Assembly: GCA_015062605.1 (NCBI GenBank)
Contig: SUUI01000001.1
Location: 62,001-126,000, forward strand
Length of the DNA: 64,000 bases
Reading direction: 5' to 3'
Origin: Eggerthellaceae bacterium
GTDB lineage: Bacteria; Actinomycetota; Coriobacteriia; Coriobacteriales; Eggerthellaceae
Below, one piece after another: positions 1 through 64,000 of the stretch; position 1 is the stretch's first letter, and each line of letters begins with the position of its first letter. Both the position numbers and the translations under genes were made by a program. The notes beneath the pieces were generated by a model. It worked only from the letters and a program-made list of their open reading frames with translations. It did not search any database and had not been told where the DNA came from.

Positions 1-127
1 TAGCATTTGGCTGGAAACAATGCAGCCCATAAAGCGTATTTGCTATAGTGATAGCGTTTTCGCGCCGCGCACACGAGCAGTTGCGAGAACCATGTTTGTA
101 CCATTCGTTGTCGGCTAAAGGAAATCT

Positions 128-1405
128 ATGTCATTGATTGTGGCGAAATTCGGCGGCACCTCGGTTGCTTCACCCGAGCGCATCCAGATGGTTGCCAAAC
201 GTCTCATCGCGAAGCGCCAAGCTGGCGACCAAGTTGTTGCCGTCGTATCGGCAATGGGAAAAACCACCGATGAGCTCATCGGCCTGGCAGCAGCGGTAAA
301 CGATAATCCCCCCGCCCGCGAGATGGATCGCCTGCTTTCAACGGGCGAACAAGTCAGCATGACGCTGCTCGCTATGGCCATCGAATCGAAAGGCTATAAA
401 GCCATGAGCTTCACGGGCCGTCAAGCGGGCATCGAAACCGACGGCATGCATGCCAAGGCGAAGATCATCAAGGTTCATAATGAGCGCATCATGGATGCCC
501 TGAATCGGGGTTACATCCCCGTTGTCGCCGGTTTCCAGGGCATCGACCCCAATGGCGATATGACCACGCTTGGCCGTGGCGGCTCCGACACCACCGCCGT
601 TGCAGTCGCATGGGGAATCGGTGCCGATGTGTGCGAGATCTATTCCGATGTCGATGGCGTATACACGGCAGATCCGCGTGTGTGCCCGCGCGCCAAGAAG
701 CTCGATGCGATTTCGTACGATGATATGCTCGAGCTTTCCGCTGCCGGCGCAGGCGTATTGCAAATGCGCGCTGTCGAGTTCGCCCGCAAATGGGGCGTAG
801 TCATCCACTCCCGTTCTGCATTCTCTGATGCAGAAGGCACCTATATCAAGGAGGACCCAGCTATGGAAGAAGCGGTCATCACCGGAATCGCCCACGACAC
901 GTCAGAAGTCAAAATCACGCTGCGCCAAGTACCTGATATGACCGGCGTTGCGGCGAAATTGTTCAGCGGACTTGCCGCAGACATGGTCAGCGTTGACATG
1001 ATCATCCAAAACATCTCCGAGGATGGCTTCACGGACATCAGCTTCACGTGCCCGAAAGCCGATCTCGATCGTGCTCGCAACACTCTCGAGCGCATCGTGC
1101 CTGAGCTCAACGCACGCGAATACGTCGTCGATACCAATATCGCAAAGGTCAGCCTCGTCGGCACGGGAATGAAATCTTCCCCTGGTGTCGCCGCATTGGC
1201 CTTCAGCACGCTTGGCGAGAACAACATCAACATCCTCGCCATCTCAACGTCGCCCATCCGCCTATCCGTCGTGGTCGAGCAATCTCAAGCCACCGAAGCG
1301 GTACGCTGCCTCCATCATGCATTCGGTCTTGATTCCGATAGCATCTTCGAGGAAACGCAGCTCTCTGCCGAAGAAATTGCCGCCAAGATGGCCAAGGGAC
1401 GTTAA
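128..1405 (+). CDS. lysC: Aspartate kinase, alpha subunit (full length)
   Basis: Phosphorylates aspartate, the first step to lysine, threonine and methionine. The 425-residue protein opens with the kinase signature KFGGTS and has GRGGSDTTA near residue 150, followed by two C-terminal ACT domains (from about 265) that normally bind feedback amino acids. The ATG is preceded by AAAGGA at about 117-122. Length and layout match the alpha2beta2 aspartokinases of actinobacteria and Bacillus. Usually asd follows lysC, but here tlyA follows after 23 bases. The dapF and dapL genes of the same pathway lie at 36.8-39.0 kb. No lysine riboswitch fits in the 127 bases upstream. Confidence 0.96.
   Translation: MSLIVAKFGGTSVASPERIQMVAKRLIAKRQAGDQVVAVVSAMGKTTDELIGLAAAVNDNPPAREMDRLLSTGEQVSMTLLAMAIESKGYKAMSFTGRQAGIETDGMHAKAKIIKVHNERIMDALNRGYIPVVAGFQGIDPNGDMTTLGRGGSDTTAVAVAWGIGADVCEIYSDVDGVYTADPRVCPRAKKLDAISYDDMLELSAAGAGVLQMRAVEFARKWGVVIHSRSAFSDAEGTYIKEDPAMEEAVITGIAHDTSEVKITLRQVPDMTGVAAKLFSGLAADMVSVDMIIQNISEDGFTDISFTCPKADLDRARNTLERIVPELNAREYVVDTNIAKVSLVGTGMKSSPGVAALAFSTLGENNINILAISTSPIRLSVVVEQSQATEAVRCLHHAFGLDSDSIFEETQLSAEEIAAKMAKGR
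863..1405 (+). CDS. Internal in-frame start: aspartokinase beta subunit
   Basis: Inside lysC an in-frame ATG at 863 is preceded by a near-perfect Shine-Dalgarno AAGGAGG (848-854) at 8-base spacing. Translation from here gives a 180-residue protein starting MEEAVITG that holds only the two ACT domains. In Corynebacterium and Bacillus the aspartokinase beta subunit arises this way and starts at the equivalent place, so this ATG is very probably used. The strong ribosome site in mid-gene is seen directly; production of the subunit is inferred. Confidence 0.8.
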   Translation: MEEAVITGIAHDTSEVKITLRQVPDMTGVAAKLFSGLAADMVSVDMIIQNISEDGFTDISFTCPKADLDRARNTLERIVPELNAREYVVDTNIAKVSLVGTGMKSSPGVAALAFSTLGENNINILAISTSPIRLSVVVEQSQATEAVRCLHHAFGLDSDSIFEETQLSAEEIAAKMAKGR

Positions 1406-1428
1406 TCCCGACAATCGAGCTGCTGCGC

Positions 1429-2208
1429 TTGACGAGGAGAATCCCAAAGACACGCCTAGACGACCTCTTGGTCGAACTAGGTTATTACCCAGACACCGAT
1501 ACCGCGCTTCGAGCCGTTTTAGCACGAGAGGTCCGCGTGAACGATGTCTACGCGACAAGCGCTGCGCTCATGGTTGCACCCGATTCAGAAATTTTCATTA
1601 AGACGAAGGCGCATGGCGAAGAAGCCGATTCGCATCGTTTCGTCTCACGCGGTGGCTTTAAACTGCAAGCCGCGCTTGATACGTTCAATCAAGATGTGAC
1701 GGGATTGCGCTGCATCGATGTCGGTTCGTCCACGGGGGGCTTCACTGACTGCCTCCTTCAAGCGGGAGCCGCAAGCGTAGCGTGCGTCGACGTGAATTAC
1801 GGTCAACTAGCCTGGAGCTTGCGTCAAGATGAACGGGTGAGCGTTTTCGAACGCACCAACATCAAAACCGCAAATGCGGAAGAACTTGGCGCACCGTTCG
1901 ATTTGATCGTTGCAGACGTGAGCTTTATAGGACTCGCTTCGCTAGCGCCGGCATTCGCACGACTCAGCGCTAAAGGAACGGTTTTCATCGGGCTTGTTAA
2001 ACCTCAATTCGAATCCCGTCATGACGAAACCGATCATGGCGTGGTTCGCGATCCTGCGATTCGCGCTCGAACGGTCTTAGAAGTATCCGAAGCACTCGAA
2101 TCAAACGGTTTCAGCATCACGGATGTCACGCAGTCACCCATCACGGGACCTAAGGGGAACGTGGAATTCCTCGTGCGCGGCATTATGTCTGCATGTCCGA
2201 CAGCCTGA
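1429..2208 (+). CDS. tlyA: TlyA-family rRNA 2'-O-methyltransferase
   Basis: Family members methylate the ribose of cytidines in 16S and 23S rRNA (the capreomycin-sensitivity sites) and are often misnamed hemolysins. The 259-residue protein has an N-terminal S4 RNA-binding domain (about 8-70, RLDDLLVE) and an FtsJ-like methyltransferase domain with the SAM loop DVGSSTGGFTD near residue 97 and VKPQFE near 190. The start is a TTG at 1429, the only usable start that keeps the S4 domain; no strong ribosome site precedes it. It lies 23 bases after lysC and is probably co-transcribed. The common tlyA-nadK-recN neighbourhood is absent, since the next gene is convergent. Confidence 0.9.
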   Translation: MTRRIPKTRLDDLLVELGYYPDTDTALRAVLAREVRVNDVYATSAALMVAPDSEIFIKTKAHGEEADSHRFVSRGGFKLQAALDTFNQDVTGLRCIDVGSSTGGFTDCLLQAGAASVACVDVNYGQLAWSLRQDERVSVFERTNIKTANAEELGAPFDLIVADVSFIGLASLAPAFARLSAKGTVFIGLVKPQFESRHDETDHGVVRDPAIRARTVLEVSEALESNGFSITDVTQSPITGPKGNVEFLVRGIMSACPTA

Positions 2209-2216
2209 TTGCCCAT

Positions 2217-2248
2217 CGAAAAAGAAACCGCGCGACTATGCGCGCGGT
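2217..2248 (-). terminator. Rho-independent terminator of the DUF47 gene
   Basis: Perfect 8-bp stem (2227-2234 with 2241-2248, loop ACTATG). On the minus strand it is followed by TTTCTTTTTC, as expected for the DUF47 gene ending at 2280. The plus side has no T tract, so tlyA may not stop here. Confidence 0.8.
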
Positions 2249-2279
2249 CGATGGAAATATCTGTTAGATACGTGTCGCC

Positions 2280-2909
2280 TTACGAATTCTTCAGGTACAC
2301 CGTGCTCATAACGTCAGCAACATGCTCGGTTGCATCGGAGCATTTTTCCATGCGGTTGAAGATGTCTGCCCACACATGTGCAACAAGCGGCTTGTCACGA
2401 TATGTTTTGAAGAGCTTACGGATGGTCTGCAAGTACAACTGGTCGGCTTCCTCTTCGTAGTCGTTCACGTTCACGATGTATTCTCGGTACATCCTATTTT
2501 TCTTGAAATTGCGGAAATTGCCCATGGCGGTATCGAGCGCTTCGCAGCTATTCTTGATGAGCTTTGCGAAATCGAGCGCATCTTCCTGCATGAACTGGAT
2601 ATCGTACATGTAGAAACATTGGAACACGTCCTCAAGATAATCGAGCACGTTGTCGAGGTTCTGAGTGATGCCAACCAGATCCTCTCGCTCGAGCGGCGTG
2701 ATGAAATCCGTCGCAATATTCGTGAATATCTCGTGATTGATCACATCGCCGCGATGTTCAAGCTCGTGAGCTTTCGTAACGTGCGGAAGCAAGTTGTCGG
2801 GCGTGGTGTACTCCTCGATAGCCTGTATCAGCAAATCAGCTTCTTCAACAGCAAGGTGAGTGAGCTGCTCGAACGCATTGAAATAATCGAATTTATCTTT
2901 CTTCGCCAT
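2280..2909 (-). CDS. DUF47 (Pit accessory / PhoU-like) protein
   Basis: DUF47 proteins are all-helical PhoU relatives that usually sit next to a Pit low-affinity phosphate transporter and modulate it. The sequence is charged and helical, with EADLLIQAIEEY near residue 22, ELEHRGD near 45 and EDLVGITQNLDNVLDYLED near 75. I chose the ATG at 2909 (MAKKDKFD), which has GGAGCGGAGA just upstream, over a TTG 12 bases earlier; this gives 209 residues, the usual family length. No pit gene adjoins it: the upstream neighbour is an MBL hydrolase 92 bases away, so the partner must be elsewhere. Confidence 0.88.
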   Translation of the reverse strand: MAKKDKFDYFNAFEQLTHLAVEEADLLIQAIEEYTTPDNLLPHVTKAHELEHRGDVINHEIFTNIATDFITPLEREDLVGITQNLDNVLDYLEDVFQCFYMYDIQFMQEDALDFAKLIKNSCEALDTAMGNFRNFKKNRMYREYIVNVNDYEEEADQLYLQTIRKLFKTYRDKPLVAHVWADIFNRMEKCSDATEHVADVMSTVYLKNS

Positions 2910-3001
2910 TCTCCGCTCCAATCGCTGTAGTCAAACATGCGGGCTTATGTTCAGTGTAACGCATCAAACTATTATCTTTTGCCGAGTTTTCCGCTTTACC
3001 T

Positions 3002-3655
3002 TCAACAGTACCTTTTGAAAACACGTATACGCTCGGCATCGATGGTGGTTGGATTCCCGTGTCCAGGAAGCACGATGGTCTCATCCTGCAAAGCCGCCAA
3101 ACGCGCAAGCGAACGTCTCATCGCCTGGAAATCACCACCCTCGAAATCAGTACGCCCAATCGTTCCCTCGAAAAGCGTATCTCCAGAAACGAGAATGGAA
3201 GCCGATGAATCTTCAACGCCGCATGCGCGGACGTTTTCAAGCAAAAAGCATGTGCTGCCCTGCGAATGGCCAGGCGTAATCATGGCTTTCCACATCATGT
3301 TGCCGATAGCGAGCACATCGCCATCGCTCACCACGTAATCCACGGGACACGGCTCAACACCATGGCGGGAGTTCCAAGACGGATTACTCCCATTGATCAA
3401 TGGTTCTTCCGCAGCGGATGCGTATACGGGCGCCCCTGTTGCAGCCCTCAATGCGGCAAGGGCTCCGATGTGGTCATAATGGGCGTGCGTCACGAAGATC
3501 GCATCCGGCATGCGGCCATCGAGAAATGCGAGGATATCCTTCTCCCGGCAGCTCGGATCGACGAGCACCATGCTCGAGCCGTCGCCGATCAGATAGACGT
3601 TGTTATCTATCGGACCTAGGACAATGCGCTCAATGCTAACGCACGGAGAAGCCAT
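3002..3655 (-). CDS. MBL-fold metallohydrolase (glyoxalase II-like)
   Basis: Small single-domain metallo-beta-lactamase-fold hydrolase of about 217 residues. The zinc motif THAHYDHIG is near residue 55, GHSQGSTCF supplies a later ligand, SGDTLFEG the bridging Asp and PGHGNPT the C-terminal His. Proteins of this type sit downstream of rel in many Gram-positives and are annotated as hydroxyacylglutathione hydrolase-like without proven substrate. The ATG at 3655 is one base from the rel stop at 3657, so translational coupling is likely. An in-frame extension upstream would overlap rel by 60 bases and lacks family similarity. Confidence 0.88.
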   Translation of the reverse strand: MASPCVSIERIVLGPIDNNVYLIGDGSSMVLVDPSCREKDILAFLDGRMPDAIFVTHAHYDHIGALAALRAATGAPVYASAAEEPLINGSNPSWNSRHGVEPCPVDYVVSDGDVLAIGNMMWKAMITPGHSQGSTCFLLENVRACGVEDSSASILVSGDTLFEGTIGRTDFEGGDFQAMRRSLARLAALQDETIVLPGHGNPTTIDAERIRVFKRYC

Positions 3656-3656
3656 A

Positions 3657-6065
3657 TCAACCCGTCTCCTTCTTGGTTCTTTGCGGAGCCGTACGCGACG
3701 CATCGAACACGCCATCTATCTCTTGCACGCGTTGCAGTAAGTTACGTGCCTGCTCGACATCGGATAGCTCATATGTGAAATGCATCTCCGCGATGCCGTC
3801 CTTATGAACGTTCGTTGAGCATGAAACGATGTTCGCACCGATTTCGGAAATCGCTATCGTCACATCGCGCAAAAGATTCGAGCGATGTATTGCCTGCACG
3901 TGCAAGTCGAACGTATAGGTCATATTGCCCTTCATTGAATCGGCCCAGGATACTTCGATGATACGCTCGGGAGTACGGCGCAAATCCTTGGCATTCGGGC
4001 AGTCGGCACGATGTACCGACACGCCACGGCCGCGCGTCACGAAACCGATGATCTCATCGCCAGGTACAGGATTGCAGCAATGCGATAGACGCACCAGCAC
4101 ATCATCGATGCCCTTCACCACAACGCCGTTCGAGCTGTGTGTTTCGTGCTTCTTCGGACGCTTCACGCTGGTGAGCATCGGGGCGGGCTTGCCTGTCGAG
4201 CTGGTAGAGCTTCCAAGGCCAGGCGTGGCAGCATCCTCAGTGCCGCGGTCGACGAGCAATTTGAGCAACCGGTTCGCGACGTGCTGCGCGCTCTCCTTGC
4301 CAAGACCGATCTTCACGTACATCTCGTCGGCATCTTTATAGCCCATATGCTCGGAGACCGTTTTGATGGCACGCATCGATTGCGCACTCGAGATGCCGAA
4401 GCCATTCTTGCGCATCTCGCGCAATAGCTGCGCACGGCCCAACTGCAAATCGTCACTGCGTGACATCTTGGAGAAGTATGCTCGGATTTTGCTGCGTGCG
4501 GACGGCGTCTGCACGATGGAAAGCCAGTCGCGTGAAGGCGTTGCGCTCTTCTGCGTGAGGATTTCGACACGGTCACCTACCTTGAGCGTGTACGTCAACG
4601 GGACAATCGACCCATTCACCTTCGCACCAACGCAATGATTGCCGACTTCCGTATGGATCGCATATGCGAAATCGACAGGCGTCGACCCCGCGCGCAAACC
4701 GATGACCTCGCCCTTTGGTGTGAAAACGTACACTTCCGATGGTGCAAGATCGAATTTGAGCTCTTTGAGGAACTCTCTCGAATCGCTTGTCTCGTCTTGC
4801 CAGTCGATCATCTGCCTAAGCCATGCGAGCTGCCGCTCAAGATGCTCATCGGCAGTGCTTCCGTTCTCCTTGTAGCGCCAATGTGCGGCAACGCCATATT
4901 CGCTCGTACGATGCATCTCTTCGGTGCGGATCTGAACTTCGAGCGGACGTGCCGCAGGACCGATGACCGTCGTATGCAAGCTTTGGTACATATTGAGCTT
5001 CGGCATCGCGATGTAGTCTTTGAAACGACCAGGAATGGGGTGCCACAGCGAATGCACGGCGCCAAGTGCCGAATAGCATTCGGGCATCGTCTTTACGATG
5101 ATCCTCACTGCGATCAAATCGTAAATCTCCGAAAAGCCCTTCCCCTTACGAGTCATCTTCTGATAAATCGAATAGAGGTGCTTAGGACGACCCATGATAT
5201 GGCAGTCGATAGTCGCACGGTCCATTTCGTTGCGTAGCGCTTCGATGACCTGGTTCAGGTATGCCTCGCGCTCTGCACGGCTCTCCATAACCATACGCGA
5301 GACCTGCTTGTATTTGTTGGGCTCGAGATAGAAGAACGCTAGATCTTCGAGCTCCCATTTGATGGAATCAATGCCTAAGCGATGCGCGATAGGCGCATAG
5401 ACTTCGAGCGTTTCACGCGATTTGTATATTCGACGATCTTCCGAGAGAGCGCGAAGCGTGCGCATGTTGTGCAGACGGTCCGCGAGCTTGATGACAATAA
5501 CGCGGATATCCTGATTCATGGCAACAAGCATCTTGCGGATCGTTTGCGCCTGCTCCTCGGTCAGGCTGCCGACTTCGATGCGCGAAATCTTTGTGACGCC
5601 TTCGACTAACGCGGCGATCTGCTCGCCGAATTCCTTCGTAACCGATTCCGCCGTTGCGCTGGTATCTTCCACCGTATCGTGTAATAAGGCAGCGCACAGA
5701 GTTTCGATATCCATGCGCAAATCAGCAAGGATAATGGCGACTTCAACAGGATGAGCGATGAATGGCTCACCGCTTTTACGGCACTGCCCTTCGTGTGCCT
5801 TTTCTGCAAACCGATAGGCTTTTTCAAGCAAAGCCAGATCGTCTTCGGATGCATAGCCTGCAACCATATCCTCGAGCACATCGAAACGCTCTTCGGGAGT
5901 TGCGAGCACGCCCGACTCGGTTGCACGATTCGCATGAATCGAAATAGCCTTTTGCGCAACGCGCCTGCGACCAAGAAGGGCATCGCCTTGGCTGTCTTGC
6001 TTGGCTTCGTCGTTCGACAATGCGCTATCTGCCTGATTCTTCAGTTTCTCATCGTTGTCTGGCAC
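3657..6065 (-). CDS. rel: Bifunctional (p)ppGpp synthetase/hydrolase (Rel)
   Basis: Makes and degrades the stringent-response alarmone. Domains in order: HD hydrolase with intact HDTVEDT at about residue 130, synthetase with GRFKDYIAMPK and NMYQSLHTT, TGS (VYVFTPKGEVIGL), a zinc-finger/RIS region with SHCCNPVPGD, and a C-terminal ACT domain. Both catalytic halves look functional. The likely start is GTG at 6065 (or TTG at 6068), since AAGGAGGAG lies directly upstream; the open frame continues to 6143 but that part overlaps the previous gene and is not conserved. The start overlaps the end of the RecJ fusion by 17 bases, so the two are probably coupled. Confidence 0.96.
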   Translation of the reverse strand: MPDNDEKLKNQADSALSNDEAKQDSQGDALLGRRRVAQKAISIHANRATESGVLATPEERFDVLEDMVAGYASEDDLALLEKAYRFAEKAHEGQCRKSGEPFIAHPVEVAIILADLRMDIETLCAALLHDTVEDTSATAESVTKEFGEQIAALVEGVTKISRIEVGSLTEEQAQTIRKMLVAMNQDIRVIVIKLADRLHNMRTLRALSEDRRIYKSRETLEVYAPIAHRLGIDSIKWELEDLAFFYLEPNKYKQVSRMVMESRAEREAYLNQVIEALRNEMDRATIDCHIMGRPKHLYSIYQKMTRKGKGFSEIYDLIAVRIIVKTMPECYSALGAVHSLWHPIPGRFKDYIAMPKLNMYQSLHTTVIGPAARPLEVQIRTEEMHRTSEYGVAAHWRYKENGSTADEHLERQLAWLRQMIDWQDETSDSREFLKELKFDLAPSEVYVFTPKGEVIGLRAGSTPVDFAYAIHTEVGNHCVGAKVNGSIVPLTYTLKVGDRVEILTQKSATPSRDWLSIVQTPSARSKIRAYFSKMSRSDDLQLGRAQLLREMRKNGFGISSAQSMRAIKTVSEHMGYKDADEMYVKIGLGKESAQHVANRLLKLLVDRGTEDAATPGLGSSTSSTGKPAPMLTSVKRPKKHETHSSNGVVVKGIDDVLVRLSHCCNPVPGDEIIGFVTRGRGVSVHRADCPNAKDLRRTPERIIEVSWADSMKGNMTYTFDLHVQAIHRSNLLRDVTIAISEIGANIVSCSTNVHKDGIAEMHFTYELSDVEQARNLLQRVQEIDGVFDASRTAPQRTKKETG

Positions 6066-9000
6066 CAAGGTCTCCTCCTTCCGACTGCGATCGATCGAGC
6101 GGTGCAATAGTATATGAAACATGTTGGCGCAAGCTGTCATCATCGCATCCGAAAACCCACTCCCTGAATGCTTGGAAGACTTCCTGCTCGCCCAAGCCCT
6201 CTTGGTAGCGGATGCTATCGGTCAGCTCAACGCGGTCGGCATCTTCTTTGACGCTGATAGAACACGCCTTGCGACCTGCGATGAAACACGTATGCGCCTC
6301 GATAAGCCCAAGTTCGCTGAAAACAGCGATACCGCATATTGTAGATGCAACGCTTATCCGATGCGCGCTTTTCTCGGACATGCGCATCATATCGTCGACG
6401 CCAACGGTAAATGCATGACCACGGTGCTCTCGCTGCATGCCTCGAAGCCATCTATACACTTCTGCAAGCACATCATGATCCGGAGTCATATCACGCAGGA
6501 TCCGCTCATTGACGAGAGCATCGTTTATCCCGAAAAGCAGATGGACGGTCGCAGCCTGTCCATCGCGACCGGCACGACTGCTCATCTGGGCGAATTGGAT
6601 TTCATTGAATGGCAGATGGTAGAGCACCACGTGCCTGATATTGGGAATATTTGCCCCTTCATCAAACGCAGAAGTGGCAACAAGGGTCAGAAGCGCATTC
6701 GTGCGGAACAGATCCTCGATGCGCTTTCTTTCCTTTAGCGTTAGCCCCGCGTTGTAGAAGCCTATGAGCATGGATAGCTGCGGAACCCGTTTGCGTAAAA
6801 CCCGCGCTACAGCGATCGACTGCTCCCGTGAGTTCACATAGATGAGGGTTTTTTCACCACGGGCAACCAAATTGGCAAGATAATCATCGCGATTCTTCAG
6901 ATTACGCTGATCATCGATATGCAAGTTGTCGCGCGGTGATTCATCGACCACAAGGTCATCTATCGGTAAAAGCGCAAGCAGGTCATCAGTGATTTCGTCA
7001 TTTACCGTGGCAGTCAAAGCAAGTAGTGTCGGATGACCCAGGGAATCGATTCCCTGACGTAATCTCGAATAGGTCCCGCGAAGCTCAGCTCGTGGCTCAC
7101 CGATACGATGAGCTCCATCGATGACGATGAAATCGATACGTTGCGAGGAAGCGAAGCGCGCAGCGTGGCACAGGAAGAACTCTGGCGTGGTCGAGATGAT
7201 GTCGATCTTGCCTGCATCTAAGTCTTTGAAGATACGTTGGCGCTCATCGGCTTTCGTTTCGCCAGTGAGCGCTGCTGAAACGATACCGAATTGCGCCAGC
7301 GTAGCATTGAAACGAGATCCCTGATCGACGGCAAGAGCACGCAGCGGATAGATGATAAGGGATGCCTTGCCGTTCTTCAGGGCTTCAAGCGAGGCGTGCG
7401 CTTGATAGATGAGGGATTTGCCACAACCCGTTGCCATAACGGATAGCACTGAGCGGCCATGGCGCAAATTGCTGAGAACCGCACGCTGCGAATCATGCAA
7501 GGGGCAATCGCCGAGAAGCGCACGGACAATCGCTTGCTCAAGCTGCTCGGGGCTTCCCGATGCGCGCTCCTCCCACGTGCGGCGATTCTGCGCAAGCGCA
7601 TCGAGATGCGCCTGGCTTTCGGCTTGCGCGTTCGTCTCGTCTATGCGCGTATCGTCTTCGCATGAAGCATAGAGGTCGGCAACGAAGGTCTTGTCTTGCT
7701 CACGTAAACATGCCTCAAGCGCTTGGCATGCGCGAGCAGGAACGAATGACTTTATCATCGCCTTCACGGACTGACGACCGCGCCATTCATCGATTTGGGC
7801 TTGGAACGCGACGTTGACGACGCTGTCGTTGGCAAGCAGCTCCGGTATGTCAGGGCAATGGAACATAATGCCTGCGACTGATGCTCGTCCATCAGAAAGC
7901 ATGCACGAGAGGTGGTTCTTATCTGCTCCCACGGCTCGCACGTTTGCCAACGTGACGTCACGCGCCAAGAAGCAAGGTATCGGATTCTGTTGACCGAATG
8001 GAGCGAGCCTGTCGAGTTGACGAACGTTCTCAAGCGTCAATTCGGACAAGTCAACGCAGGTGTCAATCTGCACGAGCGGATGGAAGGCTTCTGCAGGCAA
8101 CGAATCCATATAAGCGCAGATGCGCTCAGTGAATTCGGGAAGCTTGGAAACAGGAAGCGTTACACCGACCGCCGCTTCGTGCCCGCCGAACCGTGTGAGT
8201 AAATCGGAAACGCTCTCAACCGCTTTGAACAAGTTGACTTGGCCGACGCTGCGACCGGAACCGCGTGCTTGATCGCCTTCGATGGAGAATAGCAAGGCCG
8301 GAACACCGTATTTACCCACAAGACGAGAGGCCACGATGCCTTTGACGCCTTCGTGCCAACCTTCGCCCGCGACAACGAGCGCGCGTTGCCCTACGTAAAT
8401 CTGATCTGCCTGCGCTTGCGCGATTTCTGAAAGCTCCAGCTCTATTCTGCGGCGCTTATCGTTCATTCCCTCAAGCTGCGCTGCGAGGTCGTTCGCGCTG
8501 TCGAAATCATCGGCAAGCAGCAAATCGAGCGCCAATTGGGCATCGCCCATGCGACCAGCCGCATTGAGCCTCGGAATGAGCGAGAAGCTCAGATTGTTCG
8601 CGGAGACGGGTTTGCCAGATGCGCCAGCAACGCCCAGCAGCGCGGCTAAGCAAGGACGCGGGCGTGCGTTGATGCGTGAAACGCCATCAGCAACCAACGC
8701 ACGATTCTCCCCGAGCATTGGCATTAAATCGGCAATGGTGCCTAAAGCAGCGAAATCCGTCAAATCGCGCCATGCCTGAGGCTTGCCGAACCGCATGCCC
8801 AACACCTGCACGAGTTTGAGCGCAACGCCCACGCCGGCGAGAATGGCGCTTTCGCACGAGGCATCGAGCTTGGGATCGGCCACGGGAATGCCCTCAGGTA
8901 CAAGAGAGCCTGGCTCGTGATGATCAGTGACGAGAAGCTCGATTCCCTCTTGCGCAATCGCCTCTGCGGCAACCTTGCTGGAGATACCGCAATCTACGGT

Positions 9001-9426
9001 AATGATGAGTTCAGGTGCGCATTCGGCGCCCATCAAGCGCTCGAATGCCTCTTTGGTTATGCCATAACCCTCCTCGAAACGGCGCGGGATAAACGGAATG
9101 ACCGCCGCTCCGAACAGGCGCAGGCCACGCGTGAGGACGGTTGTTGCCGAAATGCCGTCGAGATCGAAGTCTCCGAACACTGCGATACGCTTGCCCGCCT
9201 TGACGGCAGCTTCAAGTGCATCAGCGACATCCTTCAGACCGGGAATAGTGTAAGGATCGAGCCAATCCCTCTCAAGGGAAGGCGAGAGGAAACGCTGTAC
9301 GTCTTCAGGTGTATCGATACCACGTGCAGCCAGAGTCGCTGCCATGAAGTGAGGCAGACCCAAATCGCGCATCAATGATTGCACGACAACGTTATCTGCA
9401 ACTCGCACGTTGAATTGCGTAGACAT
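6049..9426 (-). CDS. recJ: RecJ exonuclease fused to a RecQ-like helicase
   Basis: A 1125-residue two-part protein in one open frame. The N-terminal part is single-strand-specific exonuclease RecJ: DHH-phosphoesterase motifs GDFDLDG (85-91), TVDCG, DHH (168-170), the DHHA1 domain with GSGRS and RFGGHEAA (about 390-420), and an OB-fold to about 565. After a linker, residues 640-1000 form a superfamily 2 helicase with motif I ATGCGKS (665-671), TAT motif III (about 806) and motif VI SRAGRDG (950-956). Motif II reads DGAH (770-773) instead of DEAH, so the glutamate that activates water for ATP hydrolysis is a glycine. RecJ and RecQ act together in end resection, which gives the fusion a rationale; whether the helicase half turns over ATP is unclear. 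Confidence 0.92.
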   Translation of the reverse strand: MSTQFNVRVADNVVVQSLMRDLGLPHFMAATLAARGIDTPEDVQRFLSPSLERDWLDPYTIPGLKDVADALEAAVKAGKRIAVFGDFDLDGISATTVLTRGLRLFGAAVIPFIPRRFEEGYGITKEAFERLMGAECAPELIITVDCGISSKVAAEAIAQEGIELLVTDHHEPGSLVPEGIPVADPKLDASCESAILAGVGVALKLVQVLGMRFGKPQAWRDLTDFAALGTIADLMPMLGENRALVADGVSRINARPRPCLAALLGVAGASGKPVSANNLSFSLIPRLNAAGRMGDAQLALDLLLADDFDSANDLAAQLEGMNDKRRRIELELSEIAQAQADQIYVGQRALVVAGEGWHEGVKGIVASRLVGKYGVPALLFSIEGDQARGSGRSVGQVNLFKAVESVSDLLTRFGGHEAAVGVTLPVSKLPEFTERICAYMDSLPAEAFHPLVQIDTCVDLSELTLENVRQLDRLAPFGQQNPIPCFLARDVTLANVRAVGADKNHLSCMLSDGRASVAGIMFHCPDIPELLANDSVVNVAFQAQIDEWRGRQSVKAMIKSFVPARACQALEACLREQDKTFVADLYASCEDDTRIDETNAQAESQAHLDALAQNRRTWEERASGSPEQLEQAIVRALLGDCPLHDSQRAVLSNLRHGRSVLSVMATGCGKSLIYQAHASLEALKNGKASLIIYPLRALAVDQGSRFNATLAQFGIVSAALTGETKADERQRIFKDLDAGKIDIISTTPEFFLCHAARFASSQRIDFIVIDGAHRIGEPRAELRGTYSRLRQGIDSLGHPTLLALTATVNDEITDDLLALLPIDDLVVDESPRDNLHIDDQRNLKNRDDYLANLVARGEKTLIYVNSREQSIAVARVLRKRVPQLSMLIGFYNAGLTLKERKRIEDLFRTNALLTLVATSAFDEGANIPNIRHVVLYHLPFNEIQFAQMSSRAGRDGQAATVHLLFGINDALVNERILRDMTPDHDVLAEVYRWLRGMQREHRGHAFTVGVDDMMRMSEKSAHRISVASTICGIAVFSELGLIEAHTCFIAGRKACSISVKEDADRVELTDSIRYQEGLGEQEVFQAFREWVFGCDDDSLRQHVSYTIAPLDRSQSEGGDLGARQR

Positions 9427-9502
9427 GATGTGACGTTCCTAGTAGGCTCATTCGTATCTTTCGCCTGCTATTTTGCCACAAATGGCTGCCAATGTCACAT
9501 TT

Positions 9503-9991
9503 TTACATGCATGTGATGTCCGCGAATCGGATCGGCACGATGCGCCCCAAATCCTCAACGCTCATTTGCACCTGATAGCCTATCCGCCCTGCGCTAAAGC
9601 AAATAGCGTCATATAGGGTCGCCGTCTCATCAACGACAGTAACGAATTGCTTCTTCATGCCGATTGGCGAGCATCCCCCATGAACGTAGCCCGTCAAAGG
9701 AAGCAGCTCTTTGCTTTTAATCATATGGATCGACTTCTCTCCCACTGATTCTGCAGCTTTCTTCAAATCGAGCTCGCAGCTGACAGGTATCGTGAATACG
9801 TAATGCTCCCCGGTATGTCCGACGGTAACGAGGGTTTTGAAGACCTGATCGGGATCTTGTCCGAGTACTTCGGCGACTTCAAGCCCGCTTACTACACCGG
9901 AATCAGCGTAGCTATACGAGCGATACGGCACACCTGCCTGATCGAGGATGCGCATTACTTGGGTTTTTTCGAATTGCTTCTTCATCAGCAT
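9503..9991 (-). CDS. ybaK: YbaK/EbsC Cys-tRNA(Pro) deacylase
   Basis: Trans-editing enzyme that hydrolyses cysteine mischarged onto tRNA-Pro. The 162-residue sequence carries the YbaK fold signatures VFKTLVT near residue 50, the conserved lysine in that motif, TIPVSCELDLKKAA, and GCSPIGMKK near 107. Two in-frame ATGs (9991, 9985) are possible; both overlap the end of the upstream U32 gene, so translation is coupled. It is separated from cysS by a single gene, which fits a role in cysteine fidelity. Confidence 0.92.
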   Translation of the reverse strand: MLMKKQFEKTQVMRILDQAGVPYRSYSYADSGVVSGLEVAEVLGQDPDQVFKTLVTVGHTGEHYVFTIPVSCELDLKKAAESVGEKSIHMIKSKELLPLTGYVHGGCSPIGMKKQFVTVVDETATLYDAICFSAGRIGYQVQMSVEDLGRIVPIRFADITCM

Positions 9992-11358
9992 CCGCTACGA
10001 GCACTGCGCCTGAATTGGCGGCGGCGTAGATAGCTACCTGGTTCCACCCAACTTGTTGTTCGGAATCGGTACAATCCCGTTTCGTTTGCACGATTCGCAA
10101 TCGCAACCGCTTGGACAACAGGCGGCATCGACTCGTCAACCGATTCTCCAAGCCATGCAAGGTCTTTGACTGTCACACTGAATAATGGAGTCTTCGGAGC
10201 AAGCACTTCAAGCTCATCGCCTTCGCTGAATCGATTGCGGCAGCGTATCGTCAGTTCATATGTTTGATCGTCAGTTCTTCTGGCGTCGAGCACGTCTGCC
10301 ACATGCAGACATGTCTGCTCGTACCCATCGTACGTCGGAGCCTGTGGAGCCATACCGAAATAGAAACCTGTGCCGTAAGGACGATGGGAAACCGTTAATA
10401 GCTCATCGGCGAATGTGCTCGGATCTGCGCCGTCCAAAACATGACGATACGCGTTTACCACCGTTGCCACGTAGAACGCCTTTTTGTTGCGTCCTTCGAT
10501 CTTTAGCGAATCTATGCCGATATCGGCAAGTTCGCGGACATGGGCAAGCATATTCAAATCCTTGGCATTCATGATGAAGCTGCCGTATGCGTCTTGCTCG
10601 AGTTCAAAGAGTTCGCCTGGCCTTTTCTCCTCTTCTAAAAGAAGCGAAGGAAGCGCTTCGGGGAGATTGCATGCTCCAGAAACAGAAGATTCATCCGCCA
10701 CGTTCGCTGTAGACATTGCCTTGTAATTCCATCGACATGGCTGCGTGCAGTGCCCGCGGTTTCCCGAACGCCCGGTCAAATATGAGCTGATCAGGCATCT
10801 GCCGGAAATCGCCATGCACATGGCACCATGCACGAACGCTTCAAGTTCCAGCTCACTCGGCAACTCGTGACGCAACTCCGATATTTGGTCAAGCGACAAC
10901 TCGCGCGCAAGAACGATGCGCGAAGCACCCAAATCCTGCCAAACACGTGCAGCCTCAGCGTTGGCGACGCTCGCTTGCGTACTGACATGAAGAGCGATAT
11001 GCGGCGCATGCTTGCGTGCTAGCGCAGCAGCTCCCAAATCGCCGATGATGAGTGCATCGACACCTATCTCATCAAGTGCCTCAAAGTATTCGGGCAATTG
11101 CACGATATCGGAATCGTACATCAGGATATTGCAGGTCACATGGACAGAAACGCCCGCCTCGTGCGCAAATCGCACGGCTTCGCCAAGCTCGTCCATCGTG
11201 AAATTGACTGCACGTTGGCGCATGCCGAACCGATCGGTTGCAAGATATACGGCATCCGCGCCGAAACGGACCGCAGCTTTCAGCTGCTCCATGCCGCCTG
11301 CAGGAGCAAGAAGCTCGGGAATCTTTACATGGTCGGCTGCCACCGCGTTACACCACAC
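9985..11358 (-). CDS. U32 family peptidase / tRNA hydroxylation protein (TrhP-like)
   Basis: U32 proteins were named as collagenase-like peptidases, but the YegQ/TrhP type is required for prephenate-dependent 5-hydroxylation of tRNA uridine-34. The 457 residues match YegQ length. Seen: ELLAPAGG near residue 14, GADAVYL near 34, STQAS near 127, and the Cys cluster CMAISGRC with GHCTQPCRW (about 180-210) that binds an Fe-S cluster in the family. The GTG start at 11358 overlaps the cysS stop by 11 bases. The RNA-modification role is a family inference; substrate assignment among U32 subtypes is uncertain. Confidence 0.87.
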   Translation of the reverse strand: MWCNAVAADHVKIPELLAPAGGMEQLKAAVRFGADAVYLATDRFGMRQRAVNFTMDELGEAVRFAHEAGVSVHVTCNILMYDSDIVQLPEYFEALDEIGVDALIIGDLGAAALARKHAPHIALHVSTQASVANAEAARVWQDLGASRIVLARELSLDQISELRHELPSELELEAFVHGAMCMAISGRCLISSYLTGRSGNRGHCTQPCRWNYKAMSTANVADESSVSGACNLPEALPSLLLEEEKRPGELFELEQDAYGSFIMNAKDLNMLAHVRELADIGIDSLKIEGRNKKAFYVATVVNAYRHVLDGADPSTFADELLTVSHRPYGTGFYFGMAPQAPTYDGYEQTCLHVADVLDARRTDDQTYELTIRCRNRFSEGDELEVLAPKTPLFSVTVKDLAWLGESVDESMPPVVQAVAIANRANETGLYRFRTTSWVEPGSYLRRRQFRRSARSGC

Positions 11359-12856
11359 GAGGACCTTGCGCAGTATCCTCGATCTTCAAACCGAGCGCCG
11401 CAAGACCATCGCGGATGCCGTCAGCAGTACCCCAGTCCTTCGCAGCGCGGGCAGCAGTGCGAGCTTCGAGCAGCGCATTCACGGCATCAGACGTGCTCGA
11501 GCCTTCGAATCCCGCGAACCGAGCGGCAAGTTCAAGCACCTCGGCAGGATACGTATCGGCATCGTCTTCAGCAGCCGTTACGTCAATGCCGAGCGTGTTC
11601 ATAAGCTCGACAAGGGTTCCGCGCACTGCTTCGAGCGCGGTTCGATCTGCCACCGTGGCGCTCTTGTCACCGATCTCGGCATTAACGGCATTGACCAAAG
11701 TGAAAATCGCTCCGATTGCTTCGGGTGCGTTGAAATCATCATCCATCGCCTCTATGAACGCCTCGCGGGCAACACGGGCTGCTTCAACGAGTTTCTCGTC
11801 GTCGAGCACGGCATCACCTGCACCCGTATTCGCAAGCTGCCAGTCGATGTTGCGCACCGCATTTTCGATACGCGTCAACGCTGCATCGGCCTCCGCAAGG
11901 CGCGCATCGCCGAACACGAGCGGGCTACGATAGTGCGTTTGCAGCGTGAGCATACGAAGCGCCTCAGGACGCACGATCTCAAGCGCTTCATGCAAAAGCA
12001 AGAAATTGTTGAGCGATTTGCTCATCTTCTCGGCTTCGCCTGTCTGGGCATTTGCGATCTGAAGCATGCCAGAATGGATCCAATGGTTCGCAAACGTGCA
12101 CCCATATGCAGCCTCAGATTGGGCGCGCTCGTTCTCATGATGCGGGAACACCAAATCAGAGCCGCCGCCATGGATATCAAACGGCAAGCCTAGATATTTA
12201 TGGGACATCGCGGAGCATTCGATATGCCAGCCTGGGCGACCTTTTCCCCAAGGAGAATCCCAGCTCGGTTCGCCTGGCTTTGCAGCCTTCCATAACGCAA
12301 AATCAAATTCGTCCTGCTTGCGCTCGTCAAGACCTTGGCCGTCAGCACGCAATTCGCGATGCCCGCTCTCCATCTCGTCGATGTTGCGTCCACTTAGCGC
12401 ACCGTAGTCGTCATAGGATCGGACAGCGAAGTACACATCGCCCTCAGCCACATACGCATGACCTCGGTCGATGAGCGTTGAAACGAGCTCTATCATCGTG
12501 TCGATTTCCTCGGTGGCTTTCGGACGGATGTCGGGATCGAGCACGCCTGCCGCATGCATATCCTCAATGAATGCCTCGGTGTATTCTTCGGCAACTTCAG
12601 CGGCACTGCGCCCCTCAGTGTTCGCACGGTTGATAATCTTGTCATCGACGTCGGTCACGTTCTGAACAAAGGTGACATCATAACCACGCCAAATCAAATA
12701 ACGTCGAATCGTATCGAACGCGATGAACGTGCGCGCATTGCCGATATGGATGCGGTTGTATACCGTCGGTCCGCATACGTACATGCCCACATGACCCTCT
12801 GTAAGCGGAACGAATTCAACTTTTTTCCGGAGCTTCGTATCATAGAGTTTGAGCAT
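11348..12856 (-). CDS. cysS: Cysteine--tRNA ligase
   Basis: Class Ia aminoacyl-tRNA synthetase, 502 residues (usual 460-500). HIGH-type motif HIGN near residue 37, zinc ligand CGP at 28, WHIECS and HHENE (zinc/cysteine site) near 230-260, and KMSKS near 283, all intact. ATG at 12856 with AAAGGAG 7 bases upstream. The 168-base gap to ispF suggests its own promoter; I saw no T-box consensus there. Confidence 0.97.
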   Translation of the reverse strand: MLKLYDTKLRKKVEFVPLTEGHVGMYVCGPTVYNRIHIGNARTFIAFDTIRRYLIWRGYDVTFVQNVTDVDDKIINRANTEGRSAAEVAEEYTEAFIEDMHAAGVLDPDIRPKATEEIDTMIELVSTLIDRGHAYVAEGDVYFAVRSYDDYGALSGRNIDEMESGHRELRADGQGLDERKQDEFDFALWKAAKPGEPSWDSPWGKGRPGWHIECSAMSHKYLGLPFDIHGGGSDLVFPHHENERAQSEAAYGCTFANHWIHSGMLQIANAQTGEAEKMSKSLNNFLLLHEALEIVRPEALRMLTLQTHYRSPLVFGDARLAEADAALTRIENAVRNIDWQLANTGAGDAVLDDEKLVEAARVAREAFIEAMDDDFNAPEAIGAIFTLVNAVNAEIGDKSATVADRTALEAVRGTLVELMNTLGIDVTAAEDDADTYPAEVLELAARFAGFEGSSTSDAVNALLEARTAARAAKDWGTADGIRDGLAALGLKIEDTAQGPRVV

Positions 12857-12901
12857 TGGTGACTCCTTTTCCTATTCAAATGCTCCTGCGAACACGTTCG
12901 A

Positions 12902-12934
12902 TTCAAGCGCCTGCATGCGCGGGCAACACTTGAA
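12902..12934. repeat. Imperfect inverted repeat between ispF and cysS
   Basis: TTCAAG (12902-12907) pairs with CTTGAA (12929-12934), and an inner GCC (12909-12911) with GGC (12922-12924). It lies 46 bases upstream of cysS. It resembles but does not match an HspR HAIR operator (CTTGAGT-N7-ACTCAAG). It could be an operator or a leader hairpin. Confidence 0.35.
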
Positions 12935-13024
12935 ATGGGCGTCTTTTCGCAGCTGTATCAGGATAACAGAAATAACGGCATAAACTACGCGCTCTCGGCG
13001 CGTTCGCGCAATAGACGCTATGAG

Positions 13025-13519
13025 CTACTTACATCGGGCAAGCAGGCAGACTGCCGTAGCGGAAATCCCCTCTTCACGTCCTTCGAAACCGAGGTGCTCG
13101 GTCGTGGTCGCTTTCACGCCCACGTTTTCGACTGGGATACCCATCGCTTTAGCAAGGTTCTCGCGCATCTGATCACGAAACGGACTGAGCTTTGGCGCTT
13201 GGGCAGCTATGACGCTGTCGACATCAACGATTTCGAAACCTTGTTCGCGCACGAATGCGGCAACCTGCGCAAGCAAATCAAGCGAATCCGCATCCTTGTA
13301 AGCGGGATCGTTGTCGGGAAACAGCTTGCCGATATCACCACCGCGCACGCCGCCGAGCAATGCATCTGCGATGGCGTGTGCGAGGACATCGGCATCCGAA
13401 TGGCCAAGCAGACCGCGTGTATGGGGGATATCGACACCCCCCAAAATCAGCCTCCGGCCTTCTGCGAACGCATGCACGTCATATCCTTGGCCGATTCTCA
13501 TCGTGCGATCCACGCTCAT
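13025..13519 (-). CDS. ispF: 2-C-methyl-D-erythritol 2,4-cyclodiphosphate synthase
   Basis: Fifth step of the non-mevalonate (MEP) isoprenoid pathway. About 164 residues. GQGYDVHAF gives the zinc-binding Asp and His near the N terminus, [11 protein letters not shown] and GDIGKLFPD follow, and [13 protein letters not shown] is close to the C terminus. The ATG at 13519 overlaps the ispD stop as TGATG, a classic coupled start, with AAGGG just upstream. ispD and ispF encode steps three and five and often pair or fuse. Confidence 0.97.
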
Positions 13520-14349
13520 CACCCTTGCATCCTTTGCCTGATAAGACTGGAAAGCATCGGATAATCCTCTGGCACAGTCAACTTGATATTGTCGCGCTTG
13601 CCCTCGATAACGATGACGTTGCCACCGAGCCGCTCGATGAGCGATGAATCATCGGTGCCAACGAAGCCATCCGAGAGCGCGGCAGCATGCGCTCGACGAT
13701 AAATGCCTGCACGGAACACTTGCGGCGTTTGCGCATTCCAGAATACGCGTCGATCCGGCGTTCCAACGATAACGCCGTTCTCGACGATTTTGAGCGTATC
13801 GACAGTTGGATGCGCAACTACCACGCCATCGCAATCGATGTTGCCCTTGATCATGTTGATGGTATGTTCGATGAACTCGGGAGACACAAGCGGTCGAGCA
13901 CCATCATGCATTACCACGAACTCGTACTCTTCGGGAACGTACTCCAAACCGGAAAATGCCGATTCCTGACGACTCGCCCCTGATGGTGCTACCACAATCG
14001 GCGTCACGAAAGGAAACGGATCGATAGCCTCGCGCAGATATTCGCTCATACGATCCTCGGGGCACACGACAACGATCAGCCCGATATCGGCGACTGCATC
14101 GAAAGCTTCTGCAGACCACGTCAATACAGGCTTTCCCTCGATTTTGACCAATTGCTTGCCGTTTGGGTTACCGAAACGCTCTCCCGAGCCGCCCGCCAAA
14201 ATGATGGCTGCAGTTTGGGGTTTGTCGCTAACCACTCCCTTCAGGCTGACCGTTGGCGCAACGAGCTCATCGAAATCGTTGTCGTTGAACAGCAGCTTCG
14301 GTTCTTCAAGTACTGCTGGCGAATACCCTTGTTTCGAAGACGAGCTCAT
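13519..14349 (-). CDS. ispD: 2-C-methyl-D-erythritol 4-phosphate cytidylyltransferase
   Basis: Third MEP-pathway enzyme; transfers CMP to methylerythritol phosphate. The nucleotide-binding start [11 protein letters not shown] is at about residue 49, followed by [14 protein letters not shown] and [11 protein letters not shown] placed the start at the ATG at 14349 because AGGAG lies 6 bases upstream; an ATG 36 bases earlier has no ribosome site. Even so, about 44 polar residues precede the catalytic domain, which normally begins almost at residue 1. This tail has no motif I recognise. Confidence 0.94.
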
Positions 14350-14391
14350 TCTTTCTCCTGTTGCCTGTGGTTTTAGTTTCAACACGATGCG

Positions 14392-16962
14392 CTAGTCGCT
14401 TGCTCCCGCAGCATCGCCGCCGCCTGCGCTGCCAGACGAACCTGCATGATCCAAATCGAAATTCGTAAGCAGCAATTCGGCTTCTCTGGCAATGGTATCA
14501 CGTTTCCGCGGTTGCGGGATAACGCCACTACCCTGCTCGAACGTAAGCGCGCCATCTTTGTAGTCGACCTCGATGACCGAACCTTCCTCCCAGCGTCCTC
14601 CCAGAATCTGCTCCGATAGAGGGTCTTCGATCAAACGCTGAATCGCACGGCGCAGAGGACGTGCACCGAATGCCACATCTGTGCCTTCCTTCGCAATGTA
14701 TTTGCAAGCTTCATCGGTCATATTGATGGTCATGTTCTGCGCAATCAAGCGCTCACGCAAGTCGGCGATCATCAGCTTGACGATTTCGATGATCTGCTCC
14801 TCAGTCAATGACTTGAAGACAATGATCTCATCGATGCGGTTGAGGAACTCAGGACGGAACAGCTTCTTGACTTCGCTCATGACGCGGCTCTTGATCTCGG
14901 CATCGCTCAATCCGCGCTTCTCACCGCCGCCGCCGAATCCGAGCGGCGTGGTTTCAGAAATCTCACGTGCACCGACGTTGCTCGTCATGATGATGATAGT
15001 GTTGCGGAAATCGACGGTGCGCCCCTGAGCATCGGTCAGACGGCCCTCTTCGAGAATCTGGAGCAGGATGTTGAACACATCCGGATGCGCTTTCTCGATT
15101 TCATCGAAAAGCACGACTGAGTATGGACGCTGGCGCACTGCCTTGGTCAGCTGACCGCCTTCATCGAATCCCACGTAGCCAGGAGGCGAACCAACAAGGC
15201 GGGAAACCGAATGCTTCTCCATGTATTCAGACATGTCAAGCGAGATAAGAGCATCCTCCGTATTGAAAAGAAACTCGGCGAGTGCCTTGGAAAGCTCCGT
15301 TTTGCCGACACCGGACGGACCGAGGAAAATGAACGAACCAGCAGGGCGACGTGGATCCTTCAAACCGCTGCGTGAGCGGCGGATGGCCTTCGATAGGGCG
15401 CTGACCGCTTCGGTCTGCCCCACGACACGCTCGTGCAGAACGCTTTCCATACGCAGGAGCTTTTCTGTTTCTGCTTCGGTCAAGCTAGAGACAGGCACGC
15501 CTGTCGACATCGAAACGACATCGGCGATATCCTCGACAGTAACCTGCTGCACGCTCTGCTGAGCATTCTGCTCCCAGTCTTTCTCAGCCTGTTCACGCTT
15601 TTTGCGCAAAGCAGCCTCTTCGTCCCGTAGTTTCGCAGCTTGCTCGAAATCCTGCGCAGCGATGGCTGCGTCTTTCTCATTACGAAGGGTACGCAATGCT
15701 TCATCGAGTTCACGCACCTCTTTGGGCAGTGTCATATTACGGATGCGCATGCGAGCACCCGCCTCATCAAGCAGGTCAATCGCTTTATCCGGCAGGAATC
15801 TGTCTTGGATGTATCGATTCGACAGCGATACCGCAGCCTGCAGCGCCTCATCGGAGAAATGCACCTGGTGATGTGCCTCATACTTGTCGCGCAGGCCTTC
15901 CATGATGCGAAGCGTCTGTTCCTCGTTCGGCTCGTTCACCGTAAGAGGTTGGAAACGACGCTCGAGCGCAGAATCCTTCTCGAGATGCTTGCGGTATTCC
16001 TCGAGAGTCGTCGCGCCGATAACCTGGATCTCGCCACGAGACAGCGGCGGCTTGAGAATGGCCGCAGCATCGATGGAGCCTTCGGCTGAGCCTGCACCGA
16101 TCAACGTGTGCATCTCGTCGATGAACAAGATGACATCGCCTGATTCGATGACTTCCTTCAGGCAACGCTTGAGGCGATCTTCGAACTCGCCGCGATACTT
16201 GCTGCCGGCGACCAGCGCGGAAACATCAAGGGTGATCAAGCGCTTGCCACGCAAGATATCAGGCACCTGATTAGAAACGATAAGCTGAGCAAGTCCTTCG
16301 ATGACGGCAGTCTTGCCGACACCGGGCTCGCCAATGAGCAAAGGATTGTTCTTCTGGCGACGAGCAAGGATTTGCATGACACGCTCTATCTCGCTCGCGC
16401 GGCCGATGACCGGGTCGAGCTTGCCATCACGCGCTTTCTGCGTGAGATCCGTGCCGTACTCTTTAAGCATGCTATCGGAGTTAGAATCCCCGCCAAATAC
16501 GTTTTGGCCTGCATAGACGGGGCTTTGCCCAACGAGGTCGTTCATCGCGGCGCGAACATCATCGGTTGTCTTTCCCAAGCGCTTGAGAATCTCGATTGCC
16601 GTGCCCTCACCTTCGCGTACGATACCGAGAAGCAAATGCTCGGTAGAAATGTAGCTCTGCCCCATCTGCATGGCCTCGCGCAACGAGTTCTCTAACACGC
16701 GTTTTACGCGCGGCGTGAAATTCAGATGTCCAGACACATCCGTTGACTCATCGATGCTGACGACTTGATGAATGGTTCTGATCACATCGTCATAATGAAT
16801 CGACAGACGATCGAGCGCTTGCGCTGCCAAACCCTCCTTTTCCTGAATAAGGCCAAGGAGGATATGCTCGGTGCCCACATAGGGCTGATGAAGCGCACGT
16901 GCTTCATCCTGAGCAAGCACGAGCACCTTGCGCGCTTTGTCGGTAAATTTTTCGAATGCCAT
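14392..16962 (-). CDS. clpC: ATP-dependent Clp protease ATPase subunit ClpC
   Basis: Hexameric AAA+ unfoldase that feeds ClpP and degrades misfolded proteins. 856 residues from ATG 16962: two Clp_N repeats (about 1-145), AAA-1 with GEPGVGKTA, a UVR motif ([14 protein letters not shown]) near residue 430 that separates ClpC from ClpB, AAA-2 with GPSGVGKTE, and [13 protein letters not shown]. The C terminus is Gly/Ala/Ser-rich. I rejected an in-frame ATG 81 bases upstream because it would translate the promoter region. A CIRCE operator lies 75 bases upstream, so HrcA control is predicted instead of CtsR. Confidence 0.97.
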
Positions 16963-17033
16963 TGTTCTCTCTTTCCTGCGAAGCAGCGAAAAACGCACAC
17001 TGAAATCGCTGCTTATCCTATTGTTCGCAGCAT

Positions 17034-17063
17034 ATATTAGCACTCATAGCCTTCGAGTGCCAA
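17034..17063 (-). promoter_or_regulatory. clpC promoter
   Basis: On the minus strand TTGGCA (17058-17063) and TAATAT (17034-17039) are separated by 18 bases, a good sigma-70-type pair. The -35 and the spacer lie inside the CIRCE inverted repeat, so HrcA binding would block RNA polymerase. Confidence 0.75.
17037..17063. promoter_or_regulatory. CIRCE operator (HrcA binding site)
   Basis: TTAGCACTC (17037-17045), 9-base spacer, GAGTGCCAA (17055-17063). The consensus is TTAGCACTC-N9-GAGTGCTAA, so 17 of 18 arm positions match. CIRCE is the operator of the heat-shock repressor HrcA. Confidence 0.93.
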
Positions 17064-17078
17064 AAAGTCGTTGTACGG

Positions 17079-18467
17079 CTATGCATTCAACAGAAAAGCT
17101 TTATAACCTTTGAATGCTTCGTAGATATCGGCCTTAGATGTGACCTCCCACGGAGCATGCATGCTCAAAACCGCAACGCCGCTGTCGATAACGTCCATGC
17201 CGTATTTTGCAGGGATGTACGCGATGGTACCGCCACCGCCCGCATCGACCTTGCCTAACTCAGCCGTTTGGAAATGCACTTCCGCGTCATCCATGATGCT
17301 GCGAACGCGTGCGACGTATTCGGCACGTGCATCGTTGCTCCCGCTTTTCCCTCGAGCACCCGTATATTTATTGAAAACGAGACCGCGGCCTAGATAGGCT
17401 GCATTCTTCGTCTCGAACACGTTGGCATACGAAGGATCGAAACCTGCTGAGACATCTGACGAAAGCATGCTCGAAGCAGCTAAAGCGCGATGCACGTTCA
17501 GCGCGCCGCCTTCGCCAGCAAGCTCCATGATCTCGGCAATGGTATCCTCGAAGAACAACGATGCCATTCCTGTTGCGCCAACGCTTCCGATCTCCTCCTT
17601 GTCAACGAGGATGCACACAGTGGTCTTCTTCGGCGCTGCAACTTCCAGCTGCGCCGCGAACGAAGTGTAGGCACATACGCGATCGTCTTGCCCATAGCCG
17701 ATTACCATGCTTCGATCGAAGCCTAGATCGCGCGCATCGCCTGCAGGGACGACTTCAAGCTCTGCCGAGAGGAAATCCTCTTCCTCGATACCATATTTCT
17801 CCTTGAGGATGGCAAGCACCTGCTCGCGAACAGGCTCCTTGCAATCGTCGACGGCACCCGGAAGCGGCTGACTGCCTGCCAACACATCAAGCGCCTCGCC
17901 CTCGACAACTTCCGAACCCTTCTTTTCAAGCTGGGCTTTCCCTAAGTGGATGAGCAAGTCAGTCACGCAGAAGACCGGATCATCTGCTTGATCGCCGATA
18001 GCGACTTGCACAACCGTCCCGTCTTTCTTGGCAACGACGCCATGAAGCGCAAGTGGGATGGTAACCCACTGATAATGCTTGATTCCGCCGTAATAATGCG
18101 TGTCAAGCAGCACGAGGCCATTGCTCTCATACAGGGGGTTTTGCTTCAAATCAAGGCGTGGCGAGTCTATATGCGCACCGAGGATGTTGAAGCCATTCGT
18201 CATGGGCTCTTCACCGATATGAACGAGCATGAGCGTTTTGCCATGCTTGCTCGCCCACACCGCATCGCCTGGCTGAAGCGGCTGCCCTTCCTCGATAGCC
18301 AACTCGAGCGGCACATAACCGCATGATTCGGCAAGCGCCGTCATCGAGGCAACGCACTCGCGTTCCGTCTTGTTGAATGAGATGAATGCTTTGTAGTCAT
18401 CGCAAAGACTATTGATTCTAGCCATGTCTTGTTCGGAATACGTTTTCCATGCGTTCGTGCGTTCCAT
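17079..18467 (-). CDS. M18 family zinc aminopeptidase
   Basis: Cytosolic dinuclear-zinc aminopeptidase related to yeast aminopeptidase I and bacterial ApeB. 462 residues. Metal-ligand motifs seen: GAHIDSPRLD near residue 96, DKEEIGS near 295 (catalytic Glu pair), DVSAGFD near 340 and the late SMHAPWE near 438. It ends 16 bases from the clpC CIRCE operator, so the two genes are separate units. Substrate is probably peptides with acidic or neutral N termini, by family only. Confidence 0.92.
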   Translation of the reverse strand: MERTNAWKTYSEQDMARINSLCDDYKAFISFNKTERECVASMTALAESCGYVPLELAIEEGQPLQPGDAVWASKHGKTLMLVHIGEEPMTNGFNILGAHIDSPRLDLKQNPLYESNGLVLLDTHYYGGIKHYQWVTIPLALHGVVAKKDGTVVQVAIGDQADDPVFCVTDLLIHLGKAQLEKKGSEVVEGEALDVLAGSQPLPGAVDDCKEPVREQVLAILKEKYGIEEEDFLSAELEVVPAGDARDLGFDRSMVIGYGQDDRVCAYTSFAAQLEVAAPKKTTVCILVDKEEIGSVGATGMASLFFEDTIAEIMELAGEGGALNVHRALAASSMLSSDVSAGFDPSYANVFETKNAAYLGRGLVFNKYTGARGKSGSNDARAEYVARVRSIMDDAEVHFQTAELGKVDAGGGGTIAYIPAKYGMDVIDSGVAVLSMHAPWEVTSKADIYEAFKGYKAFLLNA

Positions 18468-18526
18468 GCCTTTTGTCCTTTCGAAAACGCTGTTCGTAAG
18501 CGGTGAATCAATGGATGCCGAAGCCC

Positions 18527-18532
18527 ATTATA
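18527..18532 (-). promoter_or_regulatory. Candidate -10 box of the M18 aminopeptidase gene
   Basis: A perfect TATAAT on the minus strand, 60 bases upstream of the aminopeptidase ATG. No good -35 is visible at 16-18 bases, so an activator or an extended element may be needed. Confidence 0.4.
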
Positions 18533-18537
18533 GGGGT

Positions 18538-19062
18538 TTACCTGCTCCATTCCATCACGATATCCCCGAGGAGCGTCTCAACCCATACGTGGGAGACAAC
18601 ACCATCTTCGATATCGAGATGCGCCACGCTCCTTTGATAGCCGCTTCGCGGGCGACTGGCCGATCCTGGACATAAAAGCAAATCCGATGGTCTCGCCTCA
18701 ACACCGGTCACCAGCTTAGGGGCGTGCGTATGCCCGTGAATGCGCACATGAGGAATGGGCATGCCAGCATGTAATGCACTCCTCGATCCCAATCCGAGGC
18801 GGACGTCCTGCGGATAATGCGCTACGCAAAAGCGCACGCCTTCGATGGTCGGCCGGATAATACGCCCAACATCTTCGCCGTATTCGTCGAAATCGTTGTT
18901 ACCTAAAACAGCATATACGGGTGCTAGGGTTTCAAGTTCGCGAAGAATCGCAGGATCCCCGATATCGCCTGCGTGAATGATATAGTCGCTATCCGCCATG
19001 GCAGCGTAAGCGGCATCAGCCAGACGGCCATGCGTATCGGAAATCACACCTACTCTGGTCAT
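18538..19062 (-). CDS. YfcE/MJ0936-family metallophosphodiesterase
   Basis: Two-metal phosphodiesterase of the calcineurin superfamily, 174 residues. Motifs in order: GVISDTHG (8-13), HAGDIGD near 32, GNNDF near 54, a His in VAHYPQD near 81, and HGHTHAP near 109. All metal ligands are present. Close homologues cleave generic phosphodiesters, and the physiological substrate is usually unknown. It lies 58 bases downstream of the hydrolase at 19121 and may share its transcript. Confidence 0.92.
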   Translation of the reverse strand: MTRVGVISDTHGRLADAAYAAMADSDYIIHAGDIGDPAILRELETLAPVYAVLGNNDFDEYGEDVGRIIRPTIEGVRFCVAHYPQDVRLGLGSRSALHAGMPIPHVRIHGHTHAPKLVTGVEARPSDLLLCPGSASRPRSGYQRSVAHLDIEDGVVSHVWVETLLGDIVMEWSR

Positions 19063-19120
19063 AGCTCATCTTCTATAGCCGCACACGCTATCGTGCTTAA
19101 AGTTGCAAACAGATGAAACC

Positions 19121-19681
19121 CTATCGATTGACAACCTTGATCTGCAGGCTCTCCATAACATCAAGTGCAGCCTCGTTCGCCTTTGGATCATTCGATGCGG
19201 TGCATAGAGCATCTACGATGACGGGTACCTCTGGACAGGCTGTTTTCGCAATAACGCATTCGGAAATCACGCAAATATTAGAAAGGAGGCCAACCAATTC
19301 AATGCACTCGAACGGTATCTTGTCCATATCGTCTGCAAGCTTATTGACCTCGCGCAGCCAATCGAACAGCTCAGACGAGCCGAAAGTTCCTTTAAAAAAC
19401 ATCTTGTCGACGTTTTCGCGGAACAAATGCTGGATCGATTCGTCAAGCTTTTGGCCCTCCGACCCTTTAATGCAATGGGGAATGGGCAGATTTCGGCCTT
19501 CCTGCGTTTCGAGATAACCTGCCCCGTGAGTATCGATCGTGTAAACGATTTTGTCACCACGATCCTGGTACTCCATGATCTTCGCGGCGATTCGCTCGCG
19601 CAACGGCAACGCCCCGGAAAACCCAAGGGCTCCATCGACGAAATCCTTTTGAAAATCAACAACGATCAGCAAGCGCTTCAT
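19121..19681 (-). CDS. Isochorismatase-like cysteine hydrolase (nicotinamidase type)
   Basis: About 186 residues. The Asp-Lys-Cys triad of the family is visible: VDFQKDFVDGAL (Asp near residue 8), FFKGTFGS (Lys near 93) and GLLSNICVISE (Cys near 135). TIDTH near residue 47 resembles the metal-binding region of nicotinamidases. The start at ATG 19681 gives the canonical N terminus MKRLLIVVDFQ; an in-frame ATG 99 bases upstream adds an unconserved Cys-rich tail. Nicotinamide deamidation releases ammonium, which would suit the nearby amtB, but other amides are possible. Confidence 0.87.
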   Translation of the reverse strand: MKRLLIVVDFQKDFVDGALGFSGALPLRERIAAKIMEYQDRGDKIVYTIDTHGAGYLETQEGRNLPIPHCIKGSEGQKLDESIQHLFRENVDKMFFKGTFGSSELFDWLREVNKLADDMDKIPFECIELVGLLSNICVISECVIAKTACPEVPVIVDALCTASNDPKANEAALDVMESLQIKVVNR

Positions 19682-19817
19682 GGTTCTTCTTTCTCTCGCA
19701 TCGCTTTGTTCTGATTTCCTCACAAACGATAGGGCGAAGCATAGCACTTTTGTACAGCGTATGCATCTGGTATTTGCCACACATGAAGCACGTGTGTTGA
19801 ACAGATGTTGAGAGATT

Positions 19818-19855
19818 GTTGCAACCCCGTTACATGATAGTTAAGACCGCATTAA
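19818..19855 (+). promoter_or_regulatory. 11-bp periodic direct repeats upstream of amtB (candidate GlnR-like box)
   Basis: Four 5-mers at exact 11-bp steps: GTTGC (19818), GTTAC (19829), GTTAA (19840), ATTAA (19851). Consecutive half-sites on one DNA face are typical of OmpR/PhoB-family regulators, including actinobacterial GlnR. The block lies about 98 bases upstream of the amtB start. Related arrays are found upstream of asnB, glnA1 and pyrG/gltB. Confidence 0.6.
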
Positions 19856-19953
19856 CCCGATGAGCATGAAACGAACTCGCAATCTATCCGTTTGAAAATC
19901 AATGGCGTTTTTAAGACGTCGGCAGTTTTTTGATGAAAGGTAGGGTGATTCCC

Positions 19954-21228
19954 TTGTACGACACAGGATCGACGGCGTTCATGATCGTCTGCACGATGCT
20001 CGTGCTGCTCATGACGCCGGGTCTCGCATTCTTCTATGGTGGTTTGTCGAGACGAAAGAACGTCATCAACACCATGATCATGGTTCTTAGCATCATCGCC
20101 GTTGTGGGCGTGATGTGGATTATCTGCGGCTGGTCGTTCGCCTATGGAGGCGACGGCTCATTCTCTTTCTTCGGCGGATTCGATCAGCTCGGTTGCCTTC
20201 CAGCCGTAAACGACATGCTCTCTGATACCGCGAACGTTCCTGAAGGTGCAACCTATCCGGGAATCATCGATATTGGTTTCCAAATGGCGTTCTGCATGAT
20301 CACCTGTGCCATCATCACGGGTGCAGTCGCCGGCCGTATGAAATACGGGGCGATGCTCCTCTTCATCGCTCTATGGGTGCCGCTTGTCTACTCGCCGCTT
20401 GCCCATATGGTGTGGGGAGGCGAAGGCTCTCTCATAGGCGATGTGATCGGTGCACTTGACTTCGCGGGTGGCGACGTCGTTCACATCAGCTCGGGCGTAA
20501 CGGGCCTCGTGCTCTGCATATTGCTCGGAGGACGTCGCGGTTTTGGCCTCATGAGCTACCGTGCGCACAACGTCCCCTTCGTTGCTCTCGGCGCTGCTCT
20601 TTTATGGTTCGGTTGGTTCGGCTTCAATGCCGGCTCGCAATTCGCAGCTGATGGTACCGCTGCACTTGCCCTGCTCAACACCATCGCAGCTTCTGCAGCT
20701 GGTATGTTCTCGTGGATTTGCGTAGAACGTGTGCGCGTGCGCAAGCCAACGCTTGTCGGTGCCTGCACGGGTCTTGTCGCCGGCCTTGTCGGCATCACGC
20801 CCGCTGCCGGCTTCGTTGAGCCATGGGCGGCGATCGTCATCGGCCTCGTAACCGCACCCTGCTGCTTTTTCGCCATCAGCGTTGCGAAACGCAAAATCGG
20901 CTACGATGACGCACTTGATGCGTTCGGCTGTCATTCGGTCGGCGGTGTTGTGGGCGGTCTGCTCACTGGCATATTCTGCGTTCCCGAGCTTTCGTGGACC
21001 GATTTCGGCGGATTATTTTATACAGGCGATCCATCGCTTCTCATCAGCCAATTCTTGGGCATCCTCGTAACGCTTGCATTCGTCATCGTCCTCGGTCTGG
21101 TCATCGGCCTCGTTGTGAAGGCGATCTATACCGGCTCTTTGCGCGTGAGCGAAGCCGACGAAGCGCGCGGCCTCGATGTTGCCGCACATGGCGAAAGCGC
21201 CTATCCGGCGTACCTTGGACTCGACTAA
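19954..21228 (+). CDS. amtB: Ammonium transporter AmtB
   Basis: Trimeric ammonium channel of the Amt/Rh family, about 424 residues with roughly 11 membrane helices. The N terminus TPGLAFFYGG is typical. DFAGGDVVHISSG (near 170) carries the signature Asp and first pore His, and CHSVGGVVGG the second. I prefer the TTG at 19954 (giving YDTGSTAF, the usual Amt beginning) because AAGGTAGGG precedes it; TTG/ATG at 19930-19933 has no ribosome site. The PII gene follows by 44 bases, the standard amtB-glnK pair in which PII plugs the channel when nitrogen is sufficient. Confidence 0.95.
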   Translation: MYDTGSTAFMIVCTMLVLLMTPGLAFFYGGLSRRKNVINTMIMVLSIIAVVGVMWIICGWSFAYGGDGSFSFFGGFDQLGCLPAVNDMLSDTANVPEGATYPGIIDIGFQMAFCMITCAIITGAVAGRMKYGAMLLFIALWVPLVYSPLAHMVWGGEGSLIGDVIGALDFAGGDVVHISSGVTGLVLCILLGGRRGFGLMSYRAHNVPFVALGAALLWFGWFGFNAGSQFAADGTAALALLNTIAASAAGMFSWICVERVRVRKPTLVGACTGLVAGLVGITPAAGFVEPWAAIVIGLVTAPCCFFAISVAKRKIGYDDALDAFGCHSVGGVVGGLLTGIFCVPELSWTDFGGLFYTGDPSLLISQFLGILVTLAFVIVLGLVIGLVVKAIYTGSLRVSEADEARGLDVAAHGESAYPAYLGLD

Positions 21229-21272
21229 AACTTGGATTGCCACAACATAGCGATGCGTTGTAAGGAGTATGT

Positions 21273-21611
21273 ATGAAAAGAATAAGCGCCATCGTGCGCC
21301 CAGAGAAACTCGAACCATTGAAAGAAGCTCTGTTTGCCGCAAGCGTATCTGGCATGACCATCACCCAAGTGATGGGCTGCGGCAATCAACATGGCTGGTC
21401 GGAATACTTCCGCGGTACCGAGGTGCTGTTGAACATGATTCCTAAGGTGAAATTCGAGCTCATCGTTGCTGATGAAACCGTTGACGGAATCGTTGGGCTC
21501 ATCTGCGATACCGCAGCAACGGGCGAGGTCGGAGACGGCAAGATATTCATCAGTCCCGTTGAGGAAGTCGTGCGCATTCGCACGCGCGAACACGGCGAAG
21601 CTGCGATTTAA
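21273..21611 (+). CDS. PII nitrogen regulatory protein (GlnB/GlnK)
   Basis: 112-residue trimeric sensor of ATP/ADP and 2-oxoglutarate that binds AmtB. Conserved: MKRISAIVRP, Gln39, Lys58 in NMIPKVK, the B-loop TGEVGDGKIF, and RIRTRE at the C terminus, so ligand binding is probably intact. The T-loop is unusual: residue 51, the tyrosine that is uridylylated or adenylylated in proteobacteria and streptomycetes, is valine (RGTEV). Control by covalent modification at that site is therefore impossible. AAGGAG lies 8 bases before the ATG. Confidence 0.95.
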   Translation: MKRISAIVRPEKLEPLKEALFAASVSGMTITQVMGCGNQHGWSEYFRGTEVLLNMIPKVKFELIVADETVDGIVGLICDTAATGEVGDGKIFISPVEEVVRIRTREHGEAAI

Positions 21612-21657
21612 AGATAACGACCTATGTATAAACGAATCTCCACACGATAAGGAGCAC

Positions 21658-23826
21658 ATGGGCATCAGGCTGAACATCGCACGATTAGCAGGCGCGGGAG
21701 CCACATGGGCGCTCAAGAACGTTTTTAGGCGCTCTGCGGGAAATTTCCCTGGCAAAATCGGCTTATACGCCGATCCCATGCTGATCGCCGATTTGCGAGA
21801 GCGCCTTCGCGAGGGTTCGATTGTCGTCGTTGGAACGAACGGCAAGACAACCGTTTCGAATCTTTTAGCCGATACGCTCGAAGCAGATGGCAAGACGGTC
21901 GTCTGCAACCGAACCGGTGCGAATCTCGATTCGGGAATCGCCACAGCGCTCTTGCGAACCAAAGGCGCTGACTGGGGTGTACTCGAGTGCGACGAGCTAT
22001 GGCTTGCACATGTGCTTCCGCAGCTTCTGCCTGATTATGTCGTGTTGTTGAACCTCTTCCGTGACCAACTCGACCGCTCAGGCGAAATCGACCATGTGCA
22101 GGGCTCGATTGTGCAGGCGCTTCAATCGAGCCCCAAAACAACGCTTATCTACAACGCTGATGACCCTTTGTGCCAAAAAGTTGCCAATGCCGTCGAGAAC
22201 GCATGCATCCCGTTCGGCATCGAGCAGGATCTAGGACTCGAGCAGAATACCGTAGCAGACGCGAGCATGTGCCAGCAGTGCGACTCGATACTCGAATACG
22301 AATGGCATCAATACGGGCAACTGGGGTCGTACAGATGCCCTTCGTGCGGATTCCACCGCATGCGCCCAATTCTCGCTGCAAACGACCTTGTTTCGTCAGT
22401 AGAGGGAATCTCGCTTACCGTGCAATACAGAGATGAGCAAACTCGGATCACTACCCCATTCACGGGGACGTACATGGCGTATAACGTGCTTGCCGTATGC
22501 GCGGCAGCTGCATGCGCAGGAACCCCTATTGCGCGTGTCAACGAAGCGCTACTTGCGTTCGACCCGCACAACGGACGCCTGCAACGGTATCGGATTGATG
22601 AACGAACCGTTCTTTTGAATCTCGCGAAGAATCCGACCGGATTCAATCAGAACCTCCGAATCATCTTAGAGACGCCCGGTCCGAAAGCCGTGGCATTCTT
22701 CATAAACGATAAAGAGGCCGATGGTCACGATGTATCGTGGCTATGGGACATTGATTTTCAAGAACTTGCGCAGGAAGACGAATTGGTTGCGTTTGCTGGC
22801 GGAATACGTTCCCACGATATGCAGGTACGTCTGAAATACGCCGGCATCGCAGCTCAGCTGGTCGACGATGCGGAAGATTTCCTCGCAAAAGCCCAGGCTG
22901 TTTCGCCGAACGTAAGTTTCTTCCTCATCGCAAATTACACGGCGCTTCCCCACGTGAAAGAGCAACTCGATAAACTCACGCATCTTCCTAAGCCGGCATC
23001 GGTGTCTTTCGCCGAAAGATATATAGAAGATAACGCTGAACCAAACGGCAAAACGAAAATGCACGGCACGAAGCTCACCATCGTTCACATGTACCCTGAG
23101 CTATTGAACCTCTATGGCGATGGCGGAAACGTCATCGTACTCGAAAGGCGGGCACGTGCGCGCGGAATCGATGTGGATATAGTTCGTGTCGAACATGGGC
23201 AGAAGGCAGATCTCACAACCGCCGATATCGTGTTCCTTGGAGGAGGCCCCGACCGGGAGCAGCATCTCGCATCCATAGATCTTCTCGCTCAGACTGAAGA
23301 TTTCCGCCGCTATGTGGAAGATGACGGGGTTCTGCTAGCCATTTGCGGAGGCTATCAAATGCTTGGGCAAGAGTGGTTGCTCGGCGATGAAAAGGTCCCT
23401 GGGTTAGGGCTTGCAAACATCGTGACCAAGCGCGCAGAAGGCGGATCGCACAACCGCCTCGTCGGCAACATCGCGCTGCATAGCCCCCTGGCAAGCTTAC
23501 CGGTTATCGGTTACGAGAACCACGCGGGACGCACTTTCCTGGGAGACGGCTGCGAAGCATTCGGCGCAGTCATCGGACATCACGGCAAGGGCAATAACGA
23601 TAAAGATGCAGCTGATGGTGTGCGTTTCCGTAATATCGTAGGCACGTATCTGCATGGACCTCTGCTTGCAAAGAACCCGGAAATAGCCGATTGGCTGATT
23701 GAGCGAGCACTAGAACGTAAAGCTGTAAAGGCTGGACTTTCAACGCAAGCTCTGCCACCGCTCGATGATGCAGTCGAACGAGCGGCTAACGCCTTTATGT
23801 GCTCCATGCTGAACGTGCACGTTTAA
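21658..23826 (+). CDS. MurT-GatD fusion: lipid II isoglutaminyl synthase in one chain
   Basis: Amidates the D-glutamate of lipid II to D-isoglutamine using glutamine. Elsewhere MurT and GatD are two subunits; here one 722-residue frame carries both. MurT part (1 to about 445): ATP loop GTNGKT (59-64), a Mur-ligase core, and a zinc ribbon with Cys205, Cys208, Cys227 and Cys230. GatD part (about 465-722): CobB/CobQ-type glutaminase with nucleophile Cys563 in AICGGYQ and GTYLHGP near the end. The ATG at 21658 has AAGGAG 5 bases upstream; the frame is open further left but overlaps the PII gene. It follows PII by 46 bases and probably belongs to the amtB operon. Confidence 0.93.
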   Translation: MGIRLNIARLAGAGATWALKNVFRRSAGNFPGKIGLYADPMLIADLRERLREGSIVVVGTNGKTTVSNLLADTLEADGKTVVCNRTGANLDSGIATALLRTKGADWGVLECDELWLAHVLPQLLPDYVVLLNLFRDQLDRSGEIDHVQGSIVQALQSSPKTTLIYNADDPLCQKVANAVENACIPFGIEQDLGLEQNTVADASMCQQCDSILEYEWHQYGQLGSYRCPSCGFHRMRPILAANDLVSSVEGISLTVQYRDEQTRITTPFTGTYMAYNVLAVCAAAACAGTPIARVNEALLAFDPHNGRLQRYRIDERTVLLNLAKNPTGFNQNLRIILETPGPKAVAFFINDKEADGHDVSWLWDIDFQELAQEDELVAFAGGIRSHDMQVRLKYAGIAAQLVDDAEDFLAKAQAVSPNVSFFLIANYTALPHVKEQLDKLTHLPKPASVSFAERYIEDNAEPNGKTKMHGTKLTIVHMYPELLNLYGDGGNVIVLERRARARGIDVDIVRVEHGQKADLTTADIVFLGGGPDREQHLASIDLLAQTEDFRRYVEDDGVLLAICGGYQMLGQEWLLGDEKVPGLGLANIVTKRAEGGSHNRLVGNIALHSPLASLPVIGYENHAGRTFLGDGCEAFGAVIGHHGKGNNDKDAADGVRFRNIVGTYLHGPLLAKNPEIADWLIERALERKAVKAGLSTQALPPLDDAVERAANAFMCSMLNVHV

Positions 23827-23829
23827 CGG

Positions 23830-25689
<1,860 letters not shown>

Positions 25690-25767
25690 ATAAAACTCCA
25701 TTCTGATACGTTTATCTGCATAAACGCACGCCAACGCGTTCAAAACCCTCTTTCGGATGCTTCTACG

Positions 25768-28700
25768 CTACCGCCTCGGCAAGTCTTGAAGCGCCACTAC
25801 ATCCAAGCCGTCGTTTTTAGCCACCTCCATAGCGGCAGCAAGCGCCTGGGCGGCAGCGATAGTCGTCGCATATGTTACGCCATACCGCACAGCTGCGAGG
25901 CGAAGCGCATAACCATCGCCACGCGAACCATGACCGAACGGCGTGTTAATCATCAGTTTTATCTCCCCGTCGGCAATCATGTCGACAATGCTCGAATGGC
26001 CTTCGCCAACCTTGCCGACCTTGCGGCATGGAATGCCCGAGGAAGCAAGGGTCTTAGCCGTTCCACCTGTACTCACGATGTCGAAACCAAGACGCGCGAA
26101 ATCGCGTGCGATAGATGCAATCGAGCGCTTATCGCGATCGGCAACGCTGATGAACACCGTCCCCGATGTGGGCAACTCATAGGAAATCGCTAGTTGCGTC
26201 TTCGCGTACGCCGCGGGAAACGCCGATGCGATTCCCATCACTTCGCCCGTTGATTTCATCTCGGGGCCGAGTACGACGTCTGAACCCGGGAACCGACCGA
26301 ACGGCAAAACTGCTTCCTTAACAGCACAATAGCCCAGATTGAGATCGTCAGGTGGTAACTCGATATCAGAAAGGCGCTCCCCCGCCATGACACGCGTTGC
26401 AACCTTTGCAAGCGGCACACCCGTCGCCTTGGAAACGAACGGTACGGTACGGCTTGCGCGAGGATTCGCCTCGATAACGTAAACATTCTGATCCTTCACG
26501 GCAAATTGGATGTTGAGCAGGCCGTGTACGCCGATGGCAAGCGACAAACGCCATGCGATGTCACGGAAGCGCGCAATTAACGCATCTGACAATGAAAACG
26601 GAGGGATGCAGCAAGCAGAATCCCCCGAATGGATGCCTGCTTCTTCGATGTGCTCCATCACACCGCCGATGTAGACGTCCTCACCATCGCAGACGCAATC
26701 AAGGTCGACTTCTATCGCCGATTCGAGGAATTTATCGAGATATACCGGGTGATCCGGCGAAATCTTCGCCGCCTCTCCCATGTACTTGCGAAGCTGCGCC
26801 GCATCGTACACGATTGCCATGCCGCGTCCACCAAGCACGTAGCTCGGACGGACCAGAAGCGGGAAGCCGATGCGTGCGGCAACTCGTTCGGCATCATCGA
26901 GTGTCGTCGCATCGCCCGCAGGCGGATACGCGATACCCAATCCATCGAGCAGCGCTGCGAATCTATCGCGATCCTCGGCAAGGTCAATCGCGTCAGCTCC
27001 GGTTCCCAAAAGAGGAACGCCAGCTTCTTCAAGCGCGCGGGCGAGCTTTAGTGGCGTCTGCCCGCCCAAGGTCGCGACCACGCCTTCAGGACGTTCGGCA
27101 TCGATGATATCCATGACGTCCTCAAAAGTCAGCGGCTCGAAATACAGTTTGTCGGACGTATCGTAATCCGTTGAAACCGTCTCCGGGTTGCAGTTCACCA
27201 TGATGGTTTCCCAACCCGCCTCCTTCAAGGCATAGCTTGCATGCACGCAGCAATAGTCGAACTCGATGCCTTGACCGATACGGTTAGGGCCAGCACCTAA
27301 GATGAGCGCCTTAGGCTTCCCGTTCGAATCCGCTTTGCTGTTCTGCGTACCGATTTCGGATTCGTCGGCATCGTAGGTTTTATAGTGGTACGCCGTGCCG
27401 CTTTCGAATTCCGCCGCGCACGTGTCGACGGTTTTGAATGCCGGGGTAACCCCAAGCGCCTTGCGGCGTGTACGCACGACGATCTCCGTCGAATTCGTGA
27501 GGAAGGCGATTTGCACATCGGATAGCCCATAGCGTTTCGCAATGCGGAATGCCTCGGCATCCATGTCATCGATGCGCACGCCGCGCAGAGCCTCTTGCAC
27601 GGCGACGATGTCGGCCATACGATCCAAGAAGAAACGATCGATGCCTGTAAGCTCGTGTATTTCGGCAGCCGTCCAACCGCAGCGCAGCGCGCATCCAACG
27701 TAGACGATTCGATCGCAAGTTGGACGCGCAAGCAGGCCAGCGTAACCCTCCTTTGTCTCGGATGCGCGCACATGTCCGTCAACGCCTAAGCCTGCGCGCC
27801 CGTTCTCGAGCGAGCGCAACGCCTTGCCGAGCGCCTCTTCGAACGTACGGCCGATCGCCATGACCTCGCCGACCGCCTTCATGCGCGTCGAAAGCGTATC
27901 GTCGGAGTCCTTGAATTTCTCGAATGCGAAGCGCGGTGCTTTAACCACGCAATAGTCGATGCTCGGTTCGAAGCATGCGGATGTGCTTCCTGTGATGTCG
28001 TTAACGATTTCAGGAAGTGTATAGCCGACTGCCAGGCGCGCTGCAACCTTCGCAATGGGAAAGCCCGTCGCCTTCGAAGCAAGAGCGGATGATCGGGAAA
28101 CGCGTGGGTTCATCTCGATGATGACCATACGCCCATCATCCGGGTTCACGGCGAACTGAACGTTCGATCCACCGGTTTGCACACCCACTTTCTCGAGGAC
28201 GGCAAGTGACGCTGTGCGCATGCGCTGGTATTCGATATCGGAAAGCGTTTGTGCGGGCGCAACCGTGATCGAGTCACCTGTGTGCACACCCATGGGATCG
28301 AGATTCTCGATCGAGCACACGACGATGCCGTTACCAGCACGGTCGCGTACGACTTCCATCTCGAATTCCTTCCAACCCTCGATGCTCTCCTCGACAAGCA
28401 CTTCATTCGCAGGAGAAAGCTCAAGGCCTTGCGAAACGATTAAGGCAAGCTCGTCATCGTTGTGGGCGATACCTCCGCCAGCGCCACCCAACGTGTATGA
28501 AGGACGCAAGACAACAGGGAAACCGATGCGCGCGACGATCTTCCGGGCATCGTCGACTGAATACGCATAACCCGACTTCGCCGTTGCGATGCCGAGCTCG
28601 GACATGCATTCATTGAAAAGCTTGCGCTCCTCGCCTTTCTGTATGGTCTCGACATCGCAGCCGATCATCTCAACGCCGAAACGATCGAGCGCACCGCGCA

Positions 28701-29010
28701 TCGCCAATTCAACGGCGGCATTGAGCGCAGTCTGCCCTCCAAGCGTTGGAAGGAGCGCATCGGGATGTTCCTTCGCAATGATCTTCTCGATGAATTCCGC
28801 TGTAATCGGTTCGACGTACGTGCGATCGGCTAACTCGGGATCGGTCATGATGGTAGCAGGATTGCTGTTCACGAGGATGACACGATAGCCCTCCTCGCGC
28901 AGAACCTTGCATGCCTGGGCGCCCGAATAGTCGAATTCGCATGCCTGGCCGATCACGATTGGGCCAGACCCGATAACGAGAATGCTTTCGATGTCAGTTC
29001 TTTTCGGCAT
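25768..29010 (-). CDS. carB: Carbamoyl-phosphate synthase, large subunit
   Basis: Joins bicarbonate, ATP and the ammonia tunnelled from CarA to make carbamoyl phosphate for pyrimidines and arginine. About 1080 residues with the internal duplication: two ATP-grasp halves ([15 protein letters not shown] near 245 and [12 protein letters not shown] near 790), the oligomerisation domain between them, and an MGS-like allosteric domain after about 935. Start at ATG 29010 ([17 protein letters not shown]), two bases after the carA stop, with GGAGG inside the end of carA. Confidence 0.97.
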
Positions 29011-29012
29011 GA

Positions 29013-30338
29013 TCAGAACCTCCATCCTTCCAAGCGGTCGCGTGCGATATCGATATCGAGAAAGTCTTTCTCGCCATCCATAAGGCGCGAGAACGCGGTG
29101 AACAGATAATGCGAATCCACAGGCCCTGGGTTTGCCTCCGGATGATATTGAACGGAAAAAGCAGGGATATCCGTGAACGCGATACCCTCTGCAGTACCAT
29201 CATTGAGATTCACATGCGTAAGCCGAATTCCTCCGAAGCGTTTATTGGCAACAAGGGGTGCGGCGTGCTTTTCGTTCCAATATCGTAAATCGCTTTGATG
29301 CTCGCCATTGCCGCCGCTTTGCTCGGAAACGAACGGACCGAGACTTTGGAACACAAGATTGAATCCATGGTTCTGAGCGGTGATTTCAACACGGCCCGTC
29401 AGCAAGTTCACTACAGGATGATTACCACCGTGATGACCGAACTTGAGCTTCTCGATTTGCGCTCCCGCAGCCTTGCAGATCATCTGATGTCCCATGCAAA
29501 TACCGAATACAGGAAGCTCGCCGAGCAATTTGCCCACTTGCTCATAGGTGCCCGCAACCACATCGGGATCCCCAGGACCGTTAGAGACGAACACGCCATC
29601 GGGAGACATCGCGAGAACATCACTCGCAGGCGTATCCCACGGGACGACCGTCACTTCGCACCCCACGCGCACAAGTCCCTCGAGGATAGAGCGCTTTACT
29701 CCGCAGTCGTAGGCGACTACGCGATGCGAAACCTCCTTCGCCGAAGAGAGCGCGAATGACTTCTCACTCACAAGGTCGGCAAAACCGAACGAATATGGCT
29801 CGTCGCACGAAACGGATTGCACGAGGTTGATGCCGACGATGGAAGGACTCGCCTTCACTTTCTTTAACAGGCTTGTGCGATCGATATCGATAGTAGAAAT
29901 GACCGCACGCATCGCGCCGAAATCGCGCACATGGCGCACAAGCGCCCTTGTGTCGATTCCCTCGATGGCGACCACGCCCTCGCGTTCAAGGTATTCAGGC
30001 AAGCTAAGCTCGCTTCGCCAATTCGATGGCGTATAACACATGTCACGTACCACGAGACCGCGCAGCACGGGCCGCGAAGCTTGCGCGTCATCTTCCCGCA
30101 CTCCGTAGTTTCCGATTTGCGGATATGTCATCGTCACGATTTGCCCAGCATAGCTTGGATCGGTGATGACTTCGAAATAGCCTTCGAGGGAGGTATTAAA
30201 GCAGATCTCTCCGAAAGCCTCACCTTCTGCTCCACATGAAATCCCGCGATAGGCCGTACCGTCTTCCAACATGAGCAGGGCTTCTTTTATCGGCGGTTTC
30301 GATGTCGCCGCCAACATGCGTTCTGAAAGGTCACTCAT
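29013..30338 (-). CDS. carA: Carbamoyl-phosphate synthase, small (glutaminase) subunit
   Basis: Class I glutamine amidotransferase that supplies ammonia to CarB. 441 residues, longer than the usual ~380: about 20 extra residues at the N terminus and a Ser/Gly-rich insert near 345. CPSase_sm_chain domain (20-~155), then GATase with the nucleophile in FGICMGHQM and the His-Glu pair in YHPEANPGP. The ATG at 30338 overlaps purF by 8 bases. Confidence 0.96.
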
Positions 30339-31815
30339 AGTCGGCTTCTTTCTTTATGTACTTGAGGAATCCTTTACGTTGCAATGATTCTGGGATCGCA
30401 ACAGGATAATCGCCGCTGAAGCAGGCATCGCAATACCCGGCATGATCGGAATGGATTGAATCGTGCAGGCCTTTAAGACTGATAAATGCAAGCGAATCAC
30501 AGCCGATATATCGACACGCTTCATCAAGCGTCATGTTCGCCGAGATGAGTTGATCCTGCGTATCGGTGTCGATACCGAAAAAGCAAGGCCACATAACTTC
30601 AGGACTCACGATACGCAGATGTACTTCTGCCGCACCTGCCTCACGAAGCATCTCCACGAGCTTTTTCGATGTATTGCCGCGAACGATTGAATCATCGATG
30701 ACCACGAGCCTCTTCCCGCGGATCACCGAGGGAAGCGGATTGAGCTTGATTCGTATGCCCATCTGGCGCATTTCCTGAGTGGGCTGGATGAATGTACGCC
30801 CGACGTATCGGTTCTTCACGATGCCATCGATGTAGGGAATGCCGCTTTCTTCGGCGTAGCCGAGCGCCGGAGGCACGCCCGAATCGGGTACGCCGAGCAC
30901 TAAATCGGCATCTATGGGCGCCTCAAGCGCCAACGTACGGCCCATACGGCGGCGCGCATGATATACAACGTCACCATCAATCACGCTATCGGGACGTGCG
31001 AAGTACACGTATTCGAAGATGCAGCTCGCACGTCGCCCTGGCTCGATTCCCTGTTCGGATTCCAACCCCTTTGCGCTTATCTTCACGATTTCCCCTGGTT
31101 CGATATCGCGCACGAACTCGGCTCCGACCGCATCGAGACCGCATGTCTCGCTCGAAACCACCCATCCGCGATCGTTGGGCAATTGCCCAAGAGATAACGG
31201 ACGGATGCCGTTGGCATCGCGGAATGCGTAAAGGGCGATAGGCGTGACTAAAACGATCGCATATGCTCCATGGAGCTGTTGCATCATGAGGCGGATACCG
31301 CCGCGGATATGGCCGGTACGGCGCGTGTCGACGCCGATAGTGCGTGCAGCGACCTCGCTATCGGTATGACCGTACAGTTGCACTCCCTCGTTGGCAAGCC
31401 ATGCGCGTTGGGGCAACGTATCAACGAGCGTGCCATTATGCGCAAGCGCAATAAGCTCATCGTCTATGGCGGAAACATGCGGCTGAGCTTCTTTCCAACC
31501 ACCTCCTCCGGCAGTGGAATAACGCGTATGCCCTATGGCAATACCTCCGTTGAGATGGGAAAGCGCTTCCTCATCGAATACTTGGTCGACAAGTCCAAGG
31601 TCCTTGTGAATCAGAATCGTCTCTCCGTTTCCGACGGCAATGCCTGCGCTCTCCTGTCCTCGATGCTGCAGGGCCTGCAAACCGAAGCAGGTTAAGCGTG
31701 CAGCATCTTCACCAGGTGCATACACGCCGAACACGGCACAAGCTTCTTCGAGACGATCGGGCCGGGCATCGCTATCGCAAGGTTGCCATTGAAAATGATA
31801 CGAATCTTGGAGCAT
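30331..31815 (-). CDS. purF: Amidophosphoribosyltransferase
   Basis: First committed step of purine synthesis: PRPP plus glutamine to phosphoribosylamine. About 494 residues. The N terminus carries a propeptide before Cys-Ala-Val-Phe-Gly (EEACAVFGVY); cleavage exposes the nucleophile Cys, as in the Bacillus-type enzyme. The PRPP loop VVIDDSIVRGNTS is near residue 365. Cysteines such as those in HSDHAGYCDACFSGDYP may bind the 4Fe-4S cluster of this class. I favour ATG 31815; the stop of the upstream gene lies just before it. Confidence 0.96.
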   Translation of the reverse strand: MLQDSYHFQWQPCDSDARPDRLEEACAVFGVYAPGEDAARLTCFGLQALQHRGQESAGIAVGNGETILIHKDLGLVDQVFDEEALSHLNGGIAIGHTRYSTAGGGGWKEAQPHVSAIDDELIALAHNGTLVDTLPQRAWLANEGVQLYGHTDSEVAARTIGVDTRRTGHIRGGIRLMMQQLHGAYAIVLVTPIALYAFRDANGIRPLSLGQLPNDRGWVVSSETCGLDAVGAEFVRDIEPGEIVKISAKGLESEQGIEPGRRASCIFEYVYFARPDSVIDGDVVYHARRRMGRTLALEAPIDADLVLGVPDSGVPPALGYAEESGIPYIDGIVKNRYVGRTFIQPTQEMRQMGIRIKLNPLPSVIRGKRLVVIDDSIVRGNTSKKLVEMLREAGAAEVHLRIVSPEVMWPCFFGIDTDTQDQLISANMTLDEACRYIGCDSLAFISLKGLHDSIHSDHAGYCDACFSGDYPVAIPESLQRKGFLKYIKKEADYE

Positions 31816-31820
31816 ATAGA

Positions 31821-34394
31821 TCACATCACCGCGAATAATGTCTTGTTGTTTAACGTGTCATGGAATAACTTCAGCGTCTTTCCCGAAGGACGAACGGTAA
31901 ACACGATATTCTGCAAATCGGGATCATCGTGTTCGACGGCTTTGAAATCGAGTGTGCGAAGAACATCGGGGTCATAGCAAAGGGTCCGAGCGTCTTCGAA
32001 CAGCGCTCCATAATAGATGTTCGCCTCGACAAGGTCCTGGAACATATGGCTGCCATATGAGAGTTCGGGCGCATAGCCTGCCCCTGAGTAGGCGACTTCA
32101 CACAGGCCTTCGAAATTGCAGATGTCTGCAAAGCTTACAGGAACGCCTAATTCGGGAGACGATGTCCCGATACGTCCCGGCGATATCAGCATGCCGTGCT
32201 CCCCCGCTTTGCCAAGCCGCTTGTTCTGTGCATCAATCAAAGCTGCAACCTGAGGCTTCTTGCGATAAGGACAGCGATAGTATGCTTCGGGGTCGATGTA
32301 GACGATCTCGTCGATGACCGATTCGCGCGAGCTTCCCATCGCCGCGTCTTGGATATGGAAAACTATGTCGTGCGCTTCATCAACGGGCAGCTCCACCGTG
32401 TTCGTGCCAGATAGCGACTGCAAAGGACGGCATTGCAAAAGGCTCAACACGAACGAGCCGTCTTCGCCAACATTCACGGTATACTCGACGTCCACCGGAT
32501 TATCGTAGGCAGTCTCCAACGTCTTTAGAATATTGCGCATCAGCGCAACGAATTCGCGATTGTTCGCAAGACCCTCGCATGAGGCGAAGAGCACCTGCTG
32601 ATACGCGCCACGTCCACGCAATGTCTCCTCCGCCTCGCGATCGTGCTCCATCACCGCATTGCGCGCCCGCGTAGAGAGCAAGGGGGAAAGATCAGTGCAG
32701 AGCTTCTCAGTGAAAGCGGGTTCGTTCAAATCGATGAGGTTGGCGTAACGTTGCGAGAACCGATGCTTTTCAGCAACCGTCTTGAACGTGGTTGCCGTCG
32801 GTCGATCGAGACTGATGATGCGAGGGTAATCTTTGCCGGTTCTATCAACCGCTTTCGTGCCCAAACCCATGACCAATCGCAGCATACCTGCACTAGGATC
32901 CATATCCTTCATCCAGCAATATGCGCTGTGCGAATAGCCGACGCCCGCAGCAGTGGGCATGTAATAGCCTCCTGGAAGGTGCGAACCGCTCACACGCTGC
33001 ACGAGCAGCGACATTTGCTCTTCGCGCGCATCGAGACCGTTGCGGACACGGTATTCAAGTGCCGAACGATCGAGGCTCGAAGCATACACGTAGCGAACGG
33101 CATCCTCGAAGGCCGCAAGGCGCGTCTCCGCGTCGCCGATGTTCGGGCAGAACGCCGATTCGTATTTGCCAGCGAATGCATTGCCGAAGCCATCTTCCAA
33201 AAAACTCGATGAGCGCACGATGATGGGCACTTGCCCGTAATAGTCGATGATGCGCATGAAACTTTCGTGAATGTCGGGCGGGAATGTGCCTGCGAGAATA
33301 CCCGCTTGTAAGTCGGGCGCCGCTTCGATGAAGCCCTCGCCGCTTTGCTGGCTGATGCGCAACTTCCACAAATCGTTGTATACGATGAACGTGTAGAACA
33401 CATCTGTACCCACATAAAACGAGTCATGCGGCTCCATGAACGCCTGCGCCTCGGGAAGATCGTGTTCAACGATCTTCCGAGCAAGCAGCATGCCACATGA
33501 CTTTCCTCCGACGAGACCTGTGCCAACCATGCGGTTACGAACTGCGAAGTAATCGTCGGGAGAGAAATACTCGGTGATCATCAATCGCATGCGCTCGTCT
33601 TTCGTCATCATCATGTTGCACATATGAGAGCAGGCATGCTCGTCGAGCTTCCCTTGCGAGTATGCTCGGCGCGTATCAATGAAGAAACGGTCCCATGAGT
33701 CGATATTGCGCTCCCCCGCATCATCCGATTCCTCTGCCTCTTTCTGGGCATAGAAGCGGCTCATACCGACGCCATCGGTCAATCCCTCAACGATGCTCGT
33801 CCCGAGATCGAATCGATGCGGCAGGAACATAGATGACGAACTGCGATTCCACACCTTGAGTGGATGGATGAATAGCTCGTCCTGTCCATGGTATACGTCG
33901 ATGAACAACTGGGTAGTATCGCGAATCTTCGCAACTGCCGCGAAAGAATGGCGTCCGCGAAGGATGGGGAAATACGCAACTGTATCGAGTTCGAAAAGAT
34001 AGGGGCAGGTCACGCGGAAGAAGTTACCCATCATCATGTCGGATGACCACGCAACCTGAAGTTCGCTTAAGCAATCGAACACATAGAAGGCATCGAAACC
34101 TTCCTGCGTGATCACTCGGCGCACGGCGACGGTAAAGGTTTCAAAGCCCTCGTTGGGGTCGAATTGGTAGATTTTCAGACCATCCATCTGCTCAAGCAAA
34201 GCCTGATGTGAGGCGAAGCGGATATAGATGAGATTGCGTCCATCGCGGATTGCCTGATCGACGAAGGGCTTGAAGAAGCGCTGGAAATCGGAAAGCGTGG
34301 TCAGCTGCCACACCACGTTGTCACCCAAACGTATGTTGTCGAACACGGAATCAAGCGAAGGAATACCGCACTCGATTCTTTCGAAAGCCGCCAT
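31821..34394 (-). CDS. PEP/pyruvate-binding domain protein with degenerate KaiC-like N-terminus
   Basis: 857 residues, function unknown. Residues 7-185 resemble a RecA/KaiC ATPase (GIPSLDSVFDNIRLGDNVVW at the start, FYVFDCLSEL at the Walker B place), but no Walker A GxxGxGK is present, so it is probably not an ATPase. Residues about 290-660 match the ATP-grasp region of PEP synthase/PPDK: GGKSCGML (297-303), IIVRSSSFLEDGFGNAFAGK (391-410) and LLQCRPLQ (652-659). The phosphohistidine swivel and PEP-catalytic domains are missing; a 200-residue C-terminal region of unknown fold replaces them. It sits 78 bases downstream of glnA1 and next to purF, so it may be a sensor or regulator of the glutamine operon; that is inference. 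Confidence 0.75.
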   Translation of the reverse strand: MAAFERIECGIPSLDSVFDNIRLGDNVVWQLTTLSDFQRFFKPFVDQAIRDGRNLIYIRFASHQALLEQMDGLKIYQFDPNEGFETFTVAVRRVITQEGFDAFYVFDCLSELQVAWSSDMMMGNFFRVTCPYLFELDTVAYFPILRGRHSFAAVAKIRDTTQLFIDVYHGQDELFIHPLKVWNRSSSSMFLPHRFDLGTSIVEGLTDGVGMSRFYAQKEAEESDDAGERNIDSWDRFFIDTRRAYSQGKLDEHACSHMCNMMMTKDERMRLMITEYFSPDDYFAVRNRMVGTGLVGGKSCGMLLARKIVEHDLPEAQAFMEPHDSFYVGTDVFYTFIVYNDLWKLRISQQSGEGFIEAAPDLQAGILAGTFPPDIHESFMRIIDYYGQVPIIVRSSSFLEDGFGNAFAGKYESAFCPNIGDAETRLAAFEDAVRYVYASSLDRSALEYRVRNGLDAREEQMSLLVQRVSGSHLPGGYYMPTAAGVGYSHSAYCWMKDMDPSAGMLRLVMGLGTKAVDRTGKDYPRIISLDRPTATTFKTVAEKHRFSQRYANLIDLNEPAFTEKLCTDLSPLLSTRARNAVMEHDREAEETLRGRGAYQQVLFASCEGLANNREFVALMRNILKTLETAYDNPVDVEYTVNVGEDGSFVLSLLQCRPLQSLSGTNTVELPVDEAHDIVFHIQDAAMGSSRESVIDEIVYIDPEAYYRCPYRKKPQVAALIDAQNKRLGKAGEHGMLISPGRIGTSSPELGVPVSFADICNFEGLCEVAYSGAGYAPELSYGSHMFQDLVEANIYYGALFEDARTLCYDPDVLRTLDFKAVEHDDPDLQNIVFTVRPSGKTLKLFHDTLNNKTLFAVM

Positions 34395-34420
34395 GGCGTA
34401 CCCCTTTCTTTAGTCAGAAA

Positions 34421-34458
34421 GATACCTGGAGGCTTAAAGGTGCGAACCTCCAGGTATC
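34421..34458 (-). terminator. 12-bp perfect hairpin between glnA1 and the PEP-binding gene
   Basis: Perfect stem 34421-34432 with 34447-34458, 14-base loop, followed on the minus strand by TTTCT. The short T tract suggests a partial terminator, or a processing/stabilising hairpin that would leave glnA1 mRNA more abundant than the genes behind it. Confidence 0.6.
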
Positions 34459-34472
34459 GAGTGCTACGCCGC

Positions 34473-36557
34473 TTAGCAGTAGAACAGGATCTTGTTGTAG
34501 GTCGGCATCGGCCATGCCTTGGTCGAGACGATGCCCTCCATCTCGTCACACACGGTACGCAAACGACCCATGGCAGCAAGAACTTCATCGTGATACACGC
34601 GGGCTTTCTCGAGAGCATCCTCGGTAGCTTGCGCCTTCTCGAGCGCCTCATCGAGCTCCTCAAGCTCTTCGGCGATACCATTCGCGCCATCGTTGAGCTT
34701 CTCCAAAAGCTTCAGATCAGCCTTTGGTTTCAGTTTGGAGTTCGCCTGCTTCTTCGCATTGATGGTGTCCGCGATCTGCTCTGCATAGGCGCTGACAGCC
34801 GGGACGATCTTGCGCTTGGTCATATGGCTCATCGTCTGGCCCTCGATGTTGATAAGCTTCGCATAGGTCTCAAGCTTAACCTCATAGCGGGCATGGTTCT
34901 CAACCTCGTTGAACACACCGAATTCCTTGAACAATGCGATGTTCTTAGGATCGAGCATATGCGGAGCAGCGTCGACCGTGGACTTCAGATTCAACAGCCC
35001 ACGGCGCTCGGCTTCCTCGATCCATTCATCGGTATAGCCATCGCCGTTGAAGATGATGCGCTGATGCGCAGTGAGCGTCGCGCGAACCCAGCTAAATGCG
35101 GCCTTCTCGAAATCATCGGCACCATCGACAGCCTCGCAGAAGTTCTTGAGCGACTTCGCAACGATCGTGTTGAGGATCGTATTCGCATCAGCAAGGTTGA
35201 TCTGACTACCTGGCATACGGAACTCGAATTTGTTTCCCGTGAAGGCGAAGGGGCTCGTACGGTTACGGTCGGTATTGTCGCGCTCGAAGCTTGGCAACAC
35301 GTCGACGCCGAGATCCATGTACACAGCATCGACCGTCTTCTCTTCCTCACCGGTGATGATGGCTTGCACGACACGGTCGAGCTCGTCGCCCAAGAACATG
35401 GAGACGACTGCAGGCGGAGCTTCATTCGCGCCAAGACGATGGTCGTTGCCGGCACTCGCAACTGCGATACGCAGAAGATCCTGGTAATCATCGACTGCTT
35501 CGACGACAGCCGTCAAAAACACGAGGAAGCGTAAATTGGAAGCGGGAGTCTTGCCAGGATCGAGCAGGTTCTCGGAATCGGTGGCAATGGACCAGTTGTT
35601 GTGTTTGCCCGAACCATTGACGCCTGCGAACGGCTTCTCGTGCTGCAAGCAAACCAAACCATGGCGGCTCGCGATGGTCCTCATAAGTTCCATGGTGAGC
35701 AGGTTGTGATCGATGGCAACGTTGCTGATGGTAAACATAGGTGCGAGCTCGTGCTGGCAAGGAGCGACCTCGTTATGCTTCGTCTTCGCCGCGACACCGA
35801 GCTTCCACAGTTCCTCATCAAGCTCCTTCATGAATTCGTTCACCGTCGGTCGAATCGCACCGAAGTAATGTTCCTCGAGCTCTTGGCCCTTGCACGGAGG
35901 AGCGCCGAATAAAGTACGGCCGGTAAGCATCAAGTCTTGGCGTTGCTCATAATCGGATTCCTTGATCAGGAAGTATTCCTGCTCGGCGCCAACAGTCGTA
36001 GTTACACGCGGGACATCCTGGCCGAACAGGCCGAGAACCTGACACGCCTGCTTGGAAACGGCTTCCATCGAACGCAGAAGCGGCGTCTTCTTGTCGAGCG
36101 CTTCACCGGTGTAGCTGCAAAACGCTGTCGGAATGCACAGCACTTCGTCTTTGATGAACGCATAGCTCGTCGGATCCCATGCCGTGTAGCCGCGCGCCTC
36201 GAATGTGGCACGCACGCCACCCGATGGGAAGCTCGAAGCGTCGGGTTCGCCCTGAATGAGCGCTTTACCTGAGAAGGTCATGATCGCACGGCCATCCTTC
36301 TGGGGATCGAGGAAGGCATCATGCTTTTCGGAAGTGATACCGGAAAGCGGCTGGAACCAATGGGTATAGTGCGTTGCGCCATGGGCGACGGCCCATTCCT
36401 TCATAGCATGCGCAACAACATTGGCGACTTCGATGTCAAGCGGCTTTCCCTGCTTGATCGTCTTCGAAAGAGCCTTGTACGTAGCAGACGGCAAGAGCTC
36501 TTGCATCGTATGGTCGTTAAATACGAGTGTGCCATACTCCTCAGCGATTCGTCCCAT
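34473..36557 (-). CDS. glnA: Glutamine synthetase type III (copy 1)
   Basis: Makes glutamine from glutamate, ATP and ammonium; type III forms large dodecamers and is unrelated in regulation to adenylylated GSI. 694 residues from ATG 36557, which has AAAGGGG upstream; the frame extends 135 bases further but without family similarity. GSIII signatures: HWFQPLSG near residue 65, NGSGKHNNWS, LGANEAPPAVVS, and NRTSPFAFTGNKFEFRMPGS. Helical C-terminal extension with coiled-coil character (about 640-670). First gene of the run leading into purF, carAB and glmS; a periodic-repeat block lies 150 bases upstream. Confidence 0.96.
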   Translation of the reverse strand: MGRIAEEYGTLVFNDHTMQELLPSATYKALSKTIKQGKPLDIEVANVVAHAMKEWAVAHGATHYTHWFQPLSGITSEKHDAFLDPQKDGRAIMTFSGKALIQGEPDASSFPSGGVRATFEARGYTAWDPTSYAFIKDEVLCIPTAFCSYTGEALDKKTPLLRSMEAVSKQACQVLGLFGQDVPRVTTTVGAEQEYFLIKESDYEQRQDLMLTGRTLFGAPPCKGQELEEHYFGAIRPTVNEFMKELDEELWKLGVAAKTKHNEVAPCQHELAPMFTISNVAIDHNLLTMELMRTIASRHGLVCLQHEKPFAGVNGSGKHNNWSIATDSENLLDPGKTPASNLRFLVFLTAVVEAVDDYQDLLRIAVASAGNDHRLGANEAPPAVVSMFLGDELDRVVQAIITGEEEKTVDAVYMDLGVDVLPSFERDNTDRNRTSPFAFTGNKFEFRMPGSQINLADANTILNTIVAKSLKNFCEAVDGADDFEKAAFSWVRATLTAHQRIIFNGDGYTDEWIEEAERRGLLNLKSTVDAAPHMLDPKNIALFKEFGVFNEVENHARYEVKLETYAKLINIEGQTMSHMTKRKIVPAVSAYAEQIADTINAKKQANSKLKPKADLKLLEKLNDGANGIAEELEELDEALEKAQATEDALEKARVYHDEVLAAMGRLRTVCDEMEGIVSTKAWPMPTYNKILFYC

Positions 36558-36662
36558 GTGAGTTCCCCTTTCTTTCCGATCATCTGCAGTACGCTTTTGC
36601 GTACGGCAGCTTGAAGACCGATTCATTACCGTTTTTTTGATGCGTACTCGTTTTGGAACACT

Positions 36663-36693
36663 GAAAAGATAGTGCCCGCATGTTACGGGCACT
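36663..36693 (-). terminator. Terminator downstream of dapL
   Basis: Stem AGTGCCCG (36671-36678) with CGGGCACT (36686-36693), 7-base loop, followed on the minus strand by ATCTTTTC. It ends the gltB-gltD-dapF-dapL run. It lies between the periodic repeats and glnA1, so it could instead be a leader hairpin if glnA1 transcription begins upstream of it. Confidence 0.75.
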
Positions 36694-36708
36694 TTACACA
36701 GCGGTTAT

Positions 36709-36746
36709 GTAACGAGGTTTTAACGTTCGGGAAATAGTGCGGCAAT
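36709..36746 (-). promoter_or_regulatory. 11-bp periodic direct repeats upstream of glnA1
   Basis: Read on the glnA1 strand, 5-mers at exact 11-bp steps: ATTGC, ATTTC, GTTAA, GTTAC (36746 down to 36709). Same period and same GTT/ATT polarity toward the gene as at amtB and asnB. About 150 bases separate the block from the ATG. Confidence 0.5.
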
Positions 36747-36796
36747 GCAAATTGCGTTTTTCAATGCGACATGGGCGCTTTGCAATACGACGCATG

Positions 36797-38026
36797 CTAC
36801 ATGAGCTTGATTCTACGCACCGCCTCCAACGCGGATTCGCGTGACCCGAATGCCGTAAGCCTGAAATAGCCCTGACCACTCGGTCCGAAACCTGACCCCG
36901 GAGTACCGACAACCTGCACGGTATCGAGCAGCGAATCGAAGAAATCCCAGGACGAAAGTCCCGCAGGTGTCTTAAGCCAGATGTACGGCGCGTTCTCCCC
37001 GCCAAACACCTCATAGCCCGCCTCGCGCAGACCAGAGAGAATGATACGGGCGTTTTCCATGTAGTAAGCGATCTGGGCAGCCGTCTCGCTCTGTCCCTCG
37101 GGACTGTAGACCGCCTCGCCAGCACGTTGCACGATATATGGGGCGCCATTGAATTTCGTACCGTGACGACGTGCCCACAGATCGCGCATCGAGGTGCCCT
37201 GCGCGTCCTTCAAATCGGACGGGACGACCGTATAGCCCAAGCGCGTACCTGTAAATCCCGCGCTCTTGGAAAAGCTTCTGATCTCGATGGCGCAGCTACG
37301 CGCTCCTTCGCATTCATAAATCGAATGCGGTAAGGAAGGATCGGAGATGTACGCCTCGTAAGCGGCATCGTAGATGATAACGGCACCATGTTCGTTGGCA
37401 TAGTCGACCCAAGCTTGCAGATGCGGCTTATCGATTACCGTACCTGTAGGATTATTCGGGAAACACAGATAGATTAACGAGATGCCCGCATCCGGGTCAG
37501 GAAGATCCGGAGCGAATCCATTTTCGCACGTACACGGCATATAGATGACATCGCTCCACAACCCAGTCGCCTTATCGTAGGTTCCCGTCCGTCCTGCCAT
37601 GACATTCGAATCCACATACACCGGATACACAGGATCGCACACTGCAATACGCGAATCCGCCGCAAAGATCTCTTGGATATTCGCCGAATCAGACTTCGCG
37701 CCATCGCTCACGAAAACCTCTTCGGGACTTACGAGAGCCCCCTGCGCTGTGAAATCATGCGCGACGATGGCTTCGCGAAGGAAGTCATAGCCCAAATCAG
37801 GCGCGTATCCGCGGAACGTCGAGGCATCCGCCATCTCATCAACCGCCTTATGCAGAGCGCGGATTACCGATGGTGCAAGAGGCTGTGTAACATCTCCTAT
37901 GCCAAGTCGAACGATGCCAGCCGCCTTCTCGGGATACTCTTCGCAATATGCCGCTATCTTGGATGCGACAGTCGAAAAGAGATAATCGCCGGGTAATTTC
38001 AGATAATTGTCATTCGCCGCAAACAC
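36797..38026 (-). CDS. dapL: LL-diaminopimelate aminotransferase
   Basis: PLP enzyme that converts tetrahydrodipicolinate directly to LL-diaminopimelate with glutamate as amino donor, bypassing the acylated intermediates. 409 residues, the usual DapL length. Seen: RLGIGDVTQPL near residue 40, FRGYAPDLGYDFLR near 73, FPNNPTGT (about 190) and the PLP lysine in SFSKSAGFTGTRLGYTV (about 255). Its presence in an operon with glutamate synthase is logical, since GOGAT supplies the donor. The gene is 42 bases downstream of dapF. Confidence 0.96.
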   Translation of the reverse strand: MFAANDNYLKLPGDYLFSTVASKIAAYCEEYPEKAAGIVRLGIGDVTQPLAPSVIRALHKAVDEMADASTFRGYAPDLGYDFLREAIVAHDFTAQGALVSPEEVFVSDGAKSDSANIQEIFAADSRIAVCDPVYPVYVDSNVMAGRTGTYDKATGLWSDVIYMPCTCENGFAPDLPDPDAGISLIYLCFPNNPTGTVIDKPHLQAWVDYANEHGAVIIYDAAYEAYISDPSLPHSIYECEGARSCAIEIRSFSKSAGFTGTRLGYTVVPSDLKDAQGTSMRDLWARRHGTKFNGAPYIVQRAGEAVYSPEGQSETAAQIAYYMENARIILSGLREAGYEVFGGENAPYIWLKTPAGLSSWDFFDSLLDTVQVVGTPGSGFGPSGQGYFRLTAFGSRESALEAVRRIKLM

Positions 38027-38068
38027 TGGAGGCTCCTTAGAATCGTAATCCTTTAACCTGTCGTTTCG

Positions 38069-38950
38069 TTACCACGCAGGATCGATTACATGCGCAGACT
38101 CGTCACACGGACATGCACTCGCATCGAATTCCCCTTCGAACACCGTTGCCGCAGGACCGGTCATGTACACGTGGTTATCATCGCGGTTCCATCTGATACG
38201 TAAATCTCCGCCAAGCAAATGCATTGTCACTACGTCATCGGTCAGTCCATTCAAGACGCAGGCAACAACGCTTGCACACGCTCCCGTTCCGCAAGCGAGC
38301 GTTTCACCCGTGCCACGCTCCCAAACCCGCATGTTCGCTTCAGCTCTATTGAGAACCTGCACGAACTCGGCGTTCACACGCCGCGGAAACGCGGGATGGA
38401 ACTCGAATGCTGGGCCAATCGTATCGATGGGAACTAACCCGGTATCCTCCACGAATATGACCGCATGGGGATTGCCCATTGAGGCACATGTCATCTCGAA
38501 CGTTTGCCCATTGACCTCAATCGTCTTGCTTACCACGGGCGATGATTCTGCTTTAACCGGAATCAACTCTGCATCAAGAATCGGCTCGCCCATGTCGACC
38601 GTCACCGCGGCAACAAGACCACCTTCGACGTGCAGCGTCAGATGCTTCACGCCTGCGAGCGTATTCACCGTGATTTCTGTCTTATCGGTAAGTCCATGAT
38701 CGTACACGTACTTTCCCACGCATCGGATGCCGTTGCCACACATCTCCGAACGCGTTCCATCCGCGTTGAACATCTCCATGAAGAAGTCGGCTACAGACGA
38801 TGGCCTGATGAGAATGAGACCATCCGAGCCGATACCGAAATGCCGATCGCTCACCATGATTGCAAGCGAGGAGGGATTCTCGATTGTTTCCTTTAGGCAA
38901 TTCACATAGACATAATCATTGCCGATTCCCTGCATCTTCGTGAATTTCAC
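38069..38950 (-). CDS. dapF: Diaminopimelate epimerase
   Basis: Converts LL-diaminopimelate to the meso form used in lysine and peptidoglycan. About 293 residues. The two catalytic cysteines are in MCGNGIRC (about 75) and ACGTGACAS (about 220), with MQGIGNDYV at the N terminus. I favour the GTG at 38950 (VKFTKMQG) because AAGGAAG precedes it; the ATG 18 bases upstream lies on that ribosome site. Acts directly after DapL. Confidence 0.96.
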   Translation of the reverse strand: MKFTKMQGIGNDYVYVNCLKETIENPSSLAIMVSDRHFGIGSDGLILIRPSSVADFFMEMFNADGTRSEMCGNGIRCVGKYVYDHGLTDKTEITVNTLAGVKHLTLHVEGGLVAAVTVDMGEPILDAELIPVKAESSPVVSKTIEVNGQTFEMTCASMGNPHAVIFVEDTGLVPIDTIGPAFEFHPAFPRRVNAEFVQVLNRAEANMRVWERGTGETLACGTGACASVVACVLNGLTDDVVTMHLLGGDLRIRWNRDDNHVYMTGPAATVFEGEFDASACPCDESAHVIDPAW

Positions 38951-38995
38951 GGTACTTCCTTCTTTCATGCGCCTTGCTGCCTTCGATTTGCGATC

Positions 38996-40363
38996 TCATT
39001 TTCTTTTATCGGCCTCGGCGACAATCCGATCTACGACCTGCAGAGCATCAGCCATTGCCGTAGCAACAAGGGTCGAACCCATGCGCGCGTCGCCGGCAAC
39101 GTATACGTTTTTGTTCGCAGCAAACGCTTCGAGCACTTTCTGCTCGGCGCCGATGAAGCCTTTTGCAATCAACACCAAATCGGCAGGGACCTCAAAAGAA
39201 TCACCATCGGGAATCGGACGGGCTAAGACCGCCGAAACCGATCCTTCCCCGTTATCAACGAAACCGACAGTATCTGTTGACCACAAGCGAGGATCTTCCC
39301 CGAAAAGCGCCATGGCTTCACGCTGACCGTAGCCTTGCGTGTAGACGTCCCTTGCATTCGGCCACGCGTCCCAAGAATCAGCTGAATCAGGCGACCTTTT
39401 CGCACGGATGATCTGGCGAACGCTGGCTGCACCTTGACGCAATGCCGTCGCTACGCAATCGACGCCCGTATCGCCGCCACCGATGACGGCAACGTTCTTT
39501 CCCTTTGCCGTGATGGAGGCTTCTCGTTCGTCAAGAAGCGCATGCGTTGCCTCACTGAGATATTCGACTGCGAAATGAATGCCCGAAAGCCCTGCTCCTG
39601 GAACGTCGACGCGACGCGGCATGCGGGAACCGCATGCGATCACGACGGCATCTGATTCTGCGCAGATATCATCAGCGATGGACACGGCATCTGTATTGAG
39701 GAAAAACTCGATACCGCTCTCCTCCATCAGTTGGCACCGACGTTCAACTACCCACTTGGGGAGTTTCATGTTCGGGATGCCGTACATGAGCAAACCACCA
39801 GGCCGATCGTCTTTCTCGTAAACGCGTACGCGCCATCCCCTTCGCGCAAGTTCCCACGCCGCCGTTAGTCCAGCAGGCCCGGATCCGATGATGCTTGCGA
39901 GGGGCGCATCCGATGCACACTTCGGCAACGGATCGATTCCTAAAGACCATTGGAAATCAGAAATCGCGCGCTCGTTATCATGGATGGTCACCGACGCATC
40001 GTTCAATCCAAGATTGCATGCTGCTTCGCATGGCGCTGGGCACACGCGTCCTGTGAATTCAGGAAACGGGTTAGTTAGGCTCAAGCGTTTTGCAGCATCG
40101 GAAAGTCGCCCGCGATACAGCAAATCGTTCGTCTCGGGAATGAGGTTATGGAGCGGGCAGCCCGTAGCACGCCGCGCTCCGTTGAACGCCAGACCGCTCT
40201 GGCAGAAGGGAACGCCGCAATTCATGCAACGACTTGCCTGCTCACGCTGTTCTTCGGATAGCAAATCAACAGTGAAATCATCGAAATCCCGGATTGCCTC
40301 AACTGCCGGCCGCATACCGTGCTCTTTACGGCCGACTTGTAAAAATGCACCTGATCGGCCCAT
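38996..40363 (-). CDS. gltD: Glutamate synthase, small (NAD(P)H, beta) subunit
   Basis: Passes electrons from NAD(P)H through FAD and Fe-S clusters to GltB. 455 residues. N-terminal cysteine clusters CMNCGVPFC, CPLHN and CPAPCEAAC bind 4Fe-4S; then the FAD-binding GSGPAGLTAAWELARRG (about 160) and the NAD(P) loop VIGGGDTGVDC (about 305). The start is one base after the gltB stop, so the subunits are translationally coupled. Confidence 0.97.
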   Translation of the reverse strand: MGRSGAFLQVGRKEHGMRPAVEAIRDFDDFTVDLLSEEQREQASRCMNCGVPFCQSGLAFNGARRATGCPLHNLIPETNDLLYRGRLSDAAKRLSLTNPFPEFTGRVCPAPCEAACNLGLNDASVTIHDNERAISDFQWSLGIDPLPKCASDAPLASIIGSGPAGLTAAWELARRGWRVRVYEKDDRPGGLLMYGIPNMKLPKWVVERRCQLMEESGIEFFLNTDAVSIADDICAESDAVVIACGSRMPRRVDVPGAGLSGIHFAVEYLSEATHALLDEREASITAKGKNVAVIGGGDTGVDCVATALRQGAASVRQIIRAKRSPDSADSWDAWPNARDVYTQGYGQREAMALFGEDPRLWSTDTVGFVDNGEGSVSAVLARPIPDGDSFEVPADLVLIAKGFIGAEQKVLEAFAANKNVYVAGDARMGSTLVATAMADALQVVDRIVAEADKRK

Positions 40364-40364
40364 G

Positions 40365-43300
40365 TTACGACCTCGCTTTCCTCGACTCGAATGCCTCCTC
40401 GACGGCTTGGTTGTGCGTCAAGCCAGACGCCTCGAGCTTAGCCGTAAGGCTCATGATGGCTTCGTATTCCCGCGGAATCACCTTCACGAAATCTCGTGCG
40501 ATATCACCGAAGCGGTATAGCAGCTTGATGCCCAGAGGGCTTCCCGTGCGCTGCACGTGCTCATCGACAAGCTTCCTGATAAGGTCGAGCTCATCGTTGT
40601 CGGGAGCCTTGATGTCGACCATCTCGCGGTTGCAACGTTCTGTAAGCGTATGTTCGGCATCGTAGACATATGCCACGCCGCCGCTCATACCCGCTGCGAA
40701 ATTGAGTCCAACCTCGCCTAAGATGAGCACGGTGCCGCCCGTCATGTACTCGCAACCGTTGTTTCCAACGCCTTCAACGACTAAGGTTGCGCCAGAATTA
40801 CGCACGGCAAAGCGCTGACCGGCAAGCCCATTCACGAATCCGCGACCGCCCGTTGCACCGTAAAACGCCACATTGCCCGCGATGATGTTCTCCTCGGGAC
40901 GATAGTTCGCCGTGCGCGGCGGAGCAACCGACACGATACCGCCCGACAATCCCTTACCGAAGAAGTCGTTGGTCTCGCCTTCGATGTTGAGCGTGATGCC
41001 TGCTGGCAGAAACGCACCGAAGCTCATACCGCCGGAACCTGCGCAGTCGATCGTCAGCGTCTCATCAGGAAGCCCGTCTGCATGGCGCCCGGTCACCTCC
41101 GAACCGAGCATCGTTCCGACGCAGCGATTCACATTCGCGATATCCACATGGAATCGCTGGGGTGAAAGCGTGTTGCGGGCATCGCTCGAATAAGGGATGA
41201 GCAGTGTCGCATCCAGCGTACGATCGAGCGTGTTTTCTGGCGCACACGATGCAACCGAATGGGGGCTGTCCGCACCGTGAATCGCACGTCCGTACTCAGC
41301 ATGTGCTTGAACGAGTAGGTCGGAAAGATCGACGAGCCGAGCCTTCCAACTCCGCGCAACATCGAGTTGTTGCAAGCAATCGACGCGGCCAACCATGTCC
41401 TCGACAGTCGCAAAGCCCATATCGGCCATGAAATGCCGCAGTTGTTCGGCAACCATCATCATGAAGTTGACCACGTATTCGGGTTTGCCTTTGAAGCGGT
41501 TACGCAACTCGCAGTTTTGCGTGGCGATACCAACAGGGCACGTATCCTGTTGGCAGTCACGTTGCATCAGGCAGCCCATAGCCACGAGCGGCATCGTCGC
41601 GAAACCGAACTCCTCGGCACCGAGCAGGCAGGCAATGGCCACATCGCGACCATCCATCAACTTGCCATCGGCCTCGAGCACAACTCGTGACCGAAGACCG
41701 TTACGCAAAAGCGTCTGCTGCGTCTCGGCTAAACCCAATTCAAGCGGTAAGCCAGCGTGGTAGATGGAATCACGTGGTGCAGCACCCGTGCCGCCATTGC
41801 TGCCAGATATCAGGATCTTGTGCGCCCCGCCCTTCGCAACGCCTGTTGCAATGGTGCCCACGCCCGCTTCGGCCACAAGCTTCACCGAAACGCGGGCGCT
41901 CGGATTGGAGTTCTTCATATCGAAGATTACTTCCGCCAGATCCTCAATCGAGTAAATATCGTGATGTGGCGGCGGCGAGATGAGACCCACGCCAGGCGTG
42001 CATCTACGTGCACGTGCGATCCAAGGCCACACTTTCCCACCGGGAAGATGACCGCCCTCGCCCGGCTTTGCACCCTGGGCCATTTTAATCTGTATCTCAT
42101 CAGCGCTCATAAGATAGCGACTTGTCACGCCGAAGCGTCCCGATGCAATCTGCTTGATCGCCGAACGTTTGCTATCTCCATTCGGAAGCGTCACCTCACG
42201 TGCCGGATCCTCTCCGCCCTCGCCACTGTTCGAACGACCTTGGATCCTATTCATGGCTATGGCAAGGCATTCGTGTGCTTCCTGAGAGATAGAGCCATAG
42301 CTCATCGCTCCCGTATTGAAGCGTTTTACGATCTCGCTTGCCGGCTCAACGGAACTGAGCGGAATAGGACGATTCACGGGAGCGAATTGGAGCAGATCGC
42401 GCAGCACGATGGTACGTCCAGGCGCATGCACGGACCTGCTGTACTTCTCGAACAAAGCGTAGTCGTTTTCGCGCACGGCGCGCTGGAACAGATTTATCGT
42501 GATGGGATTCAGAAGATGCTCCTCGCCTCCGAGGGGTCGCCATGACGTGCGACCTGAGCTCGGAAGCTGATCAGGAGATGGGGTCTTGCGCAAGTTGCAT
42601 GCAGCCTCATGGCGTTCGTCGCATTCCCGCTGGACATCATCGATCGTCAAGCCGCCAATGCGACTGACCGTTCCTGTGAAGTGCTCATTTACGAGCGCTT
42701 CCGATAAGCCCACCGCTTCGAAAATCTGCGCTGCATGATATCCCTGCATGGTCGAGATGCCCATCTTGGACATAATGGAGACTATTCCCGCGACGATTGC
42801 TTGGTTGTAATTCGCAATCGCCTCGTCCACATCGATCTCGACGATTCCGCGTGCGCACAAGTCGCGAATGGTATCGTGAATAAGATACGGGAAGATGCCG
42901 GAAGCCGAATAGCCCACCAATGCCGCGAAGTCATGCGGAGTGATGGCATCGCCCGTCTCGACGATGATATCAGCATGCGTGCGAAGCCCTCGTCTTAGCA
43001 AATGGTTATGAACCGATGCAACCGCGAGCAATGATGGCACAGGCGCGCGCCCATCGCTTGCCCTATCGGAAAGGACGATGAGGTCGTTTCCGGCGCGTAC
43101 GGCCTCCTCAGCTTTGGCGCGCAACTCCTTTAGAGCATTATCGAGCGCATGCGCTCCTTCCTGAGGCGCATACGTTGCATTCAGAATAGCCGCTTTGAAT
43201 CCATGGCGTTCAACATGGGCGAGACCTTCGAACTGGGCCTTATTCAAAATCGGCACATCGAGGCGGATAAGCCGACAATTCGATCGGGCATCATCGAGCA

Positions 43301-44978
43301 GATTGCCGTGATTGCCGATGTACAGAAGCGTTGACGTGATGAACGATTCACGCAACGCGTCAATCGGCGGATTCGTAACCTGTGCGAACAGCTGGTTGAA
43401 ATAATCGAAAAGGCTGCGCGGTTTTTCGGAAAGGCATGCGAGCGGGATATCCGCACCCATCGACGCCAACGGTGCTGCGCCGTCTTTCACCATGGGTATG
43501 ATCGCCTCTTCGATATCATCGTAGAAATAACCATGCTGCGCTTGGCGCTCATGCAGAGGGATATGTGCATCAGGGGCATTATCAGATAATGCCTCGCCTT
43601 CTTCGATCAGCTCATCAAGCGTGAGCATTTCAGCATTGATCCACATGCGGTACGGCTTTTCATTCGCGAATTCGTTCTTGATCTCGTCATCGAACAGCAC
43701 GCGGCCTTTCGAAGGGTCGACAAGGATCATCTGCCCTGGTCCTAAGCTACCTGCAATGAGCACCGTGGCAGGATCTACGTCCAATACGCCGACTTCGCTC
43801 GAAAGGATCAGGCGATCATCGGTAGTCACGTAGTAGCGCGCCGGACGCAAACCGTTGCGATCGATGCATGCACCGGTAACGATGCCGTCGGAAAACGCAA
43901 TAGCCGCTGGTCCGTCCCATGCCTCGGTGAGCATGGATTGGTACGCGTCCCATGCACGGCGTTTGTCAGATAGGTTCTCGTTCTTATCCCATGGCTCGGG
44001 AAGCACCATCGAAACCGCACGTGGCAAGCTGCGACCATTCATGGTGACGAATTCGAGCAGGTTGTCGAGCATAGCGGAGTCGGATCCCTCGTTGTTCAGG
44101 ATCGGGAATACCTTTTCCAGGTCGGCACCCATCACTGGAGAGTACAGGTTCGACTCGCGCGCCCGCGTCCAGTTCACATTGCACCGGAGCGTGTTGATTT
44201 CGCCGTTGTGCACGATATAGCGATTAGGATGAGCGCGTTCCCAAGATGGCGTTGTATTCGTGGAATAGCGCGAATGCACAAGCGCTACAGCCGTTTCCGT
44301 TGAAGCGTCGTTCAAGTCAAGGAAGAAGCGCCTCATCTGGGTAGACACGAGCATGCCTTTATACACGATGGTCCTCGAACTCATCGAGCATACGTAGAAG
44401 ATACGCGAAGCCAAACCAGGATCGACTGACGCAGATTTCTCGATGGTTCGCCTGCATACATAAAGCCGCCGTTCGAATTGCTCGCCCACCTCCGCATCAT
44501 CTGGTCGCCCGAGAAATGCCTGCTTGATCGTCGGCATGCATTCGCGTGCTGTTTCGCCTAAATCGTGTGGATCGGTTGGCACGTCGCGCCAGAACAGCAG
44601 AGGTATGCCGCATTGCGCGCATCCCTCCTCGAAAACGCTCATTGCGCAGGCAACGCCTTCCTCGTCGCGTGGCAAAAACAGCATTGCGACACCGTAATCA
44701 CCTTCAGAAGGAAGCAGGCGCCCGCACTTCTGCGCTTCTTTTCGGAAGAAACGGTGCGGTATCTGGAAAAGGATGCCTGCACCGTCACCGGTGTTCTTCT
44801 CCAAGCCGATGCCGCCACGATGCTCAAGGTTTACAAGCACCGACAGCGCGTCATCGAGCATCTGATGGGATCGTTTGCCTTGCATGTGAGCCAACGCGCC
44901 AATGCCGCACGCGTCATGCTCGAACTGTGGCCGATATAAGCCTTGACCGCTTGGTTGCTGTTCGTCTTCGTATGTCAT
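40365..44978 (-). CDS. gltB: Glutamate synthase, large (alpha) subunit
   Basis: Reductive transfer of the glutamine amide to 2-oxoglutarate, giving two glutamates. 1537 residues, full length. A 23-residue propeptide precedes the catalytic cysteine (EHDACGIG). Domains: type II glutaminase (to ~430), central domain (~470-760), FMN-binding synthase domain with the 3Fe-4S cysteines in CLMQRDCQQDTCPVG (about 1130), and the C-terminal GxGxG beta-helix (~1270-1460). Together with the two GlnA proteins it completes the GS-GOGAT cycle. Confidence 0.97.
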   Translation of the reverse strand: MTYEDEQQPSGQGLYRPQFEHDACGIGALAHMQGKRSHQMLDDALSVLVNLEHRGGIGLEKNTGDGAGILFQIPHRFFRKEAQKCGRLLPSEGDYGVAMLFLPRDEEGVACAMSVFEEGCAQCGIPLLFWRDVPTDPHDLGETARECMPTIKQAFLGRPDDAEVGEQFERRLYVCRRTIEKSASVDPGLASRIFYVCSMSSRTIVYKGMLVSTQMRRFFLDLNDASTETAVALVHSRYSTNTTPSWERAHPNRYIVHNGEINTLRCNVNWTRARESNLYSPVMGADLEKVFPILNNEGSDSAMLDNLLEFVTMNGRSLPRAVSMVLPEPWDKNENLSDKRRAWDAYQSMLTEAWDGPAAIAFSDGIVTGACIDRNGLRPARYYVTTDDRLILSSEVGVLDVDPATVLIAGSLGPGQMILVDPSKGRVLFDDEIKNEFANEKPYRMWINAEMLTLDELIEEGEALSDNAPDAHIPLHERQAQHGYFYDDIEEAIIPMVKDGAAPLASMGADIPLACLSEKPRSLFDYFNQLFAQVTNPPIDALRESFITSTLLYIGNHGNLLDDARSNCRLIRLDVPILNKAQFEGLAHVERHGFKAAILNATYAPQEGAHALDNALKELRAKAEEAVRAGNDLIVLSDRASDGRAPVPSLLAVASVHNHLLRRGLRTHADIIVETGDAITPHDFAALVGYSASGIFPYLIHDTIRDLCARGIVEIDVDEAIANYNQAIVAGIVSIMSKMGISTMQGYHAAQIFEAVGLSEALVNEHFTGTVSRIGGLTIDDVQRECDERHEAACNLRKTPSPDQLPSSGRTSWRPLGGEEHLLNPITINLFQRAVRENDYALFEKYSRSVHAPGRTIVLRDLLQFAPVNRPIPLSSVEPASEIVKRFNTGAMSYGSISQEAHECLAIAMNRIQGRSNSGEGGEDPAREVTLPNGDSKRSAIKQIASGRFGVTSRYLMSADEIQIKMAQGAKPGEGGHLPGGKVWPWIARARRCTPGVGLISPPPHHDIYSIEDLAEVIFDMKNSNPSARVSVKLVAEAGVGTIATGVAKGGAHKILISGSNGGTGAAPRDSIYHAGLPLELGLAETQQTLLRNGLRSRVVLEADGKLMDGRDVAIACLLGAEEFGFATMPLVAMGCLMQRDCQQDTCPVGIATQNCELRNRFKGKPEYVVNFMMMVAEQLRHFMADMGFATVEDMVGRVDCLQQLDVARSWKARLVDLSDLLVQAHAEYGRAIHGADSPHSVASCAPENTLDRTLDATLLIPYSSDARNTLSPQRFHVDIANVNRCVGTMLGSEVTGRHADGLPDETLTIDCAGSGGMSFGAFLPAGITLNIEGETNDFFGKGLSGGIVSVAPPRTANYRPEENIIAGNVAFYGATGGRGFVNGLAGQRFAVRNSGATLVVEGVGNNGCEYMTGGTVLILGEVGLNFAAGMSGGVAYVYDAEHTLTERCNREMVDIKAPDNDELDLIRKLVDEHVQRTGSPLGIKLLYRFGDIARDFVKVIPREYEAIMSLTAKLEASGLTHNQAVEEAFESRKARS

Positions 44979-45061
44979 ATCGTCCCCTCATTCAGGCGAG
45001 TTGCTCTGCGCTCGAAAAGGCCCAGTTATCTCATCATTGTTACGAAGTCTAGGTTTACAAC

Positions 45062-45109
45062 GTGACTCACCCGTTTCGGCTGCGTTTCGGGATGGTTAAA
45101 TCGCGTAAC
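45062..45109 (+). promoter_or_regulatory. 11-bp periodic repeats between gltB and pyrG
   Basis: On the plus strand: GTGAC (45062), GTTTC (45073), GTTTC (45084), GTTAA (45095), exact 11-bp steps, then an off-phase GTAAC at 45105. The polarity points toward pyrG, but gltB starts divergently 84 bases away and could use the same block. Confidence 0.55.
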
Positions 45110-45137
45110 AAGCCTCATCGGCATGCGATGACCGCCT

Positions 45138-45143
45138 TATAAT
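45138..45143 (+). promoter_or_regulatory. pyrG -10 box
   Basis: A perfect TATAAT 84 bases upstream of the pyrG ATG. No good -35 exists at 17 bases; the periodic repeats end 38 bases upstream, one helical turn further than at asnB. Confidence 0.5.
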
Positions 45144-45227
45144 CAAGAAGCGTTTGAGGAAACGTTCGTGTTTCGTGCGAATCGTTTTTCCAAGCGCTTT
45201 TTTCATGCTCACGGACGGGAGGCTCAC

Positions 45228-46856
45228 ATGGCAAAGCACATCTTCGTGACCGGAGGCGTTGTTTCATCGCTTGGCAAGGGAATCACTGCCGCATCGCTTG
45301 CGCATCTGCTCAAGGCCCGCGGCTATAAGGTGACCATGCAGAAGATGGATCCTTATTTGAACGTCGATCCCGGAACCATGAGCCCCTTCCAACATGGTGA
45401 GGTCTTCGTTACCGATGACGGCCACGAAGGCGACCTCGACCTCGGGCACTACGAACGCTTCCTCGATGAAAACCTGATTCGGGAATCGAACTTCACGCAA
45501 GGGTCGATATACCAGCTGCTTGTTGCGCGCGAACGCCGAGGTGACTTCCTCGGTGGCACAGTGCAGGTCATCCCCCATGTAACCGATGCCATCAAGGAGC
45601 GCATCCTGCGGGCGGCAACGCAAACAGGAGCCCATATCGTCATCTCCGAAATCGGCGGCACGATCGGAGATATCGAAGGTCAGCCGTTCATCGAAGCCGT
45701 ACGTCAGCTGCGCCATGAGCTTGGCCATGATAATGTCGTGTTCGTGCACGTAAGCCTCGTTCCCTACATTGCCGCAGCCCATGAGGTGAAGACGAAGCCC
45801 ACACAGCATTCCGTGAAGGAGATGCGCAGTATGGGTGTGCAACCCGACTTCATCGTATGCCGCTCCGACCATGAGATCAACGACGCTGTGCGTGCGAAAA
45901 TCGCACATTTCTGCGACGTGGACGTCGATTCGGTGCTTTCGTGCGCGGACGCTCCGAGCATCTACGATGTACCGCAGGATTTGTTCGATCAGGGATTCGA
46001 CGTGAAAGTGCTGCAGCGGCTCAAGTTACCGGAATGCGATCTGAAGCGCGTTCCATTATCCGACTACACCGAAGCGGCAGCCAATTGCACGGGCGATGTC
46101 GATATCGCCGTCGTCGGCAAGTACACGAGCCTGCCCGATGCCTACCTCTCGGTCATCGAGGCGCTTCATCACGCGGGCGTAGCGAAGGGTGTGAATGCGA
46201 ACGTGCATCTTATCGATGGCGAGGAGCTCAACGAATCAAACATCGCTGAGACGCTTGGCAAGATGGATGGAATCCTCGTTCCAGGAGGGTTCGGACAACG
46301 CGCTTTCGAGGGCAAGATCGCCGCAGCACGTTATGCACGGGAAAACAACATCCCCTATCTCGGGCTTTGCCTCGGCCTGCAAGCAGCGGTCTGCGAATTC
46401 GCACGGCATGTTGCCGGACTCGAAGGTGCAACATCGGCTGAGTTCGCTGACGAAGGAACGCTGATTGCCGGAAGCAGCACGCCGTTCGTCATCGACCTTA
46501 TGCCCGAACAGGAAGGTATCGAAGATAAGGGCGGCACCATGCGTCTAGGGGCATATCCATGCAAGCTTACGCCTGGCACGCTTGCATTTGCGGCTTACGG
46601 CGAAGAGCTTATCTACGAACGGCACCGTCATCGCTACGAAGTCAATAACGCCTATCGCGACGAGCTTCAAAAAGCTGGTTTGGTGATTTCAGGACTGTCG
46701 CCTGACGGTCGATTGACCGAGATGATCGAGCTTTCGGATCATCCGTGGTTCGTTGCGACCCAGGCACATCCCGAATTTAAGAGTCGCCCGGGCAAGCCGC
46801 ATCCGCTTTTCAGAGATTTCGTTGCAGCAGCGATCAGACTTCGCGCCGAGGCATAA
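45228..46856 (+). CDS. pyrG: CTP synthase
   Basis: Converts UTP to CTP with glutamine nitrogen. 542 residues from ATG 45228 (MAKHIFVTGGVVSSLGKG), with GGGAGG 5 bases upstream; the frame runs 60 bases further but without conservation. Synthase domain with MQKMDPYLNVDPGTMSPFQHGE, then the class I glutaminase with nucleophile Cys in LGLCLGLQAA and THPE-like QAHPEFKSRPG. Divergent from gltB and sharing its 249-base regulatory gap. Confidence 0.98.
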   Translation: MAKHIFVTGGVVSSLGKGITAASLAHLLKARGYKVTMQKMDPYLNVDPGTMSPFQHGEVFVTDDGHEGDLDLGHYERFLDENLIRESNFTQGSIYQLLVARERRGDFLGGTVQVIPHVTDAIKERILRAATQTGAHIVISEIGGTIGDIEGQPFIEAVRQLRHELGHDNVVFVHVSLVPYIAAAHEVKTKPTQHSVKEMRSMGVQPDFIVCRSDHEINDAVRAKIAHFCDVDVDSVLSCADAPSIYDVPQDLFDQGFDVKVLQRLKLPECDLKRVPLSDYTEAAANCTGDVDIAVVGKYTSLPDAYLSVIEALHHAGVAKGVNANVHLIDGEELNESNIAETLGKMDGILVPGGFGQRAFEGKIAAARYARENNIPYLGLCLGLQAAVCEFARHVAGLEGATSAEFADEGTLIAGSSTPFVIDLMPEQEGIEDKGGTMRLGAYPCKLTPGTLAFAAYGEELIYERHRHRYEVNNAYRDELQKAGLVISGLSPDGRLTEMIELSDHPWFVATQAHPEFKSRPGKPHPLFRDFVAAAIRLRAEA

Positions 46857-46864
46857 CGTCGCAA

Positions 46865-48949
46865 TTAAGCAGGCTTTTTCCGGTCTATAAAGAAGACGCG
46901 GTACCACACGAGGAACGAATAGATGATCCAGATGCGTCTGGAGTTGTCGGTGCCTGCACGATGCTCGTCAAGCAAACGTACAAGCTCGACGTCATTGAAA
47001 AACCGCTTTGCATGCTCGCTTTCGAATTCGCGTTTTACCTGATTGTAGTATTGCTCGTCTCGAAGCCAGTTCACCACGGGAACGGGAAACCCAAGTTTTT
47101 CTTTCTGCGCCCAGTCGCGCGGAATCGCGCGCTCGGCAGCTTGACGTAAAGTCACCTTCGTTTGGCTTTCGGAAAGCTTCTGAGAAGTGGGGATGCTCGC
47201 TGACAAATCGAAGACCGCACGATCGAGGAACGGTACACGCGATTCGAGTGAGTGGGCCATCGACATCTTATCCGTCTTAAGCAGGATATCGCCTACAAGC
47301 CAAAACCACAGATCGACATATTGCATGCGCGTAGGCTCATCATATGCAGAAACCTCCGCGTACACGGGTGCAGTCAGCTGCTGTGGGGTCGGTAGACCTG
47401 TCGAATCGCTTTCCGAAGAACCTTCTGCACAGACGGTCGCTTGCACACTAAGCCCGATCAGACGCTCTGGCCCACCAGGATGGGTCGTTTTATGAAGACG
47501 TTCGAGCAATGCTGGTGCCAATATGCGCTCGCGCTCTTCGGAAGTGAAGGCTACGCCATTCGCATTCGTGTAATACCAATCCTCGACCTGCTCGGATGCA
47601 CGCTCGAGATAGTTCGCTCCACGCTTGCCGGCTCTTCGCAAGGCTTTCGAGCCTGCACGCAACAAGGGCTTCGGAATCAGATGCATGTGAGCGCTTGCAA
47701 GCGGTGCTTGATAGATGCGGTATCCTCCGAAGAACTCATCTGCGCCTTCCCCGGACAGCACGGCCTTCACCCGACGTGCGGCAAGCTTGTCGACGAAGTA
47801 CAGCGCCACTGCGCTCGGATCGGCAGATGGTTCGTCCATATGCCACTGCACGAGTGGGAAAGCTCGCCAGAATTCCTCTTCGGAAATATGATGGGAGTCG
47901 TTTTCGATTCCTAGGCGATGCGCCAATTCTTGTGCCCAGCTCACCTCATCGCGTTCGCCCTCGTATTCGGAAAAACCCACAGTAAAGGTCTTGATGCCGG
48001 GATTCTCTTTAGCAAGGCATGCAGCAAGGTAACTCGAATCGATGCCACTTGACAAAAACGAACCGACTTCGACATCGGCTACATTATGGAAACGCACTGA
48101 TTCTCGAATCGCATGATCGATGGCCTCGACCGTCTCCTGTTCGCTTCGCTGGTCATCGATGCTGTACTCGGGCTTCCAATAACGCTTAATTTCGATTTCC
48201 CCGTTTTCGTATACCTTCAGGAAATGACCTTGCGGCAATTTGTATATTCCAGCGAAGAACGTTTCATGAAGTGCTGAAAACTGGAAGCACAGGTATTGGG
48301 CTAGAGCATCCTCGTTCAGTTCGCGATTGTAAGAAGGATGCTCGAGAATACACTTTATCTCCGAAGCGAAGATGAATCGCCCGTCTTGTTTCGTGTAATA
48401 AAACGGCTTGATGCCGAAGAAGTCGCGCGCGCAAAACAGCTCGTGCGTTTTCGCATCATAGATTGCGAATGCGAACATCCCGCGCAAGCGCTTGAGCACA
48501 GCCTCCGAAAAGGCGATGTATCCAACCAAAAGCACCTCGGTATCAGAGTCGGTTTTAAACTCATAGCCCATATCTTCAAGCTCACAACGAAGCTCGCGAT
48601 AGTTATAGATCTCGCCGTTGAAAACGATGGAATACCGACCCCGCACAAATGAACTTGGATAATCGACCTCGACATCTCCGACGGCAGCTTTATCGCCGCG
48701 AACATGGTCGAACATGATCGCCTTCGAAAAAACGGATGATGAAAGCTCGTCCGTTTCGCGCACCATCGGTTGACCGCCGCCCGCCAAGTCAATCAGAGAC
48801 AGGCGCCTATGTCCCAACGCAACGCCATCCGCAATGTAGATACCTTCGCCATCGGGTCCCCGATGCGCCATTACATCGCACATACCTTTTACGATTGCAA
48901 GGTCCTCAGCGCTTCCGGATGCGCCTGTGAATCCGCATATGCCGCACAT
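46865..48949 (-). CDS. asnB: Asparagine synthetase B (glutamine-hydrolysing)
   Basis: 694 residues, longer than E. coli AsnB (554). Cys2 is the nucleophile in MCGICGF; HRGPDGEG and FNGEIYNY complete the glutaminase. The synthetase half has LSSGIDSSYLA (PP-loop, about 305) and SGEGADEFFGGY. Two inserts explain the length: about 40 residues (65-104) inside the glutaminase, and about 50 residues (roughly 495-545) before the final helical part. It ends 8 bases from the convergent pyrG stop. The promoter is flanked by periodic repeats (49024-49061). Confidence 0.95.
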   Translation of the reverse strand: MCGICGFTGASGSAEDLAIVKGMCDVMAHRGPDGEGIYIADGVALGHRRLSLIDLAGGGQPMVRETDELSSSVFSKAIMFDHVRGDKAAVGDVEVDYPSSFVRGRYSIVFNGEIYNYRELRCELEDMGYEFKTDSDTEVLLVGYIAFSEAVLKRLRGMFAFAIYDAKTHELFCARDFFGIKPFYYTKQDGRFIFASEIKCILEHPSYNRELNEDALAQYLCFQFSALHETFFAGIYKLPQGHFLKVYENGEIEIKRYWKPEYSIDDQRSEQETVEAIDHAIRESVRFHNVADVEVGSFLSSGIDSSYLAACLAKENPGIKTFTVGFSEYEGERDEVSWAQELAHRLGIENDSHHISEEEFWRAFPLVQWHMDEPSADPSAVALYFVDKLAARRVKAVLSGEGADEFFGGYRIYQAPLASAHMHLIPKPLLRAGSKALRRAGKRGANYLERASEQVEDWYYTNANGVAFTSEERERILAPALLERLHKTTHPGGPERLIGLSVQATVCAEGSSESDSTGLPTPQQLTAPVYAEVSAYDEPTRMQYVDLWFWLVGDILLKTDKMSMAHSLESRVPFLDRAVFDLSASIPTSQKLSESQTKVTLRQAAERAIPRDWAQKEKLGFPVPVVNWLRDEQYYNQVKREFESEHAKRFFNDVELVRLLDEHRAGTDNSRRIWIIYSFLVWYRVFFIDRKKPA

Positions 48950-48989
48950 ACTGCCCCTTTATTGCATCGTCGCATGAATTGCCAGTGTG

Positions 48990-49017
48990 ATTATCGGCAT
49001 ATTCGTTGCGTTGTGGA
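48990..49017 (-). promoter_or_regulatory. Candidate asnB promoter
   Basis: On the minus strand TCCACA (49012-49017), 16-base spacer, GATAAT (48990-48995). The 4-of-6 -35 match suggests dependence on an activator, and the repeat block begins 6 bases upstream of it. Confidence 0.5.
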
Positions 49018-49023
49018 GAAAAG

Positions 49024-49061
49024 GTAATGCCTTTGTAACGCACGTTAAACGCAATCGAAAC
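49024..49061 (-). promoter_or_regulatory. 11-bp periodic direct repeats upstream of asnB
   Basis: On the asnB strand: GTTTC, GTTTA, GTTAC, ATTAC at exact 11-bp steps (49061 down to 49024). Placed directly upstream of the -35, where an activator would contact RNA polymerase. The half-sites also read as GTAAC and GAAAC on the other strand, close to the GTNAC-N6-GAAAC GlnR consensus. Confidence 0.62.
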
Positions 49062-49077
49062 AATTCGTCTGAGATAT

Positions 49078-49108
49078 GGCGATGCGCACGTGTTACGTGC
49101 GCATCGCC
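49078..49108. repeat. Perfect 14-bp hairpin between asnB and yerC
   Basis: Arms 49078-49091 and 49095-49108 pair perfectly with a 3-base loop. A T5 run follows on the plus strand about 9 bases later, but no plus-strand gene lies upstream. On the minus strand it sits 32 bases after the yerC stop, without a T tract. Confidence 0.7.
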
Positions 49109-49140
49109 GATAACGTTTTTATTCTCGGATACTCGATTGG

Positions 49141-49428
49141 TTATTTCTTTTTGAGTACATCAAGTGCTGCGCGGTAACCGCCCGAACCATAGCCGAGGCA
49201 TTTCGAGACGCGTGCGATAGTGGTCGCGGATGCACCCGTTGCAGATTCGATGGCAGTATACGGATTGCCTTCATCGAGCAAACGTGCCACCGCAAGCCGC
49301 TGCGAAGTCTCGCGAATCTCACGAATCGTGAATAGATCCTCAAGAAGCGCGAAGATCTGATCTTCATCATCAAGCGATGCAAGAACCTTCAGCAGGTCAT
49401 CAACTTCCTTTGTTCTCAACTCTGCCAT
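49141..49428 (-). CDS. YerC/YecD-family TrpR-like DNA-binding protein
   Basis: 95 residues, all helical. The helix-turn-helix AVARLLDEGNPYTAIESATG, followed by ASATTIARVSKCLGYGSGGY, is the TrpR-superfamily motif in its YerC form. These are small dimeric repressor-like proteins with poorly known ligands. It lies 29 bases downstream of cimA in the same direction. A link to branched-chain or aromatic amino-acid control is a guess from the neighbour. Confidence 0.88.
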   Translation of the reverse strand: MAELRTKEVDDLLKVLASLDDEDQIFALLEDLFTIREIRETSQRLAVARLLDEGNPYTAIESATGASATTIARVSKCLGYGSGGYRAALDVLKKK

Positions 49429-49457
49429 TGCCTATCGCCTTCCACACCACGTAAGAC

Positions 49458-51062
49458 CTACACGCCTGCGCGTATCAAACCATATTCGATTGAATCAACC
49501 AGGGCGTTCCACGATGCCTCGAGAATGTTCTCGGAAACGCCGATCGTCCCCCAGCTTCCTTGGCTATCACGCGTCGTTATCGCAACACGCGTCGTTGCAC
49601 CCGTACCAACATTCTCGTCAAGAATGCGCACCTTGAAGTCCACAAGCTCCATGTCCGCGACCTGCGGATACGATTCAGTAATCGCCATGCGCAAGGCCGT
49701 GTCGAGCGCACCAACAGGACCAGCGCCCTCTCCTGTTGCCACGAAACGCTTATCGCCGACGTGGATTTTGATCGTTGCCTCGCTCATTGCGTCTTTCGCC
49801 CGGGCGCCTTGGTCTTCGTAGTCATCCACGATTACACGGAAGCTCTCAAGCGTGAAATGCGAGCTGTACTCCCCCAAATGCCATTGGATGAGCACGGCAA
49901 GCGAACCGTCTGCTGTTTCGTACGAATAGCCCGCTGCTTCGCGCTCCTTGATATCGGCGATGATGTCGTTGACCTTATCTGGATATGGCTCCAAATCGAT
50001 GCCTAGGGTTTTCGCCTTATGTATAAGCGACGCCTTGCCCGCCAACTCGCTGATCAGCACGCGCGCATGGTTTCCCACTTTGTTCGGGTCCGTATGCTCG
50101 TACGCATGCGGGAAACGTGCCTGAGCCGATGCATGCAGTCCGCCTTTATGCGCGAACGCGGAGGCGCCCGTATATGGATGATGGCTCGGAACCGCCATGT
50201 TGCAGGTTTCGGCAACGAAATGCGAGACTTTGGTTAATCGGCGAAGACGCTCGGGGCCTACGCATTCGTAGCCCATTTTGAGTTCGAGATTCGCGATGAC
50301 GGTTAAAAGGTCTGTATTACCGACGCGCTCTCCAACCCCGTTAATCGTGCCCTGAACGTGCGTAGCTCCAGCGGCAACGGCTGCCAACGTGTTGGCAACG
50401 GCGCATCCCGTGTCATTATGGCAATGGATGCCGAGGCGTATGTCGGGCAGAGCCGCAAGGGTCGCTTTCACGGTCTCAGAAATCTCATCGGGAAGCATAC
50501 CGCCATTGGTGTCGCACAATGCGATGCTCGTCGCACCTGCAAGTGCTGCTTCGCGCACGCATGCGAGCGCATATTCCGCATTTGCACGGAAACCATCGAA
50601 GAAGTGCTCCGCATCGAAGACGACAGTACGCCCCTGCTCACTAAGATAGCGAACAGAATCTCGGATCATCCTGAGGTTCTCCTCAAGCGTTGTCTGGAGC
50701 ACGCGCACAACCTGCTGATCCCAGGCTTTACCAACAATGGTCACAATGGGCGCGCCAGATGCAACCAAGTTTTGGAGCCCCTCATCCTCAGCCGCAGCAC
50801 AATCCTTCCTGCAGGTTGACCCGAAAGCAGCAATCCGAGCGTGCGTGAGCGGCAGTTCGCTGACGCGTTCGAAAAATGCGATATCCTTCGGATTCGATGC
50901 CGGAAAACCGCCTTCGATGACATCGATCCCGAACCTATCGAGCACCTCTACGACTCGGAGTTTGTCCTCAAGTGAAAGCGCAACGCCTTCACCTTGCTCG
51001 CCATCGCGAAGCGTTGAATCATATGTGATGATCTTTGTGATACGATCACCCTCCTCGATCAT
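49458..51062 (-). CDS. cimA: (R)-citramalate synthase
   Basis: Condenses pyruvate and acetyl-CoA to citramalate, a threonine-independent route to isoleucine. 534 residues, the length and pattern of the CimA/LeuA-like family. YDSTLRDGEQGEG at the N terminus, HCHNDTGCAVANTLAA (metal ligands, about 220) and NGVGERVGNTDL mark the HMGL-like TIM barrel; the C-terminal regulatory domain (about 400-530) carries GAGPVGALDTALR. Isopropylmalate or homocitrate synthase is possible, but the sequence around GEQGEGVALS fits CimA. Confidence 0.9.
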   Translation of the reverse strand: MIEEGDRITKIITYDSTLRDGEQGEGVALSLEDKLRVVEVLDRFGIDVIEGGFPASNPKDIAFFERVSELPLTHARIAAFGSTCRKDCAAAEDEGLQNLVASGAPIVTIVGKAWDQQVVRVLQTTLEENLRMIRDSVRYLSEQGRTVVFDAEHFFDGFRANAEYALACVREAALAGATSIALCDTNGGMLPDEISETVKATLAALPDIRLGIHCHNDTGCAVANTLAAVAAGATHVQGTINGVGERVGNTDLLTVIANLELKMGYECVGPERLRRLTKVSHFVAETCNMAVPSHHPYTGASAFAHKGGLHASAQARFPHAYEHTDPNKVGNHARVLISELAGKASLIHKAKTLGIDLEPYPDKVNDIIADIKEREAAGYSYETADGSLAVLIQWHLGEYSSHFTLESFRVIVDDYEDQGARAKDAMSEATIKIHVGDKRFVATGEGAGPVGALDTALRMAITESYPQVADMELVDFKVRILDENVGTGATTRVAITTRDSQGSWGTIGVSENILEASWNALVDSIEYGLIRAGV

Positions 51063-51190
51063 GCCTTGCTATGTGTTCAGAATATCCGCATTATTGTACT
51101 CTAATAGACTAAAGCGCGCACGAAAAAGAATATCTGGCACACATATGATGCAGTTCATCAGACGAAATCGCAACCAAGATGATTTCGGAA

Positions 51191-52066
51191 TCATTCCCTA
51201 ATCTCAGAAGGGGCTTTCCTCGGCATGCGCACGTTCATGATCACGATTCCAGCGAAGACGAGCACGATGCCGACCAAGTTCGTTAAACCGAACGGCTCCT
51301 GGAAGAACAATGCGCTCACTAATGTAGCAACAACCATCTCGATGGTTGCAAGGATGGATGCCGTCCCGTTTTCGATCCCTTCAAGACCCTTGGTGTAGAG
51401 CAAGTACGGAATCAAGCACGTTACTATGCCGAGAGCTACGAGCCAACCCGCAATGCCCGGCGTACTAATCAGACCTGGGATCTCTCCTGGATCGCATATG
51501 AATGCAAGTGTGACAACAGAGAAAAGAAATGTATAGAACGTCACGGTCAATGGCTTATAGCCGCGCTGGAACGCAAAACGGGAGAAGATGCTGTACAAAG
51601 CGTATCCCAGTCCCGAAATGATACCGTAGAGCAGTCCTTTCGTGGTGATGGTCAGAGAACCTAGGATCACGCCCGTCGTGCAAACCGCTCCGAAGATTAC
51701 GAGCGCTAGAGCGATGACCTTGGTGAGCGTGATGCGCTCTTTGAACAGAGGGGCCGAAAGCAGGATGACGAAAACCGGCGACGTGTACAAAAGCACCACC
51801 GCCATAGATAGGCTCATTTCCTGCATGGCGCTCATATACGCAAGACCGAACATAGTCAGGCTCAAAAGGCCGCTGCCGAGAAAGCACCATAGATCTTTGA
51901 GCTTGATCTTGAATGCAGCACGATTGAACACAAGCATGTAGAGCGCAAGCAAGATAAGCGGGATGAAACCGCGTATGAACATGATTTGGCTTTGCGTGAA
52001 ACCGGCTGGCGTGATGAAGCGATTGCACAAACCCGTCAGACCCCAGCAGATTCCTGCTAGGACCAC
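51191..52066 (-). CDS. EamA/DMT-family transporter
   Basis: About 291 residues, ten predicted membrane helices in two EamA repeats, the second ending in LFFQEPFGLTNLVGIVLVFAGI. Family members export amino acids or other metabolites. The GTG at 52066 is the first usable start, but the open frame and family similarity seem to reach about 9 codons further left (ending ...YSACVVLAG), and AAGGAG at 52099-52104 precedes that part. No ATG, GTG or TTG exists there; an ACG at 52091-52093 is the only near-cognate at good spacing. The true start is therefore uncertain. Confidence 0.85.
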   Translation of the reverse strand: MVLAGICWGLTGLCNRFITPAGFTQSQIMFIRGFIPLILLALYMLVFNRAAFKIKLKDLWCFLGSGLLSLTMFGLAYMSAMQEMSLSMAVVLLYTSPVFVILLSAPLFKERITLTKVIALALVIFGAVCTTGVILGSLTITTKGLLYGIISGLGYALYSIFSRFAFQRGYKPLTVTFYTFLFSVVTLAFICDPGEIPGLISTPGIAGWLVALGIVTCLIPYLLYTKGLEGIENGTASILATIEMVVATLVSALFFQEPFGLTNLVGIVLVFAGIVIMNVRMPRKAPSEIRE

Positions 52067-52130
52067 GCATGCGCTATATCCGAATCTGCCCGTAGACGCT
52101 CCTTACGAAAGCAAGCGCGGCAAAGCGCTC

Positions 52131-54263
52131 CTACACGTAGAAAAGCATGTTGTTATAGCTCGGGACAGGCCAGAGGTCGCGGCTCGTGATAATCTCCATC
52201 GCATCAACGCCTGCACGAAGCTCTTCCATCGCAGGAATCACCGTCTCGGCATTGAAGTCGGCTTTCGCCTGCTCGTCTGCCAAACTATCAACCTTGTCGC
52301 ATGCCGCCTCAAGCGCATGCAGCGCCTCGGTGATTCGGCGAACGCCTGCCAGCAGCTGCTTGAGCACCTCTTCCTGTACATCCGTATCAGCACCAACCAG
52401 CGCGTCCTTGCATGCGTTGATCTCATTCGCGAGCTCGCCCGCATACTTATTGATGGCAGGAAGGAACGTGCGACGTACCATGCGTTTCATCACACGGGTT
52501 TCGATGTGAATGAGCTTGTTGTACTTTTCGAGCTTGACCTCATAACGGCTGCGCAGTTCGACATCCGAAAGCACGCCCATTTCTGCAAACAACGCGATGC
52601 TGTCGTCTCTGATCATGCACGGCAGAGCTGACGCGGTTGTACGGTTGTTGGCCAGACCGCGACGTTCTGCCTCCTCAGCCCATTCTTGAGAATAGCCATC
52701 ACCATTGAAGATAATGCGTTTGTGATCGACCAGCACACGCTTGAGATATGCGTATGCCGCATCAGAGAAGCCAGATGCGCGCGTCTCGTCTTCTGAATCA
52801 CCCTTGGGAATCTCGCAGAATCCTTCTGCTTCCATGGCATCGACGAAATCTTTGAGGGATTTTGCGACTACGGTGTTGAGCACCATGTTCGCATCGGCCA
52901 GATTCACTTCGGAACCGGGCATGCGGAATTCGAATTTGTTTCCCGTGAACGCAAAGGGGCTCGTGCGATTGCGATCAGCAGAGTCTTTAAGCACATCGGG
53001 AAGCGTTACGACACCCAAATCGAGCGCGCTGGTCTCGGCGTTCTCATATGAGGTGTCCTTGATCAGAGAATCAACGATTGCATCGAGCTCATCGCCCAAA
53101 AAGATGGAGACTATGGCCGGAGGGGCCTCGTTGGCGCCCAATCGATGATCGTTGCCCGCAGAGGCAACAGACATGCGAAGAAGCTCCTGATACGTATCGA
53201 CCGCTTCGATCGTAGCGACAAGGAACACAAGGAAACGCAGATTATCAATAGGATCATCGCCTGGGTCGAGCAGGTTCTTGCCATCAGCGGAAATCGACCA
53301 GTTGTTATGCTTACCCGAACCGTTAATTCCCTCGAACGGTTTCTCATGGAGCAAGCACACCAAACCGTAATGCGAAGCCAAAAGGCGCATTTTCTCCATG
53401 GTGAGCAGGTTCTCGTCCACTGCGCGATTCGCGTTAGTGTAAATCGGCGCAAGCTCATGCTGCGCAGGGGCGACTTCGTTGTGCTTCGTCCGTGCGGAAA
53501 TGCCGAGGGACCATAGCTCGTTATCGAGTTCTTTCATGAACTCGTTCACCGTCGGGCGAATCGCCCCAAAATAATGCTCCTCGAGTTCTTGACCCTTACA
53601 CGGCGCATAACCGAACAGCGTACGGCCCGTGAGAACCAAGTCTTCACGACGCGCATACTCCACTTCGGGAATCAGGAAGAACTCCTGCTCGGACCCAACA
53701 GAGACGCTTACGCGCTTCGGATGCTCCCCGAAAAGGGCAAGTGTGCGCTTGACTTGCGTTTCGATGGCATTCATCGAACGCAGAAGCGGCGTCTTCTTGT
53801 CGAGCGCCTCACCTGTATAGCTGCAGAATGCCGTGGGAATGCACAGCACTTCGTCTTTGATGAATGCGTAGCTCGTCGGATCCCATGCCGTGTATCCGCG
53901 CGCTTCGAACGTTGCGCGCAAACCACCCGATGGAAAGCTCGACGCATCAGGCTCGCTTTGGATGAGCTCTTTGCCCGAGAAGCTCATAATGGCACGCCCG
54001 TCGGGGCACGGATCGAGGAAGCTGTCGTGCTTCTCGCTTGTTACACCCGAAAGCGGCTGGAACCAATGTGTGAAGTGCGTCGCACCTTTCTCGATAGCCC
54101 ACTCCTTCATGGCATGCGCCACGACATTCGCTACCTCGATGTCAAGCGGCTGGCCTTCCTTGATGGTCTTGAGCAGAATCTTATACGTCGCAGATGGAAG
54201 ACGCTCTTGCATCGTATGCTCATTGAACACCATAGAGCCGTAGATCTCGGAAACCTTAGCCAT
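52131..54263 (-). CDS. glnA: Glutamine synthetase type III (copy 2)
   Basis: Second GSIII, about 710 residues from ATG 54263. It shares with copy 1 long identical blocks, including HWFQPLSGVTSEKHD, GYTAWDPTSYAF, LGANEAPPA and NRTSPFAFTGNKFEFR. It differs by an insert near residue 475 (EIPKGDSEDETRASG) and a different C-terminal helix. All GSIII catalytic motifs are intact, so both copies should be active. The upstream region lacks the clear periodic repeats seen at copy 1, which suggests different regulation. The EamA transporter follows by 64 bases. Confidence 0.96.
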   Translation of the reverse strand: MAKVSEIYGSMVFNEHTMQERLPSATYKILLKTIKEGQPLDIEVANVVAHAMKEWAIEKGATHFTHWFQPLSGVTSEKHDSFLDPCPDGRAIMSFSGKELIQSEPDASSFPSGGLRATFEARGYTAWDPTSYAFIKDEVLCIPTAFCSYTGEALDKKTPLLRSMNAIETQVKRTLALFGEHPKRVSVSVGSEQEFFLIPEVEYARREDLVLTGRTLFGYAPCKGQELEEHYFGAIRPTVNEFMKELDNELWSLGISARTKHNEVAPAQHELAPIYTNANRAVDENLLTMEKMRLLASHYGLVCLLHEKPFEGINGSGKHNNWSISADGKNLLDPGDDPIDNLRFLVFLVATIEAVDTYQELLRMSVASAGNDHRLGANEAPPAIVSIFLGDELDAIVDSLIKDTSYENAETSALDLGVVTLPDVLKDSADRNRTSPFAFTGNKFEFRMPGSEVNLADANMVLNTVVAKSLKDFVDAMEAEGFCEIPKGDSEDETRASGFSDAAYAYLKRVLVDHKRIIFNGDGYSQEWAEEAERRGLANNRTTASALPCMIRDDSIALFAEMGVLSDVELRSRYEVKLEKYNKLIHIETRVMKRMVRRTFLPAINKYAGELANEINACKDALVGADTDVQEEVLKQLLAGVRRITEALHALEAACDKVDSLADEQAKADFNAETVIPAMEELRAGVDAMEIITSRDLWPVPSYNNMLFYV

Positions 54264-54325
54264 CGTTTGCCCTTCTTCAGACGAACTAACACAATGCAGG
54301 TTCAGCATGCATAATGAAAAACCTT

Positions 54326-54394
54326 GCGTATTGCGTATATTGGCATGTCACACGCATATTTTTCGCCACAACTCGAAATACGCAGACGATACGC
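54326..54394. repeat. GCGTAT/ATACGC repeat cluster upstream of glnA2
   Basis: GCGTAT at 54326 and 54333, and its complement ATACGC at 54378 and 54389 (11-bp step). Two direct pairs face each other across an AT-rich centre, about 63 bases upstream of the glnA2 ATG. Possibly an operator for glnA2; the sequence differs from the GTT-type boxes. Confidence 0.4.
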
Positions 54395-54430
54395 ATGTGG
54401 ACGGCTGCCGTTCGGTTATTCGGGTGGGGT

Positions 54431-54973
54431 TTACCAATCTTGCGAATTATGTTCAAGAGAGACGCTATGAAGGGCGGTATAGACGGGACGTTTCCCCGAT
54501 AGGTCGGAGCGAAACAGCGTTATACGCGAGATGATTCCCTTTGCCTGGCAGCAAGAGGGAAGCATGCCGCTTGAAAGATCGGCGGCACGCATCAGCGTTA
54601 TATGGGAACGAAACGGCTTGTCATCGAACTCGAAGCCAATGCGCTTAAGTTGCGAGCGCACATCGGCTGCAAGGGAGGCGAAGGGAGCTTGATCTTTAAA
54701 ACCCTGCCACAGTGTTGCTTTTGTACGTTTTCCAAAGCAGCCAAGCTCGCCAAGCTGGGCAGGAAATGCTCGATGCGAAACGCATGCACGATCGAGCGCG
54801 TCTTGCAACTCAGGAACACGATTACCCGGTACTTCGCCTAAAAACGCCAACGTGACATGGAAAGAATCACTTGCAACGAACCTTCCGTGCACGCAATCAC
54901 GCAAGACCCCGGATGTCTCCGCAAGCGCCTCCCGTATAGGATCAGGTAATTCTGCAGCAATAAAAAGCCTCAT
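54431..54973 (-). CDS. thpR: RNA 2',3'-cyclic phosphodiesterase (LigT/ThpR)
   Basis: 180-residue 2H phosphoesterase. Both HxTx motifs are visible: HVTLAFLGEVP near residue 39 and HITLMRA near 122; the N terminus MRLFIAAELPD is typical. Family enzymes open 2',3'-cyclic phosphate ends of RNA. The start lies only 15-20 bases beyond the terminator of the tRNA genes, so expression may depend on read-through or on a promoter inside the tRNA region. Confidence 0.92.
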   Translation of the reverse strand: MRLFIAAELPDPIREALAETSGVLRDCVHGRFVASDSFHVTLAFLGEVPGNRVPELQDALDRACVSHRAFPAQLGELGCFGKRTKATLWQGFKDQAPFASLAADVRSQLKRIGFEFDDKPFRSHITLMRAADLSSGMLPSCCQAKGIISRITLFRSDLSGKRPVYTALHSVSLEHNSQDW

Positions 54974-54990
54974 ATAGGCATCCTAGCATA

Positions 54991-55015
54991 AAAGAAAACC
55001 GCCCCTTAGGGCGGT
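54991..55015 (-). terminator. Terminator of the tRNA-Lys/tRNA-Gln unit
   Basis: Stem ACCGCCC (54998-55004) with GGGCGGT (55009-55015), tetraloop, followed on the minus strand by TTTCTTT. It lies 8 bases beyond the tRNA-Gln CCA end. Confidence 0.9.
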
Positions 55016-55023
55016 AAGTGTTT

Positions 55024-55097
55024 TGGCTGGCCCACCAGGATTCGAACCTAGATAGCTGGCACCAAAAACCAGAGTCCTGCCGTTGGACGATGGGCCA
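55024..55097 (-). tRNA. tRNA-Gln (anticodon TTG)
   Basis: 74 bases including an encoded CCA. The 7-bp acceptor stem TGGCCCA/TGGGCCA, the T-loop GGTTCGAATCC and the anticodon loop TTTTGGT (anticodon TTG) are all visible on the minus strand. It reads CAA and, by wobble, CAG codons. Confidence 0.95.
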
Positions 55098-55115
55098 TCA
55101 TTCGCGCGCGAAAAG

Positions 55116-55191
55116 TGGTGGGCCGTGAGGGAATCGAACCCTCGACCTTGGGATTAAAAGTCCCCTGCTCTGCCAACTGAGCTAACAGCCC
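55116..55191 (-). tRNA. tRNA-Lys (anticodon TTT)
   Basis: 76 bases with encoded CCA. It starts GGGCTGT, which pairs with ACGGCCC; TAGCTCAGTTGG forms the D arm, CTTTTAA the anticodon loop and GGGTTCGATTCCC the T arm. Transcribed with tRNA-Gln, 18 bases apart. Confidence 0.96.
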
Positions 55192-55384
55192 ACTTCGCCG
55201 AAGCGCAATTGTTTATTGTAACGGTGCCCCGCATGAAGGTCAAGGAACGACTGCGTGACTCCAAGGTTTCGGATTGCCCTTCACACACGGCAAAGCACAT
55301 GTGATACACTCGATTCAAGCACCACCATGCACTTCCCTTGTTCGAAATCTGACAGTCCATCCCGCTAGTTCGAAGGAGCCGCTC

Positions 55385-56485
55385 ATGGATATCAAAGCCG
55401 CCGTTGTCAATGAGTTCGGTGCACCACTAAGCATCGAGACCATCCAATTAGCTGATCCAAAACCAGACGAGATCCTCGTCAAAATGGTGGCATCCGGCAT
55501 TTGCCACACTGATGAGGCAGGCCGCATGGGAGTTATCCCGTTCATGTCGCGCATGAATTACGTCCTCGGACATGAAGGCGCAGGCATCGTCGAAGCAGTC
55601 GGAAGCAACGTAACAGAGTTCGTCCCAGGCGATCACGTTGCGATTTCGTATCCATTCTGCGGTGAATGCAAACCGTGCAAAGACAATAAACCGTATGCTT
55701 GCGAGCTTTCTAAGAAGCTCAGCTTCGGCGGGTATATGCCGGATGGAACCACGCGCTTAACACGTGAGACTGCTGACGGAGTGCAGGAAATCGGTATGTT
55801 CTTCGCTCAGGCATCGTTTGCAAGCCACGTGGTGGTCGAGGCGAAGTCTGCCGCAAAGATCGACCCCGACTTCGACTTGACCCTTGCCGGTCCTCTGGGT
55901 TGCGGTCTGCAAACCGGGGCAGGCATCGTACTGAATTGCCTGAAGCTGACCCCCGGCCAATCGTTCGTCGTTTTCGGCTGCGGCGCAGTCGGCATGGCCG
56001 CCATCATGGCCGCAAAGATCTGCGGTTGCAACCCCATCATTGCCGTCGACATCAAGGACAAGAGCCTCGAGCTCGCCCCCGAGCTCGGCGCAACGCATGT
56101 CATCGATAGCAGGAACGTCGACGATCTTGTGGCAGCTGTTCGAGAAATCGTCCCGACCGGTGTTGATGCCGCACTCGACACCAGCGGTGTGGAATTCCTG
56201 ATTCGAGCTGCGCTGGGTTCCTGCAATTATTTGGGCAAAGTCGTCGTCGCAGGTGCTTGCAAGCTCGAACTCAACCTGACGACCGACCTCGGTGCAAAGA
56301 GCCTGATCGGCGTGAGCGAGGGCTATTCGGTTCCCAAGGAGTTCATCCCGCAGCTCATTGAATACCACAAGCAGGGGCTCTTCCCCATCGAGAAGATCAT
56401 CACGACCTTCCCATTTGAGAACGTCAACGAAGCGCTCGAAGCATTGCATAGGCCCGACGTCATCAAAGCCGTTCTCGTGATGTAA
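55385..56485 (+). CDS. Zinc-dependent alcohol dehydrogenase (aryl/class III-like MDR)
   Basis: Medium-chain NAD(P)-dependent dehydrogenase of 366 residues. Catalytic zinc ligands: Cys in GICHTDEAGR (about 38) and His-Glu in LGHEGAGIVE (about 60). Four structural-zinc cysteines are in CGECKPCKDNKPYAC (about 92-106). The Rossmann loop is FGCGAVGMAA (about 200), and the following DIK in VDIKDKS indicates NAD over NADP. Similar to benzyl-alcohol dehydrogenases. ATG 55385 with AAGGAG 6 bases upstream. It is a single-gene unit with its own terminator; substrate unknown. Confidence 0.9.
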   Translation: MDIKAAVVNEFGAPLSIETIQLADPKPDEILVKMVASGICHTDEAGRMGVIPFMSRMNYVLGHEGAGIVEAVGSNVTEFVPGDHVAISYPFCGECKPCKDNKPYACELSKKLSFGGYMPDGTTRLTRETADGVQEIGMFFAQASFASHVVVEAKSAAKIDPDFDLTLAGPLGCGLQTGAGIVLNCLKLTPGQSFVVFGCGAVGMAAIMAAKICGCNPIIAVDIKDKSLELAPELGATHVIDSRNVDDLVAAVREIVPTGVDAALDTSGVEFLIRAALGSCNYLGKVVVAGACKLELNLTTDLGAKSLIGVSEGYSVPKEFIPQLIEYHKQGLFPIEKIITTFPFENVNEALEALHRPDVIKAVLVM

Positions 56486-56580
56486 CGCCTGCTTTCGCAC
56501 TGTGGTAGCGGCTTAACCTCCGCGCAGCTCACGGTACGCCTTCGCAAAACTACCGCGCAAACGAGATCATGCGAATCGAA

Positions 56581-56618
56581 AGAAAAAGGCAGCTGCCCAT
56601 TGGCGGCTGCCTTTCTCG
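56581..56618. terminator. Bidirectional terminator between the alcohol dehydrogenase and transporter genes
   Basis: 11-bp stem (56587-56597 with 56602-56612, one G-T pair, loop CATT). T-rich on both sides: TTTCTCG on the plus strand, TTTTTCT on the minus strand. It serves both convergent genes. Confidence 0.92.
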
Positions 56619-56633
56619 TTGCATAAGAATAGT

Positions 56634-57686
56634 TTAGAACGTGATGCCAAACACCATAACCGCAAGACCACAGATGACACCAGCAACATACAGACCGGCG
56701 ATGATAGCTGCATTCTGCTTCTGATGGCGATTTGTACGCACGAGAACGAGCAGGCCGACACCGGCAGCAACCAGAAGACCCGCCATCATCGCGCCCGCAC
56801 CGAGCACGCCTTCGATGTACAGCTGCGCAATCAAAACGCTTGCTGCGCAGTTCGGAATCAGGCCGACCAGCGCACTTGCGAACACAGATGCAATCGGATT
56901 CGCACCGACGAATGCCGCAAGCGTCTCGGCTCCCACGAACTCGAGCACAATGTTCAAAACCAGTGTGATGACGAAGAGGAACAACGTGATTTGCAACGTG
57001 TGCTTCACCGCGCTCATCAGAATCGATCCCCCGCCGTGCTCATGGTGCACGTGCGCATGGTGATGTTCGTGGACATCGGTGTAGCCCGCCTCGTACTCAT
57101 GACCGCACGCACACACATCGCCCGCATGCTCGTGTTTCTCAAGGTCTTCGACGGCATTGAGCGTGTGGTGGCATTTCTCGCAATCGATCTCGCAACCGGC
57201 ACAGCGTTCATCACAATGGCAGCCTGCAATCTCGCACAATTCACCGATGGCTATTGACGGCTGCGACTTGCGAACAAGGCGAATGCCCAGATCGACAAGA
57301 AATCCCAGAATCATGCCCAGGACGACCTTCGTGCCGAGGATCGAGAGAATCGTATCGATCGGAACCTGTTCGGCGATGAATATCGGCAGCATCTCATCGG
57401 ATGTGGAAAGGAAGACTGCGAACAACGTTCCCAATGTGATGACACGACCCGCATAGAACGTGGCGGCTGCAGCAGAGAAACCGCATTGCGGCACGACGCC
57501 GAGCAGTGCGCCGACAATCGGTCCAGCAGACCCCGCTTTGCGGATAGCCTGTTTGGATGCATCGGACGTCTTATGCTCAATCCACTCCATGATGATATAC
57601 GTAACCAGCAAAAACGGAATGACGAGCAGCGTATCCTTCACCGCATCGATCAGAACGTCAAGCAGTATGTCCATCATAGATTCCAT
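56634..57686 (-). CDS. Putative heavy-metal/manganese exporter with Cys/His-rich loop
   Basis: 350 residues, about eight to ten membrane helices in two halves related by sequence (VPQCGFSAAAATFYAGRVITLGTL near 65 and IPNCAASVLIAQLYIEGVLGAG near 275). This is the ArsP_2-type putative 10-TM metal exporter family, variously called arsenic efflux protein or putative manganese transporter. The hydrophilic loop at about 150-225 is packed with ligands: CEIAGCHCDERCAGCEIDC, then CACGH and the His-rich HEHHHAHVHHEHGGG. Such a loop strongly suggests metal capture or sensing. Substrate unproven. It follows the AGCS gene but is separated from it by a terminator. Confidence 0.82.
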   Translation of the reverse strand: MESMMDILLDVLIDAVKDTLLVIPFLLVTYIIMEWIEHKTSDASKQAIRKAGSAGPIVGALLGVVPQCGFSAAAATFYAGRVITLGTLFAVFLSTSDEMLPIFIAEQVPIDTILSILGTKVVLGMILGFLVDLGIRLVRKSQPSIAIGELCEIAGCHCDERCAGCEIDCEKCHHTLNAVEDLEKHEHAGDVCACGHEYEAGYTDVHEHHHAHVHHEHGGGSILMSAVKHTLQITLFLFVITLVLNIVLEFVGAETLAAFVGANPIASVFASALVGLIPNCAASVLIAQLYIEGVLGAGAMMAGLLVAAGVGLLVLVRTNRHQKQNAAIIAGLYVAGVICGLAVMVFGITF

Positions 57687-57700
57687 AGGCTGTCATTGTG

Positions 57701-57721
57701 GCGCATGAATCACATGCGCCC
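57701..57721. promoter_or_regulatory. 8-bp inverted repeat just upstream of the metal exporter
   Basis: GGCGCATG (57701-57708), 5-base centre, CATGCGCC (57714-57721). It ends 14 bases upstream of the first ATG. Candidate metalloregulator operator or translation-blocking hairpin. Confidence 0.5.
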
Positions 57722-57740
57722 CTCACGTGTATTCCTGTCG

Positions 57741-57773
57741 AAAAGATCCCGCCCACCACAAACGGCGAGCGGG
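57741..57773 (-). terminator. Terminator of the AGCS symporter gene
   Basis: 10-bp stem with two wobble pairs (57748-57757 with 57764-57773, loop of 6), then TCTTTT on the minus strand. It lies 57 bases after the symporter stop. Confidence 0.85.
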
Positions 57774-57830
57774 ACTCTTCCTCCGAGTTATGCGACAAGG
57801 ATTCGAAGCGCCTTGCCTTTCGCTTTGAGA

Positions 57831-59282
57831 CTACTTGCTCTCGATCATCGGAATCTCGGTCTCGTCAATCTCGTCGAGGTTGCCGTCATAGCAATAGTGC
57901 TGCGTATCTTTGGAGATGACCTTGGCGAGCGCCCACATCGCGATGACGTTCGGGACGACCATGAGACCGTTCATCAGGTCAGCGAAGTCCCAAGCCGCGC
58001 TTGCAAGAGCCGCGCTGCCACCGATGGCGCCGAGGATGATGAAGATCAGGAAGATGATCTGATACGGACGGATTGCCTTCTTGCCGAACAGATAGGTGAT
58101 GACGCGGTTGCCATACCAGCTCCAGCCGAGCATCGTGGTGTAGGAGAACAGCACCATGCCGACGACCAGAACGATCGGACCGAAGATGGGAACCTGGTTG
58201 AACGCGGCGACAGTGAGCTGCAGGCCTTTGCCGAAACCACCGGACATGAAGGTCTCATACATGCCGGAAGGATCGCCCTGCGAAGCAAGGATAGCCGTGG
58301 TCAGCGTGATACCAGTGATGGCGCAAACGATAACCGTATCCCAGAAGGTGCCGGTCATGGACACGAGTGCCTGACGGACGGGATTGCGAGTCGTGGCGTT
58401 TGCGGCGGCCAGAGGTGCAGAACCCATACCGGACTCATTGGAGAACAGACCGCGGGCAGCGCCAAAACGCAGAGCCGCTGCAAGAGTAAAGCCAAGAACG
58501 CCACCGCCCATAGCTGCAGGATCGAACGCGCAGACGACGATGTACTTCACTGCATCGAGGAAGTAAGCACCATTCATGCAAATGATGATGATGCAGCAGA
58601 CCACATAGAAGATTGCCATGAACGGGACGATTTTCTCGCATACGCGGGAGATAGACTTGATGCCGCCAAGAATGACGACGGCAACAAGGATCGCCATGAC
58701 AATACCGACAGCCCAGATGGGAATCTGCGGGAAGTATTCGGTGATGATGCCGCACACCGAGTTGGACTGAACAGCACCGCCGATGCCGAATGAGGCAAGC
58801 GCCGCGAACAACGCGAACAGGACAGCAACGACCTTAGCCCAGGTCTTTCCCTTGAAGCCACGCTCAAGCGCATACATCGCGCCACCGAGCATGTCGCCCT
58901 TGTGGTCCTTGACGCGGTACTTAACAGAGATGAGCGTCTCAGCGTACTTGGTTGCGATGCCCAAAACACCGATAATCCACATCCAGAACACAGCGCCGAC
59001 GCCACCGCTGACGATAGCCGTTGCAACGCCGACGATGTTACCAGTGCCGATGGTGGCGGAAAGCGCCGTTGTCAGGGCACCGAACTGGCTGATATTGCCT
59101 TGTGCCTGCTTGTCTTTCGCAAAGGAAAGCTTGATGCCGGTGATAACCTTACGCTGAATAAACTTCGTGCGGACGGTCATGTACAGATGCGTACCGACCA
59201 GAATGACGATGAGGGGAAGGCCCCACACGAAACTATCAGCCGCGCCGATAATCCCACCGATTGTCTCAATTAGTTCATCCAT
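57831..59282 (-). CDS. Sodium:alanine/glycine symporter (AGCS family)
   Basis: 483 residues, about eleven membrane helices. Signatures of the family: TALSATIGTGNIVGVATAI (about 70-88), GPGAVFWMW-like GGVGAVFWMW, FSNESGMGSAPLAAANA (about 280) and QGDPSGMYETF. Imports alanine or glycine with sodium. The upstream glycine riboswitch makes glycine the likely substrate. ATG 59282 with GAAGGAG 5-6 bases upstream. Confidence 0.94.
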   Translation of the reverse strand: MDELIETIGGIIGAADSFVWGLPLIVILVGTHLYMTVRTKFIQRKVITGIKLSFAKDKQAQGNISQFGALTTALSATIGTGNIVGVATAIVSGGVGAVFWMWIIGVLGIATKYAETLISVKYRVKDHKGDMLGGAMYALERGFKGKTWAKVVAVLFALFAALASFGIGGAVQSNSVCGIITEYFPQIPIWAVGIVMAILVAVVILGGIKSISRVCEKIVPFMAIFYVVCCIIIICMNGAYFLDAVKYIVVCAFDPAAMGGGVLGFTLAAALRFGAARGLFSNESGMGSAPLAAANATTRNPVRQALVSMTGTFWDTVIVCAITGITLTTAILASQGDPSGMYETFMSGGFGKGLQLTVAAFNQVPIFGPIVLVVGMVLFSYTTMLGWSWYGNRVITYLFGKKAIRPYQIIFLIFIILGAIGGSAALASAAWDFADLMNGLMVVPNVIAMWALAKVISKDTQHYCYDGNLDEIDETEIPMIESK

Positions 59283-59286
59283 TTTT

Positions 59287-59310
59287 CACTCCTTCGTTAC
59301 GAGAGAAGTG
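59287..59310 (-). promoter_or_regulatory. Predicted Shine-Dalgarno-sequestering hairpin
   Basis: On the minus strand CACTTCT (59304-59310) can pair over 7 bp with AGGAGTG (59287-59293), which contains the symporter ribosome site. The upstream arm adjoins the 3' end of the riboswitch, so glycine binding could decide whether it forms. Confidence 0.55.
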
Positions 59311-59400
59311 CCCTGTCCGTTTGCCTGAGAGATCGATAGCTAAGGAAAGCTACCTTACACCTTCGGCGCCCGTCTATATTCGGGACTCTCCAGAGAAATA
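59305..59400 (-). promoter_or_regulatory. Glycine riboswitch (single aptamer)
   Basis: On the minus strand the consensus blocks occur in order: CTCTGGAGAG (5' side), GCGCCGAAGG (59360-59369), a variable hairpin with AGGTAGC/GCTATCG, CTCTCAGGCAAA (59320-59331) and GGACAG (59313-59318). Only one aptamer is visible, not the common tandem. It sits immediately upstream of the AGCS symporter. Confidence 0.93.
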
Positions 59401-59614
59401 ATTACGCTCGATCTCTGAGATTGAAGACCAAGCGTGCTCGATTATAATGATGGCAAATTGTGAATTGATTAATAATCACGTGCAGAACGGCAGACGGAAA
59501 CAAGCGCGCCCAAACGGCACAAGTACGTTTCCAAACGTGGTTTTTGAGCCGATGAAACGATTGCGCGAATGCGTATGCTGTGCAGGCATCATGCCCGATA
59601 AGAAAGGATAATCC
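59401..59614. promoter_or_regulatory. Divergent promoter region between the symporter and nuclease genes
   Basis: The whole gap 59283-59614 has no gene. Its left third is the riboswitch. A perfect TATAAT on the minus strand (59441-59446) would start transcription about 35 bases before the aptamer. For the nuclease on the plus strand I see only the ribosome site AAAGGA before the ATG and no convincing promoter; an AT-rich patch lies at about 59455-59480. Confidence 0.5.
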
Positions 59615-60577
59615 ATGCACAGAATCGAGGCTTCCAAACAGCGAATGCGCTTCGCTGGTATGGCAAGCATCGCATTCGCCTGCCTGCTTGCGCTTTCCTG
59701 CTTTGTAGCGCTCGGAGGATGTGCTGCAGAGAAACCGAAACCGCAAAGCACGGATAACCGCTCAGCGGAAATCGAAGTATTCTCGCAGACGTTCGCCGCT
59801 CCTGCATACGAGGGCGAGCTATCTATCGTGGTCCACGATGACGAACCTGATTTCTCAGACATCCTTAACACGACTGCTCCTTTTATAGAGTTCTCCGAAA
59901 TCAACAGTTTCGGGCAATGCGGTCAAGCAGTGGGGCTCCTTGGTAAGGAAACGCTTCCTCAAGGACCTCGCTCGGACCTTCAAAAAGTAACGCCGGCTGG
60001 ATTCCATAACGCTGAGTATCCATGGATCGAGGATCAATGGGTGTACAACCGCTCCCACCTCATCGCATTCGCTCTCGGCGGCGGTGACGCCAACGCAAAA
60101 AACCTCATCACAGGCACATATTCGCTCAACACAAGAGGGATGCTGTCGCTTGAAGAGCGGACGCTTTACTACATCGTAAGTACGGGCAATCACGTGCTGT
60201 ATCGCGTCACGCCCATCTATGAAGGCCATGAGCCTGTTGCGCGCGGTGTGTTAATCGAAGCGAAATCAGTCGAAGATGATGGCGCGGGACTGTCGTTCTG
60301 CCGATTCTGCTTCAATGTCGAAGCAGGTGTGGAAATCGATTATTCAACAGGCTACACGCATGCTGATGGCACTATTTCCGAAGATACGGTAGCTGAAAAG
60401 ACTTACATCCCCGACGAGCAGGTGACGTATGTGTTGAACACCTTCTCGCTGAAATTCCATAGACCGGATTGCTCGTCAGTGCATGACATCAAAGCATGGA
60501 ATCGCATGTATTTCGCAGGCACGCGTGAAGAAGCCATCGAGATGGGGTACCAACCCTGCGGCTATTGCAAACCTTGA
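59615..60577 (+). CDS. Surface lipoprotein DNA/RNA non-specific nuclease (NucA/EndA type)
   Basis: 320 residues. The signal peptide ends in lipobox LGGC, with the lipidated Cys at residue 36, so the protein is anchored outside the membrane. The nuclease core YNRSHLIAFALGGG plus NAKNLITGT (143-168) matches EndA/NucA DNA-entry nucleases, in which the His is the general base; the DRGH of most relatives is NRSH here. The C-terminal 40 residues (FHRPDCSSV... to PCGYCKP) form an Ada-like metal-binding module with Cys-Cys-Cys ligands. Probably degrades extracellular DNA for nutrient or uptake. Confidence 0.9.
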   Translation: MHRIEASKQRMRFAGMASIAFACLLALSCFVALGGCAAEKPKPQSTDNRSAEIEVFSQTFAAPAYEGELSIVVHDDEPDFSDILNTTAPFIEFSEINSFGQCGQAVGLLGKETLPQGPRSDLQKVTPAGFHNAEYPWIEDQWVYNRSHLIAFALGGGDANAKNLITGTYSLNTRGMLSLEERTLYYIVSTGNHVLYRVTPIYEGHEPVARGVLIEAKSVEDDGAGLSFCRFCFNVEAGVEIDYSTGYTHADGTISEDTVAEKTYIPDEQVTYVLNTFSLKFHRPDCSSVHDIKAWNRMYFAGTREEAIEMGYQPCGYCKP

Positions 60578-60594
60578 ATATGCCTTTGCGATGA

Positions 60595-60918
60595 TCAGCT
60601 AGAGAAATCGTAGAGGTCTTTCGTCGCTTCACGAAAATCTTCGTAAACTTCTTCGGCGATGCCCTCATCCACAAGAAGCTCGAACTCAAAAGGTTGGCCC
60701 TCCTCATCGAGTTCGGTCACCTCTAAGATGATAACCTGACCCGATGAGCCAACGGGGGCATCCTCCGTCACGGGGAAGAAGAAACCGTACCGCCGATCGT
60801 TGTGCAGTATCAACCCGAGGAATTCCAGCTCGACAAGCTCCCCCGCCTCATCTTGGAAGGTGAACGTAACCCCCTCTTCAACCGGAGGGCAAAAGTTCGG
60901 TGCACTGCCTTGACGCAT
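60595..60918 (-). CDS. DUF1292-family acidic protein
   Basis: 107 residues, very acidic. The beta-rich pattern (FTFQDEAGELVELEFLGLI, then YGFFFPV and VIILEVTELDEEGQPFEFE) followed by an acidic helix matches DUF1292 (YrzB-like), common in Gram-positives and of unknown function. It starts 9 bases after the mobB-mobA stop, so probably the two are co-transcribed. Confidence 0.82.
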   Translation of the reverse strand: MRQGSAPNFCPPVEEGVTFTFQDEAGELVELEFLGLILHNDRRYGFFFPVTEDAPVGSSGQVIILEVTELDEEGQPFEFELLVDEGIAEEVYEDFREATKDLYDFSS

Positions 60919-60927
60919 GGAAACCTC

Positions 60928-62151
60928 CTAGCTGACAAAGTTCTTTTCGAGATTTGCAAGTTCTTCAGGCGTGTTAGCGTTGATGAAACAACCACCCATG
61001 GGCTCGACTTTGAGCACCATTTCCTGCGTGAACGGGAAGATGTTGACGCGATTGAAGAATGCCTGCGCCGTCTTCGATCCCGTATCGATTGTCTCCTTGA
61101 TAATCGGTAAGCATGTGCTTTTGCGATATACGGAATGGAACGGCTCGTATCCGTGCTTATTAACCGGAACGACCGCATCGCTGTTATGCGCGCCCATCGC
61201 GGTAGATTCGGCAACGACGAGCGCTGGACTCGCGAAAACCATGTCGCATGCCACAACCGCGACATGGTCGTATGAAGCAGCATTCAATGCGGTATACAAG
61301 CCTGGCAAGGCACCACGGAAATCATACGCATCACGAACCAGGCGAATTGCCAGTTCGGGATATTCCTCTTGCAGAAACGTCAGGTTCTGCGGTTCGTTGG
61401 TAGTAATGACGATCTCGTCGGCGGCAGGGCTGAGACGTTCAACGAGACGGCAGATAAGCGGACGACCCGCAAACGGCACAGTAGCCTTACTGCGACCCAT
61501 GCGGCGGCTCTCGCCACCTGCCTGTATGACCACGCTGATGTGCGGACGGACAAAACGATCGTCGACGAAGTTCGCCAGTGAGACGGTATCGTCAAGAGCA
61601 AACGAGGGGATGCCATAAACTTCAGCTGCTTCGATAGCACTCGGAATGTCCGTGACAACCGCAACGGTATCGCCCGTGGGCACTTTCTCGTTCGGTGCAA
61701 GATCCTTCGATAGTTGCGTGAAATCAGCCCCTAAAGGCCACCCCTCGCGAGCACCACGCACGAACGCCTCGGCAACCTTCGCATCGGATGCGTTGGCAGC
61801 GCGCATGATCTCGATGGTCGGCAGACCGCTCTTGCGATAGCCTTCTACGATGACCACATCATGGTTGGGCATGCTGCGAACCAATTCACTGCATTCAAGC
61901 TCCCCATCGAGCGACTTAATGCGGGCCATTTGCCCAGGGGCGGCGATTATCGTCTCGCTTGCCCCAGCTGCCCGGTGACGATAGGAATCCTTCCCAGGAT
62001 AATCGATATCGAAGCCCTTATGGCTATGATGCTTGATGCTGCCTACATCGTGGCCGCGTCTAACCAACTCGGCTATAAGCCGCTCGATGCACGTCGTCTT
62101 CCCTGAATTGTGACGACCGACTATGGCAACTGCTGGACTTGGTCTGTCCAT
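60928..62151 (-). CDS. MobB-MobA fusion for molybdenum cofactor nucleotide attachment
   Basis: About 407 residues. The N-terminal half is MobB: GTP-binding loop GRHNSGKTT (about 12-20), HHSHKGFDIDYPGKDS and VIVEGYRKSGLP. The C-terminal half (from about 212) is MobA guanylyltransferase: VVIQAGGESRRMGRSKA, then VACDMVF with the metal-binding Asp and GGCFINANTPEE near the end. MobA joins GMP to molybdopterin and MobB assists, so the organism should make MGD-type molybdoenzymes. Start at ATG 62151 with AGGAGAG upstream. No other moa/moe genes are in the window. Confidence 0.92.
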   Translation of the reverse strand: MDRPSPAVAIVGRHNSGKTTCIERLIAELVRRGHDVGSIKHHSHKGFDIDYPGKDSYRHRAAGASETIIAAPGQMARIKSLDGELECSELVRSMPNHDVVIVEGYRKSGLPTIEIMRAANASDAKVAEAFVRGAREGWPLGADFTQLSKDLAPNEKVPTGDTVAVVTDIPSAIEAAEVYGIPSFALDDTVSLANFVDDRFVRPHISVVIQAGGESRRMGRSKATVPFAGRPLICRLVERLSPAADEIVITTNEPQNLTFLQEEYPELAIRLVRDAYDFRGALPGLYTALNAASYDHVAVVACDMVFASPALVVAESTAMGAHNSDAVVPVNKHGYEPFHSVYRKSTCLPIIKETIDTGSKTAQAFFNRVNIFPFTQEMVLKVEPMGGCFINANTPEELANLEKNFVS

Positions 62152-62298
62152 GTTTTCTCTCCTGTATACGATGCGCGAGAAACGCAAACTCGACGCATCG
62201 ATTCACACCTAAAACCGTACCGCAGATGATACACAGAATACATCGTTCGTGCATCATACGGGAACGTTTTACGTCATTTTATTCCTCAAATGAAAAGC

Positions 62299-62895
62299 CT
62301 AGAGCGGGCGCCGCGCCTCCAAGGCTCTCCCAAGCGTGACTTCGTCGGCAAACTCGAGATCCCCACCAACGGGTAAGCCGCTTGCAGGACGTGTGACCGT
62401 GATGCCGAGCGGCTTGATGAGCCGTGCAAGATATGCTGCTGTGGTCTCCCCCTCAACGTTGGGGTTTGTCGCGATGACCACCTCCATAACATCTTCGCTC
62501 GCAAGGCGTTTCATGAGCTCGGCAATATGAAGGTTATCAGGACCGATACCCTCCATGGGAGAAAGCGCGCCACCAAGGACGTGATACACGCCAGAAAAAA
62601 CCGCAGTGCGCTCGATGGGTGGAATGTCACGCGGTTCGCTAACGATGCAGATGACGCTTGCATCACGTTGCGGGCTTTCGCAGATCTGGCACAGATCATC
62701 TTGCGCATAATTGAAGCATCGGCTGCAAAAGTGCACCGTATTTTTCACCTCGATGATAGCATCAGACAAACGCAGCACCGTTGCACGATCGCTATTGAGA
62801 ATCCAATATGCGATGCGCTGGGCGCTTTTGGGTCCGATGCCGGGAAGGCGCTCAAGCTCGTCGAGCAAGACCTGAATGGACGGAGCAGCGTACAT
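62299..62895 (-). CDS. recR: Recombination mediator RecR
   Basis: 198 residues. Helix-hairpin-helix LPGIGPKSAQRIA (about 18-30), zinc finger with CSRC and CQIC (about 57-72), then a Toprim domain with CIVSEPRDIPPIE and ATNPNVEGETTAAYL. RecR acts with RecF/RecO to load RecA on gaps. Two ATGs are adjacent; the second (62895) has the better spacing from AGGAGG. Confidence 0.97.
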   Translation of the reverse strand: MYAAPSIQVLLDELERLPGIGPKSAQRIAYWILNSDRATVLRLSDAIIEVKNTVHFCSRCFNYAQDDLCQICESPQRDASVICIVSEPRDIPPIERTAVFSGVYHVLGGALSPMEGIGPDNLHIAELMKRLASEDVMEVVIATNPNVEGETTAAYLARLIKPLGITVTRPASGLPVGGDLEFADEVTLGRALEARRPL

Positions 62896-62904
62896 CATCG
62901 CCTC

Positions 62905-63213
62905 CTAGAAACCAGGAAAGCCCATGCCACCCGTAACAGCGTTCAGGCGCTGAGCACTGATTTCATTCATCCCACGCAGGGCCTCATTGACCGCAGAGCA
63001 GACCAAGTCTTGCAACATCTCGACATCGTCAGGATCCACAGCGCTCGGATCGATGGTTAAGCTCACGAGCTCCAAGCTGCCATTCACGGTCGCCTTCACA
63101 GCACCGCCACCAACGCTGGAATCATACGTAAGCGTTTTTATCTCTTCTTGAACTCGATTGAGCTCAAGCTGTGCTTTCTGAGCCTGCTTCATCAGTTTCT
63201 TCATATCAACCAT
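62905..63213 (-). CDS. YbaB/EbfC nucleoid-associated protein
   Basis: 102 residues, small dimeric DNA-binding protein. DMKKLMKQAQKAQ at the N terminus and VNGSLELVSLTIDPSAVDPDDVEMLQDLV in the middle are typical. Part of the conserved dnaX-ybaB-recR unit; recR starts 9 bases after its stop. Confidence 0.95.
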   Translation of the reverse strand: MVDMKKLMKQAQKAQLELNRVQEEIKTLTYDSSVGGGAVKATVNGSLELVSLTIDPSAVDPDDVEMLQDLVCSAVNEALRGMNEISAQRLNAVTGGMGFPGF

Positions 63214-63260
63214 GGTTATACTCTCCTATCCTTTTCGAACGCACGCTATATGGCAGTTCG

Positions 63261-64000
63261 TTAATTCCATTGCTCTATCATCACGCCGTCACCGAAAAGC
63301 GAAAGCGCGTCTTTCAGATCCGATAATTCTTTCTGAGATGAGTCCTCAGACTCCCCAACCTGCTGCGAAACCACATCTTCTTCCCGAGCCGGATTTGGCG
63401 ACCATTCCTCATATGCATCGAGCGGAACGACATCATCGTCGAAAGCAGAAACCTCTTCGTATGCCGGCGAATTCATGCTACCAGCAGAATCCATCGAAGC
63501 GTTCTGGACTGGGTTTTCTGAAGACACCATCTTGGCCACAGCAGAATCATTATGTATCGCGCTATCGGCGCGCACGGGTGCCGCTACGGGTCCTGCCACC
63601 GTCTGCGATGCGGGCGATGCAGCTCCCCGAGAAGTCTCTTTCGGCAATTGCATATACGAGAATGCTAGCGGTGCCGAATAAGCTTGGGCAATGGCCTTTT
63701 CGACCACAGAACTTGCCTCGGGCTTTTGGAATGCCTTGAACGCGAATTCGCTCTCAGCCGGGAATCCAATTGTCAATGATGCAGTTTGCGCGTCGTACGT
63801 CAGTTTGGTGTTGAGAAGAAGCACATGATAGGCCGCCTTCTCCTTCTTGATGAGAGCAAGCGCAGCTTGCCAGAAACGCTGCAACGCCGCAGGGTTCGTC
63901 AAATCATATGCCCCCTGTTTAACGGGCGTTCCGCTCGGTGCAGCAGCAGGTTGTCCGCTATCCTCCGAAGTTACTGCGATTGCTTGGGGGGCACCTTGTT
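63261..64000 (-). CDS. dnaX: DNA polymerase III subunit gamma/tau, C-terminal part (cut by window edge)
   Basis: The frame runs without a stop to the right edge, so only the last ~246 codons are seen. It comprises an alanine/proline-rich linker, a helical domain (NPAALQRFWQAALALIKKEKAA) like the tau part that binds the polymerase alpha subunit, and an acidic low-complexity tail. The AAA+ clamp-loader domain would lie beyond the window. Identification rests on position next to ybaB-recR and on domain style. Confidence 0.85.
   Translation of the reverse strand, partial: QGAPQAIAVTSEDSGQPAAAPSGTPVKQGAYDLTNPAALQRFWQAALALIKKEKAAYHVLLLNTKLTYDAQTASLTIGFPAESEFAFKAFQKPEASSVVEKAIAQAYSAPLAFSYMQLPKETSRGAASPASQTVAGPVAAPVRADSAIHNDSAVAKMVSSENPVQNASMDSAGSMNSPAYEEVSAFDDDVVPLDAYEEWSPNPAREEDVVSQQVGESEDSSQKELSDLKDALSLFGDGVMIEQWN

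Follow-up and report, generated by a model that had tools for sequence, protein, structure and literature searches.

MurT/GatD is essential and a drug target in several Gram-positive bacteria. Carbamoyl phosphate synthetase, in which the synthase has an ATP-grasp fold, is unrelated to it in synthase fold and substrate. The types I and II of the latter enzyme have an ATP-dependent synthase with the glutaminase as a subunit or fused, and type I uses ammonia only (PMC6022934). In Staphylococcus aureus, MurT D349 is the synthase member of a catalytic triad shared with GatD (PMC6113224), GatD G60 is an oxyanion-hole residue (PMC5871853), and the Cys4 zinc ribbon is said to occur in only a subset of MurT (PMC6113224). 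The S. aureus GatD C94G alteration abolished glutamine-dependent amidation, whereas ammonia-dependent amidation by MurT/GatD at pH 8.5 was unaffected; MurT by itself showed no activity with any donor (PMC3266927). No report of a MurT-GatD fusion or of natural copies lacking the GatD cysteine was found in a literature search with partial coverage (MurT/GatD, Coriobacteria, Eggerthella and ammonia-dependent amidation), and the fusion is unmentioned in the operon-distribution section of PMC6085368.

Compared with MurT/GatD of S. aureus, Streptococcus pneumoniae and S. pyogenes, the gene described here, from a 64,000-nucleotide stretch of Eggerthellaceae DNA (the window), shares both domains and the zinc ribbon but encodes one chain where theirs are two, at approximately 30-40% identity. 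It very probably encodes a single-chain, glutamine-dependent lipid II isoglutaminyl synthase, a fusion with unchanged chemistry that is a trait of the family.

The fused murT-gatD gene

The features of the gene are as follows.

21649..21654, + strand: AAGGAG Shine-Dalgarno-like site of the fused murT-gatD, read off the sequence
21658..23826, + strand: fused murT-gatD gene, 722 codons plus stop, ATG at 21658
21658..22977, + strand: MurT half, residues 1-440 (Pfam; PDB 7q8e chain A, E 2.9e-63)
22270..22347, + strand: Cys4 zinc-ribbon insertion, C205/C208/C227/C230 (alignment to S. aureus C202/205/224/226)
22729..22731, + strand: D358, equivalent of S. aureus MurT D349 (alignment)
22978..23064, + strand: linker, about residues 441-469 (poor conservation, relaxed; lower pLDDT)
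23065..23823, + strand: GatD half, residues 470-722 (Pfam; PDB 5n9m, E 4.3e-47; VIA-align to 9sqj)
23344..23346, + strand: C563, glutaminase nucleophile, codon TGC (alignment)
23653..23655, + strand: H666, equivalent of GatD H189 (alignment)

The original prediction was that MurT and GatD form one 722-residue chain with both active sites intact, and both parts of it were borne out. The frame is open from 21658 to 23826 and holds three Pfam domains in order, all above their gathering scores: Mur_ligase_M, the Mur ligase middle domain (PF08245, residues 57-284, 60.0 bits), MurT_C (PF08353, residues 322-430, 104 bits) and GATase_3, the GatD-type class I glutaminase domain (PF07685, residues 474-673, 115.4 bits). 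In the alignment with S. aureus MurT/GatD (locus L084), MurT E108, D349 and zinc cysteines 202/205/224/226 correspond to E110, D358 and 205/208/227/230 of the fused protein, and GatD C94, R128 and H189 to C563, R600 and H666. The S. aureus triad C94-H189-D349 is thereby matched together with E108 and R128, all ten residues checked are kept, and GTNGKT, the four zinc cysteines and Cys563 had been predicted correctly; the zinc ribbon is read here from its cysteines in the sequence. The best PDB sequence matches are the S. aureus MurT and GatD entries listed above, 7q8e and 5n9m. The NCBIfam equivalogs NF045635 (MurT, 224.1 of 800 bits) and NF045636 (GatD, 173.9 of 400 bits) scored so far under their cut-offs that the NCBI naming rule would not give MurT/GatD names, and these strict cut-offs settle NCBI naming and say nothing on mechanism.

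The structure prediction that had been proposed as a check was made with AlphaFold2 on 75 aligned fused proteins and gave two confident domains (pLDDT 91.3, pTM 0.89), each matched to solved MurT and GatD structures, with the lowest pLDDT in the linker (blocks of 67-74) and a few loops. The top VIA-align matches for GatD were S. pyogenes 9sqj (Z 33.6), S. pneumoniae 6fqb (Z 32.6) and S. aureus 6h5e (Z 32.5), and the top match for MurT was S. aureus 6gs2 (Z 32.0, rmsd 7.9). The rmsd of the model to S. aureus MurT is about 8 Å against 4.2-4.7 Å to streptococcal MurT, and this larger value fits a different opening of the two domains of the S. aureus protein. Judged from the published MurT/GatD structures and the confident two-domain model, the fused protein would have a built-in ammonia path, and the natural single-chain form would be a convenient object for structural and channelling work.

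Selection on the linker differs from that on the domains. For the three copies within the genus, linker dN/dS was 0.22-0.73 against 0.02-0.14 in both domains (MurT half 0.07-0.14 and GatD half 0.02-0.03 in the intact fused copy), and over all pairs tested it was about 0.2-0.8, with one pair saturated, against 0.02-0.23 in the domains.

In the mechanism proposed, the C-terminal GatD domain would hydrolyse glutamine by means of C563 and H666 with D358 of the MurT domain assisting, and the ammonia would pass to the MurT domain, which would activate the alpha-carboxyl of lipid II D-Glu with ATP and then amidate it. The fusion would hold the halves at 1:1 by a flexible linker and leave the chemistry unchanged. 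A target other than the D-Glu of lipid II, such as a different carboxylate, or a reaction with a different amine, is improbable. The identity to characterised enzymes is just about 30-40%, and the order also harbours diverged MurT-GatD pairs in which the whole shared triad is lost, so that the chemistry of the family is not uniform; however, every tested residue tied to glutaminase activity and lipid II amidation is kept in the window protein, and the solved structures closest to it are the three complexes that amidate lipid II. The likely function is thus to amidate lipid II D-Glu at the expense of glutamine.

One product or two

Still less probable is that the frame, fused in the DNA, yields two proteins, either because translation also starts inside it near codon 468 or because the linker is cut. 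An in-frame ATG lies at codon 468 right before the GatD half, the linker is variable and relaxed, and two separate genes are found in the related genomes G117 and G118 and in genus g63. The anti-Shine-Dalgarno pairing at the in-frame starts near the junction is however only -1.1 kcal/mol at this ATG and -1.4 kcal/mol at the GTG of codon 449. Separate gatD genes, of which 33 were measured, have a median of -9.6 kcal/mol, and an internal product is therefore unlikely for the window gene. The internal ribosome site against which the original prediction had cautioned thus has no apparent counterpart in the linker, and two products from one frame were rejected for want of an internal start. For the linker region of 111 fused genes the median was -4.0 kcal/mol, and 23 of these genes reach -6 kcal/mol or better, so a few relatives could differ in this respect. 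As a single chain, the halves are at a fixed 1:1 ratio provided that the linker stays uncut.

Distribution and history of the fusion

With the window protein as query, 124 of 138 family genomes gave a match at E <= 1e-30. The search for the same architecture in other genomes, also proposed at the outset, found it in abundance: among the 117 family genomes in which loci were read, MurT and GatD were fused in 99 and separate in 13, the remaining five being unscored at a contig end or where only one half was found. A chance event or assembly artefact was rejected since 99 of the 117 have the same fusion. The fusion is a common trait of the Eggerthellaceae, named genera with it including Gordonibacter, Berryella, Adlercreutzia, Ellagibacter, Senegalimassilia and Slackia, and it also evolved in sister families. 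The two named records closest to the window protein, at 90% and 94% identity, come from metagenome-assembled genomes of gut Eggerthellaceae, one from goat jejunum.

In the sample of the order (197 genomes), fusions also occurred in family f10 (genera g51, g75 and g92) and family f4 (g46, and G276 of g98), where eleven fusion loci were examined, either in detail or at the level of the open frame. In the sample of the phylum (149 genomes), the matches outside the order that looked continuous (G348, G379 and G389) were two genes each. Matches in a candidate phylum and in Lachnospiraceae were likewise two genes wherever both halves were complete, the MurT of L234 being cut. A plasmid search yielded S. 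aureus and Priestia references but no fusion, the one hit that looked single (H4) consisting of two open reading frames.

A tree of 65 rows from the order requires at least five changes between the fused and the separate label. Rooted on the rows from outside the order, from which we infer the direction, the tree reads as about three fusions and two re-splits. Separate genes are found within the same family in genera g63 and g61.

At two loci of g61, nested among fused relatives (L171 in G117 and L172 in G118), a change of frame within the linker divides MurT from GatD, and the frames overlap or nearly overlap, which is possibly a re-split or a frameshift site. In G139 (L087/L197) the fused frame carries a TGA in the GatD half, near the end, giving pieces of 663 and 88 residues, as a sequencing error, a pseudogene or read-through.

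Neighbouring nitrogen genes

Two genes precede the fused gene on the same strand.

19930..21228, + strand: amtB, ammonium transporter (Pfam, TIGR00836), first gene of a likely amtB-glnK-murTgatD operon
21273..21611, + strand: glnK, PII nitrogen regulator (Pfam P-II), 46 bases upstream of murT-gatD

In adjoining amtB-glnK the fused gene is unlike MurT/GatD of S. aureus, S. pneumoniae and S. pyogenes. Where loci were long enough, amtB-glnK was also found next to the intact copy in the other two genus genomes and in the sister genera g64 and g65; in most other family genera no amtB lay within the stretch read, many stretches being short. In the genus of the window the three genes are probably co-transcribed, and such neighbours suggest a link between amidation of the wall and the nitrogen status of this lineage. 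Downstream of murT-gatD, glmS and carB lie on the opposite strand (Pfam). Nitrogen uptake and glutamine-using genes (amtB, glnK, fused murT-gatD, glmS and carB) are thereby contiguous from 19930 to 29025 of the window.

Copies without the glutaminase nucleophile

The genome of the window holds a second fused copy (P0002; G000:C12:59732-62023, L034:9733-12027) of 764 residues and 48% identity to the window protein. The alignment shows P0002 with Asp in place of the nucleophile Cys, as in all three genomes of the genus, and with the residues of the synthase, the zinc cysteines, Arg and His retained. P0002 is thus a relative of MurT/GatD and, by its nucleophile position, not predicted to be a glutaminase. 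In its model (pLDDT 86.4, pTM 0.85) the two folds are preserved and the linker, at 467-504, is disordered; no amtB was present within the 16 kb read around this copy. Contamination was rejected as the source of this copy, which is present in three of three genus genomes with shared flanks and has a GC content of 0.545, equal to the 0.545 of the window; synteny of the flanks is conserved in the genus, two of the genomes sharing 10.5 kb and 3.0 kb at 91-92%.

Further fused copies lacking the cysteine were found in genus g55 (Asp in G083, G086, G087 and G088, Gly in G085), in G012 (Gly, together with His to Gln) and in G150 (Asn). These copies occupy four places in the family tree. Once the columns of the nucleophile, the oxyanion and the histidine had been masked, the tree required four changes for five representative rows, and a single shared origin was rejected by a one-clade constraint (p-AU 0.0003) on these five of the ten copies, a group chosen after an earlier tree had been seen. 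By these trees the nucleophile was lost at least four times in the family. Sequencing error was rejected as the cause of Cys to Asp, which needs two base changes; GAC or GAT stands in seven of the ten copies listed.

The Cys-less copy is the only one found in five genomes (G012, G083, G085, G086 and G087), the best of which is G086 (96% complete, 10 contigs). These five hold no second MurT_C protein and no other GatD-like match to the window protein, their remaining GATase_3 matches being, by length, cobyrinate/cobyrate synthase-like or small and PdxT- or HisH-sized. Several copies are present in each of G088 (70% complete) and G150 (77% complete), which are possibly mixed bins, and G084 of g55 (94% complete) has no MurT_C protein at all.

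The changes in nine Cys-less copies were counted over the columns conserved at 97% or more in 66 active copies. Between 4 and 13 of the 55 conserved GatD columns are altered, against 2-7 of the 105 conserved MurT columns, indicating that the GatD half is partly relaxed. The nucleophile is altered in nine of nine and G529, the equivalent of S. aureus G60, in eight of nine, while His666 is kept in eight of nine and Arg600 in all nine, a pattern that points to loss aimed at glutamine hydrolysis. In five pairs analysed by a simple counting method at high dS, dN/dS of the Cys-less GatD half was 0.05-0.10 in the genus (three pairs) and 0.10-0.18 in g55 (two pairs), similar to the 0.02-0.23 of active copies, so that this half is still under purifying selection in the pairs tested.

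Ammonia as a proposed nitrogen source

The cysteine absent from the S. aureus C94G mutant is also absent from the natural copies, where Asp, Gly or Asn replaces it; their synthase residues are kept, and the natural Cys to Gly copy matches the mutant. These copies differ from the laboratory mutant in being fused, in showing purifying selection where pairs were tested, and usually also in having the oxyanion glycine replaced. Type I carbamoyl phosphate synthetase is also without the glutaminase cysteine. Because the C94G mutant kept ammonia-dependent activity, the Cys-less copies are by analogy probably ammonia-dependent lipid II amidases, in which the inactive GatD half would be kept because MurT needs a partner. 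The main weakness of this reading is that the S. aureus enzyme used ammonia at pH 8.5 only and not at 7.5 (PMC3266927), and use of a different amine as the acceptor nucleophile or a role as a regulatory pseudoenzyme are rival readings of the Cys-less copies.

A broader proposal is put forward tentatively, as possible and somewhat short of probable, in which ammonia-only fused lipid II amidases with a structural, Cys-less GatD would make up a second class in the Eggerthellaceae that arose at least four times. In the genome of the window this class would work beside the glutamine-using copy and so let the cell switch the nitrogen source of wall amidation. If true, at least five relatives rely on the ammonia-using class as the only enzyme of its kind found. 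The repeated loss of the nucleophile with the rest of the domain under selection also offers a direct test of why MurT needs GatD even with an ammonia donor, which the S. aureus work of 2012 left as a question (PMC3266927).

Two MurT-like genes (L081 and L082) have D349 replaced by Tyr or Thr, with no GatD match in the stretch read. A diverged MurT-GatD family, fused or separate, was also observed in genomes of the order (L258-L280; families f10, f4 and f5) and at L076 and L237. It lacks the shared triad, with D349 changed to Tyr, Phe or Asn, Cys to Gly (once His) and His mostly to Ile or Leu, around a TGN motif; L258-L280 retain E108 and R128 as well as the zinc cysteines. This diverged family may use ammonia or another amine, and it is the only form in several genomes, such as G052 and G059.

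Follow-up and report, generated by a model that had tools for sequence, protein, structure and literature searches.

A dikinase-like protein with a KaiC-like domain as a candidate regulator of ammonium assimilation

The 857-residue protein described here, encoded within a 64,000-nucleotide stretch of an Eggerthellaceae genome (the window), combines a KaiC-like N-terminal domain, an ATP-grasp domain and a C-terminal domain with an invariant histidine. Because its relatives repeatedly adjoin genes of ammonium fixation, the protein probably regulates nitrogen uptake, a role that has gone unrecognised. More specifically, the reading that we tentatively prefer, at slightly less than even chances, is that of a regulatory (histidine) dikinase-like protein that controls ammonium assimilation in the manner of VadK. 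To our knowledge, the regulation of type III glutamine synthetase (GSIII) and GDH after their synthesis is poorly understood in gut and rumen anaerobes. The family, found in Clostridia and Coriobacteriia as well as in Bacteroidota and rumen methanogens, is a concrete and testable candidate for such a regulator. VadK is the one recent example of a dikinase that has become a metabolic regulator; if the reading is true, central nitrogen metabolism would be a second field in which this has happened. No study of the family came up in a search of titles and abstracts that also covered PPDK_N combined with DUF5752 or KaiC-like domains, and dikinases combined with GDH or GS.

The open reading frame, present in one copy in the genome, runs from an ATG at 34394 to a TGA at 31823–31821 and belongs to a tight run of genes in the order GSIII, dikinase-like gene, purF, carA and carB (Table 1). 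Its stop codon lies within the 4-nt overlap with the listed GTG start of purF, and 78 nt separate it from the GSIII gene. The stable 14-bp hairpin in this interval, which is without a good U-tract, is possibly an attenuator or a processing site downstream of GSIII.

Table 1. Positions of the dikinase-like gene, its domains and key codons, and neighbouring genes in the window
Feature	Position	Strand	Remarks
Dikinase-like protein gene	31821..34394	minus	857 aa: KaiC-like domain, PPDK_N ATP-grasp, C-terminal domain
Residues 1–220	33735..34394	minus	KaiC CII-type RecA fold without P-loop (pseudo-ATPase)
Residues 288–660, PPDK_N ATP-grasp	32415..33533	minus	ATP-site residues intact
K298 codon, GGK motif	33501..33503	minus	49/49
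Residues 661–857, C-terminal domain	31824..32414	minus	possible divergent swivelling phosphohistidine domain
H783 codon	32046..32048	minus	first residue of a predicted helix; motif S-x-G-[ST]-H
GSIII, upstream gene	34473..36692	minus	Pfam GSIII_N E 1e-79
14-bp hairpin, between GSIII and dikinase-like gene	34421..34458	minus	fold z -4.2, 86-nt stretch
purF	30331..31824	minus	overlaps dikinase-like gene by 4 nt
carA	29013..30338	minus	overlaps purF; assigned by sequence
carB	25768..29025	minus	overlaps carA; assigned by sequence
gltD and gltB (glutamate synthase)	38996..44978	minus	
amt, then PII gene (21273–21590)	19930..21590	plus	Amt by sequence; PII PF00543 E 2e-27
Second GSIII, 725 aa	52131–54308	minus	Pfam GSIII_N E 1e-80

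The AlphaFold2 model of the whole protein (47 sequences) has a pLDDT of 88.3 and a pTM of 0.88. Residues 1–220 match the KaiC CII domain 8dba_B in VIA with a Z-score of 21.3 over 204 residues (2.8 Å, 16% identity) and share with KaiC the CII-type RecA fold and the GIPxLD opening. Unlike KaiC, the dikinase-like protein has no P-loop and carries a single KaiC copy fused to a dikinase-like core. The first 120 residues contain a Walker A motif in none of 86 KaiC-type homologues. An earlier note on this DNA had described a degenerate KaiC domain without a P-loop that keeps a GIPSLD opening and a Walker-B-like segment. This description holds: the opening is present, and the Walker-B-like strand ends in the invariant D107. 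D107, N124, C130 and P131 are among the positions that are invariant in both KaiC-type alignments. Since Walker A is missing, yet these other positions do not vary, the domain is kept for a role other than that of a P-loop ATPase, and without a P-loop it can have neither ATPase activity of this kind nor the kinase chemistry of KaiC. The KaiC-like domain most likely has a part in assembly or senses a ligand.

PPDK_N (PF01326) is the sole Pfam match of the 857-residue protein (residues 294–668, E 4e-43). In VIA, the ATP-grasp region is similar to 5hv6_A (285 residues, 3.3 Å, Z-score 22.6) and to structures of Rph and PEP synthase (Z-scores of 22–26). Residues K298, R394, E400, D401, E637, Q654 and R656 do not vary among 49 homologues, which represent four architectures. 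Judging from its motif, K298 is presumably the equivalent of Rph K22, and the phmmer alignment pairs R394 with Rph R117 and S413 with Rph T136, the invariance of S413 being limited to the KaiC-type alignments A1 and A2. In Rph, K22 is essential for all activity, R117 and T136 are needed for rifampin resistance, and E297 can be replaced without loss (PMC4844700). The profile match and the invariant Lys, Arg, Glu and Gln residues of the ATP site bear out the previous suggestion that this domain keeps the PEP synthase signatures.

The C-terminal domain, folded alone with AlphaFold2, has a pLDDT of 93.6. In VIA, the best rows for it are the central domains of PPDK (5jvn with a Z-score of 6.7 over 122 residues at 3.5 Å, and 5jvl with 6.5), the PEP-utilizer domain of pyruvate kinase (3t05, 6.6) and the histidine domain of Rph (5fbu, 6.1). 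Phosphohistidine or PEP-utilizer swivel domains account for eight of the ten best rows, with Z-scores below 8 that are not decisive and may reflect a common arrangement. Alignments of the full model with PEP synthase (2ols, 15..467) and Rph (5hv3, to 866) extend into the histidine-domain regions of these proteins. Foldseek with the C-terminal domain alone gave nothing below E 0.03, and its top matches, glycosidases and chitinases, align at ~16 Å and were rejected.

H783 is the only invariant histidine of the protein (49/49 homologues, four architectures), and R741, E766 and S779 are likewise invariant across the four architectures. In the model, H783 opens a helix assigned by DSSP to residues 783–790, with a strand after it. 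The phosphorylated histidine of PPDK occupies the same place. The position of the C-terminal domain after the ATP-grasp domain, as in PEP synthase, and its family-wide histidine speak for a swivel domain, an identity that we consider likely. It lacks the T/SxxGGxxxH motif of such domains, and Pfam gives no PEP-utilizers (PF00391) match in the protein, the only one in the genome belonging to a different ORF, of the PPDK type, elsewhere on a second contig. The profile match to an intact phosphohistidine domain that the earlier note had named as evidence against its own reading was not obtained: the hhalign comparison with 35 PEP-utilizer domains was not significant (probability 0.2). The PEP/pyruvate barrel likewise has no Pfam match, and no residues are left for it. 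The protein therefore cannot catalyse the PEP synthase reaction as known, just as had been proposed, and the catalytic domain is indeed missing. To call the phosphohistidine domain missing as well was too strong: the ATP-grasp domain is followed by a divergent domain that carries an invariant histidine and is weakly similar in structure to swivel domains.

With the canonical histidine motif and the KaiC P-loop gone and the PEP-utilizers profile match short of significance, the ATP-grasp domain might simply bind ATP, ADP or AMP and control GS or GDH allosterically through direct binding, with no phosphotransfer and H783 in a structural or ligand-binding role. Such a non-catalytic energy sensor is rather unlikely, as the full conservation of the phosphate-positioning residues from K298 to R656, and the invariance of R741, E766, S779 and H783 over four architectures, go beyond the needs of binding. 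In the reading that we prefer, that of a regulatory dikinase-like protein, the intact ATP-grasp domain would bind Mg-ATP, and the phosphate would probably pass to H783, the C-terminal domain taking the part of a divergent swivel domain. Once phosphorylated, the protein would act on an enzyme of ammonium assimilation encoded nearby (GSIII here; GDH, GSI or glutamate synthase elsewhere) and control it, either by binding to it or by handing the phosphate on.

Among characterised proteins, VadK (Rv1127c) of Mycobacterium tuberculosis combines a PPDK-derived ATP-grasp domain with a histidine, autophosphorylates on His422 and binds enzymes of the methylcitrate cycle (PMC13400623). VadK and the dikinase-like protein share the PPDK-type ATP-grasp domain, the loss of the PEP/pyruvate domain and a supposed action on enzymes of a metabolic pathway. 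VadK, however, has a recognisable PPDK histidine domain and no KaiC-like domain, and its target is the methylcitrate cycle, whereas ammonium assimilation is proposed for the protein described here. With PEP synthase and PPDK, the protein has in common PPDK_N and the order of an ATP-grasp domain followed by a swivel-like C-terminal domain, but it has neither their PEP/pyruvate barrel nor a PF00391 match. Rph-Lm (PMC4844700) and HpeHI (PMC12167813) share the ATP-grasp fold (Z-scores of 18–26) and the equivalents of R117 and T136, and the swivel domain of Rph weakly resembles the C-terminal domain in structure. Compared with these two, the dikinase-like protein has no substrate-binding domain and no T/SxxGGxxxH motif, and it has the KaiC-like domain in addition.

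Rph and HpeI are the closest characterised folds, the catalytic residues are intact, and the acceptor domains of dikinases in the same group are diverse (PMC4844700, PMC12167813). The protein could accordingly be a small-molecule dikinase like Rph and HpeHI, in which the C-terminal histidine relays phosphate to a nitrogen metabolite bound by the KaiC-like or another accessory domain. The chances of this are low: in the family, the accessory domain is swapped for a receiver-like or other domain or is missing, as would be expected of signal input rather than of a single set substrate, and no common metabolite suggests itself.

The family core consists of the ATP-grasp and C-terminal domains and occurs in at least four architectures. 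In the first (~860 aa), it follows a KaiC-like domain. The second (1061–1069 aa) begins with a stretch that has no assignment and ends in a nucleotidyltransferase (PF01909 E 9e-10, motif GS...GSDIDL), and the third (~985–1019 aa) has a receiver-like region, whose match is below the Pfam cut-off in two of three scanned proteins, and DUF5752. In the fourth, the core (~575 aa) mostly stands alone. In hhalign, the KaiC-like domain aligned with the N-terminus of neither the 1066-aa nor the Bacteroidota-type proteins. Hosts include Coriobacteriia, Lachnospiraceae, other Clostridia, rumen Methanobrevibacter and Bacteroidota. Proteins annotated in RefSeq Bacteroidota as ‘PEP/pyruvate-binding domain-containing protein’ (e.g. 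WP_041525632.1 of Parabacteroides distasonis, beside gdhA) have the same core and a GTH motif, but a receiver-like domain and a DUF5752-like region replace the KaiC-like domain. The other listed genomes of the window's own family in the class sample gave no match, so the gene is patchily distributed. Two of the 1066-aa relatives (L164, 8044–11241, and L166, 8485–11685) lie directly after GDH and have a nucleotidyltransferase end with an intact motif, reminiscent of GlnD/GlnE chemistry.

Neighbourhoods were scored for GDH, GSI, GSIII, glutamate synthase and Amt proteins within 10 kb, mainly in an even random draw over one phylum. Such a neighbour accompanies 8 of 16 KaiC-type loci, 4 of 7 receiver-type loci and all 7 nucleotidyltransferase-type loci, in which GDH lies immediately upstream on the same strand (with a gap of ~16 bp in L166 and 54 bp in L170). 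None was found at 20 canonical PEP-synthase-type control loci from the same genomes and draw, nor at 13 stand-alone cores. Against the controls, Fisher p-values are 4e-4 for the KaiC type alone and 3e-6 when the three types of the draw are taken together, with rows that are not fully independent. Elsewhere, the counts are 5 of 20 Coriobacteriia loci and 20 of the best 80 database matches, both possibly undercounts as some contigs end early. In Methanobrevibacter, glutamate synthase lies 32–89 bp upstream in 8 of 9 loci; at locus L045, the gene is flanked by GDH and by a divergent GSI. The Bacteroidota survey comprised three plasmid-collection records. At least 15 changes of the neighbour state occur on the tree, which was built with FastTree alone and gave long-branch warnings, and since the partners also differ, inheritance of a single gene cluster was rejected as the explanation.

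For the proposed ammonium-assimilation-associated family, adjacency lies above background, except among the nearest relatives of the window protein. These Olsenella- and Collinsella-type loci have no such neighbour, glnA included, so the GSIII link may be recent in the window lineage. The connection to glnA and glutamine drawn in the earlier note was therefore half right: genes of ammonium assimilation are a recurrent association in several phyla and architectures (8/16 and 7/7 against 0/20), but the link is not specific to glnA, and the fixed link with glnA looked for in the gene-neighbourhood survey is absent from the nearest relatives. The idea of a sensor of energy or carbon state that acts on glutamine flux is compatible with these results.

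The variety of partners (GDH, GSI, GSIII, GltB, Amt) among lineages is also easier to reconcile with a regulator than with one set step of a pathway. It argues against a metabolic enzyme of unknown reaction, e.g. an ATP-grasp ligase, co-expressed with nitrogen genes by chance. Many ATP-grasp enzymes are ligases, and there are partial matches to the NCBIfam prodigiosin ligases PigC and RedH; the PigC match is limited to the ATP-grasp domain, and of the readings weighed here we give this one the least credence. Accessory modules that vary around a constant core are reminiscent of signalling proteins. An ATP-using core that stays constant, sensor-type modules that are exchanged and neighbours that change but still assimilate ammonium together fit a regulator best. 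The regulatory reading is weakened by the low hhalign probability, the VIA Z-scores below 8 and the absent T/SxxGGxxxH motif of the C-terminal domain, and by the nearest relatives and the 13 stand-alone cores that have no nitrogen neighbours. A broader proposal, which is possible but doubtful, is that of a widespread and so far unrecognised class of histidine dikinases with interchangeable sensors (KaiC-like, receiver-like and nucleotidyltransferase-linked) that would exert phosphohistidine control over GS, GDH or glutamate synthase in bacteria and archaea, alongside PII.

Many of the stand-alone 575-aa cores (L173, L175, L176, L177 and L180–L182) have in common a different, conserved neighbourhood of FAD oxidoreductases and a tsaD-like gene, and may have a separate function.

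In the window, positions 19930–48949 gather the glutamine-related genes amt, PII, glmS, carAB, purF, GSIII, gltBD, pyrG and an asparagine-synthase-like gene, of which amt, glmS, pyrG and the last were recognised by sequence alone. With so many glutamine genes clustered, the local context of the dikinase-like gene is by itself weak evidence. The PII gene shows that another nitrogen regulator is present in the genome, which counts against the regulatory reading. Farther along the window, a glycine riboswitch aptamer (Rfam RF00504, 55 bits; 59303–59403, minus strand) lies just upstream of a gene (57831–59282) whose product resembles sodium:alanine symporters in sequence.
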